A DNA stretch of 64,000 nucleotides, from positions 7,063,060 through 7,127,059 of the forward strand of contig OY811971.1 in NCBI GenBank assembly GCA_963681505.1, in the 5' to 3' direction. The position numbers and the translations under genes are program-made. This DNA is from Eunapius fragilis (lineage: Eukaryota > Porifera > Demospongiae > Spongillida > Spongillidae). Below are positions 1-64,000 of the stretch, one piece after another. The notes below the pieces were generated by a model, which worked only from the letters and a program-made list of their open reading frames with translations, had not been told where the DNA came from and did no database searches. Each line of letters starts with the position of its first letter. Position 1 is the stretch's first letter.

Positions 1-723
1 ACAGGGACATGTGTTGTTTGCTGACAACGTCAGGCATGTTATGATACATCCTGCACAGACATGACTTCGGCATGGCAGCTCTACTGGTCTGCACAATGGC
101 GAGTGGACACTTCAGATAGTTATTTGAAATTGTTGGTGCAATTTCAATATGTGCAACTAATGACTGTAGTGATTCACTGGATGTTTGGCTGTATGTTTTG
201 TCACATTTTTTCTTCATGCCACCTTTCACCAGCACCTCATTATGCTGGCAAACCTAAATGTGATCATGTAATTAAATTCAGTTATAATTTGCTCTTCACT
301 CACTTCACACATATGGACTTTCCACTTGTAGGGCATGACCATCTGAATGGTACTAGCTCTTTCTGCTCTTAACACCCTCTCCGTACATGGTTTGCAGAAT
401 GAAGGTGACATGATCAATGATCATATCAATACCAAATGCTAGTTTAAGCTCTTTTTTTGTAAGATTGGGAGTCTTTTTGATTTATTTGCCACCACCAATC
501 TCCCACCGCACACCCTGCAATGTTTTGTAAGCAGACTGCAATGGAACTCCATCGCAAAGCATCTATAATAACCAAGATGTTGATAATTATTCATAGATTT
601 CAACAGCGATTTTATATGCCTTAGACGTCGCGTCTCGAGACGTGACACAGCTTGGATTGTTTTACAATGCCCTAGATTCTGTATTTTATCGTCACAACTC
701 ACCTGGAAGTTCGAGAGCCTCAC
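1..723 (-). pseudogene. RAG1 N-terminus-like zinc-finger/RING fragment, broken
   Basis: Reading the minus strand from 723 towards 1 gives, in order, a CRVCGG cysteine pair (about 500-525), an AFGID block (about 430-445), FCKPC (385-399), a W..H pair (307-327), and a RING-like run, VELPCRSHVCAGC followed by CPC (about 1-75). This order matches the N-terminal zinc-binding region plus RING finger of RAG1 and of RAG1-like proteins found in invertebrate genomes. The motifs fall in different reading frames and stops lie between them, so it is a decayed copy or the exons are not resolved. The RAG1 catalytic core is not visible; the copy runs off the left edge of the window. It could equally be a standalone zinc-finger/RING gene related to RAG1 rather than a recombinase. 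Identification is from motif order only. Confidence 0.5.
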
Positions 724-1386
724 AAATAGTCCACCAAAAGATGCACTCGTAACGAATTAAGGAGCACGTGATTACTAGAAACGTTGCACCGTATGTTGAA
801 ATGCGATAAACATGTGAGCAGTTGATTTGGGTTTGTGCTTAGACTATTACTATGCATGGAGTTATCAATGGAGAGGCGTAGTGATACTGGGTCGTAGCAG
901 AAACCGGCCTTGAATATGTTAGTGCGTTAATGAGCTAGCAAAATCATTTTTACGTAAATGGGCAATTGGACATCTAAATATCCGTAAATGTCCACTCCGA
1001 AACACCCGTGCATGCCGGCCGTTAGCTTCAATAACTTCAATAAGCAGCATTTCGTTAATAAACTCATATCACTTAATCATGTACTCGCATGCACCTCAGC
1101 CCCACCCCATCCGACGAGGGGTGGATGCGCATCAATTAGCATATAGACGATTATTGTAAAGGTGGGTTATGTACAATTACGGATTCTTACTAAGTGCAGA
1201 ATGGCATTTTGTCACTGTTACAGTAGTGGCGGATATGCATAAGTACTATGCATATAGTACACGTCACGTTCACCATAATACTAGTAGTTTAAACTTAACA
1301 CCGATGGGGGGCCGGGGACCGCAATCCCATACTGTACTCCTTCCAGGCAATCAATTACCCCCCCCCTCCCCCCATTCAGGAATCGC
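724..1386. other. Unassigned sequence
   Basis: No convincing coding frame, RNA gene or repeat boundary was seen. Short open frames here are not supported by any motif. Confidence 0.5.
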
Positions 1387-1841
1387 AGTACTATAGTGGG
1401 GGACAGCATTGAGGAAGCGATTTGGCGGTCAAATAATAAGTGGCAATATCGCGGTCCACGCACTAATAGAGAGCTTTTTTTAATCCGCAATGTTGAAGTG
1501 AACTTTTCCCCTGATTTTATTACTTTTTAGGACTTCAATTTTTTCAAGTTAAAAAAGGGTTAATTATTTAAATTCAATATTTAGGACTTAATTTGGTACC
1601 GCGTTGATTTTTTTTCCCAATGAAATCGGTTTCTATGGGATATGAGACATCCAACACAATTTTCCCCATATTTTTCCTATGCTCCGTTCTTAAACTTATG
1701 GAACGCCGTTGCCGCCATGGGAAAAAAAAAAAAACAACCAAAAAAAAAAAAAAAAAAAAAAAAAAAAACATTGCAACTTTTTTTTTTTTCCCTACAGCTA
1801 TGTTTTGGGGGCGGAGAAAGGAAATGAGGGGTGGAGTTATT

Positions 1842-1959
1842 AGGTGAGGCGGTCTCAGTATATACTTAATAGCCGGACTAATGACACCCGATACATGTGT
1901 ATGCGTTGTCTGTGTGTGCGTGCGTGTTGTGTGCACGTTGTGTGCGTGCGTTTGTGCGC

Positions 1960-2043
<84 letters not shown>

Positions 2044-2048
2044 ATCAC
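1842..2048 (+). repeat. Terminal-arm module A (left), TG-repeat type
   Basis: The module starts AGGTGAGGCGG, contains ACACCCGATACATGTGTATG, runs through a (TG)n tract of about 80 bases and ends AGGATCAC. Compared with module B it has extra bases after the first eleven. Confidence 0.7.
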
Positions 2049-2175
2049 AAGTCTACTTTAGATCGGCAAAGACTGCAACGGTTCTTTTCCTCTCGAGACT
2101 AAACAGAAGCACGTGCAGCAGGCTACATGCGATGGTTATTACGCATATGCTTACTATCAGCGTGTTGAATGCACG

Positions 2176-2259
2176 CTTTGGGTGTGTGTTGACATCAATG
2201 TTCAAGAACGCGAAGTGCATGTTTATGATAGCTCAGACAAGAGAGCTGACGTGTACTAA
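2176..2259 (+). pseudogene. C48 (Ulp1-like) protease remnant in left arm
   Basis: A short frame reads LWVCVDIN...VHVYDSS and then stops. It resembles the HW(V)...VYDS block around the catalytic His and Asp of Ulp1-type cysteine proteases, as in the Ginger1 element of this window (HWITI...VYDSM). The catalytic cysteine block is absent. This is a relic of an enzyme once carried by the element or captured by it. Confidence 0.45.
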
Positions 2260-2524
2260 GATATACACGATATTGCATGCATAAGGTTTGCTAACTATTT
2301 CACTCCAATGAACTGATTGAACATCACAGACTATAAAGAAGTATGTGTAAGAACCAGAAGTGGCGTTTGTTCGGAGTTGCACAGGCACGAAGAGTGGCAA
2401 TAGAGTTGAGAGATCTGGTTTGTGCCAAGACGTGGTTCACTGAACTTTCTGATAAGGGTTCTGGAAATATAAACAATTTGGAGAATCTCCAAACTGTATC
2501 TGTGCATGTGCATGTGGAGTACTG

Positions 2525-2596
2525 AGGTGAGGCGGACTAGTGACACCCGATACATGTGTATGCGTTGAAGTTTGTGTGCGTGCGTATGTTTGCATG

Positions 2597-2658
<62 letters not shown>

Positions 2659-2668
2659 GGAGGATCAC
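2525..2668 (+). repeat. Terminal-arm module B (left), TG-repeat type
   Basis: It has the same start (AGGTGAGGCGG), core (ACACCCGATACATGTGTATG), TG tract and end (AGGATCAC) as 1842-2048, in the same orientation. The two copies therefore form a direct repeat about 680 bp apart within one arm. Confidence 0.7.
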
Positions 2669-3032
2669 TTGCTGAACGTAGCAAGCTAGCTCTTTCGGGT
2701 TTGTCTGTACTTACGTGTGCTTTTTAAATGCTGGTGCATTTACAAGGTACATATACAAGCCATGCGCAAATCAAAACTACAATTCAGTCATGGTGAACAA
2801 TATATACAAAATTCAGTATATGCATGGTGAACAGTGCGAATAAAGAGCTTAGCAGCCATATAATGAGCAATCAAGCACTCCTGCATGTTCACACCTGTTA
2901 TTGAAGGCAAGTGGCTTATTTCAATGTCTAGATCAGCTTTCTGGTCACTGGTCAATAACATCGGCAATTCGTCCACATTGACTGCATGCTCATCATTTGA
3001 GGGTGTTGGACCCTCCCAGTCTACTCCATACA

Positions 3033-4823
3033 ACTCAACGCACTTAAGACTTGGCACCCGCGTTTTATTGCACGAGTTTGCGCATTATGATCCTTTTTTT
3101 TTTTGGCTAGGATAGAAGCACAGTACTTCACACCAAGATGTAGTTTCTGATTCGCCAAGCTTTCTACTATCAAAGAGTGTGTGTTTGAACTCTCTAATTC
3201 TCATGTTCTTAGTATAATTAGGCTTTTTAGTACAAGCTGTCTAAAGCACTTCTACGGGTTAGGCGGAGTACTGAGCTCTCGCTCTTAACTGAGCACTTAA
3301 AAGGCTTTATTTTGAAGAGACTCTTCTGGACTATATATCACTTTGCGTACTGCTTGTGCCGCATACAGTCAATGGGAAGCATGTTCGGGCTGGGTTAGTT
3401 CACAGCGCACTTTCTGGGTGGGGAATTAATGTACTGTTTGGTAGAAACAGTGTAGTACTAAGCTTCCATTTTGATACGTGTCAACAAAACTGTAAAATTG
3501 ATTATAAAAAGTTCTTACTTTTTCATGTTATAACATGATGCATGCACGCCATCATCAAGCAGGACCCAACATTTTCCTATCAAGTGTTTTAGTAGCACTT
3601 TTATTGCTAGTAACAAGGTTTTAAACCTCCGCCTTTTTTGAAAACTATACTGTCCTTTATGAGGCCATTTCAAGCGGATGCATATCACGTGATGCGTGAC
3701 ATTTTTCGCGGTACCGTACTCCTGCACGCAAGCAGCTGAGAATCCGTGATCCGTGACAGTGAAATTGAAGAACGAAGATGAAAAGGGAGTGTAACAGTAG
3801 GCAGATAGCAGTAATAAGGGTCATGGGGAAGCATACAAACTATAAAATTGAATGTGAAGTAAACATGTCCACCCTAACCTGGATCTGCAATGTAAATCAT
3901 GCTGTGTCTATAAGTGATATACTAACCAAGGCCGTAATCAGGGGAAAGGGGGGGGGGGGGGGGGGGGGGGGGGGCCTAAGCACCCCCAAAACATTCAGCT
4001 AGCGAATATGCACTAGGTCGAACGCGCTACACTCTGTGTAAGAATTGTTGTTAATTGATTATTAATTTGATACGAACGTATACGGAGGTTGGGGGGGGGG
4101 GGGGGTTAAATATAACCCACTGCTATCTAATTGGGTGGGGGAAGGGGTGAGTTAAAAACAACCTAATATTCTAATTGCTTGTAAAGCAAAAAAAAATCAG
4201 GGTCTATCTGTCGATCCATGCGCTGATTTTTTTTTGCTTCCATGCCCTAGAACAAAACATCCCCTCCTCCCCATCATGTGTGTGTGTGTCATGTAACGAT
4301 GTAACGATGTATGTATATATGTATATATGTATATATATATATATATGTATGTATACATATGTGTATGTGTATGTGTGTGTGTTGGGAAACAGATTGTAAA
4401 GCAAGAAGAAATGTGGCTCATGAGAAACGTAAGAATTGGAATGCATTATAGAACTGAAAACATAACAATTCGAATACTTAATCTATCCATGATGAAAATT
4501 GAGATGCCAAACACTACCTAATTTGACTCTCGAAAATCCATTGTGGTTTTTTGAATGCTGCTTTGCTTTAATTCAACATCAATTAGCTTATGCCGTTAAT
4601 AACATGCCAAAGGTAAAATGTTACAGTATTCAATGGTCCATATAATTAATTGACAAAACCTGACATTGATATAGTTGGCACTGTGTCTCCTACCATGCAA
4701 CTGCCAAGCACTACTGAACCCACCATAACCAAAAAATGTACTCTGTAATGCATCATATGTAAATGATTTCATTTTTAATTTTCATTGCGGCATTGTTGAA
4801 AAACAAACAGTACATAAAAAGCG
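3033..4823. other. Non-coding interior of the integrase element
   Basis: No coding motif is recognisable. It contains long G runs (3947-3974 and 4091-4105) and a TATG/TA microsatellite at about 4308-4382. An upstream integrase exon may hide here because the integrase frame lacks a good ATG at its start. Confidence 0.5.
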
Positions 4824-6363
4824 TTGCTCAGGCTGACCGTGGCTTTAGAGGACGTATTAGGTTGTGCATCCGAGTTCATAGGGTCACTTCATCGTCTTGT
4901 GAGATGTATCGAAGGCAAGCTAGAACAGAAGTATCGCTCACTGAATGTCGAAAGGCGACTTAAGATATCAATAGAAGAAGAAAAGCTGAGATTTCTTGTT
5001 GAGACTGGCTTTCACCTTCGTGACTTAGCACGTATGTTTCGATGCAGTACTCGCACCGTAGAAAGACGGTTGCAACACTTAAACATCAGTTTAAGAAGCT
5101 ACAGTATGATCAGTGACGAGCAGCTTGACTTCCTTGTTTCTCAGGTGACTCGATATAATCCAAAGTGTGGTGAAAAGTCTATTACAGGTCGTTTAAGAAG
5201 TGTAGGTATTTTGGTGCAACGAGAACGGGTGAGAGCATCCTTATACGACGGGTGGATCCAAATGGAGTTGTGTTACGCTTTGCGACAGTTCTACATCGTC
5301 GCGTTTATACCGTTCATTCACCAAACGCTTTGTGGCATATAGATGGATACCATAAACTAATCAGATGGAAGATTGTTATTCATGGGGGAATCGATGGATA
5401 CAGTCGTTTGATAACCTATCTGCAGGCATCAACAAACAACCGTGCAGCTACTGTTTTGTCTGCATTCCAGAATGCTGTACAAGAGTATGACCTTCCTTCC
5501 CGAGTGAGAATGGATGCTGGTGGGGAGAATGTATTGGTATCTCATTACATGGCTGAAATGCGAGGCATTGGTCGCAACAGTGCAATTGTAGGGAGGAGTG
5601 TCTTCAACAAAAGAATCGAACGGCTATGGAGGGATCTGTTCAATGGCTGCATAAACTTTTTCTATCACTTCCTCTATTTCATGGAGGACATAAACATTCT
5701 AAACCCTGACAACCCATTGTATTTGTATGCTTTGCACTACGTTATCATGGATGTGTTGCAAGAAAACATGATCGGATTCAAAAACGGTTGGGGGCACCAC
5801 CCTCTCCGAACGGAACACAACCGGACCCCAATGCAACTCTGGGTTATGGGTCTTGTTGACATGGAGGATTCAGAATCAAGTTCTGCTGTAGAATCTGGAA
5901 TTTGTGATGTATGTTTTTTTGCTATGAATAGGGGCAAGCTTTGACTATATCTGCCATGTTTTTACAAAGAGGTGGAACTCTTACATTTCTGTTATTTGAT
6001 CAAATGTGCTAAATTTAAGTCCTACCTTTTTTTAATCGCATGGAATGGTAGCTTAATAGATTAACATCTAATTGTGTGTGTCTCAGTTTAATACATTTCT
6101 CCTTTTTACAGCCAAATTTGTATGGAGTAGACTGGGAGGGTCCAACACCCTCAAATGATGAGCATGCAGTCAATGTGGACGAATTGCCGATGTTATTGAC
6201 CAGTGACCAGAAAGCTGATCTAGACATTGAAATAAGCCACTTGCCTTCAATAACAGGTGTGAACATGCAGGAGTGCTTGATTGCTCATTATATGGCTGCT
6301 AAGCTCTTTATTCGCACTGTTCACCATGCATATACTGAATTTTGTATATATTGTTCACCATGA
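4824..6363 (+). CDS. Integrase-like transposase of the long-arm element
   Basis: The protein has an N-terminal helix-turn-helix region (GFHLRDLARMF...TRTVERRL), then a DDE integrase core: HIDGYHKLIRW (first Asp), RMDAGGENV (second Asp) and NKRIERLWRD (Glu), followed by the conserved LRTEHNRTPMQLW block. An intron is well supported: donor after 5908 (GTATGT) and acceptor TTTTTACAG before 6112, in the same phase. The last exon gives GVDWEGP and the usual short acidic tail. Expected role: cut-and-paste transposition in the nucleus. There is one apparent reading-frame break before the core and no convincing start codon, so this copy is probably inactive. An identical copy lies at 18825-20364. Confidence 0.7.
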
Positions 6364-6482
6364 CTGAATTGTAGTTTTGATTTGCGCATGGCTTGTATAT
6401 GTACCTTGTAAATGCACCAGCATTTAAAAAGCACACGTAAGTACAGACAAACCCGAAAGAGCTAGCTTGCTACGTTCAGCAA

Positions 6483-6492
6483 GTGATCCTCC

Positions 6493-6546
<54 letters not shown>

Positions 6547-6618
6547 CATGCAAACATACGCACGCACACAAACTTCAACGCATACACATGTATCGGGTGT
6601 CACTAGTCCGCCTCACCT
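6483..6618 (-). repeat. Terminal-arm module B (right)
   Basis: Inverted counterpart of 2525-2668, with a CA tract on the plus strand. Confidence 0.7.
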
Positions 6619-6883
6619 CAGTACTCCACATGCACATGCACAGATACAGTTTGGAGATTCTCCAAATTGTTTATATTTCCAGAACCCTTATCAGAAAGTT
6701 CAGTGAACCACGTCTTGGCACAAACCAGATCTCTCAACTCTATTGCCACTCTTCGTGCCTGTGCAACTCCGAACAAACGCCACTTCTGGTTCTTACACAT
6801 ACTTCTTTATAGTCTGTGATGTTCAATCAGTTCATTGGAGTGAAATAGTTAGCAAACCTTATGCATGCAATATCGTGTATATC

Positions 6884-6967
6884 TTAGTACACGTCAGCTC
6901 TCTTGTCTGAGCTATCATAAACATGCACTTCGCGTTCTTGAACATTGATGTCAACACACACCCAAAG
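6884..6967 (-). pseudogene. C48 (Ulp1-like) protease remnant in right arm
   Basis: Inverted copy of the frame at 2176-2259, identical in sequence. Confidence 0.45.
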
Positions 6968-7094
6968 CGTGCATTCAACACGCTGATAGTAAGCATATGC
7001 GTAATAACCATCGCATGTAGCCTGCTGCACGTGCTTCTGTTTAGTCTCGAGAGGAAAAGAACCGTTGCAGTCTTTGCCGATCTAAAGTAGACTT

Positions 7095-7099
7095 GTGAT

Positions 7100-7178
<79 letters not shown>

Positions 7179-7280
7179 AACGCACGCACACAACGTGCAC
7201 ACAACACGCACGCACACACAGACAACGCATACACATGTATCGGGTGTCATTAGTCCGGCTATACTGAGACCGCCTCACCT
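7095..7280 (-). repeat. Terminal-arm module A (right)
   Basis: Inverted counterpart of 1842-2048, with a longer CA tract on the plus strand. Confidence 0.7.
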
Positions 7281-7843
7281 AATAACTCCACCCCTCATTT
7301 CCTTTCTCCGCCCCCAAAACATAGCTGTAGGGGAAAAAAAAAAAAGTTGCAATGTTTTTTTTTTTTTTTTTTTTTTTTTTTTGGTTGTTTTTTTTTTTTT
7401 CCCCATGGCGGCAACGGCGTTCCATATAAACTACACCATTTCTTATGTTGTTCAACTTTTTTTACATGGATTACATGTAAGTGAGTTTAATGTTTCATAG
7501 TTAGTTTAGCAATCGCACACCAGATCTATCCACGTAAAAAGGGGGAAAACTTAGGAACGTGTATCTTCAGATCGCAACGCAGAAAAATTTGTTTTGGATG
7601 TCTCGTATGCCACAGAAACCGATTCCATTGAGAAAAAAATCAATGCGGTACGAAATTAAGTCCTAAAAATGGAATTTAAATAATAAACCTTGAAAAATTG
7701 AAGCCCTAAAAAGTTATAAAATCAGGGAAAAACTTCACTTCATCATTGCAGATAAAAAAAGCTTTCTACAATTGCATGAATTGCGATATTGCCGCTTAAT
7801 TTGACCGCCAAATCACAATATACTTGTCGTACTGTCTGAAAGT

Positions 7844-10289
7844 ACTGCACATATAGCCGTATGAAAGTTAGGAGCGCATATTTTTATAGGCCTAATAGGA
7901 GTGGTCTGTGCTATGAAAGGAATGGTGAGGCTCAAATTATTTAATGCTTGAGTATCCTTTTTGCTTCTGTCTTGTGGCTCCTTGGGGTGCATAAATTTGT
8001 ATTTACATGTATGCCACTGCTCTTTACATCTACCATTTGTATGGCGCTTCGGTTTTTTTTAGCATGCTTGCTTCATCACACCTGGGAAACATCAGGTTGT
8101 ATGAAGCAAACTTCAGGCAGCATGTTAATGTTGTCCTGCGCAGTATTATGCACACCATCACACACATAATCCACAGATACTAACAAGTGCGCACTCAGTT
8201 CACAAAGCACACAGCCACACTCAGAATTTTATATTACTCGCCCAATGCACCAAATAACATTTTTCACCCCCCCAACATGAATGTACACTCCCAGCATACA
8301 CAAATATATGACCTCCCATCAACATACACACCCAACTCATACTCTCCACCAACCACACACCAGTACACACCAATGACCCTACACACCCTCCCATATTTTT
8401 GCCCCCTCTTTGGCAATGAAGGGATAACAAGTGACACAACACATGCACAGAATTGCCTTGCTTTTAATAAATTGCTCCTAAACATTTCAACTTAACATAT
8501 GTCTTCCCCCCCCCCAACCCCCCCCTCTAATGTGTTTTTCTCGGTGATGGGTTGTATCACTTGTTATCTCTTAATAACAGCATGTACACACCAGGTTACC
8601 CCACTGATACACCAGCACAGCATATATAGCTGGCCTACCCACCTAACCTACTTATCGTTAGACAAACATAGTTTAATTCTCACCCACACACACACTCACA
8701 CACACATACACCAATAGCAGTGAAAATAACAGTGAACACTACCACCAGCACATATCAGTTATTGCCAAGGAGGGGCAACAATATTGCAAATGTCCACATG
8801 CACCCCATACACCAATCCATACATCAACTAATATGTACACCAAAGGCATGCACTACAAGATAACATTTATCACATATGCAGTTTCCAAAATTCTACCTTA
8901 CATGTAGTGTAAGGGTCCTTGTTCTTGGCCTACCCCTATCAGAGGTCATCTGCCTCACATAAAGGGGTAGTGATCAATAGGATAGGCTAAGAACACTAAC
9001 AGTTTCTTTTTCCAACCTTACATGACATGCTCCCTAGGTGGCTGTATGGTCTATGTGATACAGCCAGCATGACAATAAAGCTTCAGCAACAACTCAAATA
9101 GAAGGGACATTGCAGGCTTTGTGTGGTCATCAAGTAGCTACAAGGCTCTGCAGACTTCATGTGATGCATGGGCATTTGTATTTGGCGAGGCATGATCTGT
9201 GCATGTGAATGTGGATGTACAGAAGGTGTTGGCATGGAACTTTGGACAATGGTGGACTTGCTGAAAGCAACCTGTTGAGTGAGCTGTACATGTAATAATA
9301 TAACATCCAGCCATTTGGTCATTTTTTGCCACCGAGTATCTACATGTGTGAGGCATACTGGTGTGTGTTGGTGATGGTCTGTGTACATGTGATGAATATG
9401 GTGTGTAGGTACGGAAGCCTGGTAGGTTGCATTTGTGTCTGATGAGCTTCGAGTGGTTATTGTGTTGTACTCAAGACATTATGGTACTTCTATTTTGCTC
9501 AAAAGCAATGATGCAATTAGCATTTTGACCATAACCATATACACCATGTAGGATGATAAGTACTGGTCAGATACGGGGCCTGAAGCATCCGCGCCCCCTC
9601 CTTAGATGCCCCCCGCTTTTTGTATTGCAGGTCTAACCTGTATACCCCCCTTTTCGAAAATCCTGTATCCGCCCCTGATGTATGATGCATGTAAGGTCAC
9701 CTATTAACCATATCCAATCCCCCTCTATATTAGTCCTAACAAGAAGTGTTCATTGCAAACTCCTTTGTATAATTGCCACCTCCATCTTTGTAACATGTAT
9801 TCCCAATTAGTGCAACCTGCATGTGCAGTCAGTACGTTACAATAGTTATTGGTCACTTAACTACAACATCAAAAACAGATAGGTCACGACTGACTGACGA
9901 TAAGTGGCATGTGATGATTATCTTGTTTGTGGGGTGTATCTCATTAACCATTCAATGGAAATGCAATTTGAAGGCCCAAAGCTCTGGGGGAAAAAATGAG
10001 GATAAATAAGTACACTGACTACGCTCTTATAATCCGTGGGCACCTATCATTTGGTTGGGAAACCTTTGATGACTGAATAACGAAATGAGATTAAATGGAC
10101 ATTGGAAACCTTGCATAAATAATATGGAAGTGCGGATATACCTAAGGTGCAAAAAATGCCAAATAGTACTCACATTGCAAATCCGAGAGCACCTAGTCAA
10201 CACTTGGTTTTGTTCTGCAACTAGCTGCAGTTTTCTGAATGCGTCAATACATTTCGACGGACATTGAATTACGCAATGACCGAATACCA
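7844..10289. other. Gene-poor, C/A-rich stretch
   Basis: No gene could be supported. 8160-8900 is strongly skewed towards A and C on the plus strand (CACACC-like words), which gives spurious open frames such as 8187-8495. A small MITE-like relic lies at 9568-9680. Confidence 0.5.
9568..9680. repeat. MITE-like relic
   Basis: The right end reads CTGTATCCGCCCCTGATG, whose reverse complement begins CATCAGGGGCGGATACAG, a widespread end motif of small invertebrate repeats. The left end (CAGATACGGGGCCTG) is a weaker match. Confidence 0.35.
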
Positions 10290-11066
10290 CGTAATCCTTT
10301 CGACCGCCAATTTCTCGATATGATGGCAGTTGCAGATAGGAGCCTATGTCTGAAAGGGCCTCCATCAATAAGTATCCCCTGGTACAGGAACGCTGCTTGT
10401 GCTAGCCTATTCAGCTCTTGCTCAACTCTTCCCCGTAAAGCATGCGGCACTGACCGAGGCCTAAAGACCGTGATGCTACATAGGGATCCACATAAAGCTA
10501 GTTACCCCCTTCACCAACCTTCCTCATCCTTGAAGAGCTCAGTGTGATGGGACAATAGTTTCTGAATGTGGTGCTTACAGCCAGTCTCTCCTCATATGGA
10601 AGCAACCCACAAGTAGGCTCAGGGAAAAATAGATTCGGAGGTACCATGCACAATAACACACTGTACCCTTAACTCTCAACTGCTCCCCAGTATTTATTAT
10701 CGGAGGAGGACTCGGAGGAGGACATCTGTGGCCTGCAATTGTTGCCGTCTCTGCTTTGACCACATCGCCAAGTACTCGCTAATAATGGATGATGCTGGGA
10801 TAATGACAGATGCTGCAGCTCCTGTGTCATACAGTTTCATTACTATGAGAGAATCATTCAACAGGACAGGTAAGCTAGGTCAGAGATTTCTTGGAATGGT
10901 CCTGCAGAGGAAATAAGGTGTATATATGTATCCTTCTAACCCGATGATATTCTGATGCACTGTGGTGGCCATCACATCCGGTAACAGGCATCTTGCTTAC
11001 CTTGTGCAGGAGTTGCTGCTTGATCAAACAATGTGTACAGGTCCGGGGTCCCCGACAGGGGGCCAA
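10290..11066 (-). mobile_element. Ty3/gypsy-type LTR retrotransposon fragment (fossil)
   Basis: On the minus strand, in order, there are a zinc-knuckle-like Cys/His run, an aspartic-protease-type block with a DTGAAAS core, and the start of a reverse transcriptase region with the ALRGRVEQELNRL helix typical of Ty3/gypsy elements. No LTRs, integrase or full polymerase are visible. It is broken in several places, 3' truncated and looks old. The same fragment recurs at 24288-25064 through the duplicated block. Confidence 0.5.
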
Positions 11067-11544
11067 ATTTCCTCGGCGCTCTTATCTGCCAGCTTCGCCA
11101 AGTTATACTATATGGCGTTCCATAAACAGAGAGTGGTATTTTGTGAGCGAAAACATATGTGCATATCTTTATATCTGGTCTCTCCATCATCCCATATCCC
11201 CCAACATGAAAAAGTTTATAGTGCCTACGTTTCAACATTTAAAAAACAGATTCCTACAATGTGTATTGCATATAAACCTATACAATTATATTTTAAAATC
11301 ATAAAATTATGCATGATGGCGTAACTATACATCTACATCAACAAGTTGCTAATCCTAGTCAAGTCATAACTGACATATGAATTGTGGATGCAATAAAATG
11401 CATGATTCATTATTAATAATTATTTACCCTTAATGTGTTATATGGGATAAAAAGAACATGTACTTATTTATTACAGGAATATATACACATATGGCTAACA
11501 ACATGACCTAACATATACATATCCTAACGCACTCACTCACTCAC

Positions 11545-12905
11545 TCATGCATACAATACAACAATTTTTACTAAAAACTCTTCCTCTTCACTGTCCGTTT
11601 TAATTGTTCCCAACATAGAAGCTGCATTGCCACGTTGGATGGCAACTGAGAGTCTCTGAGTGAGGTATATGTATGCAAAGGAGTTGGCTTCTCCAGACAC
11701 CTACCTCAATCGATGCCCCAACTCTTTCAGGAACTCCGTAGTCTTTGGTCCAAAAACTCCACTTGTCTCTATAAAGTAGCATGAGTCAAGGTGTTTATAC
11801 TTCTGCATCTTTCTATCTTCTGCCTGTTGAGCAACTGCTCCAACTTGGTGTGCAGCAATTGTGGAGTAAGAAGGTGCAAAAGTATCCGGACACGTTGAAT
11901 CCCACACCAAAAGTTGCCCACACTTCCAAGGGACAATTGAAACACCATCAGGTCGCTTCCCATCTGAATGATACAGACCTGAAGGCTCCAAACGTGATGG
12001 AACATGTGCTGAAACCAAAGCTCTGTGTATAATCTCGTTCACAGCTGAATGGCGGTGATGGCGTCCTGCAATCTTTCTGCAGCTTAAGCCATGCGTGGCA
12101 AAACTGAGACACTTCTGCCCCACAGTGTTGGCAGGTATGGCTTTGACATAAAGGTAGTCCCAGATGGAGACCCATAGATATTCTCATAGTAGCATTATCC
12201 ATGCATAGTCCCAGTGATGTAACCGGCAGGGCATTTAACCATGCACCGGACTCCTACAGGATGCTGCAAGGAAACGAGCCCTGTGCATTGGATCAGATGA
12301 GTCTGTATCTGCAATAGAAGATACTCTGATTGGATCCCATGTCTTCTGATGATGGGCAGCAGCATCAGTGGGGGGTTGTTCTTGACATCCTTGGGACCAT
12401 ACAGCAAGAGCCTCATCCACATAGCTGAGCTGGGGTGGTTGCATATTTGCTGGCAGAATTAGGTGAGCAAGTCCGGAGGAGGCAGCAGCTAAAGTCAAGA
12501 AGGCAGAAGGCATGCCAGCTGCACAGCGCTCCGAATTCCAAGCCCACCATGACGCACAAGCAAAGTGGATTGTGTCCAAGAGGGGTCACTTTCAGCCAGT
12601 TGGATATTAAAAGAGCTACAGACTGTTACTCTGAGTTCATCATCATAGATCTTTAAACTGGATGAGAAAACAAGGTGACGTTCTAAGCAGGTACAAAAGT
12701 TTAGGTATGGCCAAAAAGTGACGCAATAGAAGATAGGCATCATGACAAGTTAAGTAATGGAGTCTCTCACGAAGGCACTTCAGCATGGCGGTCTTGGCAT
12801 CAATAGCAACTGTGTTGGAACCAATATCTCCAACTGGTGAACCAAATAGTGCATCAGCTTGATTAACCTTTACCCTTAATTGGCATAGAGGTCCTCACGC
12901 ATGTC
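11545..12905 (-). mobile_element. R2-type (RLE) LINE fragment, 5'-truncated
   Basis: On the minus strand the 3' half of a reverse transcriptase can be followed: a thumb region (NQADALFGSPVGD, then CHDAYLLLRHFLAIPKLLYL), the TLLVRHGGLGIRSAVQLA block, a CX2C...H...C zinc finger, and the restriction-like endonuclease signature KRPDG...LLVWDST. The C-terminus QRLSVAIQRGNAASMLGT ends at a stop at 11545. Frame changes occur between blocks, so it is a dead copy. It belongs to a different subfamily from the LINE at 47889-50664. Confidence 0.65.
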
Positions 12906-13166
12906 ATCGGTTTGTGAACACCATTTGTATGAGCTCACTACGTACACAAGGCTCATAGCATGATCTGTCAGTTGTACATTCACATTCAGTGCAAAAGCAA
13001 ATTGTGTATCAATAAGCAGAAAAAACTTATCACCACTGCATAAAATTTATGCCTTAAGCTTTATGTAAAAGCAACATAGACTTAACTGAGAGGGACATAA
13101 AACCTGAAATTTTTGATTGCCAGAATAAACACAATACATGGAATACACACTCATACACGAGCATTC
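12906..13166. other. Actin 3' flank
   Basis: A/T-rich sequence downstream of the actin stop on the minus strand, presumably its 3' UTR. No strong polyadenylation signal was identified. Confidence 0.35.
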
Positions 13167-15626
13167 TTAAAAGCACTTCCTAGGGCTGTAATGACACCCC
13201 ACCTCATCATACTCCTGCTTGTAAGTCCACTTCTTCTGAAATGATTGCATGCTGGCAAGGATTGAACCACCAACCCAGGCACTGTACTTCGGTTCTGGAG
13301 CTGCAATGATATTGACCTTTGTGGTGGGTGGGGTTAGTGTCAGGATTTCCTTCTGCATCCTGTGTACAATGCCAGGGAATAAGGTGCTACCTCCTGACAA
13401 AACAATATTGGCATACAGGTCCTTCCTGATATCAACGTCACACTTCATAATGGAGTTGTAAGTGGCCTCATGGATGGCAGCAGACTCCATTCCAAGGAAT
13501 GTGGGCTGAAAAAAAGATTCTGGACACCTGAATCGTTCATTACCAAGAGTTATCATCACACCACCAGGTAATTCATAGCTCTTTTCCACACTGGAGTTCT
13601 GAGTAGCCATCTGCATCTCCTGGTCAAAGTCCAGAGCAACATAGCATAGCTTTTCCTTGATGTCACGAACAATTATTAAGTTTTCGGAAGAACCTGTAAA
13701 ACTGTAGCCACTCTCTATCATAAGTTTCATTAGATAATCTGTCAGGTCATGACCAGCAAGGTTTAAACTGAAAATGGCATGGGAAAGGGCCGAACCCTCA
13801 TAGATAGGCACAATGTGGGAGACATCATGACCAGATTCTAACACGACACCAGTGCTTCGTCCACTGGAATAAAGAGACAACATTGCTGGAATGGCCACAT
13901 GCATGGCAGGGACGTTGAAGGTCTCAAACATGATCTCTGTCATCTTCTGACGGTTGGCCTTTGGGTTGAGAGGGTCCTCAGTAAGGAGAACATGGTGCTC
14001 CTCTGGGACTACATGGAGTTCATTATAGAAAGTGTGATGCCAGATCTGAAAAAGAAAGGGTATATTTTATTTCGATGTAGCACTCTATATATGGTACAAT
14101 ACTTTCTCTTCCTCTTAAACTTCGGAAGGCCAAAGGGCCTATTTACATTGTGCTCATCATATTATGTTAGTTAGCCATGTAGTAAAAGTTTGATGACTTT
14201 TTATCATTAGCAAGATTATGTTGCCAATTAAAACTGTACATTTACAATTATGGCTCCATCTCTTTTCTTTTAAGGAGCGGACTCAGTGGTATCATGAAAA
14301 CAGCACTTCACGTATCAGCAAAAGCAAAGAAATTGTTGTGTGCCCACCATAGAATGTGGTGCATGCACCTATAATATTGAAGACCTGAAGCAAGGGTCTG
14401 TAACAGATTTTCAGGGGTTATTCATGATCAGCAAAACCTCTAGATATAGACCTGTATATGATGGGTTCTTAATCGATGTTTATGTTTATCCCAGATTCAA
14501 AACTATAACTGGCAATTTTTGTAATGACAGCTAGCAAGGAGATGTATAATTGCAGAACACCAGGGTACCACGAAAACACATGCATATGCTCACACACAAC
14601 CAACCATAGATTGTACATGGAAGTAAATAGCGCGTGACGTCATTTCCCGTCGTTGCTCGTGTTCGTGTTCCTTTTCTAAACTTACTAATTACTTCAGATA
14701 GCTTGCCTGATACTACTGAATTCTATTGAAGTCTTACTTACGGTAGGTAGGACAGTCATAGTTGGGCCGAGTATTTGGTTGCGTACTTTGAACGTAACAA
14801 CTCTGCTAGATTTTTTATGGCCTACTACTTGCTGTCGCATAAGTAGTATTGCCCTGTGGTGTTTTTACATTTCGCGAACACGGGCATATGGTTCGAACCA
14901 ATTATCTGTATGGAAATCTTCCACGCGTGCGGGTTGTGCGACGGGTGGGGGCAGGATGCCACACCTATAATATAATTTAATAATTGGGCCGCACCAACTT
15001 TGCATGGACCGAGTGCGCCGGGCCTGTCATGGAAAAGGTCCGGGTCCTAAAAGGTCCGGACGGTATTCAATTTGATTTTATACGTCCACGTGGTTGAAAG
15101 CCACTTTGCGAGTGATTGCGGAGATAGAAAAAGTAGTAGGCGATGGTTCCGATTGTGATGATGTTGTCGAGAAGGCCTGTGTCCAAGACGTATCCTGAAT
15201 GTGTCAATGAGAGCAAAAAGAGAGTGATACAAAGAAAGGCTGCGAAGTTGAATATATCGTCTGAAGGAGAGCTATTGTATAAGCACTACTGCAGTACTGC
15301 GACCCACCAGAAAAAATGGCGCCCCTCCCATATATTACATTTCGCCAGAGATCATATCTATATATAGCTAACCAGCTAACCTGCTCCATGTCATCCCAGT
15401 TGGTTACAATGCCATGTTTGATGGGGTAATTTAGTCTTAGGATACCTCTTTTGCTCAGGGCCGCATCACCGACGTAGACGTCCTTTTTGTCGATACCCAT
15501 CGTCCCCAAGCCTCTGCCCACGATAGATGGGAAAAGTACTCTAGGGGCATCATCCCCTGCAAATCCAGCCTTGAATATCCCACTGCCATTATCAAACACC
15601 AACGCATAAGTACCGTTGTCACTCAT
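13167..15626 (-). CDS. Divergent actin, two exons
   Basis: Exon 1 (15381-15626) starts [16 protein letters not shown], and exon 2 (13167-14045) starts [10 protein letters not shown] and ends RKCF. The intron 14046-15380 has a GT donor and a TTCAG acceptor in matching phase. The product is 374 aa, against 375 for conventional actin. The first phosphate loop ([15 protein letters not shown]) and the C-terminus are conserved. Unusual features: the DNase-binding loop is about three residues shorter (SIVGR then GLGTMGID instead of PRHQGVMVGMG). The catalytic glutamine 137 of actin is proline here (AIPAMLSLY, residue 135), and the second phosphate loop reads LESGHDVSH where actin has LDSGDGVTH. It may polymerise or bind ATP differently, or act as an actin-like regulator. 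The intron carries a Ginger1 relic. An identical copy at 27165-29624 is probably an assembly duplicate. Confidence 0.85.
15037..15367 (+). mobile_element. Ginger1 5'-end relic inside the actin intron
   Basis: GGTCCGG motifs at 15037-15062 match the subterminal motifs of the full Ginger1 element. They are followed by a frame reading [20 protein letters not shown] and then GELLYK. That is homologous to the first exon of the Ginger1 transposase nearby (VYPVGASVARKRCIRRKAQK, then GEMYFK). It is a separate, diverged copy, not part of the element starting at 15958. Confidence 0.55.
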
Positions 15627-15957
15627 GTTATTCTATAAAGCAGCATTTGGATTTAATCCTTATTTGGGGCACCAAACCACGAACTCATTTAATTGGAATA
15701 GGATTAACGGTATTCCTCCAGTACTTTGTGTATTGTAGGCATGGCCCGATGAAATATTGGAGAAATACCGTTTATCCAAATCAACACATTACAATGGTAA
15801 TGACGCATTGATGCTGTCGACATTATTTTGACCATAACAATAAATTAGCAGTGTATGTGAATGGTATGGTGTGCGCATATTACCGCTGAGTAGGTAAATA
15901 TCAAATATACAAGCCGCTATGGATTTATTAGGCACGCGTACGAAAGTCCACAACTCT

Positions 15958-16587
15958 GAGGCAGTGAAAAGGGACCTGTCACGAAAAATTTGGTCCGGGA
16001 AAAAAATCGGTCCGGCCGGACCAATTTTGGCGACCAAAAGTGGTCCGGCCGGACCGAAAATGACGCCAAAATTTGTCCGGGCAAACCAAAACTGGTCCAG
16101 GCACATAACACCTTGAACACGTGGAGCATTCGTTTTGAAAATGGCTGATTCAAGTGAAGAGGGAGATGCCAAAAGTGCGGGGGATCTAGTAGAAGAAGCA
16201 TATGAGTACTTGGTAAGAAATGTGTACCCTGTGGGTGCAAGCGTAGCGCGCAAGCGGTGCATACGAAGAAAGGCTCAGAAATTTGTTGTGAAAGATGGAG
16301 AAATGTACTTTAAGAAGAAGAAGGGCAAGGTTTGTTCATTTTTTAATTTGGCTAATGCACACCTACTGTGTCGTCCGCACGTCATGGGTTGAGCTTAATT
16401 ATTATAGATAATGGAAATACGATTTGTCGGAGTTAAGGAAGAGCAGCGTCGTATTCTGAAGGCTTGTCATGTGGATCCGATGTCCGGGCACATGGGAGTG
16501 AAGCGCACTTTGAACAGGATCAGCGAGCGGTTCATTTGGCCATGCAACTTAGATTTTTAGTAATAGATTTCTATAAAGTCCATACCT
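15958..16587 (+). mobile_element. Ginger1 transposon, 5' part cut off by a gap
   Basis: It begins with the inverted-repeat end GAGGCAGTGAAAAGGGACC, followed by GGTCCGGCCGGACC subterminal motifs and the first two transposase exons (16141-16329 and from 16408). The sequence stops at the N run. The same bases continue without interruption at 29956-34382. Confidence 0.8.
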
Positions 16588-16787
16588 NNNNNNNNNNNNN
16601 NNNNNNNNNNNNNNNNNNNNNNNNNNNNNNNNNNNNNNNNNNNNNNNNNNNNNNNNNNNNNNNNNNNNNNNNNNNNNNNNNNNNNNNNNNNNNNNNNNNN
16701 NNNNNNNNNNNNNNNNNNNNNNNNNNNNNNNNNNNNNNNNNNNNNNNNNNNNNNNNNNNNNNNNNNNNNNNNNNNNNNNNNNNNNNN
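16588..16787. other. Assembly gap (200 N)
   Basis: Exactly 200 N, a conventional placeholder for unknown gap size. The sequence on its left continues at 30585 and the sequence on its right matches 2796 onward. Confidence 0.99.
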
Positions 16788-17025
16788 AACAATATATACA
16801 AAATTCAGTATATGCATGGTGAACAGTGCGAATAAAGAGCTTAGCAGCCATATAATGAGCAATCAAAGCACTCCTGCATGTTCACACCTGTTATTGAAGG
16901 CAAGTGGCTTATTTCAATGTCTAGATCAGCTTTCTGGTCACTGGTCAATAACATCGGCAATTCGTCCACATTGACTGCATGCTCATCATTTGAGGGTGTT
17001 GGACCCTCCCAGTCTACTCCATACA
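16788..17025 (+). repeat. Partial left arm of integrase element (duplicate copy)
   Basis: Matches 2796-3032; the rest of the arm is absent because the contig starts here. Confidence 0.8.
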
Positions 17026-17941
17026 ACTCAACGCACTTAAGACTTGGCACCCGCGTTTTATTGCACGAGTTTGCGCATTATGATCCTTTTTTTTTTTGGC
17101 TAGGATAGAAGCACAGTACTTCACACCAAGATGTAGTTTCTGATTCGCCAAGCTTTCTACTATCAAAGAGTGTGTGTTTGAACTCTCTAATTCTCATGTT
17201 CTTAGTATAATTAGGCTTTTTAGTACAAGCTGTCTAAAGCACTTCTACGGGTTAGGCGGAGTACTGAGCTCTCGCTCTTAACTGAGCACTTAAAAGGCTT
17301 TATTTTGAAGAGACTCTTCCTGGACTATATATCACTTTGCGTACTGCTTGTGCCGCATACAGTCAATGGGAAGCATGTTCGGGGCTGGGTTAGTTCACAG
17401 CGCACTTTCTGGGTGGGGAATTAATGTACTGTTTGGTAGAAACAGTGTAGTACTAAGCTTCCATTTTGATACGTGTCAACAAAACTGTAAAATTGATTAT
17501 AAAAAGTTCTTACTTTTTCATGTTATAACATGATGCATGCACGCCATCATCAAGCAGACCCAACATTTTCCTATCAAGTGTTTTAGTAGCACTTTTATTG
17601 CTAGTAACAAGGTTTTAAACCTCCGCCTTTTTTGAAAACTATACTGTCCTTTATGAGGCCATTTCAAGCGGATGCATATCACGTGATGCGTGACATTTTT
17701 CGCGGTACCGTACTCCTGCACGCAAGCAGCTGAGAATCCGTGATCCGTGACAGTGAAATTGAAGAACGAAGATGAAAAGGGAGTGTAACAGTAGGCAGAT
17801 AGCAGTAATAAGGGTCATGGGGAAGCATACAAACTATAAAATTGAATGTGAAGTAAACATGTCCACCCTAACCTGGATCTGGCAATGTAAATCATGCTGT
17901 GTCTATAAGTGATATACTAACCAAGGCCGTAATCAGGGAAA

Positions 17942-17974
<33 letters not shown>

Positions 17975-18824
17975 TAAGCACCCCCAAAACATTCAGCTAG
18001 CGAATATGCACTAGGTCGAACGCGCTACACTCTGTGTAAGAATTGTTGTTAATTGATTATTAATTTGATACGAACGTATACGGAGGTTGGGGGGGGGGGG
18101 GGGGTTAAATATAACCCACTGCTATCTAATTGGGTGGGGGAAGGGGTGAGTTAAAAACAACCTAATATTCTAATTGCTTGTAAAGCAAAAAAAAATCAGG
18201 TCTATCTGTCGATCCATGCGCTGATTTTTTTTTGCTTTCCATGCCCTAGAACAAAACATCCCCTCCTCCCCATCATGTGTGTGTGTGTCATGTAACGATG
18301 TAACGATGTATGTATATATGTATATATGTATATATATATATATATGTATGTATACATATGTGTATGTGTATGTGTGTGTGTTGGGAAACAGATTGTAAAG
18401 CAAGAAGAAATGTGGCTCATGAGAAACGTAAGAATTGGAATGCATTATAGAACTGAAAACATAACAATTCGAATACTTAATCTATCCATGATGAAATTGA
18501 GATGCCAAACACTACCTAATTTGACTCTCGAAAATCCATTGTGGTTTTTTGAATGCTGCTTTGCTTTTAATTCAACATCAATTAGCTTATGCCGTTAATA
18601 ACATGCCAAAGGTAAAATGTTACAGTATTCAATGGTCCATATAATTAATTGACAAAACCTGACATTGATATAGTGGTGGCACTGTGTCTCCTACCATGCA
18701 ATCTGCCAAGCACTACTGAACCCACCATAACAAAAAATGTACTCTGTAATGCATCATATGTAAATGATTTCATTTTTAATTTTCATTGCGGCATTGTTGA
18801 AAAACAAACAGTACATAAAAAGCG

Positions 18825-20364
18825 TTGCTCAGGCTGACCGTGGCTTTAGAGGACGTATTAGGTTGTGCATCCGAGTTCATAGGGTCACTTCATCGTCTTG
18901 TGAGATGTATCGAAGGCAAGCTAGAACAGAAGTATCGCTCACTGAATGTCGAAAGGCGACTTAAGATATCAATAGAAGAAGAAAAGCTGAGATTTCTTGT
19001 TGAGACTGGCTTTCACCTTCGTGACTTAGCACGTATGTTTCGATGCAGTACTCGCACCGTAGAAAGACGGTTGCAACACTTAAACATCAGTTTAAGAAGC
19101 TACAGTATGATCAGTGACGAGCAGCTTGACTTCCTTGTTTCTCAGGTGACTCGATATAATCCAAAGTGTGGTGAAAAGTCTATTACAGGTCGTTTAAGAA
19201 GTGTAGGTATTTTGGTGCAACGAGAACGGGTGAGAGCATCCTTATACGACGGGTGGATCCAAATGGAGTTGTGTTACGCTTTGCGACAGTTCTACATCGT
19301 CGCGTTTATACCGTTCATTCACCAAACGCTTTGTGGCATATAGATGGATACCATAAACTAATCAGATGGAAGATTGTTATTCATGGGGGAATCGATGGAT
19401 ACAGTCGTTTGATAACCTATCTGCAGGCATCAACAAACAACCGTGCAGCTACTGTTTTGTCTGCATTCCAGAATGCTGTACAAGAGTATGACCTTCCTTC
19501 CCGAGTGAGAATGGATGCTGGTGGGGAGAATGTATTGGTATCTCATTACATGGCTGAAATGCGAGGCATTGGTCGCAACAGTGCAATTGTAGGGAGGAGT
19601 GTCTTCAACAAAAGAATCGAACGGCTATGGAGGGATCTGTTCAATGGCTGCATAAACTTTTTCTATCACTTCCTCTATTTCATGGAGGACATAAACATTC
19701 TAAACCCTGACAACCCATTGTATTTGTATGCTTTGCACTACGTTATCATGGATGTGTTGCAAGAAAACATGATCGGATTCAAAAACGGTTGGGGGCACCA
19801 CCCTCTCCGAACGGAACACAACCGGACCCCAATGCAACTCTGGGTTATGGGTCTTGTTGACATGGAGGATTCAGAATCAAGTTCTGCTGTAGAATCTGGA
19901 ATTTGTGATGTATGTTTTTTTGCTATGAATAGGGGCAAGCTTTGACTATATCTGCCATGTTTTTACAAAGAGGTGGAACTCTTACATTTCTGTTATTTGA
20001 TCAAATGTGCTAAATTTAAGTCCTACCTTTTTTTAATCGCATGGAATGGTAGCTTAATAGATTAACATCTAATTGTGTGTGTCTCAGTTTAATACATTTC
20101 TCCTTTTTACAGCCAAATTTGTATGGAGTAGACTGGGAGGGTCCAACACCCTCAAATGATGAGCATGCAGTCAATGTGGACGAATTGCCGATGTTATTGA
20201 CCAGTGACCAGAAAGCTGATCTAGACATTGAAATAAGCCACTTGCCTTCAATAACAGGTGTGAACATGCAGGAGTGCTTGATTGCTCATTATATGGCTGC
20301 TAAGCTCTTTATTCGCACTGTTCACCATGCATATACTGAATTTTGTATATATTGTTCACCATGA
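18825..20364 (+). CDS. Integrase-like transposase (duplicate of 4824-6363)
   Basis: Sequence and intron are the same as in the first copy, including the same single apparent frame break. Sharing that defect fits an assembly duplicate. Confidence 0.65.
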
Positions 20365-20493
20365 CTGAATTGTAGTTTTGATTTGCGCATGGCTTGTATA
20401 TGTACCTTGTAAATGCACCAGCATTTAAAAAGCACACGTAAGTACAGACAAACCCGAAAGAGCTAGCTTGCTACGTTCAGCAAGTGATCCTCC

Positions 20494-20547
<54 letters not shown>

Positions 20548-21100
20548 CATGCAAACATACGCACGCACACAAACTTCAACGCATACACATGTATCGGGTG
20601 TCACTAGTCCGCCTCACCTCAGTACTCCACATGCACATGCACAGATACAGTTTGGAGATTCTCCAAATTGTTTATATTTCCAGAACCCTTATCAGAAAGT
20701 TCAGTGAACCACGTCTTGGCACAAACCAGATCTCTCAACTCTATTGCCACTCTTCGTGCCTGTGCAACTCCGAACAAACGCCACTTCTGGTTCTTACACA
20801 TACTTCTTTATAGTCTGTGATGTTCAATCAGTTCATTGGAGTGAAATAGTTAGCAAACCTTATGCATGCAATATCGTGTATATCTTAGTACACGTCAGCT
20901 CTCTTGTCTGAGCTATCATAAACATGCACTTCGCGTTCTTGAACATTGATGTCAACACACACCCAAAGCGTGCATTCAACACGCTGATAGTAAGCATATG
21001 CGTAATAACCATCGCATGTAGCCTGCTGCACGTGCTTCTGTTTAGTCTCGAGAGGAAAAGAACCGTTGCAGTCTTTGCCGATCTAAAGTAGACTTGTGAT

Positions 21101-21177
<77 letters not shown>

Positions 21178-21841
21178 AACGCACGCACACAACGTGCACA
21201 CAACACGCACGCACACACAGACAACGCATACACATGTATCGGGTGTCATTAGTCCGGCTATACTGAGACCGCCTCACCTAATAACTCCACCCCTCATTTC
21301 CTTTCTCCGCCCCCAAAACATAGCTGTAGGGGAAAAAAAAAAAAGTTGCAATGTTTTTTTTTTTTTTTTTTTTTTTTTTTGGTTGTTTTTTTTTTTTTCC
21401 CCATGGCGGCAACGGCGTTCCATATAAACTACACCATTTCTTATGTTGTTCAACTTTTTTTACATGGATTACATGTAAGTGAGTTTAATGTTTCATAGTT
21501 AGTTTAGCAATCGCACACCAGATCTATCCACGTAAAAAGGGGGAAAACTTAGGAACGTGTATCTTCAGATCGCAACGCAGAAAAATTTGTTTTGGATGTC
21601 TCGTATGCCACAGAAACCGATTCCATTGAGAAAAAAATCAATGCGGTACGAAATTAAGTCCTAAAAATGGAATTTAAATAATAAACCTTGAAAAATTGAA
21701 GCCCTAAAAAGTTATAAAATCAGGGAAAAACTTCACTTCATCATTGCAGATAAAAAAAGCTTTCTACAATTGCATGAATTGCGATATTGCCGCTTAATTT
21801 GACCGCCAAATCACAATATACTTGTCGTACTGTCTGAAAGT
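20120..21841 (-). repeat. Right arm of integrase element (duplicate copy)
   Basis: Matches 6119-7843, differing only in CA-run and poly-T lengths. It contains both CA modules and the protease relic. Confidence 0.75.
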
Positions 21842-24287
21842 ACTGCACATATAGCCGTATGAAAGTTAGGAGCGCATATTTTTATAGGCCTAATAGGAGT
21901 GGTCTGTGCTATGAAAGGAATGGTGAGGCTCAAATTATTTAATGCTTGAGTATCCTTTTTGCTTCTGTCTTGTGGCTCCTTGGGGTGCATAAATTTGTAT
22001 TTACATGTATGCCACTGCTCTTTACATCTACCATTTGTATGGCGCTTCGGTTTTTTTTAGCATGCTTGCTTCATCACACCTGGGAAACATCAGGTTGTAT
22101 GAAGCAAACTTCAGGCAGCATGTTAATGTTGTCCTGCGCAGTATTATGCACACCATCACACACATAATCCACAGATACTAACAAGTGCGCACTCAGTTCA
22201 CAAAGCACACAGCCACACTCAGAATTTTATATTACTCGCCCAATGCACCAAATAACATTTTTCACCCCCCCAACATGAATGTACACTCCCAGCATACACA
22301 AATATATGACCTCCCATCAACATACACACCCAACTCATACTCTCCACCAACCACACACCAGTACACACCAATGACCCTACACACCCTCCCATATTTTTGC
22401 CCCCTCTTTGGCAATGAAGGGATAACAAGTGACACAACACATGCACAGAATTGCCTTGCTTTTAATAAATTGCTCCTAAACATTTCAACTTAACATATGT
22501 CTTCCCCCCCCCCAACCCCCCCCTCTAATGTGTTTTTCTCGGTGATGGGTTGTATCACTTGTTATCTCTTAATAACAGCATGTACACACCAGGTTACCCC
22601 ACTGATACACCAGCACAGCATATATAGCTGGCCTACCCACCTAACCTACTTATCGTTAGACAAACATAGTTTAATTCTCACCCACACACACACTCACACA
22701 CACATACACCAATAGCAGTGAAAATAACAGTGAACACTACCACCAGCACATATCAGTTATTGCCAAGGAGGGGCAACAATATTGCAAATGTCCACATGCA
22801 CCCCATACACCAATCCATACATCAACTAATATGTACACCAAAGGCATGCACTACAAGATAACATTTATCACATATGCAGTTTCCAAAATTCTACCTTACA
22901 TGTAGTGTAAGGGTCCTTGTTCTTGGCCTACCCCTATCAGAGGTCATCTGCCTCACATAAAGGGGTAGTGATCAATAGGATAGGCTAAGAACACTAACAG
23001 TTTCTTTTTCCAACCTTACATGACATGCTCCCTAGGTGGCTGTATGGTCTATGTGATACAGCCAGCATGACAATAAAGCTTCAGCAACAACTCAAATAGA
23101 AGGGACATTGCAGGCTTTGTGTGGTCATCAAGTAGCTACAAGGCTCTGCAGACTTCATGTGATGCATGGGCATTTGTATTTGGCGAGGCATGATCTGTGC
23201 ATGTGAATGTGGATGTACAGAAGGTGTTGGCATGGAACTTTGGACAATGGTGGACTTGCTGAAAGCAACCTGTTGAGTGAGCTGTACATGTAATAATATA
23301 ACATCCAGCCATTTGGTCATTTTTTGCCACCGAGTATCTACATGTGTGAGGCATACTGGTGTGTGTTGGTGATGGTCTGTGTACATGTGATGAATATGGT
23401 GTGTAGGTACGGAAGCCTGGTAGGTTGCATTTGTGTCTGATGAGCTTCGAGTGGTTATTGTGTTGTACTCAAGACATTATGGTACTTCTATTTTGCTCAA
23501 AAGCAATGATGCAATTAGCATTTTGACCATAACCATATACACCATGTAGGATGATAAGTACTGGTCAGATACGGGGCCTGAAGCATCCGCGCCCCCTCCT
23601 TAGATGCCCCCCGCTTTTTGTATTGCAGGTCTAACCTGTATACCCCCCTTTTCGAAAATCCTGTATCCGCCCCTGATGTATGATGCATGTAAGGTCACCT
23701 ATTAACCATATCCAATCCCCCTCTATATTAGTCCTAACAAGAAGTGTTCATTGCAAACTCCTTTGTATAATTGCCACCTCCATCTTTGTAACATGTATTC
23801 CCAATTAGTGCAACCTGCATGTGCAGTCAGTACGTTACAATAGTTATTGGTCACTTAACTACAACATCAAAAACAGATAGGTCACGACTGACTGACGATA
23901 AGTGGCATGTGATGATTATCTTGTTTGTGGGGTGTATCTCATTAACCATTCAATGGAAATGCAATTTGAAGGCCCAAAGCTCTGGGGGAAAAAATGAGGA
24001 TAAATAAGTACACTGACTACGCTCTTATAATCCGTGGGCACCTATCATTTGGTTGGGAAACCTTTGATGACTGAATAACGAAATGAGATTAAATGGACAT
24101 TGGAAACCTTGCATAAATAATATGGAAGTGCGGATATACCTAAGGTGCAAAAAATGCCAAATAGTACTCACATTGCAAATCCGAGAGCACCTAGTCAACA
24201 CTTGGTTTTGTTCTGCAACTAGCTGCAGTTTTCTGAATGCGTCAATACATTTCGACGGACATTGAATTACGCAATGACCGAATACCA

Positions 24288-25064
24288 CGTAATCCTTTCG
24301 ACCGCCAATTTCTCGATATGATGGCAGTTGCAGATAGGAGCCTATGTCTGAAAGGGCCTCCATCAATAAGTATCCCCTGGTACAGGAACGCTGCTTGTGC
24401 TAGCCTATTCAGCTCTTGCTCAACTCTTCCCCGTAAAGCATGCGGCACTGACCGAGGCCTAAAGACCGTGATGCTACATAGGGATCCACATAAAGCTAGT
24501 TACCCCCTTCACCAACCTTCCTCATCCTTGAAGAGCTCAGTGTGATGGGACAATAGTTTCTGAATGTGGTGCTTACAGCCAGTCTCTCCTCATATGGAAG
24601 CAACCCACAAGTAGGCTCAGGGAAAAATAGATTCGGAGGTACCATGCACAATAACACACTGTACCCTTAACTCTCAACTGCTCCCCAGTATTTATTATCG
24701 GAGGAGGACTCGGAGGAGGACATCTGTGGCCTGCAATTGTTGCCGTCTCTGCTTTGACCACATCGCCAAGTACTCGCTAATAATGGATGATGCTGGGATA
24801 ATGACAGATGCTGCAGCTCCTGTGTCATACAGTTTCATTACTATGAGAGAATCATTCAACAGGACAGGTAAGCTAGGTCAGAGATTTCTTGGAATGGTCC
24901 TGCAGAGGAAATAAGGTGTATATATGTATCCTTCTAACCCGATGATATTCTGATGCACTGTGGTGGCCATCACATCCGGTAACAGGCATCTTGCTTACCT
25001 TGTGCAGGAGTTGCTGCTTGATCAAACAATGTGTACAGGTCCGGGGTCCCCGACAGGGGGCCAA
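24288..25064 (-). mobile_element. Ty3/gypsy fragment (duplicate of 10290-11066)
   Basis: Identical to the first copy; broken fossil with zinc-knuckle, protease and reverse-transcriptase-start blocks. Confidence 0.5.
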
Positions 25065-25542
25065 ATTTCCTCGGCGCTCTTATCTGCCAGCTTCGCCAAG
25101 TTATACTATATGGCGTTCCATAAACAGAGAGTGGTATTTTGTGAGCGAAAACATATGTGCATATCTTTATATCTGGTCTCTCCATCATCCCATATCCCCC
25201 AACATGAAAAAGTTTATAGTGCCTACGTTTCAACATTTAAAAAACAGATTCCTACAATGTGTATTGCATATAAACCTATACAATTATATTTTAAAATCAT
25301 AAAATTATGCATGATGGCGTAACTATACATCTACATCAACAAGTTGCTAATCCTAGTCAAGTCATAACTGACATATGAATTGTGGATGCAATAAAATGCA
25401 TGATTCATTATTAATAATTATTTACCCTTAATGTGTTATATGGGATAAAAAGAACATGTACTTATTTATTACAGGAATATATACACATATGGCTAACAAC
25501 ATGACCTAACATATACATATCCTAACGCACTCACTCACTCAC

Positions 25543-26903
25543 TCATGCATACAATACAACAATTTTTACTAAAAACTCTTCCTCTTCACTGTCCGTTTTA
25601 ATTGTTCCCAACATAGAAGCTGCATTGCCACGTTGGATGGCAACTGAGAGTCTCTGAGTGAGGTATATGTATGCAAAGGAGTTGGCTTCTCCAGACACCT
25701 ACCTCAATCGATGCCCCAACTCTTTCAGGAACTCCGTAGTCTTTGGTCCAAAAACTCCACTTGTCTCTATAAAGTAGCATGAGTCAAGGTGTTTATACTT
25801 CTGCATCTTTCTATCTTCTGCCTGTTGAGCAACTGCTCCAACTTGGTGTGCAGCAATTGTGGAGTAAGAAGGTGCAAAAGTATCCGGACACGTTGAATCC
25901 CACACCAAAAGTTGCCCACACTTCCAAGGGACAATTGAAACACCATCAGGTCGCTTCCCATCTGAATGATACAGACCTGAAGGCTCCAAACGTGATGGAA
26001 CATGTGCTGAAACCAAAGCTCTGTGTATAATCTCGTTCACAGCTGAATGGCGGTGATGGCGTCCTGCAATCTTTCTGCAGCTTAAGCCATGCGTGGCAAA
26101 ACTGAGACACTTCTGCCCCACAGTGTTGGCAGGTATGGCTTTGACATAAAGGTAGTCCCAGATGGAGACCCATAGATATTCTCATAGTAGCATTATCCAT
26201 GCATAGTCCCAGTGATGTAACCGGCAGGGCATTTAACCATGCACCGGACTCCTACAGGATGCTGCAAGGAAACGAGCCCTGTGCATTGGATCAGATGAGT
26301 CTGTATCTGCAATAGAAGATACTCTGATTGGATCCCATGTCTTCTGATGATGGGCAGCAGCATCAGTGGGGGGTTGTTCTTGACATCCTTGGGACCATAC
26401 AGCAAGAGCCTCATCCACATAGCTGAGCTGGGGTGGTTGCATATTTGCTGGCAGAATTAGGTGAGCAAGTCCGGAGGAGGCAGCAGCTAAAGTCAAGAAG
26501 GCAGAAGGCATGCCAGCTGCACAGCGCTCCGAATTCCAAGCCCACCATGACGCACAAGCAAAGTGGATTGTGTCCAAGAGGGGTCACTTTCAGCCAGTTG
26601 GATATTAAAAGAGCTACAGACTGTTACTCTGAGTTCATCATCATAGATCTTTAAACTGGATGAGAAAACAAGGTGACGTTCTAAGCAGGTACAAAAGTTT
26701 AGGTATGGCCAAAAAGTGACGCAATAGAAGATAGGCATCATGACAAGTTAAGTAATGGAGTCTCTCACGAAGGCACTTCAGCATGGCGGTCTTGGCATCA
26801 ATAGCAACTGTGTTGGAACCAATATCTCCAACTGGTGAACCAAATAGTGCATCAGCTTGATTAACCTTTACCCTTAATTGGCATAGAGGTCCTCACGCAT
26901 GTC
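25543..26903 (-). mobile_element. R2-type LINE fragment (duplicate of 11545-12905)
   Basis: Identical to the first copy. Confidence 0.6.
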
Positions 26904-27164
26904 ATCGGTTTGTGAACACCATTTGTATGAGCTCACTACGTACACAAGGCTCATAGCATGATCTGTCAGTTGTACATTCACATTCAGTGCAAAAGCAAAT
27001 TGTGTATCAATAAGCAGAAAAAACTTATCACCACTGCATAAAATTTATGCCTTAAGCTTTATGTAAAAGCAACATAGACTTAACTGAGAGGGACATAAAA
27101 CCTGAAATTTTTGATTGCCAGAATAAACACAATACATGGAATACACACTCATACACGAGCATTC

Positions 27165-29624
27165 TTAAAAGCACTTCCTAGGGCTGTAATGACACCCCAC
27201 CTCATCATACTCCTGCTTGTAAGTCCACTTCTTCTGAAATGATTGCATGCTGGCAAGGATTGAACCACCAACCCAGGCACTGTACTTCGGTTCTGGAGCT
27301 GCAATGATATTGACCTTTGTGGTGGGTGGGGTTAGTGTCAGGATTTCCTTCTGCATCCTGTGTACAATGCCAGGGAATAAGGTGCTACCTCCTGACAAAA
27401 CAATATTGGCATACAGGTCCTTCCTGATATCAACGTCACACTTCATAATGGAGTTGTAAGTGGCCTCATGGATGGCAGCAGACTCCATTCCAAGGAATGT
27501 GGGCTGAAAAAAAGATTCTGGACACCTGAATCGTTCATTACCAAGAGTTATCATCACACCACCAGGTAATTCATAGCTCTTTTCCACACTGGAGTTCTGA
27601 GTAGCCATCTGCATCTCCTGGTCAAAGTCCAGAGCAACATAGCATAGCTTTTCCTTGATGTCACGAACAATTATTAAGTTTTCGGAAGAACCTGTAAAAC
27701 TGTAGCCACTCTCTATCATAAGTTTCATTAGATAATCTGTCAGGTCATGACCAGCAAGGTTTAAACTGAAAATGGCATGGGAAAGGGCCGAACCCTCATA
27801 GATAGGCACAATGTGGGAGACATCATGACCAGATTCTAACACGACACCAGTGCTTCGTCCACTGGAATAAAGAGACAACATTGCTGGAATGGCCACATGC
27901 ATGGCAGGGACGTTGAAGGTCTCAAACATGATCTCTGTCATCTTCTGACGGTTGGCCTTTGGGTTGAGAGGGTCCTCAGTAAGGAGAACATGGTGCTCCT
28001 CTGGGACTACATGGAGTTCATTATAGAAAGTGTGATGCCAGATCTGAAAAAGAAAGGGTATATTTTATTTCGATGTAGCACTCTATATATGGTACAATAC
28101 TTTCTCTTCCTCTTAAACTTCGGAAGGCCAAAGGGCCTATTTACATTGTGCTCATCATATTATGTTAGTTAGCCATGTAGTAAAAGTTTGATGACTTTTT
28201 ATCATTAGCAAGATTATGTTGCCAATTAAAACTGTACATTTACAATTATGGCTCCATCTCTTTTCTTTTAAGGAGCGGACTCAGTGGTATCATGAAAACA
28301 GCACTTCACGTATCAGCAAAAGCAAAGAAATTGTTGTGTGCCCACCATAGAATGTGGTGCATGCACCTATAATATTGAAGACCTGAAGCAAGGGTCTGTA
28401 ACAGATTTTCAGGGGTTATTCATGATCAGCAAAACCTCTAGATATAGACCTGTATATGATGGGTTCTTAATCGATGTTTATGTTTATCCCAGATTCAAAA
28501 CTATAACTGGCAATTTTTGTAATGACAGCTAGCAAGGAGATGTATAATTGCAGAACACCAGGGTACCACGAAAACACATGCATATGCTCACACACAACCA
28601 ACCATAGATTGTACATGGAAGTAAATAGCGCGTGACGTCATTTCCCGTCGTTGCTCGTGTTCGTGTTCCTTTTCTAAACTTACTAATTACTTCAGATAGC
28701 TTGCCTGATACTACTGAATTCTATTGAAGTCTTACTTACGGTAGGTAGGACAGTCATAGTTGGGCCGAGTATTTGGTTGCGTACTTTGAACGTAACAACT
28801 CTGCTAGATTTTTTATGGCCTACTACTTGCTGTCGCATAAGTAGTATTGCCCTGTGGTGTTTTTACATTTCGCGAACACGGGCATATGGTTCGAACCAAT
28901 TATCTGTATGGAAATCTTCCACGCGTGCGGGTTGTGCGACGGGTGGGGGCAGGATGCCACACCTATAATATAATTTAATAATTGGGCCGCACCAACTTTG
29001 CATGGACCGAGTGCGCCGGGCCTGTCATGGAAAAGGTCCGGGTCCTAAAAGGTCCGGACGGTATTCAATTTGATTTTATACGTCCACGTGGTTGAAAGCC
29101 ACTTTGCGAGTGATTGCGGAGATAGAAAAAGTAGTAGGCGATGGTTCCGATTGTGATGATGTTGTCGAGAAGGCCTGTGTCCAAGACGTATCCTGAATGT
29201 GTCAATGAGAGCAAAAAGAGAGTGATACAAAGAAAGGCTGCGAAGTTGAATATATCGTCTGAAGGAGAGCTATTGTATAAGCACTACTGCAGTACTGCGA
29301 CCCACCAGAAAAAATGGCGCCCCTCCCATATATTACATTTCGCCAGAGATCATATCTATATATAGCTAACCAGCTAACCTGCTCCATGTCATCCCAGTTG
29401 GTTACAATGCCATGTTTGATGGGGTAATTTAGTCTTAGGATACCTCTTTTGCTCAGGGCCGCATCACCGACGTAGACGTCCTTTTTGTCGATACCCATCG
29501 TCCCCAAGCCTCTGCCCACGATAGATGGGAAAAGTACTCTAGGGGCATCATCCCCTGCAAATCCAGCCTTGAATATCCCACTGCCATTATCAAACACCAA
29601 CGCATAAGTACCGTTGTCACTCAT
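27165..29624 (-). CDS. Divergent actin (duplicate of 13167-15626)
   Basis: Exons are at 29379-29624 and 27165-28043, with the same 374-aa product and the same intron, base for base. No substitution was seen in exons or intron, which argues against an old paralogue. Confidence 0.8.
29035..29365 (+). mobile_element. Ginger1 5' relic in actin intron (duplicate)
   Basis: Same sequence as 15037-15367. Confidence 0.5.
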
Positions 29625-30138
29625 GTTATTCTATAAAGCAGCATTTGGATTTAATCCTTATTTGGGGCACCAAACCACGAACTCATTTAATTGGAATAGG
29701 ATTAACGGTATTCCTCCAGTACTTTGTGTATTGTAGGCATGGCCCGATGAAATATTGGAGAAATACCGTTTATCCAAATCAACACATTACAATGGTAATG
29801 ACGCATTGATGCTGTCGACATTATTTTGACCATAACAATAAATTAGCAGTGTATGTGAATGGTATGGTGTGCGCATATTACCGCTGAGTAGGTAAATATC
29901 AAATATACAAGCCGCTATGGATTTATTAGGCACGCGTACGAAAGTCCACAACTCTGAGGCAGTGAAAAGGGACCTGTCACGAAAAATTTGGTCCGGGAAA
30001 AAAATCGGTCCGGCCGGACCAATTTTGGCGACCAAAAGTGGTCCGGCCGGACCGAAAATGACGCCAAAATTTGTCCGGGCAAACCAAAACTGGTCCAGGC
30101 ACATAACACCTTGAACACGTGGAGCATTCGTTTTGAAA

Positions 30139-33100
30139 ATGGCTGATTCAAGTGAAGAGGGAGATGCCAAAAGTGCGGGGGATCTAGTAGAAGAAGCATA
30201 TGAGTACTTGGTAAGAAATGTGTACCCTGTGGGTGCAAGCGTAGCGCGCAAGCGGTGCATACGAAGAAAGGCTCAGAAATTTGTTGTGAAAGATGGAGAA
30301 ATGTACTTTAAGAAGAAGAAGGGCAAGGTTTGTTCATTTTTTAATTTGGCTAATGCACACCTACTGTGTCGTCCGCACGTCATGGGTTGAGCTTAATTAT
30401 TATAGATAATGGAAATACGATTTGTCGGAGTTAAGGAAGAGCAGCGTCGTATTCTGAAGGCTTGTCATGTGGATCCGATGTCCGGGCACATGGGAGTGAA
30501 GCGCACTTTGAACAGGATCAGCGAGCGGTTCATTTGGCCATGCAACTTAGATTTTTAGTAATAGATTTCTATAAAGTCCATACCTGAATTTAAATAACCG
30601 CAGGTCGCCAAATGTGACATCTGCCAGCATGCAAATCGGAAACACATGCATACAGCCCCAGAACTACACCCGGTTCCAGTGAAGTCACCATGGAATCACA
30701 TTGGCATTGATTTTGTTGGGCCACTTGTGAAATCTAAGTCAGAAAATCAATACATCCTGACTGTGTGTGACTACTTCTCCAAATGGGTAGAAGCAGTCCC
30801 ACTTCCATCTAAACATGCAATTGGAGTTGCCAATGCACTCTACAAGGTAGGTCAATGAAGCAACGTTTTCCTATGTGTAATTACATTATAATTGCATTTA
30901 CATTGCAACTGAGATATATATGTGCTTATTATTTTAGAAATTAAGTTATGGTACAGTAATATAATGCCATGCCCACTCCAGGCCCTTAGCCAGGAAGGGG
31001 GGGGGGCCAAGAGGCTGAGCCCCCCCCCCCCCCCCCCCCCCCCCCCCTCATGCAAGGGAGACCCCACACACATATACACATTCGCATTTGGCTAAATGTG
31101 AGGGGACCTCCCCCACTTTCAAAAGTCCTGCTATCGATCCCCCCCCCCCCGTCAAATGTCCTGGCTACGGGCATGCACTCATAGTCTAATTCACTGTATT
31201 CTATCCTTGCAGATTTTTATGAGAATGGGTTTGCCCAAGATCATTACAACAGACAATGGCACTGAATTCAAAAACGAATTAAACAAGCACCTTATGGATC
31301 TCCTAGGTATAGATCACCGGCTGACAACAGCGTACCATCCACAGGTCTGTAATATGTCTGCATTCATTTTTTCCATGCTACAATAAATTATTGCGTATGT
31401 TAAAAAGTAGTGAAGCCATTTTTGAAGTTAAATCCAATTATTACTTAAAGCAATGAGAAGAAATGTTTAAGGAACAACACTGTAGATTTTATATTTTGTT
31501 GTCTCAATACCTAAAAGGAAGACAGACCGTTTCCATAATTAATAAGGGTTAATGGACTCGTATAAATTTAAATGATTGGTAGAATACCATTAAAATTATG
31601 CTTTTATCCAATGCCAACTTTGCATTCATTTTATAGGCCAATGGTCTTGTTGAAAGACTTAATCAGACCTTGCAAAATATGATTGTCAAATTTTGCAACG
31701 TGAAGAAAACCAATTGGGATGATGTTCTGAATACGTTTTTGCATACAACACTTCTTGCCACGAAAGCACACTTTATACGCCGTTTGAGATTATGTTTGGG
31801 AGAAAGGCAATTCTACCAATTGATTTCCAAATGCATGTAGACATACCAAATGCTTCTGAAATAGAACGAATTACTGATGAAAGAATAAAGGTACTGAAAC
31901 AAGCGAAAGCAAATATTCAATTGGCACAAAAGAAGCAGAAGCTAGAATATGACCGGAAACATGCTAACCCAAAAGCCTATGAATTAGGTGCAAAAGTCCT
32001 AAAAAAGGATTTCAAAAGGAAAAAAAGGAGAGGAGGAAAATTGGACTACAAGTATGTGGGCCCATTTACTATAACAAAGTGTCTTGGAAAAGGTTTGTAC
32101 TCACTTCAGTCAATTGAAAACCCAGATGTAGTCATCAAGAGCGTAAATGGTGTCCACATCAAACCATATCTTACCCCACACAGTACTTTTAGTACACATT
32201 CAAGCTCAAACTCATCCAGTTACACACCACCAGTAGATAAATCAGTTCTTCATAAGACTGAGGTTGTACTTTCCAGTGGTGATTCATTCCACAAGAGAGG
32301 TGACTCATCAGCAAGTAGTCCTACATCCAAGTCTCAGCACTCCAAAGAATCAGAGGCCACTCTCCAACATCTTAGTGCTAGCAAACAACATATGGAAGAG
32401 CATTATTATGCTGATAATCACTTAAGTAATGTTCATGATGATGGCAATCTGCTTTATGCGTGGAAGTGTGTGACATATACATTAGAAGGCTGTAAAAGTG
32501 AAAGCTTAAATGTCTTTGATCATGAAAGTACTCAAATGGGTGACCTTGCATTTGTATTGGAGTCTTCCAAGCATATCACAGTACCTGAATTGCCAAATCC
32601 CCATAGTGAGATGGTTACAAGTACTCCAACTTTAAGTGGAGGATATTTTACACCAATGGAAGATGGAAACTTATCTCCAATACCAGTTTGTAATGTGCTG
32701 AGCCACTATAAGGAGAGCTGTATTCAACCTGCACTTTCCACCACTGCCTCTATCCCAAACCCCACATCCTCGCCTGCTTGTCCATCACAGGTTCCTCAAA
32801 CTAGCAGCTGTCCACAGAGAGATTTTCCAAAGAGTCCAAATTCACAAATGCAATTAAAAATTGCTATCACAAAGGATAAATGTCATTTGAAAAGCAAACA
32901 CCATAAGAGCCACTGTGAAAAACGTGAAGTGATTCCTAGTGAAGAAAGTAAGTGATTATGATTATATTCAATTTTATAAAAATTATTGCATTTGTTTATT
33001 TCCACAGAACAAAAGAAATCTCAAGGGTTACAAGTTTGGATACCACAACTGAACCTACTAGCTGAAGACAACCAGGCCATTGAAGAAGGAAAATGGTTAT

Positions 33101-33765
33101 CAGGTCGTGTTATAAATGCTGCACAGGAACTACTGAAATTCATCAATACTTCCATTGGCGGGCTACAAAATGCCTTGTTGGCACAAAACTTGCAATTCAC
33201 TATTGAAAGAGACAGGTTTGTACAAATTTTACATGTTTCGGGGAATCACTGGATAACAATAGCAAATAATGGATGCACAGGTGGAGAGATAAAGGTTTAT
33301 GATAGCATGGGACATTCAGATCTTCCAGAGGAGACTAAACAGCAAGTAGCTGCGTTGATTTTTACCTCAGTCAATAAGATCACACTGACATTTCAGACTG
33401 TTCAACGGCAACAAGATAGCAGCAGTTGTGGTCTATTTGCGGTTGCTTTTGCTACATCTCTTTGTTTTGGATCAGATCCATGTACCATAATGTATGATTC
33501 GGCAACCCTAAGGTCCCATCTTAAGCATTGTTTTGTATCAGGAATCATGGAGCCTTTCCCAGGCAAGGAAATAAAGGCTCGAAGGCCATATAGCCATGTA
33601 CAATATGATATATTTTGCAGTTGCAGGCTGACAAGAGGAAAGGAAAAGATGGCCAGATGCGACAAGTGTCTGGAATGGTTCCACAAATCATGCGAAAAAA
33701 TTCCTGGTTGTGTGTTCTCTAAGAGCCAGAAGTGGTTTTGCCACTCTTGTAACTCCTCAACATAA
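30139..33765 (+). CDS. Ginger1 transposase: integrase, GPY/F, Ulp1 protease, PHD finger
   Basis: Exons: 30139-30327, from 30406 to about 30545, 30604-30846, 31213-31344, 31637-32947 and 33008-33765, with GT-AG borders except an unclear end of exon 2. In order: an HHCC zinc finger (CHVDPMSGHMG, then KCDICQ), integrase D (GIDFVGPL), D (ITTDNGTEF) and E (ANGLVERLNQ), and a GPY/F module (YVGPFTITKCLGKGLYSL). A Ser/Thr-rich linker is followed by a C48 protease with His (NHWITI), Asp (VYDSMG), Gln (QRQQDSSS) and Cys (SSSCGLF). It ends in a PHD finger (CSC...RCDKC..WFHKSC...WFCHSC). About 920 aa. Expected role: nuclear cut-and-paste integration; the protease may act on SUMO-like modifiers or on the transposase. 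There is one apparent reading-frame break in the integrase exon, and exon 2 ends oddly, so activity is doubtful. Confidence 0.8.
30982..31172. mobile_element. MITE in a Ginger1 intron
   Basis: The ends GCCCTTAGCCAGGA and TCCTGGCTACGGGC form a 14-bp inverted repeat with one mismatch. The 191-bp interior holds long C runs (31018-31047 and 31139-31150). It lies wholly inside the third Ginger1 intron (30847-31212). Confidence 0.6.
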
Positions 33766-34190
33766 ATGTATTTTTAATTCACCATTTATTGCATGCACAT
33801 GCAGCATGCATGCTTTTTGCTTATATATACATCATTCACTAACCATGTACTGTGCATGCACTATGTATTTATTCCATTCATGTATTATACGCTTACGTAC
33901 ATGTACATGTACAAGGCGCCGGCCTCTACTACAGTGTATGTACCCCAGATATTGTATAATTGAGCAATCAAGCCTGAAAAATTGCTAGGACAGGCTTTGC
34001 GTGTTTTGTAAGTACGAACTCATTGGACGAAAAGCGGACCGTTTTTGGCAAGGTAGGACCATTTTTGGCGGACAGATATGGTCCGGGCGGACCACTTTTG
34101 GCGACCAAAATCAGTCCGGCCGGACCACTTTTGGCGACCAAAAGTGGTCCGCCGGACCACTTTTAGGTAGGACCACTTTTGCCATGATAG
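33766..34190 (+). repeat. Ginger1 3' non-coding region and subterminal repeats
   Basis: After the stop there is ~250 bp of plain sequence. A cluster of GGTCCGG / CCGGACC and GGACCACTTTTGGCGACC words follows at 34030-34190, mirroring the left subterminal region. They are likely transposase-binding repeats. Confidence 0.5.
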
Positions 34191-34575
34191 ACCTAGCGCA
34201 TTTTTTTTCAAGGTTTCAAATTATTTCATATTCAAAGAGACACCTCTGTCCTCTACAACTTCTTTCTTACGTACTGGAAATTAGATCGTCCATCGTGGTG
34301 GCCAGAATTTTTAATTTCGCGTGCACACATGCACGCATCACGGCTAGATAATTTTTATAATATGGTCCCTTTTCGCTGCCTCGACCTCATATATTTATTT
34401 CATTGTAGCTACCAACTGAATTAATTAATATTATCAGGAGTCATCGAGAATACCCTTTCTCCTGGCTCGAGTGAGTGAGCGTTATCCGTTGCGAGTGTTT
34501 TAATTGTCGGCAGTTTCTCTATACATTATAGGGATTGTACAAATACAGTATATCGCCAATAGATGGGATCGTATC

Positions 34576-34766
34576 AGCGAAAAGGGACCTAGCACATTTT
34601 TTTTTTTAATTTCATATTCTAAGAGATACTTATGTCCTCTACAACTTCCTTCTTACGCACTGGAAATTAGCTTTCCATCATGGAGTTAAAGTGGCCTGAA
34701 TTTTTTTTTAATTACGCGTACATTTGAATTACTCCCTCCTGGAAAATATGCGCGTCCCTTTTCGCT
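34576..34766. mobile_element. Ginger1-derived MITE
   Basis: A 191-bp unit with perfect 13-bp ends AGCGAAAAGGGAC / GTCCCTTTTCGCT. Its interior (GACCTAGCACATTTTT, CCTCTACAACTTC, TACGCACTGGAAATTAG) matches the right 190 bp of the Ginger1 element (34193-34376). It is therefore a small non-autonomous derivative beside its parent. Confidence 0.65.
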
Positions 34767-34892
34767 ACCACTACACTTGAAATCGTACATACACGGAGTT
34801 AGTACATGTAAAATCCTCCCATTGTCATACATTCAACAGAATTAATGCCTATCTTACATGCTCTATACAACAGCAAATACACATTACAGTGC

Positions 34893-37800
34893 TCAGGACA
34901 GACCAGTAATCTCCTCAGTATCAGGATCGATATCCATATCAAAGAAGCAGGGTCTGGTGGACAGCCCTGGCATAGTGCTCATGTCCCCAACAAGGGGGTA
35001 AATGAAGCCAGCACCAACGCTAGCCCTCACATCACGAATGGGCAATACAAAACCTGTAGGTCTTCCCTTTAGCTCTGGGTTGTGGGAAAACGAGAGGTGG
35101 GTCTTTGCCATGCAGATTGGCAGCTTCCAAAACCCAACTCACCTCCCTTTGCCCAGTGGTTACATATCACAGCATCAAATGCACCAGCACTCTTGCTTAG
35201 CCTCTGTAGCAGTTCCAGTTCAGCTCTTGAGTCAGATGAGAAAGTATTGATAGCCACCACTACAGGCACTCCAAACAGACACACATTCTCAATGTGCTTC
35301 TTCAAGTTCACAAAGCCTGCCTCCAGCAGTGGGATGTTCTCTTGTGTGTAAGCCGAGTCAAGGGGCTGGCCAGCTGTGACCTTTGGACCACCTCCATGCA
35401 TCTTGAGAGCTCGTACAGTAGCCACCAACACGGCACAGCTTGGGAGCAGACCTGAAGAATGGTGTAGATAGAAAGTCAGCAAGAGATATCTGTCAATACT
35501 GGCAATTTATTAACTTCTGCTTGTACTATACATTTTAAAAAACTAGTGCAAAGTTCCCTCCATTTGCCAGCTCTTCAAAGTACAGCAATTGAAACAATAC
35601 TCCATATACATGCATTCTCCATCAGAAAAAGGTGTTATGGTACAAAACACCCAGACACCATTCAAATGATTATGTGACAACAGTGGTTTCGTTAGTAAAA
35701 CCTGAAAATGTAAGAACATGCATCCTTTGATAACCAAACTAAGCTCCAAATGTACACCTAACTGATATTACAAGCTCCAAATGTACCTAACAGTTCTACA
35801 AAAATTGAAGTTTCAAATGCACATGTAAATAGAAGAATACAAGCTCCAAATGTACATGTATATTCACTTACCACTGTATCTGCACTTGATGTTGAAGAAC
35901 TTCTCCATCCCAATATCTGCTCCAAACCCTGATTCTGTCACCACCACTCCATTCTTTCCAACCAGTTTGAGGGCCAACATGTCAGCCAAGATGGAGGAGT
36001 TGCCATGGGCAATATTGGCAAAGGGCCCGGCATGGACCAGGACAGGACTACCCTCTGATGAAGAAATAAAATGTTTATCCCTATAGGCCTCATGAAGCCA
36101 TCCTGAGCATGGCCACTTGCACATGACCATCATGCATCCCACCTGCCAGGCATGAACGGTCACATGGTCACATGAACGGTCACATGGTCACATGAACGGT
36201 CACATGGTCGCATGAACGGTCACATGGTCACATGAACGGTCACATGGTCGCATAAACGGTCACATGGTCGCATGAACGGTCACATGGTCACATGAACGGT
36301 CACATGGTCGCATGAACGGTCACATGGTCGCATGAACGGTCACATGAACGGTCACATGGTCGCATGAACGGTCACATGAACGGTCACATGGTCGCATGAA
36401 CGGTCACATGGTCGCATGAACGGTCACATGGTCGCATGAACGGTCACATGGTCGCATGAACGGTCACATGGTCGCATGAACGGTCACATGGTCGCATGAA
36501 CGGTCACATGGTCGCATGAACGGTCACATGGTCGCATGAACGGTCACATGGTCGCATGAACGGTCACATGGTCGCATGAACGGTCACATGAACGGACACA
36601 TGGTCACATGAACGGTCACATGAATGGTCACATGGTCGCATGAACGGTCACATGGTTGCATAAATGATCACATGGTCGCATGCATTTCTCCCAATATGAT
36701 GGTAAACACTAGACGACATTTTGCACTTAGGGTGAGGTATACTTTAATTGGGACATCGAAGCAAAGTGATAGAAGAAATAACAGTTACAAGTATTAAAAG
36801 GTAAACGTAGTTACATCATGAATATACATGTGTATGCATCTATGCATGCACTTACAATAGTTAGTCGACTCAATCCATTAATCATAAATTATTCAGTACG
36901 TAAATTAATCCGTACGTACTTACATTAGCATGATGCTTACTTAATGTCTATTGTCCTGAGTGTCCACCTGGGGGTACAATTGGACACCCGGGCGAACAGC
37001 AAAGAACGTTTCTGCCATTCGGTCAGGGAAGGGACCTGGCTGCATTTAACGGTACTGGCTTACAGAACAAGTCTTTTCAGGATCGGGCCGAGATAAGCAA
37101 GGCTTAACTCCTTTTGGTACTCGTAGAACGAGCCGTGCTAGCGGGCCTATCCATTAAGCTCCATGCGGATCAGTCGGAGCGTAATGGATAGGTCTGCTAG
37201 CACGGCTCGTTTTACGGGTATTGAAAGGATTTAAGCCTTACTTATCTCGGCCCGATCCTGAAAAGACTTGTTCTATAAGCTGGTACCGTTAAATGCCACT
37301 AGGTCTCTACCGTGACCGAACGGCAAAAACTTTTTTTGCTGTCCACCCGGGTGTCCAATTGTACCCCCGGGTGGACACTCAGGACAATAGACATTAAGTA
37401 AGCAAGCTAAAATCAATATTATTATGTTTAGGTACACTTATAGCAAGCTCTTTTTTGAACCAGTATTAATGCCTATTGTCTTGAGTGTCCACCCAGGGGT
37501 ACAATTGGACACCCGGGTGGACAGCAAAAAAAATGTTCTTGCCATTTGGTTATGGAAGGGACCTAGTTGCATGTAACGGTACTGGCTCATAAAACAAGTC
37601 TTTTTAGGATCAGGCTGAGATAAGTAAGGCATAAATCCTTTTGGTATTCATAAAATGAGCCGTGCTAGTGGACCTATCCATTATGCTCTGTGCGGTACAT
37701 TGTATACGAGCTACGGCCTAATGGATAGGTCCGCTAGCATGGCTCGTTTTACAGGTATCAGAAGGATTTATGCCTTACTTATCTCGGCCCGATCCTAAAA

Positions 37801-40402
37801 AGACTTGTTCTATGAGCCAGTACCGTTAAATGCAACTAGGTCCCTTCCATGACCGAATGGCAAATACTTTTTGTGCTGTCCACCCGGGTGTCCAATTGTA
37901 CCGCTGGGTGGACACTCAGGACAATCGACATTAAAAGACGATGAAATGTAGACTCCTATGTAATACTGAAATCACATATCACACACGATGTGAGGGTTTT
38001 GGGAGTCTTGAGCTGGTATTGCTTACCTAAGTAAGCAATTTCTTACTTAAGTATGCACCTGATCAATCTATGATTAATAACCATTCACTGTGAGCAACAT
38101 GTTGCTAAGAATTCCTGCAACATCTGGAATTTAAACATTGCCTACTGTATGGCCACTGTGATGAATTCCATTTCCAAACAACCACAACTCCCACCCCCCC
38201 CCCTCCCCGACACACATACCCAGAGTCTGCATAAGGTTTGGTTTGATAGCATCCTTCATTAACACTGCCAGAGCACCAGTTACCCCCAGATCATCGGCAG
38301 TCACTGGACATCCACTACGACTGTTGGCAACTACAATTCTTCCTGAAAAAGGAACAGATGGATAACAAGTAGGAAACGTTCGGGTCTTGCCCAATACATG
38401 TATGCCCACATGGCTAAGCAAATAATTATTACACTGTATATTGCACACATAAAATAAATGGGGGAGGACATCTTTGTTACTGAAGGGGCAATTTTTGTTA
38501 CTGATGAAAGGGCAAACTATTTGAACAAGGTGTACATATTAGTAAACACAAATACATCTTACAATATGAAGTTTGTCGTTTACTTAACTACTACACATGA
38601 TTTGAAGCTCACACCTCCATCACAGACTCAAGTTATGCTACAAACAAACTCAAATTGAACTTTATGCACACATAGATTGCCGACAAGTCACAAATATAAA
38701 AATGAAGTACTTATACTAATCCTCAGCCAAAATAAAGAAACATCAAGGTGGTTCCTACCTCGGTGTGACCTGAACTTCTGGTCTCTGAGGCGCATAATCA
38801 CACCAGTGTTACTGCTTACTGTATACCCTTCACCCACCAAAGCCACAAATGCACCAACCAATCCTACACTCACCACAGCACCGATCAACCTTCCGCCCAA
38901 CCTGCCCTTCACACACCAAAGCACACCAACCCTCCCCTCCATTCAACCATTCCTTCACTCACCAAAGTACATAAGTCACTCACCAATCCTCTCCTTCATA
39001 TCTCTTAAACTTGTCGTCAGTGCTAGAATGGCCATCAGCTCACTGGCAACTGAAATATCAAACTGTGTCTATGAAGGAGGAGATTTTATTCAAATGTGAT
39101 TCACGAAGTGAATTACGCAAGTTGCAGCTACATATCTGTTTCTACCACAATTCAAAAAAGTTATGATAAACGTTTACCATTAGAGGTCTACATGTATGTA
39201 ACTGATGGATCTGCTTGTTACATGTACTTAAACGTTTCAAAAGCATTACAATGGTCCTCGATTAAAAACGAAGACCATTTACATGTACTAAGTCTGCACT
39301 ACCTCTAGCACTGGTTGCAATTAGTAGCTTTGCCAAATTGCTAGTAAATGCCAATTTTGAAATGCATTTCTCTAAATAACTGATGGTTTCATATGGCAGA
39401 AATGAGAAACTGGGGTATTTTTGTTTCGCGCAAAGAACTTCCATGCTGTGACTGAATAATGGAAACCCAGAGGCAATTTAAGTTAGAATCTCTCCCAATT
39501 TTATGATTAGAAAGCATCAAACATATCCAAACATTAATAAAAACTCATACATACCTAGGTATATGTGGTTTTCTTACCTAAATAAGCACTGATCAAGCAA
39601 CATGTACATGTATGGCTAGACATGAAGCTGCAATCTGAGAGCCTACACCATGATGATGTATTAGTTGTTGTGACCAGACCATCACACTTCATGTACATGT
39701 ATCATGCATGGTCTAGTTAAGCAAACAGGCACTAACCAACCTATGAACCAGTTTAACTTAAGGGGAAGTATGCATGAGATATACATGTATGTGATGTCAT
39801 AGCAACATGGAGAATAAGTTGTAAGTAACACGGGTTCGAACCCAGCCATTATACATCTATTTTGATGAGGTAACGTTTGTCTGGTGGCATGCCACCATAC
39901 AAGGGCCTAACCACCCCACACATCCAAGAGGGGCTACCTCTCTTCCGTGTCCCTTCTCTGTATCTGCCTGTCCAGTCTGTATCTTCCTCAGGAGTCGGTC
40001 ATTAGTATCCAAGACACGGTTCCAAGTGATGGTAGAGGGGTCTATGTCCAGTCTGGCAAACCTCTTCATCTCCTCAGGTGTGAAGTCATTCGGATCCTTT
40101 TTGGGGATTCCCAGCTTCTCCAGCCTCCTTACTTGGATGGTAGAGAACTCTCTCTTCCCTTTCACTTCGGGCACCAGGCGACCAAACAGCGCCTGGAGAT
40201 GGTTAGATGGCCCTGCTCAAAGACACATTGTTCAACTACAGTAGACTCATACGCAATGCAGTCATCACTGATATGGCCAATTACCATTACCCCCTCAACA
40301 TGTACCCCTTACAGTGTACAGTGTACACATAAAGATTATGTTCAGGCAAAATGTTAACACTTAGCACCCCTCTCTTGAACATAACCTCCCACACATCTCC
40401 AT

Positions 40403-40460
<58 letters not shown>

Positions 40461-41019
40461 GCGCGCATGTACATGTAACAAAATGTACAGTACTATACAT
40501 GCACAAATACATCACATGCCTTGTCAGACTGGGTAGCCTCGTGAAGCATCCTGGTGTCCAACTGTGCCGCCAGCAGATTGTTGGCCGCTGTGATGGCATG
40601 GATGTCCCCAGTCAGATGGAGGTTGAACTCCTCCATGGGGATGACCTGTGAGTACCCTCCCCCAGCAGCACCACCTGAGGAGGAACAAGGCAGCGGTCAG
40701 ACAGATAACACTACAGGAGCCCCAAGTACACATGGCTTAGTGTATGATCGTAAGACTTAACTCTAAATCGCCGCAAGACAATGGAGGTACAGCAAAACTG
40801 TTATCAGACCTACCGCTGATTTGTCGCAAGATTTCAGACTGGTTTTGTGACAAATCAGCACAAAGCCTGTCTTGCAACCAATGCATGGTCTGAAGTCTTG
40901 CAAGCAACAAACCCAGCGGTAGATCTTTAAACAATTCCGCAGTACATGTCCAACGTCTTGCAGCAATTTAACTGCCAATGACATCAGATGTGACCTACCA
41001 GGATTCCATACAACAACAG

Positions 41020-41065
<46 letters not shown>

Positions 41066-44000
41066 ACACATACATACACACACACAATGTAGGCAACCCA
41101 TATGCACATGCAAACACACACATACACACACATACACACACACACACACGAACACATAGAGTATACTCTGTACTTCTGATAATGTTTTCTGTAAGAGGAT
41201 TGTACACTGCACATGTACATGTATGCTACAATAATGCATTGACACTATTATTATTACATATATCGTCTGTCATAAATGTAACCTAGACTGAAGTTTTCAC
41301 ATACAGGTATCTACCCTTCTTCCTCCTTCCCACCACCTTACCTTTGATCCCAAACGTGGGACCCTGTGATGGCTGCCGCACACAGGCAAAGGTGTTCACT
41401 TTCAGGTTTGCCGCTAGAGCCTGCGCCAGACCAATAGTCGTCGTACTCTTCCCCTCTCCAAGTGGGGTGGGCGTGACCCCAGTGATCACCACGTAGCCAC
41501 CATTTGGACGGTCTTTCAACCTCTCAAGCACCGAGAGGGAGATCTTTGCCTTAGCTGAACCATAGGGTTCCACCTATAAACAGCATCGCTTATATTGGAT
41601 AAGAATAGCAAGCAGGTACATGTAGGATTTTAGGGTTACAGTAACTTCAGGGTGCTCCAACTATATGTACATGTACTTGGAGGATGAGTACAAGAGTAAG
41701 TGCTCCTCTTTTATGGTGACAGAGAAGGTGCAGAGAGAAGCTCTAGGTGGGAGCTATAGACCTTAGGTGGGAGGATGAGGGTAAGAAGGTTAATACCTGA
41801 GATGGGGAGAAGACTATGGACCTGAGGGGCTAATTCTTAAAACCTTAATCCATTACCAGGGAGTAGGGGAATAGGACATATGGTAAACAGTTGCACAACA
41901 CCCCTAATAAGATCGCTTTTAAAATCCTTGTTTTACCTACTTTTAGGGATGCTAAATGGTCATTTGGAATAGTGCATGCTACCAGTAATAGAATGCATGC
42001 TAGTGCCAGCTGTGAGCTGGTACCTGTGTACTGCACAGGGTGTTGAGGGTGCGGAAACACTCCTGATGCATATATGCAGGTTAGATTAATTTCACCTTCT
42101 GAGCCCACAAGCTCTCAACAGCACTGACTTAAACACTGTTTACTCTTAAGCCCAAATAATATTCATCAGATGCACAGTCAGCAGATATGACCTCAGTACA
42201 GCAGTGCTCAAAAGGTCACCCTTGCCATATAGCGTGTGTGAATTATTCCTGTTCTATCTTATGGTTTTAACGGTGTTACATACTAACAATGTTAGTTGCA
42301 TCTTGTTCTACATGTAGAGCATACAAAGTATGGCTGTTTGTAAAAGCAGCACATTAGGGTCACAGTGTACATCATGCACGTAGTGAAATGGGCTATTCTA
42401 TTGTACATGCACACAACAAGTTCGAGGTAACATGTTATACGTGTACATGTACGTACCTCACTTGGGAGCAGACCAATTTCCTTTGCCAGTTCTGTGATCT
42501 TCTTGGGTGTCTGACTGCGGGCTACTTCAATGTCAGATGGCACAGGATCAAGCAGTCTCAGTGGAAGGTAGCGTATGTCCCATCCATCACCGCCCCTCTG
42601 CAACAGACATGCAGTAATGCCCGACCAAAAGTTGCCACACAAACAACACGTCGTGTGTGTATGCATCCACGCAAAACTAATGAGAGCAACTAAAACACAA
42701 AGAGCACAGAGCCAATGTGCTGGAATACAGTATGAGTGCATCATAGTTGCCATTAAGCAAGCATACATGTCATGTTGCAGTGCACAACTGGATGTGCGTT
42801 GAGCTTATGCATATGAGTTACAATTATATGGCCTGACCTGTAAAAATGCACACCCACGCACACTTTACTACACCATTCCCACAATCATATTGCACACATC
42901 TCTCATACACACAAATGGCCATATTATATGTACACACTACATTATGTCCACACCACCATCATCAGTACACAGGTTTACATTCAATGAAACACAAACATTA
43001 TGCATGCACGCATGCACGCACGCACGCACGCACACAAACACACATCACTTCAATACATACTGTATTTCCTAACATAATTTTCTTGGCACACAGGAGTGTG
43101 TTTTTCACCAACATAGCCACAGTCATCGGACCAACGCCTCCAGGAACTGGTGTTATCCAGCCAGCCACTTCAGACACTCCTGCAAAGTCCACATCTCCTA
43201 CCAAACGGTATCCAGTCTTCTTGGTTCCATCTGCATAAAATGTGTTTTGGATAAAGAAGAGGTACAATTTGGACAAGGTAAAGAGTTATTTCTATTTGCT
43301 GCTCACCTGGTATGGAATTGATGCCAACATCAATCACCACTGCCCCCGGTTTTACCCACTCCTTCTTCACCATCTCGGGCTGACGTATGGCCGCCACAAT
43401 CACATCAGCCGTGGACACAACGGAGGGCACATCCCTGGTCCTGGAGTGGCAGACAGTCACAGTGGCGTTGTGGGCCCTCAGGAGGTCGGCTACAGGAGCA
43501 CCCTGGAGATGGTGGGGAAGGACAATGTGCATGCACGTCTGTGAGCTGCAGGTACATACAGTACTAATGCATGTGTGTGTACATGTGTATGCAGGTATGT
43601 ACATGTGCATGTAAGTGTACAATAATACAATGTTGACACCTAAACATGTATGTATGTATGTATGTATGTATGTATGTATGTATGTATGTATGTATGTATG
43701 TATGTATGTATGTATGTATGTATGTGTGTATGTATGTATGCATGCATGCACATACGTATGTACGTACGCACGCACGCATGTATGTATGCATGTATGTATG
43801 TACGCACGTACGCACGCACGTACGTACGTACGTACGTACGTACGTATGTATGCATGTATGTATGTATGTATGTATGTATGCATGTATGTATGTATGTTAT
43901 GTATGTATGTACATCGTACGTACGTATGTATGTATGCATGCATGCATGCATGCATGCATGCATGTATGTATGTATGTGTGTATGTATGTATGCATGCATG

Positions 44001-46873
44001 CACATACGTATGTACGTACGCACGCACGCATGTATGTATGTATGTATGTATGTATGTATGTATGTATGTACGCACGCACGCACGCACGTACGTACGTACG
44101 TACGTACGCATGCATGCATGTATGTATGTATGTATGTATGTATGTATGTATGTATGTATGTATGTATGTACGCATGTATGTATGTATGTATGTATGTATG
44201 TATGTATGTATGTATGTATGTATGTATGTATGTATGTATGTATGTATGTATGTATGTATGTATGTATGTATGTATGTATGTATGTATGTATGTATGTATG
44301 TATGTATGTATGTATGTATGTATGTACATGTGAGTGTATGCATTTACATGCGCACATGCACACAAACTACACATCTAATTATAAGCATGCACACGTGGCT
44401 GGGCATACAGTCAAGTACCCAGACCTAGCTGGATGAGGTGCTAACTTGGTTCTCAATAGAGAGCGGCCCACGCTTCTAGAACTGTCTGGATTGTGTATGT
44501 ATGCGGACATTATCGTTGGTGTATGGGATATTTAAGCAGGTGTGCTGTACTCGAGGGTATCTTTGGCTACGCTGATATAACTGTGCTGTGTAAGTGTCCA
44601 CTCTATCGGGAGGGCTTCCAACGTTCGTGGCGCAACCCTTACAGTGTTAAAGACAGTGTTAGCTCACCACTATCTTACTCCTCCCCAGGACAACGGCTGT
44701 CTTCCCGGAGAGCTCTAGCCCCGTCCTCTTGATCAGTTCGTAGCAACCCAGCGGGGTACAGGGGACCAGGCAGTCCATGTTACCCCGTGCTAGGCGACCT
44801 GCATTCTTCTCTGTCAGCCCATCCACGTCCTGGGGGGGGGGGGGGGGAAGTGAGTGCACCATGATCCACACACTGCCTGCACCGCACACATGCACACTAA
44901 CTATACAACCATGCACAATTTGCAAAGTGGGTGTGTGTTTTATCACACCAATGATTTAGACATCTGCCTCCTACACGTTGAATGGGACGCAGTTCGCCTA
45001 AATCGTGGCATGAAAACAAAGCTGCCAAACATTTAGAACAAATCAATACCTATGGGAGCCCTATGTTATATACATCAAATCTGAAGTAATTTGAATTTTG
45101 TGCCAAAAGATAGGAAGTATTCTTGGGATATCGGAAGTTGCAACACTGGCAAGCACCTAATGCAAATATATTTTACCATACAGAAGTGAATAACCATTTG
45201 AAAGATATAGCAATAGCTTTTTAAGTGCATGTACACATGCAAAGTGCCTTTTTTTTTTGTCCAATACGCATATACTGTCGCATGATATCACCAAATCTCT
45301 GCGTAAACCAATACAAAAGCCAGGCTGAGATACAGTAGATGAAAAACTCCCCCTCATAAAACAGCTGCAGACCTAGCTATAGGTATAGTCATTCAGACAG
45401 GGCTAGAGCAGCCCAGTACTTAACCACAGCTTATTATCGGAACCTATGTTAGTAGGATTTGTGTCGTATCATGAAACGCGACCCGCGTATAACTTACGAC
45501 CGAGAAACGTATAGTTTAGCTCTTTGTTGGTATTGAACCAGAAGGCAAATACGGTCATTTTAATATTTTGTTCAAATTTGCTTTAAGAGAACAAAAAAGC
45601 TCGTGTTTGTTCTCATTCCCAGACCAATTCTTCTCCGTCGTTGTCTTCTTCTTCTCGGGAGAGTATAACTCGGGATAGGAACGGTTTTAAAGAGTGCCAA
45701 TTATACAAATGGCTTTAGAATTTCCTGTAAGGTCATCTCCAGGTATCAGATTTATAAATAAAGCATGTAACTGATATACGTAATCATTACATAATATGAG
45801 TGCTATATTACAAGCATTCCCATGGCAACATTTCATGTATAATTAGAATTGTTTATTGTTATATAATTTCGAAGTTTTAATTGTACACTACTTTTTAATT
45901 TGACTAGCGAAGTTACCTCCACGTAAACAAAAGAGGAGAGCTAAACGACGAGAGGAATACCTCCAAAATCAAGATGACGAGTTAGAGTCCACCCAAATTC
46001 GGTACAATGGTATGCGGGTGTCTGCTCTGGACAGCTAAGCAGATCTTGAATCGAACCAAGCTTCTAAGAGACACGTAATGAGCAGAATTCTGATGTGGTG
46101 TGAGCTTCTAAGAGGCGGCGATACAATATATCACACAAGATTAAAAAACGAAGTAAACAAGATATTTTCTCTCTGAAAGAGTTGGTGGTACATAGAATTT
46201 GAAGGCAATGATGATGTAAAAAGGAAAGGAACAATGATACGAAAATTTTTAAAGTCCTATATTTTGCATGTTGCTAAATATAGGACTTTAACATTTTTCG
46301 TATCATCGTTGATCCCTTGTTCCCTCCTTTTTACACTACCATTACCTTCTAATCCTATATACCACCAACTTTCTCTGAGAGAATGTTTTTTTTTTTAATA
46401 TCTTGTACACATGAGTGGTTCATCCAAAGCTAAAGATACCCAGACCCACAGGTTTTTTACATGCATTGCTGCAAACTTGATTCACTCTGTCCATTGCCAT
46501 AGAAACTATCACAGGTACATGAATCCTGATACCAGTCAGGTCAACTGTGCTACGTACCTTGTCAAAGGCAATGGCATTGGTGCATCTCTCAGTGTCAATG
46601 GGCCCTGCAGAATCTAGTGGTAGCTGGAGCAATATGGAGTGAACAGATGGGTCTGCATTCAGATGACCAATTGTAGCAAGGAGCTGGTCTTCAGTTGTCT
46701 CCCGTGGTAGCTTCAGGTGGCGAGCAATTATGCCAACCTCTTGGGCTGCATTCAGCTTCATACGGATGTAAACATTCGAGTCCTCCAAGCTTCCTACCTG
46801 AACACAAAGTAATGACTCTTATACTCTACCTCTCAGCCCACACCCACACACACACATGCACACACACACACAT

Positions 46874-46939
<66 letters not shown>

Positions 46940-47437
46940 TTTTCAATCACAAACATGTACATGTACATATATGCCCACCCGGTGAACACCACATCACATG
47001 CTTAGTGAATTTGTGTTTTTATGCCTTCTTAATGTGCGATATTTATTAGGAGTAGATTCGTCCCCTTCACGGGCTTCTGGAATCCGACCCCAAAACTTAT
47101 CCGTCTCTCTGAAATGTTTGTTGGGTGCCTTCTGCGCCATACTTTGGCGCACACACTTCACTCCTAACGTCAGCAGTGTTCGCCGCCCCCCTGATTATGT
47201 TAAGGAACTATGTAACTGTGTAGTTTAACCCGTTACACCTCGTAAAGAAAGCTTCAGCCAGTCCTTACACACTGTTCAAAGTACTACTCCTTCAGCCAAA
47301 ATTAACTGGACGTACCCGATATTTCTCCATCATCTCTTGTTGCCATGCATGTGCACCTATAGACATGCACATGCAAGTATGCACAACACACACGCACACG
47401 CCACACGCGCACATGCACACACACACACTCCACATAC

Positions 47438-47520
<83 letters not shown>

Positions 47521-47719
47521 CGTGACGTGCAAGCACATGTGCACTTACTTGTACGATGGCTAATCCAGGCTGGAGGTACTTATCTGCAAATGAGGAGATC
47601 TCTCGCTTCACCGAAACCCGAATCTCTTCTGCGATCTTCTTTCCATCTAAAATCTGAGCTGCAGCCTTCACCGAAACCCTAATCTCTTCTGCTATCTTCT
47701 TTCCATCTACGGCAGCCAT
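34893..47719 (-). CDS. MTHFD1: C1-tetrahydrofolate synthase, cytosolic trifunctional
   Basis: Methylene-THF dehydrogenase/cyclohydrolase fused to formate-THF ligase. Exons (minus): 47549-47719, 46558-46797, 44668-44829, 43307-43502, 43061-43230, 42457-42597, 41342-41573, 40520-40674, 39938-40192, 38984-39068, 38220-38342, 35872-36054, 35143-35451 and 34893 to about 35123; phases agree through the thirteenth. The first five to six exons give the dehydrogenase/cyclohydrolase ([33 protein letters not shown]). The rest give the ligase, with P-loop [31 protein letters not shown] and [14 protein letters not shown]. The start MAAVDGKK has no transit peptide, so it is cytosolic. Oddities: a 60-bp internal repeat in exon 1 and a GC donor after exon 8. 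About 65 residues expected before LPICMAKTH are missing, because a perfect donor (35142) and the last exon are only some 20 bases apart. That is an assembly collapse or a real lesion. Confidence 0.9.
36142..36690. repeat. 20-bp minisatellite in an MTHFD1 intron
   Basis: About 26 tandem copies of a unit close to CATGAACGGTCACATGGTCG, with some shortened 12-bp units. There is no unique spacer between units. It starts just inside the intron, less than 100 bp from the acceptor of the exon ending at 36054. Confidence 0.9.
36945..37393. mobile_element. Fold-back (palindromic) element 1, TTAA-flanked
   Basis: A 449-bp near-complete palindrome: the left half (TGTCTATTGTCCTGAG..., ACAATTGGACACCCGG) is repeated inverted in the right half. 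TTAA lies directly outside both ends (36941-36944 and 37394-37397). It has no coding capacity. Confidence 0.8.
37470..37930. mobile_element. Fold-back (palindromic) element 2, TTAA-flanked
   Basis: A 461-bp palindrome of the same family as 36945-37393, only 76 bp away, again with TTAA on both sides (37466-37469 and 37931-37934). The two copies differ at several positions, so they are separate insertions or an old tandem pair. Confidence 0.8.
40404..40466. repeat. (CA)n tract next to a GC splice donor
   Basis: About 60 bases of CA on the plus strand, so (UG)n in the MTHFD1 pre-mRNA, starting some 53 nt after the non-canonical GC donor of exon 8. Confidence 0.85.
41022..41150. repeat. Interrupted (CA)n tracts in MTHFD1 intron 7
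   Basis: Two CA-rich blocks with TACA interruptions; (UG)n in the transcript. Confidence 0.8.
43640..44324. repeat. Compound tetranucleotide array (ATGT/ACGT/ACGC/ATGC)
   Basis: About 680 bp built from four related four-base words. A longer-period pattern is visible: a block containing GCATGCACATACGTATGTACG occurs at about 43740 and again at about 43994. The array gives open frames of up to 397 codons on both strands that are not genes. It lies in MTHFD1 intron 3. Confidence 0.9.
45600..46020 (+). mobile_element. Composite-repeat copy A (5' arm and start of charged-repeat frame)
   Basis: 45655-45720 resembles one arm of the fold-back at 59122-59904 (TATAACTCG...GAACGGTTTT...GGCAAT). The frame at about 45905-46000 reads [19 protein letters not shown], matching QKKRSKQRVEYLQKQDEN at 62500. 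The palindrome at 46162-46385 follows. Located in MTHFD1 intron 2. Confidence 0.5.
46162..46385. mobile_element. Palindromic MITE, copy 1
   Basis: A ~224-bp inverted repeat. The left arm (ATGATGATGTAAAAAGGA...TTTAAAGTCCTATATTT) is mirrored at the right, and the right end reads TATATACCACCAACTTTC then GAGAGAATG. It is the most diverged of three family members (others at 50865 and 63178). Confidence 0.7.
46848..46934. repeat. (CA)n tract near the 3' end of MTHFD1 intron 1
   Basis: CA on the plus strand, (UG)n in the transcript, ending about 50 nt before the exon 2 acceptor. Confidence 0.85.
47439..47519. repeat. (CA)n tract near the 5' end of MTHFD1 intron 1
   Basis: About 80 bases of CA on the plus strand, (UG)n in the transcript, starting about 29 nt after the exon 1 donor. 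Confidence 0.85.
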
Positions 47720-47888
47720 TCTGCAACCGATATTAATTTAGGGTTATTTTCACGTGGGCGATTTAGAGAACGAATCATTTACTGTTTATTATATATACCG
47801 TAAAAATTTTATGAAATTTAAATGCTTTTCAATACAGATAAACAAGCACATAACGTTAAATTACCTACCACCTAGACTAAATAATATA
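47720..47888. other. MTHFD1 upstream sequence / LINE 3' end
   Basis: Only 169 bp separate the MTHFD1 ATG from the stop codon of the LINE frame upstream. The promoter or 5' UTR must lie here or overlap the LINE. It is A/T-rich with no clear core promoter motif. Confidence 0.4.
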
Positions 47889-50664
47889 TTAGTAGCCGGT
47901 GTCTGAGATGGCCCTGGACAGCAGAGCCCTCACATTTGCCCTAACAAGGGTCATGCTCAACCTTTGATATAGGGCTGTGACAGATGCAGACTTTGGGCAG
48001 TTCTGACGTGTGGCCAAGCGAGAGGCTAGCTGCGATATTGCCCACTTTGCTTCAGTGCCCCAACACCCATAGGTCTCCACAGCTATTGGGATGCATACCC
48101 AACCCAGTTCTGCACATTTGGAGTCATTGGCCTTATGCTTTCTCTCCTCTGCTGCCAAGGCTGTAGACCCTGCTGTCACACTCGCTTCAGGTAAATTATT
48201 TGAGGTTAGCGGTGATGTGACAGTAAAGTCAAATGCAGCAGGCTTTCCCATCATCCAGTTTGCTGCCAGGACATCAGCTGGTCGCGTGTGGCGCTCCTCA
48301 GATGTAAAGCCGTACCCGACCTCCACCTGTGCACTTATGCAGGCTCTCCTACATGACTCTGCAAATACATCCCGAAGCCTGTTGTGGCGAATGACCACAT
48401 CGCCCCCATGCTTGCATGTCAAAGCATGGTGGCCTAAAGGGTCCAAAGAATGAGCTGGACAGTGAGGACATGTGGCACCCTGAGAGCCTGAGATGTTAAC
48501 ACCAAGCCACCATTGTAAGGCTGCTTGGAACTCAGAAGGCTCCAACTGCAGATTGAGACCAGGAGAAGGAGCTGTGGAAAGCCATGCTGCAGCATGGGGA
48601 GATGAAACTGATAAAAGGCGAGCTCTGTCAGGCAATGATGATTTTGAAAAAAGCTGTGCAAACAGGCTGTCTTCCAATTTGTTCGAAAGCATCTTTTGGC
48701 GGCATGATGTCTCCCTGATAGTTTCCAATGTAACTGTATCCTCATTAGAAACATGTTCATTAAACTTATCGATGGCATTCAACAGGTGCTGATTGGTCTC
48801 AGAGCACATGCTAGCCATGCTTAGAGATGCTATATAACAGGCAGATGAATGTTCTGAAAGCCGGCGAAGCCCTAAACCACCTCTGCTAAGGCTGAGTTGT
48901 GCCTGTTTCCAAGCATTGTTTGTGGTGTCTACAGCTGTAGATAGAGCAAAGCAGTGACGAACATCATTATCGAAGTACTCCAGTCCTTCGGCAATGAGAG
49001 AAGGGGGTGTAGATCTTGCCAGGTGCACAAGCTTACAAAATCCGCCACACTGTCGTAACAGAAGCAGAGCAACTTGGGGGTCCACAGAACCAACCTCTTC
49101 CAGTTGGGAAAGTAATTTGGAGGCTGTAGCACACTTCTGAGATACAATTTTGGCACAAAAAATTGCATCCCCAATAGGAGCTCCCAGGATCTCCAAATGA
49201 GGTACACTAGATCTTTTCATTTCTGGTGGGAACATGCTGAGATCACTAATACTGAAGAGTTTACATTTTGCTGCATTAATGAACAGACCCAATGGAGGGC
49301 CAAGCTCTTGGATGATGGTAAGTGCACGTGAAACTGCATGCTTAGGACCAGCAACCACACCATCATCTTGGTACCATGCATGAAACAGCAAACTGGAGCA
49401 ATTTTCATCTGATGCAATAGCAGACACAATCTTGTGTAGTACTAGGCAGAAGTACATTGGACTTAAAGGGTCTCCTTGCTGGACACCCACCTCTGAGCTT
49501 ATAGTACCCAATACATGCTGCAATACTGGGTGTTGGCCATAGCACCATGATGCCCAAGGGAGCAACTCTGGGAATTGAATGCTGCATTCATCCAAGAGGG
49601 CCTGACGAGATACAAGATTGTATGCATTACGCATGTCTATTTTCAGCACTGTGAAGTTCTCATCCGTCCAATGATCATCCATGCAAGACCTGAGACCATG
49701 GATAACCTTTTCTGCTCCTGCTGCACAAGCCACTCCAAACTGGTAGGGGGCAAAGAAGTCACTGGCTTTGGACTTTTCAACTGCACAAACACATTTTCCC
49801 ACCAGGCGACGTAAAGCTTCACCTACTGCAATGGGGCGAATATCAAGTGGCAAATCCTCTTCACTTTTCAACAGCGCAATGAGACTACCTCCCGCTAAAT
49901 GTTTAGAGACAACCACTGGGACTTCACCAGAAGCCAGTAGGTTGATGATATCCCTAAGAGTAGAGCATATGGGAACCTGCAAATGTATCTCCGCTGCATC
50001 TATGAGATGTTGAATTCGAAGGCCTGAAGGTCCACATGCAGTAGTCTTTGGGAAAGACCGCAGAATGGCCCCTACATTGAAATCCTTTGGAAGAATAGCT
50101 GTCCATGAACTATTAGCAGTGGGTGGAGTTGGAGGAGGGCCCTTGGGATGTTTAGACTGCAGGAGTTCCCAGGTGTCATTATTGTGAGGTGCTAGACCCG
50201 ATGAAGTTAGGACTTGACAGGCCTTTCCATACAGTCCTTCTCTGGCTAGAGCAACTGAGGTGTGGATCCTTCTGCCAGTATCATTGTGCCTTGAATGAGA
50301 AGGTCTTGAAGTAGTCTGGCCAACAGCATGCTGCCAAAGTGTTTCGTATTGACCTTTCAACCATAAACCACAGAGGTACTCAATGGGAATAGGCTTATGG
50401 TGACGTCTTCTACGTTTTGGGGTAAGAAGCAAACATTTAGGCAACATGAATAGCTTTAACCATGAGTCCTCAGTGTTCTCTAACAAAGCTGATCTTAGAG
50501 CAGCAGATAGGGCACATGCAAATGCAGATCTAGCTTTGGTAGGTACACGTCTTAGAGTGTAACCAGGCAGTTGGCATATGTCTTCAAATGTTGGCAATGC
50601 AGACGTCTCATCAATGCTGGCAGACATTGGCAAATTCATACCTAACGTTTCCACCACTGCATGT
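47889..50664 (-). CDS. R2-type LINE reverse transcriptase with restriction-like endonuclease, 5' end lost in gap
   Basis: About 925 codons are open without a stop up to the N run. Reverse transcriptase blocks: FTVLKIDMRNAYN (first Asp), GVQQGDPLSP and AWYQDDGVV (YxDD). After the thumb (LSLSRGGLGLRRL) comes a zinc finger, CPHC with H..(x4)..C (CX2CX9HX4C). A restriction-like endonuclease block follows (TRPADVLAANW, FDFTVTSPL), ending MTLVRANVRALLSRA. This architecture is that of non-LTR retrotransposons with a C-terminal RLE, the group of R2 and relatives; the exact clade is unresolved. The N-terminus, including any DNA-binding fingers, lies in or beyond the gap. It has the same orientation as MTHFD1 and ends 169 bp before its ATG. 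Confidence 0.8.
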
Positions 50665-50864
50665 NNNNNNNNNNNNNNNNNNNNNNNNNNNNNNNNNNNN
50701 NNNNNNNNNNNNNNNNNNNNNNNNNNNNNNNNNNNNNNNNNNNNNNNNNNNNNNNNNNNNNNNNNNNNNNNNNNNNNNNNNNNNNNNNNNNNNNNNNNNN
50801 NNNNNNNNNNNNNNNNNNNNNNNNNNNNNNNNNNNNNNNNNNNNNNNNNNNNNNNNNNNNNNNN
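50665..50864. other. Assembly gap (200 N)
   Basis: Exactly 200 N. It truncates the LINE on the left and the palindromic repeat on the right, so the join is untested. Confidence 0.99.
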
Positions 50865-51102
50865 TATAGGATTGACCAATGGTGGTGTAAAAAGCACGGA
50901 AACAAGAGTGACAGAAATTTTACTGGAAAATTGAAATAGGCCTATATTTAGCACACAATATAACACACATGCCTGAGTAATGGGCTAAATATAGGCCTAT
51001 TTCAATTTTCCAGTAAAATTTCTGTCACTCTTGTTTCCGTGCTTTTTACACCACCATTGGTCAATCCTATATACCAACAACTCTCTCGTTAGAGAATGTT
51101 TT
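50865..51102. mobile_element. Palindromic MITE, copy 2 (left tip lost in gap)
   Basis: Near-perfect inverted repeat (TATAGGATTGACCAATGG...GGCCTATATTTAGC and its mirror). The right end reads CTCGTTAGAGAATG, as in the copy at 63178-63428. Confidence 0.8.
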
Positions 51103-52559
51103 TATTTACTTGTTTCATAAGTTTTTTTTCACCCTGTCATAGCAGTATCATAGTCAATAATCAAATGTAGGAACAGGATGGATGATCCCCTTTATCTCTT
51201 AATGCAAGAACAAATAACTTTAATGGTACTGCTGGTGGTGGGGGCAGCACTGATGGTGCAGGCAGGAGCGCCGGTGGGGGCAGCGCTGGTGGTGCCGGCG
51301 GGAGTAGCTGCTGGTAGTGGTGTGGGCAGTGCTGCTGGTTGTGGTGGCAGAAGCGGGGCTTCTGGAGGTGGTGGGGTGAAGGGGGAGAGGAGTTGGAGGA
51401 TGAATGTACTCTTCCTCCTCCGACCCCTCGTTGGTGAAAAACCCGCGAAGGTCGTCAGCCATCTACATATACGTAACAGAGAGTATGATTAAATTTTTAC
51501 TTCTTTATTTTTTAAAGCAAAGTGCACAGCCTTTACACATCTACATAGAGTATTATTAAATTTTTACCTCTTTTTGCTAGCAGATGAATAGCTTTTATAC
51601 CTGCAAAGCCTTACACGTGTGCAGACTGTGCTATAATTATATTAGTCCAATTCCATCATATTAATGACAGGGAGGGAAGGGGTGTATGCGTGTCAGTTGT
51701 GCTAAAATTCTATTGGTCAAATTTGATCCAGTAAAAATGGTCCCATCTAAACATGGAGGTGTAGCCTACATGCAGTTAAGTTGTATAGATGGGTAGTGTG
51801 GGAACTAAGGAAGTGAACTACATGGCAGTACATGGCAGCATGTAGATCGATCGATAAGGATATGTTCTCAGGTGAGGTCCTATCTGTGGACAGGGTCTGC
51901 AGCTTTATAAGTGTGGGCAGAAGGTCTGTTTTTATTTCACTACATTAATGTGAGTGTGCTGCTAGAAGTACCTGATGGTGGCTTATATCTTACTTACTGC
52001 TGCACAGGCAGATCACTACCCCTAAGAATAGCTTTTTCAAGACCACCATTATACTTCATTGGTGCATGAGATTTGGGTTTATACAAGGAGTAGCTATATG
52101 GGAAAAGGATATAGTTGCAGCTATTTAGTTCTCAGCCCTTGCAACTGTAACTATATTCATACAGTTGCAACATTCACAGTACATGGCTAGACAAGGAAGT
52201 CTTCAGATAAGGAAGCTTTATCAGATTAAAACAATAGACACTACTGTACACACAGTTGAGTCACCATGCATGCTTTACATGTGAAGTGAATGGTTTTGTG
52301 CAGATCCGTGCTGTACATAGTCGGGCAGGCCTTACTACCCACAGGTAGTAGGGTGACAAACCCGACCAAACGCGGTAGTAGGGCCGCCCGACAATGCTGT
52401 ACAAATGTTGCATGCACAGCTTTTTAATGTTAATACAACATGCCATAACATACCTTTGGGTGGTAGTGGTAGTTCTGTGACCCCTGCGGTACCGCGTCCT
52501 CTCGGCAGCACATTTAGCCAATCAGACAGCGGGATCATTTTAATACCGACTCCTTTCAG
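51103..52559 (-). mobile_element. Composite-repeat copy B, central and 3' part
   Basis: 51103-51150, the GC-rich 51228-51400 and 51600-51720 match, inverted, 63125-63175, 62866-63030 and 62770-62860. No protein is recognisable. The GC-rich stretch is built from GGTGGTG and GGGGGCAGC words and gives low-complexity Gly/Ser/Ala or His/Pro frames. 51720-52560 is otherwise unassigned. Confidence 0.5.
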
Positions 52560-52971
52560 ATGCTTTAATGGTAGCTGATATTTCTCCCTATTAGCAGCGC
52601 GATTTCCCTCGAGGTCCTCTTCATATCGCCGCCTTTAGTTTTAGCAGCACGGTTCTCCTCGAGGTTCTTCATATCGCCGCCTTTGAGCAGCACGGTTCTC
52701 CTTGGGGTCCTCTTCGTATCGCCACCTTTTAGCAGATCGCTTAGATTCAATATCGGCCTTGTAGCTGCCGCGTACAGAGGCCTTCTTCATTTCTGGATCG
52801 GCCATGTAGCTGTCGCGTACAGAGGCCTTCTTTTTGGGGGGATTGGCCTTGTAGAGCGCTCGGGCTTTAGCTTTGTTCTTGTATTGCTTTGGAGGTATTC
52901 CGCTCGTTGCTTAGATCTCTTCTTTTGCATTTTTAGAAAAAGAACTTCACTATTAGCCAACGTAACAACTA
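52560..52971 (-). pseudogene. Charged tandem-repeat protein remnant (copy B)
   Basis: The minus strand starts QKKRSKQRAEYLQ and then repeats words like YKADPEKKKASVR and RRYEEDLEENRAAK across frames. Such Lys/Glu-rich repeats are known from mobile-element-linked proteins in sponges and cnidarians, but no enzymatic domain is visible. The frame shifts several times. The CACTA element is inserted just upstream of its start. Confidence 0.5.
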
Positions 52972-53246
52972 CACAGCCAAATTTCATTTACTGGGTCAAC
53001 CATGTATACATACCATACGCTATATGTTGCCGTAATCTGGTTCAAAATGTTAACACAGTCTGGTTCATACGATGTAGGGAAATACTATGTAGGGGCTTGA
53101 TACACCCTACGCTAAACAATATGTTCTACATATTGGGAACAGATTGATAACATACCCAACCAGACAAGCGGGTTTCCCTTATAAGGCATTGTTTGTATGG
53201 TGTTGGAGAATTGTATTCATACGCTACTATTCTCATCCCCCACCCT

Positions 53247-53976
53247 TCATACAATTGTGTCATCTCTATTATTAGAAAATGTATTTTCACAGTAGACATT
53301 ATAGCAATACATGGTGTTGTTCCAGTCATGCTCAAATACAAGTGTGTTCTCTTGAATGATTTCTCGCTCAACGTTCCTGGAAGATGTTGCAGTCTCCTTA
53401 AATAGGCAAGTAGCACTGCATTCATGAACAATAGAAACAGGTCGTTGTATGTTGCTGCCAGTAGTGCAGAAGATAGTGGTAGATAGGTCCAGGAGTGGGC
53501 AGTCATATTCATTCACCACTGGCAGTCCATCAGGTAACGAGAGCTCATGAAATCCTTGCACCAGGCAGTGCACACTGTCATCACTATGTTTAAATGTTGC
53601 TAGCAGTATTCCATACTTGATCTAAACAAAGAACAATACATGTACTCATACACCTACCATATCCTGCAATGAAACTTACATTGCACTGGGGCGTAACAAG
53701 TTCCACATAGTCTCCGGAATTGACCAGGACAGTACTTTGGGACACTATAGCCCGATGCTCAAACACTTTATCTGTAAGGGCAAACGTGCCCATTACAATA
53801 TCACACCGCATGCTATGTTGCAACAAGTAGCCAAGGGTGGTTGTGTGCTTTCCCGCAGATATAAGTGGTAGTGTTGAAATTGTACACGAAGTCCGCAATG
53901 CCTGATGAGCAAGCGAACACTCGTTATTGCAATCATACATGCATGCACACAAAACGGAAGCCATACACACAAACAT

Positions 53977-54010
<34 letters not shown>

Positions 54011-54011
54011 G

Positions 54012-54059
<48 letters not shown>

Positions 54060-57000
54060 CACACACACGCGCACACACACACACACACAAACACAAACAC
54101 AGAGAAACACACTCATGCATAAACACACAACACATCACACGCAAATATACCGGAACGCTTCACAAACCTTTCTCGCTACTCCTGGTTGATAAATTGACTT
54201 ATGTCCAAGCAACTCTTGCATGGAGATACCACGTACAATATGTTGTACCAGAGGAACAAAATACAGATCTTTCAGAGCACCACCACACCTACACATGATC
54301 ACAAGATGTTAAAATGTTTTTATAAAATGATACATGTCAGATGACATACCTTTCACTTGCATTGCCACCATTACAAATATAACGCAAATGTTGCAATACA
54401 CAGAATCGTCTAGCGATATCACGGCTAGGAGCAAGCCTGTTTCCAAATACATTGTACGTTCTTACATTTGAGTTGAACGACTCAAACCTTAAGGGATACA
54501 ATTATAATCAAACCAGAAACAAAGTGCATGTACTTACCTTTCAGCTGAGAAAGCTGAACAGGGCCCATACTTCACCATGCTATCAACAAGATGAAGGATG
54601 AGGTGTGTCTTCTTCTTTTCCAGCAAAGAAGGCATGTATTGCTTCACTGCACTCACGAAGTTTTGACAGATAGTTTTCCACTCTTCCAACAAAGTTGGCT
54701 TGAAGAAGTCACAGTATGCAATTTTGAAAACCTAACAAATACAATAGACTCAAAATTGCAGGTTGATAGTAGCGCTTACCTTGGAAAACGAAACAAGTAC
54801 TTCCTTTTGCCCATCACTAAGGTATGGACCTAAGATGAACAATGCCATCTGTGACCATCCTTTGAAATCACGCCCTACAAATGATTGGTAGTAGTAGCAG
54901 ACACTGCCATACAGCTTGGTACTAAAACCACAGGTGTTGAATGCCCGCACTCGGGCCTGGATTTCCCTCTTCTGCTGTGCTGTCATCTTTGGCATTACGT
55001 CTTTCAGGAAGTGCTTGCATGAACCAAGTAACAACGTATGCAAAACTTCAACAGGTAAATACCTATGGGAAGGACATTAAAATTAAAATTAAAATTGTTT
55101 AGTACTTACTGGTAAATGTCAGCAGCAACAGGTAACACATATAGCATAGGATTGTAATCCTCCCGCAATCCAAACGATTTCCTCATGGTAACCCTCTCAG
55201 CCTCTGTAAGCAGTGCTTTGATTTGAGCAATCTGCTGCAGCGCCATAACCTTCGTTCTCAAAGCACACACTCTGTCAGGGTTTTCAGTTCTAGTGGTCTG
55301 GTAAATAACATAGTTTCGCCATTAAAAAATATCAAGCAATAGCCATGACTCACCATGCACAGATGGCAATACTTTATAGCCCGACTACCAAGATGGTTTA
55401 GCAGCTCTGAAGCCCTAGGGTTATCACACACTATGCACATGACTGGAGCCACCACTAGGACCATTTCTTGGTACAATGCGTCAAATGTAAAAACCCCTTC
55501 AGTTTCCAATGTTGCCAGTTGTTGGGCAATTGGTTCAGCTAGATCAACTGGAGAGACACTGTCAGAGCTGCTAACAAAATTAATGTTTTCAATCCTGGCA
55601 TTAAGACGACGCGGAAAACCAGCGAAGGAGAGATACCATGATTCAAATTTGTGCCACTTTTTGGAACGATTACCACTTGTATCGTCAGAAAAAAGAATAA
55701 GTGGTAACATTACTACTCTTTTCCCATCTGCTCTCGCTTTGAGAGGGTGTGGTGCTAGATGATTGTAGTTTCCTAAACATGGTAAAATCTGCTAAATTTT
55801 CTTTTACATATTGATTATGCACATACCTGCTTGTCCATCTTTGCAAAACCAGAACCTGACGACACTTGCTGTACAATATGGATGGGAGGGGTGGCTAAAC
55901 CAACTATATCAGACACTGGCACACTCATTTTGCCGTATGAAATGAGGCTGTCTGAAGACATATGTGTTACAGTTGTGTCTGGTACCATGTGTTGAAACTG
56001 TACAACATCTAGAAGAACCTCAATGTCAGCCAGAACATCTTTTGAGGGTGCCTGTGTTGAAATACATATATAGAAATTGTCATAATCAGTTTCAGCAGCT
56101 AACCCAGTGATAGAATTTCTCAACAACTCCAGTGAGAGTTCCCAGCTCATGGTGTTTGATAAGAATACAGTCCTTCAAAAACACAGATGTTCCATTAAGA
56201 AGCTTAACCATAGGGGAAAAGAAACGGGAATCATTGCACCAAACCTCTGCATGGTATATTTCCCTGAAATGAATCAAACAATAACCAACACAGCAATGTA
56301 TTGGTACGCATTACATACGTGTGCATGTCAAGTCCCTCAACTGGGAACCGTATCAAGTTATTAGATAAATGAGGCTGTCCAACACATTGAGAAACTATGG
56401 ACTCCAAAGGAATAGAATAGAACGGTATTCCTTTACTGTTAACATGCTAAACATATAAAAGGAAAAATTAAGTTAATATGATACAGTAACATGTACTAGG
56501 TACCATACCCTGACAGGTTCTTTCATATCTGGTAGTTTAAACTTCTTTACACTAGAGAGACAAGGAACTGGGATGCCCATCTGTTTCAGAATGAACCACA
56601 CAAATGATAGATTCATTTCACCCTTTTGTATTAAAAAAGAATAAATAAACAAAACTCGTAGAAGCCAACAACATACCATGGGATGTGGTGAGTTGACCAG
56701 AAAAAAAAGGAGAGCAAATATCTTTGATGGAAATGGATGATAACTGCCTGTGCTGGTATGTGTGAGCTCATCAAACCATTCTTCAATATCAGGATCAGCA
56801 TCAACTACATCAGCTACGTCATCATAAAGGTCATCATTGCACACAGATTCATCTTCTGTAGGTTTTCGTTGCTCAGCATGGAACACTTCCTCGCTCTGTA
56901 GTGGCTGCTCAGCACGGATGCCAGCCTGCATGGATGGATTGTAATTTTTTACAGTCGCTCGCCTGCATGAAGGCCAAGTCTTCAAGGAAAGAGACATGAG

Positions 57001-57374
57001 ATCGACTTGCAACATGCTGTGCGTACTTGCTGGGATGCTGGAAACTTTGACCACACGGTTCACAACGAAATCCTGTACATCAATATATTTGTGAACATAC
57101 TTAAAAGCATTTCCTAACATATAAGCAAGTTGATGGTTACGGATGGTGCCTAGCATGTGAACATATTACCAAATAAGCAACACGTGCTTTAATACTGGGT
57201 CCTAAGCTTTGAATTCTAATTCACGGTGATCACGAGTGCATCTTAAAATGCACGATCCTTGCTGAAATAGACTATTTTAACCGCCATTTGAATACCAGGT
57301 CACGATTCTCACTCTTTCGCCGTACCCTTTTAGCTACCAAGAAACCATACATTGCATTACTCACGTTTCGACAT
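53247..57374 (-). CDS. CACTA/Plavaka-like transposase, 983 aa, 15 exons
   Basis: Exons (minus): 57365-57374, 56963-57072, 56677-56925, 56509-56622, 56319-56446, 56104-56263, 55827-56051, 55354-55788, 55110-55297, 54780-55062, 54538-54731, 54350-54487, 54168-54288, 53680-53901 and 53247-53621. All phases agree and no stop occurs. A C2H2 finger lies at residues 7-29 (CX2CX12HX5H), then an acidic stretch (about 60-95). The tnp2-like core has ILFSDDTSGN (about 363-372), CDNPRASELLNH (453-464) with a CHLC pair, a LHTLLLGSCKH block, and SAERFESFN (about 696-704) followed by LAPSRDIARRF. These Asp/Asp/Glu are the likely catalytic set (inference). The C-terminus is Cys-rich (HECSATC, YCYNVYC). Exon 2 must use a GC donor (CAG|GCGAGC) with a 37-nt intron to keep frame, which is the weakest point. 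An alternative start at 57156 would skip the finger. Confidence 0.8.
53979..54098. repeat. (CA)n tracts in a transposase intron
   Basis: Interrupted CA runs on the plus strand within the intron 53902-54167, so (UG)n in the transposase pre-mRNA. Confidence 0.85.
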
Positions 57375-57534
57375 GGTGCGCACACTTCAGAATCGCTCAG
57401 TTGGTAATAAATATTCTTGGCGGGATGGTACAGCTGCTGGAAAAGAACGATCCACCCGGACCTATTCGAGATATCTGCTCTGCAACCCTATTGGACATTG
57501 CAGACTATTTAAGATGTAAATTGGGGTTCGTGCG
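57375..57534. promoter_or_regulatory. Shared divergent promoter region of the CACTA element
   Basis: The ~160 bp between the transposase ATG (57374, minus) and the accessory ATG (57535, plus) must hold both promoters unless transcripts start further away. Short open frames on the plus strand from 57373 suggest the accessory gene could have a longer N-terminus. No TATA box was identified. Confidence 0.4.
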
Positions 57535-58701
57535 ATGTTAAATCAAATCGCGCGCTGCGAAATGGCATTACCTGGCAATGATCGTTTTCATCCTTATTCA
57601 TATCCTGATGGAATTCGACCGAATGTACCCAGTTCCTCACCTGCAGCGGGTAGATGCAATACTACGACTATTCTTCCATCTCACCCTGTTCAGAGGCCTC
57701 CATGTGCTGCAACAGCCACAGCGCCTCATCCACTGCAGGCAACATTGGACAAAATTATGGGGGGCATCAATACTATTTCGACCGCTGTATCTGCTATGAA
57801 AACCGAGCAAGAGAAACACGCAAAACAACTCGATGATTTAATTCAATCCTCCTTTACAATTGAAAAAAGCGGGTATAAGGTACGGCACTGCAACAATGAT
57901 ATGCCAGCATGAAACAATATAGTATTACCAATCCATGCATACGCAGGATGAGTTGATTCTCGAAACAGCCCTACTCTTTTGCAAGACGATAAATCGGCAG
58001 CCGGACCAAAAATCCATTTTGGTATGTACCCTGTGTATGCATGACATTAATTTAATCAGTGCATGTGACATTTATTAAATAAAATATATAGGGAATTGTC
58101 GCAAAGGTTCTAAAGTCTGATAGCACTAAAAAGTATAAAAAAGATGCTGCCAGTGTCTTTATACGAGGTCGTCTGTGTGAACTGCGTGCAGAAGAGCGAC
58201 GCAGAGTAAGACATATTCATGTTTTGCATCACATTAAATGTGTTTAATTTTAAGGTACTCGGTCGAAAACCTTGCGAGGCATACCCTACACTTTCATGTG
58301 ACCTGTTCATGGAGAAGTTTCTTCCCTTACTAAAGGTAGAAAGGGATGTCATTCCCTTGTATCCAAGTCACGTGGCGATACTGGTACGTACATGCATACG
58401 GCTATTGTTATAAATTATAGTATACTCATGCTATTCCCGCCGGCTTCAATCGACTCGTATACAGCGCAAATACTGCAGAAATGTAATACATTACAAAGAT
58501 CGCATGTATAAGGGTCTTGATGTGTGGCTCAAGATGATGTACCACGATGGCAAACCATCAGCAACGGAGTTGCAGTCTGCTTTGGATGAAGACGACGACA
58601 TTATCAATCCCCGAGCTCCTGATCATGACGCCGCACAGGCTAACTCTCCAAGTTATACAGAACCAACTTACAACAATGAACTAGTAGACACTTTACAGTA
58701 A
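57535..58701 (+). CDS. Unknown protein of the CACTA element, 299 aa, 5 exons
   Basis: Exons: 57535-57879, 57947-58021, 58092-58205, 58255-58383 and 58465-58701. All introns are GT-AG and phase 0, and no stop occurs across 299 codons. The N-terminus is Pro/Ser/Ala-rich, followed by a likely coiled coil (TLDKIMGGINTISTAVSAMK, then EQEKHAKQLDDLIQ). A basic middle has KVLKSDSTKKYKKDAASVF, then RGRLCELRAEERRR and conserved-looking cysteines (GRKPCEAYPTLSCDLF, RKYCRNVIHYKDRMYKGLD). The tail is acidic (ALDEDDD). I recognise no domain family. By position it may be an accessory DNA-binding or regulatory protein, analogous to TnpA of plant En/Spm elements (analogy only). A captured host gene is possible. 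The start is the first ATG after an in-frame stop. Confidence 0.65.
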
Positions 58702-59016
58702 CACCAGGTCTATCTTTCTATCATGTACAACGCATGCCCGCGCCCGTGATTCAGCTATTGTATATCTAACGACTTCAATTAAACGTTAATCAAAATTTTC
58801 ACATGATTGGTTCAATACGTATTCAATCTGAGGTTCGTATGTTAAACAGCATTGGTACATACTGTTGCCCATATGTACCTAAAAGTAGCGCCATTTTGAT
58901 TGCAGCTGTCATAACAATCTGTATCAGATTGTGGCTTGCTGACATACTATGAGCCAAATGTGATAGACATCTTGGCTCAGAATGTTGCGTCTGTCATACT
59001 TGGTACAGTTTGTAAC
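58702..59016. other. CACTA element right non-coding end
   Basis: Sequence between the accessory stop and the right terminal repeat, with no coding motif. It probably includes the accessory 3' UTR and subterminal binding sites, but no clear repeated motif was resolved. Confidence 0.5.
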
Positions 59017-59121
59017 AATTTGGCTGTGTAATATATTAAACTGGATAAATTTAGTGCAGGTTAGAGTATTTATAACTGCCTAAAATAATTAATAAATTGA
59101 ACTTGATATATGTATGTCTAT

Positions 59122-59904
59122 ATGACATGTAAGGATAAAGTGCCGGTAAATTTCGAAGCGATTGGTACTATTCCCGTCCTTCAAAACCGTTCCTAGCTGG
59201 AGTTATACCTTCCTAAGAAGAAGAAGACGACGACGATGGAGAATTATTTTGGGACTGGGCACGAGAAACAGGAAATTGTTTGTTTCTCTATAACCACACC
59301 GTTTTATGACACGGAACAAACGTAGAACTGTAGATCGTTGTGCTCTCATTCCATCGCGATAAAGAGATAAGCGATCCGTATCTCCGTTGTCCCTCCAGAC
59401 GCTAGTGAAGTTTTATTAATGACATTCATCAACCCTCAATCAACCCTATATTGAACCTGCTGCCGCAGGTTCATAAGAATAGGTGTTTTAACAGCAAATC
59501 TGAACCTGCGGCAGCAGGTTCAATATCAGATTGATTGAGGGTTGATGAATGTCATTAATAAAACTTCACTAGCGTCTGGAGGGACAACGGAGAAACGGAT
59601 CGCTTATCTCTTTATCATGAATGTCATTAATAAAACTTCACTAGCGTCTGGAGGGACAACGGAGAAACGGATCGCTTATCTCTTTATCACGATGGAATGA
59701 GAGCACAACGATCTACAGTTCTACGTTGGTACCATGTCATAAAACGGTTGTTTCTCGTGCCCAGTCCCTTAATAATTCTTGGTCGTCGTCGTCTTTTAAT
59801 TCTTCTTCTTAGGAAGGTATAACTCGAGCTACGAACGGTTTTGAAGAACGGCAATAGTACCAATCGCTTCGAACTTTACCGGCACTTTATCTTTACATGT
59901 CATA
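59122..59904. mobile_element. Fold-back element with nested palindrome (5' arm of composite repeat)
   Basis: The left arm (ATGACATGTAAGGATAAAGT...) is mirrored by the right arm ending ACTTTATCTTTACATGTCAT. At the centre (about 59452-59526) is a second palindrome, GAACCTGCTGCCGCAGGTTC, repeated inverted after a ~30-bp spacer. The right arm also carries a 72-bp tandem duplication (about 59546-59692; unit with TGAATGTCATTAATAAAACT). A related single arm occurs at 45655-45720. Confidence 0.75.
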
Positions 59905-59977
59905 ATTATCAAGTTCTGTTTAATAATGATATATAATATAATTTTTTAATTTTTTTATTTATTTATTTTTAATTATT

Positions 59978-61080
59978 AAACATAGTTGAGCCTTAGTAGG
60001 GGTGGTCTAGGCCTCCGTAGGTTGGAGCTGCATTGTTCAGTGGCTTACTTGGCATCTGTGATCAAAACCAGTAATTCAGATCCCCTGGATGAGTTTTTTA
60101 GGCAAGCAGTCAGCATTTACAATAGTTTGGTTCATCAGGCAAGTTCTTTATCAGATAATTCGTTTTTAGAGTCAGGGTCGAGCCAAAAAAACAGTTGTGT
60201 GCGACTTCAACTCCAGCCAACCGTGCCCGCTTGTTGTCAGCGTCATCTCGCCATGCTTCCTCTTGGCTGGCAGTGATTCCGTCCAGGGGACTCAATCTCT
60301 GCATGGAGCCTGAAGAGTTCCAGGTGGCATTGAAATGGTGGCTTGGGATGGACACTTCACCACAGCAACGTTGTCCCCACTGCCACGACAATCAGCTAGA
60401 CCCTCATGGGCATCATGCAGTAACCTGCAAAGCGGGAGGGGATGCAGTGATACGGCATGCATAATGCCCTGAGGGATGTATTTACGCAATTCTGCCATAG
60501 GGCTCGTCTGGGTGGTTAATTAGAAAAAGGGTATGGATCGGGAGGGGATTTTTCTAATAGCCGGCCAGCAGACTTTCTGGTCCCCAACTGGACACTGGGC
60601 AAGCCAGCTGCGTTTGACCTAACTGTAGTCTCACCGCTTAACTCCAATACATTGATTGAAGGGGGAGCTACAAGTGGGTCAGCAGCGGGTAAGGCCGAAG
60701 TGCGTAAGCACAATGCCAACGACCCTAAGTGCAGGGAGCTGGGGTGGGTCTGCATTCCCTTAGCGGTCGAGTCATATGGCCCTGGGTGCTGGGGGGAAGA
60801 AGCACATAGTTCGTTTTCTCGCCTTGCAGCCCGCCTGGCTTAAATTGCAGTTACAGTGCAGCAAGTCCAAAGCCACAACGACCATATTCCAGAGACTTAA
60901 CCTGACCTTGGTCCGTTGTAATGCAAGAGCCATGCTATCCCGTGCATGGCTGTTGCAGTCAATAGACGCGGGGGTTAATTGAGACATGTGGGTTAGGGTG
61001 GGTGTTCTTTGGGTGTTGTGGGTCTTTTTGGTGTGCTGTACACTACTTAAGGGTTTTATTTCGTTGTACATGTAATCTTT
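59978..61080 (+). mobile_element. R2-type LINE 3' fragment (left arm of tail-to-tail pair)
   Basis: It starts at LSLSRGGLGLRRLELHC and continues through RARLLSASSRHASSWLAV, the zinc finger CPHC...H....C, the endonuclease block (SRPADFLVPNW-like) and LTLVRCNARAMLSRAWL. Frame changes and stops show it is dead. The 3' tail ends in AATAAT repeats. It is related to, but a different subfamily from, 47889-50664. Confidence 0.7.
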
Positions 61081-61124
61081 GAATAATAATAAATAATAAT
61101 ATATGAATAATTGATATAATTGAA

Positions 61125-62101
61125 CAAAGATTACATGTACAACGAAATAAAACCCCTAAGTAGTGTACAGCACATCAAAAAGACCCACAACACCCAAAGA
61201 ACACCCACCCTAACCCGCATGTCTCAATTAACTCCCGTCTATCGACTGCAACAGCCTTGCACGGGATAGCATGGCTCTTGCATTACAACGGACTAAGGTC
61301 AGGTTAAGTCTCTGGTATATGGTCGTTGTGGCTTTGGACTTGCTGCACTGTAACTGTAAAGCCAGTCGGGCTGCAAGGCGAGAAAACGAACTATGCATGT
61401 GCTTCTTCCCCCCAGCACCCATAAGACTCGACCGCTAAGGGAATGCAGACCCACTCCAGCTACCTGCACTTAGGGTCGTTGGCATTGTGCTTGCGCACTT
61501 CGGCCTTACCCGCTGCTGACCCACTTGTAGCTCCCGCTTCAATCAATGTATTGGAGTTAAGCGGTGAGACTACAGTTAGGTCACACACAGCTGGCTTGCC
61601 CAGTGCCCAGTTGGGGACCAGAAAGTCTGCTGGCCGGCTATTAGTAAAATTCCCTCCCGACCATGCATACTCTATCTCCAATTGACCACCCAGACGAGCT
61701 CTATGGCAGAATTGCGTAAATACATCCATCAGGGCATTATGCCGTATCACTGCCTCCCCTCCCCCTTTGCAGGTTACTGCATGATGCCCATGAGGGTCTA
61801 GCTGATGGTCGTGGCAGTGGGGACAACGTTGCTGTGGTGAAGTGTCCATCCCAAGCCACCATTTCAATGCCACCTGGAACCCTTCTGGCTCCATGCAGAG
61901 ATTGAGTCCCCTGGACGGAATCACTGCCAGCCAAGAGGAAGCATGGCGAGATGACGCTGACAACAAGCGGGCACGGTTGGCTGGAGTTGAAACTGATCAA
62001 ACTAATGGTTTTCAATTCCAGCAGATAACTTTTTTTGGCTCGACCCTGACTCTAAAAACGAATTATCTGATAAAGAACTTGCCTGAGGAACCAAACTATT
62101 T
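61125..62101 (-). mobile_element. R2-type LINE 3' fragment (right arm of tail-to-tail pair)
   Basis: Reverse-complement homologue of 60121-61080 with scattered differences. It joins tail to tail across a ~44-bp A/T-rich spacer. The longest open piece (61460-61966) covers the zinc finger and the RPADFLVPNWALGKPAVCDL endonuclease block. Confidence 0.7.
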
Positions 62102-62258
62102 TTATTAATAATTTTAGGCAGTATATAAAAATAATAATTATTATTGTTAATAATATGCAGTATAGGATTACAGGTTAGAGTATTGAATACATTATACCGC
62201 ATAGGAATATATTGTATAATCAAGTATTTAACTTGTAAACTATGTAACTATGTATGAG

Positions 62259-62425
62259 TCAACCAACTAAGTAGAGGTCTGAGACTTTAGCACGGGGACC
62301 TGCCCTTGCAAGAAATGCTCTGGCATTCGAGTGCACAATGGAAAGGTTTAGTCTGGATTCAATGCTGTCCATAGTGGTGAAAGTGGAGGAGTTAACCTGG
62401 ACTGAAAGGCGGGAAGCAAGTTTCT
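62259..62425 (-). mobile_element. R2-type LINE C-terminal scrap
   Basis: On the minus strand the frame reads LASRLSVQVNSS, then LNLSIVHSNARAFLARAG to a stop. This aligns with the end of the frame at 47889 (LASRLATRQ, then LSMTLVRANVRALLSRA). Confidence 0.5.
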
Positions 62426-62439
62426 TGAATGTATACTCT

Positions 62440-63177
62440 GTTTAGTTGTTACTTTGGCTATAGTGAAGTTGTTTTAATATTCTAAAAATGCCTTCGTGTA
62501 ATCAAAAGAAGAGATCAAAGCAACGAGTGGAATACCTCCAAAAGCAAGACGAGAACAAAGCTAAAGCCTGAGCGCTCTACAAGGCAATCCCGAAAAAAAA
62601 AGAAGGCCTCTGTTCGCAACAGCTACAAGGCCGATCCCGAAAAGAAAATGGCCTCTGACGTACAACGCACTAACTAACTCGAGGAGAACCGTGCTGCTAA
62701 AAGACGGCGATATGAAGAGGACCTCGAGGGAAACCGCGCTGCTAACAGGCAGAAATACGAGGACCATGCATTCACAACTGACACACATACACCCCTTCCA
62801 TCCCTGTCATTTATTGGACCAATAGATTTTTAGCACTGCAGTATACACACGTGTTAAGGCTTTGCAACCACCACCAGTGCTGCCCCAACCACCACCACCA
62901 CCACCACCATCAGTGCTGCCCGCACCCACCACCAGCGCTAGCTGCCCCCACCACCACCAGCAGTGCTTCCCTCCTGGCTTGCATGGCCTCTGCCACCCTG
63001 ACCCGCCTGGCCAGAACAAGCATGGCGAGAAAGCCAGGGTGGAGGACGTCCCCGACGGCACGGGGGTGTGGACACATCATCATACATTCAACTAATTCTT
63101 ATATAAAATAATATTGATTCTTGACTGCGACACTGGCTGACAGGGCGAAAAAAAACTTATGAAACAAGTAAATAAAA
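62440..63177 (+). mobile_element. Composite-repeat copy C (uninterrupted)
   Basis: Starts GTTTAGTTGTTACTTTGGCTA, where copy B carries the CACTA element. The charged-repeat frame (about 62488-62800) begins MPSCNQKKRSKQRVEYLQKQ and then has YKADPEKKMAS and RRRYEEDLEGNRAANRQKY, broken by several stops. 62866-63030 is the GC-rich CCACCACC stretch. It is inverted relative to copy B and ends in the palindrome at 63178. Confidence 0.55.
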
Positions 63178-63428
63178 ACATTCTCTAACGAGGGAATTGT
63201 TGGCATATAGGATTGACCAATGCTGGTGTAAAAAGCACGGAAACAAGAGCGACAGAAATTTTACTGGAAAATTGAAATAGGCCTATATTTAGCACACTCA
63301 CAAAATAACAGTGCGGTAATGGGCTAAATATAGGCCTATTCCAGTAATATTTCTGTCGCTCTTGTTTCCATGCTTTTTACACCACCATTGGTCAATCCTA
63401 TATACCAACAACCCTCTCGTTAGAGAAT
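63178..63428. mobile_element. Palindromic MITE, copy 3 (complete)
   Basis: The ends CATTCTCTAACGAG and CTCGTTAGAGAATG are perfect inverted repeats. The 251-bp body is a near-perfect palindrome with a short asymmetrical centre (about 63296-63322). It is closely related to 50865-51102. Confidence 0.85.
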
Positions 63429-64000
63429 GTTGTGTGCGTATAGCACATGCAATCACATGCAATCTTATATTACCGCAACAACGTGCATAACTGTGTATAG
63501 CAGTGTTACACTTGTTAACCCAGTATATAACTGCCGTTTTCCATTGTTTGCACTGTGCTGAGGTCAATCGCGTTAGTCGATCTCTTCATTGATTCTGCAC
63601 ATGGGTGTACAGTAGTTTTCTACACATGTGCATGCATGATTTTGACCTGCCCAGTATGACAACTGCAGCTACAGTACTTATGGCTTGCTATAATTATGTG
63701 TGGTCACGAAGTAATATAATATACTTGCATGCAACTCCTCTCGAGTCAGTGTCTGAAACGGATGAGAGAATATGAGAGAGAAACTCCTCTGGCTCTGCTC
63801 GTGTGATCCCCGAGCGACAGGTGTGTGATGGAACTGATAGAGGGGCCGGGCGTGCGAGTTGCGCGTGGTCTTAGTCTAAGGCATAGTGTCAGGTTGCTAT
63901 AAGATGTTCGCACCTAAATTACTTCGTGACGACTCATATAGCAAGCCTTAAGAGCAACACACAACAGCAAACGATCATTAATCGGCTGGTTGGGAATTGC
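63429..64000. other. Unassigned right end
   Basis: No gene, RNA or repeat boundary could be supported here. Confidence 0.5.

Follow-up and report, generated by a model that had tools for sequence, protein, structure and literature searches.

The window, a stretch of 64,000 nt from Eunapius fragilis (GCA_963681505.1, contig OY811971.1, positions 7,063,060-7,127,059 of the forward strand), contains a transposable element with two divergently transcribed genes. Its features are listed below; all feature coordinates are window positions.

52970-52971, no strand: left copy of the TA target-site duplication; a single TA is present at empty sites of paralogous repeat copies
52972-59028, no strand: whole element, 6057 bp; borders from its ends and from empty sites
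52972-52983, plus strand: left terminal inverted repeat, CACAGCCAAATT
52991-53068, plus strand: left subterminal repeats, core CTGNNNCA, starting at 52991, 53037 and 53060
53247-57374, minus strand: transposase gene (gene 1); exon 1 encodes MSKR and is followed by a C2H2 finger exon and the DDE exons; damaged in the window copy
55354-55772, minus strand: exon 8 of gene 1, boundary as in relatives; first catalytic Asp, second Asp and C(2)C
55763-55772, minus strand: frame lesion where exon 8 begins; one base is missing compared with 11 of 11 relatives
56926-56951, minus strand: apparent intron-2 remnant; the 5' splice site of copies C3, C4 and C11 is missing
57375-57534, no strand: stretch between the divergent start codons, 160 bp, from the gene models
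57535-58701, plus strand: gene 2 (candidate accessory protein); five exons, no stop, GT-AG introns of 49-81 bp
57535-57879, 57947-58021, 58092-58205, 58255-58383 and 58465-58701, plus strand: exons of gene 2
58920-59008, minus strand: right subterminal repeats, core CTGNNNCA, 20, 48 and 101 bases from the end
59017-59028, minus strand: right terminal inverted repeat, reverse complement of CACAGCCAAATT
59029-59030, no strand: right copy of the TA duplication, from the TA outside the end and from empty sites

The 12-bp inverted repeat is perfect at both ends and a TA lies outside each, as a preliminary description of this locus had it. The termini read CACAG..CTGTG, i.e. they are of the CAC..GTG type. 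Within the window, exact matches to CACAGCCAAATT are confined to the two ends (n=2), while four matches are found at up to one mismatch, against 0.86 expected from shuffling; four were reached in 0 of 100 shuffles. A query in which the window flanks were joined by one TA was spanned over 151/151 bp, with zero length difference, by 18 of 40 among the matches listed. The empty sites that were read (n=4) each contain exactly one TA (...AACAAC-TA-ATATATT...). Because these paralogous sites hold a single TA, insertion duplicated exactly TA, and the borders first proposed for the element are correct. The same four of four sites rule out that the TA is part of the inverted repeat and that no duplication took place.

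The element is nested in another multicopy repeat (approximately 51472-52971 and 59029-59488; 40 places scored). In all four empty-site copies, this host repeat matches the right flank over 424-460 bp; its match to the left flank extends through the entire 1500 bp tested in two of them. A repetitive peptide rich in Lys and Arg (RRYEEDPKENRAA and similar), with no Pfam match, is encoded in the left part of the repeat, and a similar peptide repeat adjoins a distant relative of the element on C17. Elsewhere in the window, TACAGCCAAATT, one mismatch from the element's end, is found at 6107-6118 and 20108-20119, adjoining arms of large inverted repeats (6118-6542 and 20119-20543, both pairing with 2609-3033); these sites are possible relic ends. 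The regions 4818-16274 and 18819-30272 form a tandem duplication of about 14 kb, with ORFs of the same length and same start at an offset of about 14.0 kb, including two actin genes (27168-28064, Pfam actin E 4.7e-98, and its twin at 13170-14066) and an rva_4 integrase-core ORF (19175-19942, twin at 5174). To the immediate right of the element, 59121-59904 and 60206-61991 contain long inverted repeats that are nested, among them one of 253 nt at 98% and one of 242 nt at 96%. Scans of the window for tRNA genes and Rfam families found none.

Read through the protein of a relative, the transposase aligns in 12 of 12 copies tried, and intron positions are mostly common to them. The CMCT signature as used here consists of D-D-E, with C(2)C and H(3-4)H between the second D and the E (PMC12730594). 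All of its residues are present in the window copy. Across the 12 copies, the D of FSDD was found in 12 and the D of CDNP in 11, the E of SAERFE in 12, the two C of C(2)C in 12 and 12, and the two H of H(3)H in 10 and 12; the N-terminal C2H2 residues are kept in 11 to 12 of them. The Pfam profile Plavaka (PF18759, cut-off 26.3) scored 23.3 bits in the window protein (E 4.4e-5), 24.8 in C1c and 29.2 in C2b, so that C2b alone among the three proteins tested passed. Transposase_21 (PF02992) stayed below its cut-off of 28.6 in the same three proteins (15.3, 11.4 and 17.3 bits). A whole-genome search with PF18759 retrieved no match, nor did it in any control genome, and is therefore uninformative. 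Between the window and C11, transposase dN/dS is 0.19 (dS 0.60). A long CA microsatellite (53979-54110) lies inside a transposase intron that measures 266 bp in the window, 255 in C3, 174 in C11 and 50-64 in the other nine copies. Judged by these sequence features, the element belongs within the EnSpm/Plavaka (CMCT) clade; we file it neither as a proven Plavaka nor as a proven EnSpm member because some defining features of each are absent. The initial assignment to a cut-and-paste element of CACTA/Plavaka-like type, with two genes transcribed divergently, is thereby supported, and the layout is conserved among copies.

Gene 2 encodes 299 aa from the first ATG, the length originally reported for an open second gene, or 290 aa from the second in-frame ATG. 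Its introns fall at residues 115/140/178/221 in 13 of 13 copies aligned, with one extra intron placed by the aligner in six of the 13. Setting aside the sister copy of the window element (C3), identity is 41 to 57%. In the 11 copies besides window and sister, one frame break each was detected in C4, C11, C6 and C2b and none in six, while C1b has two frame breaks and two stops; the sister has one frame break. The dN/dS of gene 2 is 0.29 for the window against C4 (dS 1.22) and 0.31 against C11 (dS 1.12), and much alike for the sister; other pairs between subfamilies have a dS of at least 2 or are saturated, as is dS between most subfamilies. Near-identical pairs within subfamilies range from 0 to about 2, and misalignment of proline repeats has probably raised some of the gene 2 values. 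Transposon genes usually show this combination of purifying selection between subfamilies and relaxed tips. These comparisons indicate that gene 2 is a genuine gene under purifying selection between subfamilies.

The protein has a Pro/Ser-rich N-terminus, a heptad pattern at about residues 67-108, whose contrast was reached by 0 of 2000 shuffles, and a basic conserved domain at about residues 105-265. Searches of Pfam, PDB and NCBIfam returned no significant match, and no DNA-binding fold was recognised. The single Pfam match of the window protein (E 0.1) and the best NCBIfam hit (E 0.045) are at chance level, with no Myb/SANT match in Pfam, and the best PDB profile hit (E 0.18) is not meaningful. 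Viral contigs searched for gene 2 gave 66 pattern matches and no relatives.

The 160 bp between the two start codons are presumed to form a shared promoter region. To follow the pairing of the genes across the genome, we used the 69 matches covering at least 100 aa among 150 listed by an exon-8 search; the shorter matches that were dropped include C19 (91 aa, 74%), which carries gene 2. Of the transposase loci with at least 60% identity, 26 of 43 have a gene 2 match within 9 kb among the matches listed, and all 26 partners lie upstream and divergent, the other orientation being found 0 times. Among the best 150 of 164 gene 2 matches, none lies within 9 kb of the remaining 17 of these 43 loci or of any of the 26 loci below 60%. 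Such loci may work without gene 2, may be fragments, or may have a partner too diverged. In a family whose transposase is 50% identical (C17:1718000-1722500), a strongly diverged gene 2 is present in the same divergent position, scoring 74-128 with four queries, whereas 15 shuffled versions of the window protein scored no higher than 21. The partnership is therefore old, and the association count is a lower bound. Many gene 2 matches were also retrieved away from the transposase loci listed.

Subterminal repeats with the core CTGNNNCAR are present at both ends of the element. Ten ends from five subfamilies contain the gapped word CTGN3CAG 20 times with both strands taken together (about 10 sites), versus 0.7 in 60 shuffle sets, a figure inflated by homology between subfamilies. 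The pattern CTGNNNCA[GA], chosen after this gapped-word scan, is concentrated in the outer 330 bp in six of six elements (p 6e-7 to 0.009), two of which, C7 and C6, are near-identical; stricter versions of the repeat were not significant in C7 and C6 (p 0.11-0.15). Repeats of this kind are as expected for a TnpA-like accessory protein, by analogy with En/Spm.

Taking these results together, we consider it probable that the window holds one copy of a two-component cut-and-paste DNA transposon family of the EnSpm/Plavaka (CMCT) clade, in which gene 2 encodes an accessory end-binding protein and of which the window transposase is damaged. End-binding is the best reading of the gene 2 protein, given its position, its conservation and the repeats. 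It would dimerise, bind the subterminal repeats and help the finger of the transposase to locate the ends and bring them together, in the way that TnpA works with TnpD in En/Spm; cleavage by the transposase at the TA|CAC ends and insertion at TA would follow. The transposase finger alone could also bind the subterminal repeats.

Gene 2 might instead be a passenger or a regulator, such as a repressor or an anti-silencing factor, and not a cofactor of transposition. Its lack of a recognised fold would agree with such a role, as would the seemingly weaker selection on it (0.31 versus 0.19 for the transposase, window against C11), and genes related to silencing are described in other transposons, e.g. 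the fungal TET/JBP genes (PMC12730594). We nevertheless regard this explanation as rather unlikely, since the gene has kept the same divergent place in the mapped copies and in the one 50%-identical family that was read, and the subterminal repeats fit an end-binding partner.

Copies of the element are numerous. Genome-wide (219 Mb), CACAGCCAAATT was found 130 times forward and 136 times in reverse, i.e. 266 exact ends, whereas the reversed 12-mer used as the control pattern gave 2+2 = 4; with the TA outside required as well, 90+95 remained, against 0+0 for the control. Further copies with the same ends, which the preliminary description proposed to look for, thus exist. Among 16 paired elements tabulated, 12 have TA on both sides, although four of the 16 are two duplicated pairs with common flanks (C1a/C1b and two 165-bp copies on C2) and are not independent. 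Short derivatives of three kinds, 165 to 253 bp long, keep the ends and have room for neither gene; the 165-bp kind was found twice.

A DNA search of the genome with the element retrieved at least 95 matches. The nearest copy, the sister at C3:9850407-9856346, is 98.6% identical over 3842 bp (23 mismatches) and 96.9% over a second stretch of 2098 bp (2 mismatches, the remainder gaps). Its outermost 39 and 23 bases are missing and both genes carry frame lesions, which rules it out as proof that the window copy moved recently. On one side it is bordered by TTTTTGGTTGTGTA, and GGTACACAACCAAAAA lies shortly beyond the other; these look like the ends of a different element. In another subfamily, C20 is 99.0% identical to C12 over 6533 bp and 98.2% to C1c over 6796 bp. 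C12, C1c and C20 each have their own, different flank ending in TA, and this combination with 98-99% identity shows that the subfamily moved recently.

In the window copy itself, an open reading of gene 1 of 972 or 974 aa in 15 exons can be assembled on the minus strand; the 983 codons of the preliminary description were not reproduced. Its transposase over 15 exons without a stop therefore holds as an open reading and fails as an undamaged gene, because two of the splice choices are unlike those of the relatives. From the conserved intron-7 acceptor to the PH motif there are 26 nt in the window instead of the 27 nt found in 11 of 11 relatives, and the conserved frame is consequently interrupted by a stop. 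The open model escapes this exon-8 stop via an upstream AG, leaving a 38-bp intron, and the 983-codon model presumably uses the same AG. The intron-2 donor seen in C3, C4 and C11, the three copies aligned there, is absent in the window.

With a frame lesion and a lost splice donor in its transposase gene, the window copy is most likely non-autonomous, as judged from sequence. It does not bear out the initial impression of an apparently intact element, and the proposal that it may still move is unsupported as far as autonomous movement is concerned. Given its perfect ends, it could be mobilised in trans by relatives. The verdict of a broken gene assumes the splicing of the relatives; it could change if this copy is spliced alternatively or if the assembly contains an error. 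Most other copies have lesions too. In C1c both genes are open, with neither frame break nor stop in the aligned parts, its first exon not being located and its far end lying in a run of N; in C2b the transposase alignment is open and gene 2 has a frame break. A gene model built from one sequence can hide lesions, and relatives were needed to expose an 'intact' copy as broken.

That the window copy is fully intact and still autonomous, the original splicing being real and its protein functional, appears improbable to us. Its perfect ends, the uninterrupted reading of 972-974 aa and the close similarity to the C3 sister (98.6% over 3842 bp and 96.9% over 2098 bp) would all be consistent with it. 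However, such a copy requires a 38-bp intron with an acceptor unlike the one that keeps the frame in 11 of 11 relatives, as well as a donor that cuts into or just past the zinc finger, and its closest copy, without both ends and with frame lesions of its own, gives no sign that this one moved recently.

A host gene or domesticated transposase, the single-copy case that the preliminary description had set against a transposon, is virtually excluded: purifying selection between subfamilies and nothing more speaks for it, whereas the many dispersed copies (266 exact ends), the target duplication with empty paralogous sites and the relaxed selection within subfamilies reject it.

Plant En/Spm elements have CAC..GTG ends, subterminal repeats and 3-bp duplications. 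The sponge element resembles them in these ends and repeats and in the proposed need for two proteins, but plant tnpA and tnpD are products of a single unit with alternative splicing (PMC1636069), in contrast to two divergent genes and a TA duplication here. The comparison is fair as an analogy of layout and subterminal repeats only, and the early remark that the layout recalls the two-protein En/Spm system stands to that extent and no further. EnSpm/CACTA elements proper share the CAC..GTG termini; they differ in their CACTA core and 3-bp duplication, the latter described in fungal EnSpm (PMC12730594) and in Capsaspora CACTA families (PMC4007536), where this element has CACAG ends and duplicates TA.

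Plavaka elements share C(2)C and H(3-4)H, and a 2-bp duplication is possible in them (PMC12730594); the PF18759 match is above cut-off in C2b and below it in the window protein and C1c. However, the fungal ends described are TGT..ACA (PlavakaA) or CATCA..TGATG (PlavakaB) (PMC12730594) rather than CACAG..CTGTG, and the TA duplication and divergent partner gene also set this element apart. Fungal Plavaka, ESTA and EnSpm are described together (PMC12730594); outside fungi, a Plavaka transposase flanks giant repeats of Amoebidium (PMC11244446), and Plavaka is also named in a green alga (PMC12633428). The EnSpm-like ESTA of rust fungi is similar by description, with a TA duplication and the CMCT signature, but its three reported families carry a TET/JBP gene (PMC12730594).

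Among animal elements, SmTRC1 is a CACTA element with 2-bp duplications in 7 of 14 copies (PMC1636069). SmTRC1 and other animal TRC elements are alike in being CACTA-type, in the 2-bp duplication and in a short extra protein proposed as a TnpA analogue; unlike the element here, they have CCC ends, and their extra proteins are reported as alternatively spliced and not detectably conserved in other elements (PMC1636069). Spongebob has been described in Hydra and insects (PMC4298943). Two-gene PIF/Harbinger elements likewise combine a transposase with a separate DNA-binding partner (the Nuwa Myb/SANT protein, PMC12730594), but that transposase belongs to another superfamily, and gene 2 has no Myb/SANT match in Pfam. 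A literature search over titles and the beginnings of abstracts in a limited collection of papers did not find this two-gene layout; entries may exist, for instance in Repbase.

The CACTA elements known best are from plants, and their extra protein arises by alternative splicing. In the family described here, the partner of a Plavaka-like transposase is a divergent gene of its own that has been retained while the subfamilies diverged deeply, and both ends carry repeats. The clade to which the element belongs also contains Transib, from which RAG1 originated. We tentatively suggest, at a little under even chances, that gene 2 is the founding member of an undescribed family of transposon accessory proteins, one with an origin separate from that of plant TnpA but with the same job, binding CTGNNNCAR to assemble the ends. 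If true, this would be a two-component CMCT lineage between Plavaka and EnSpm, with its own TA target and divergent promoter. The layout also allows a direct test of whether accessory proteins that bind the ends have originated repeatedly within the clade.
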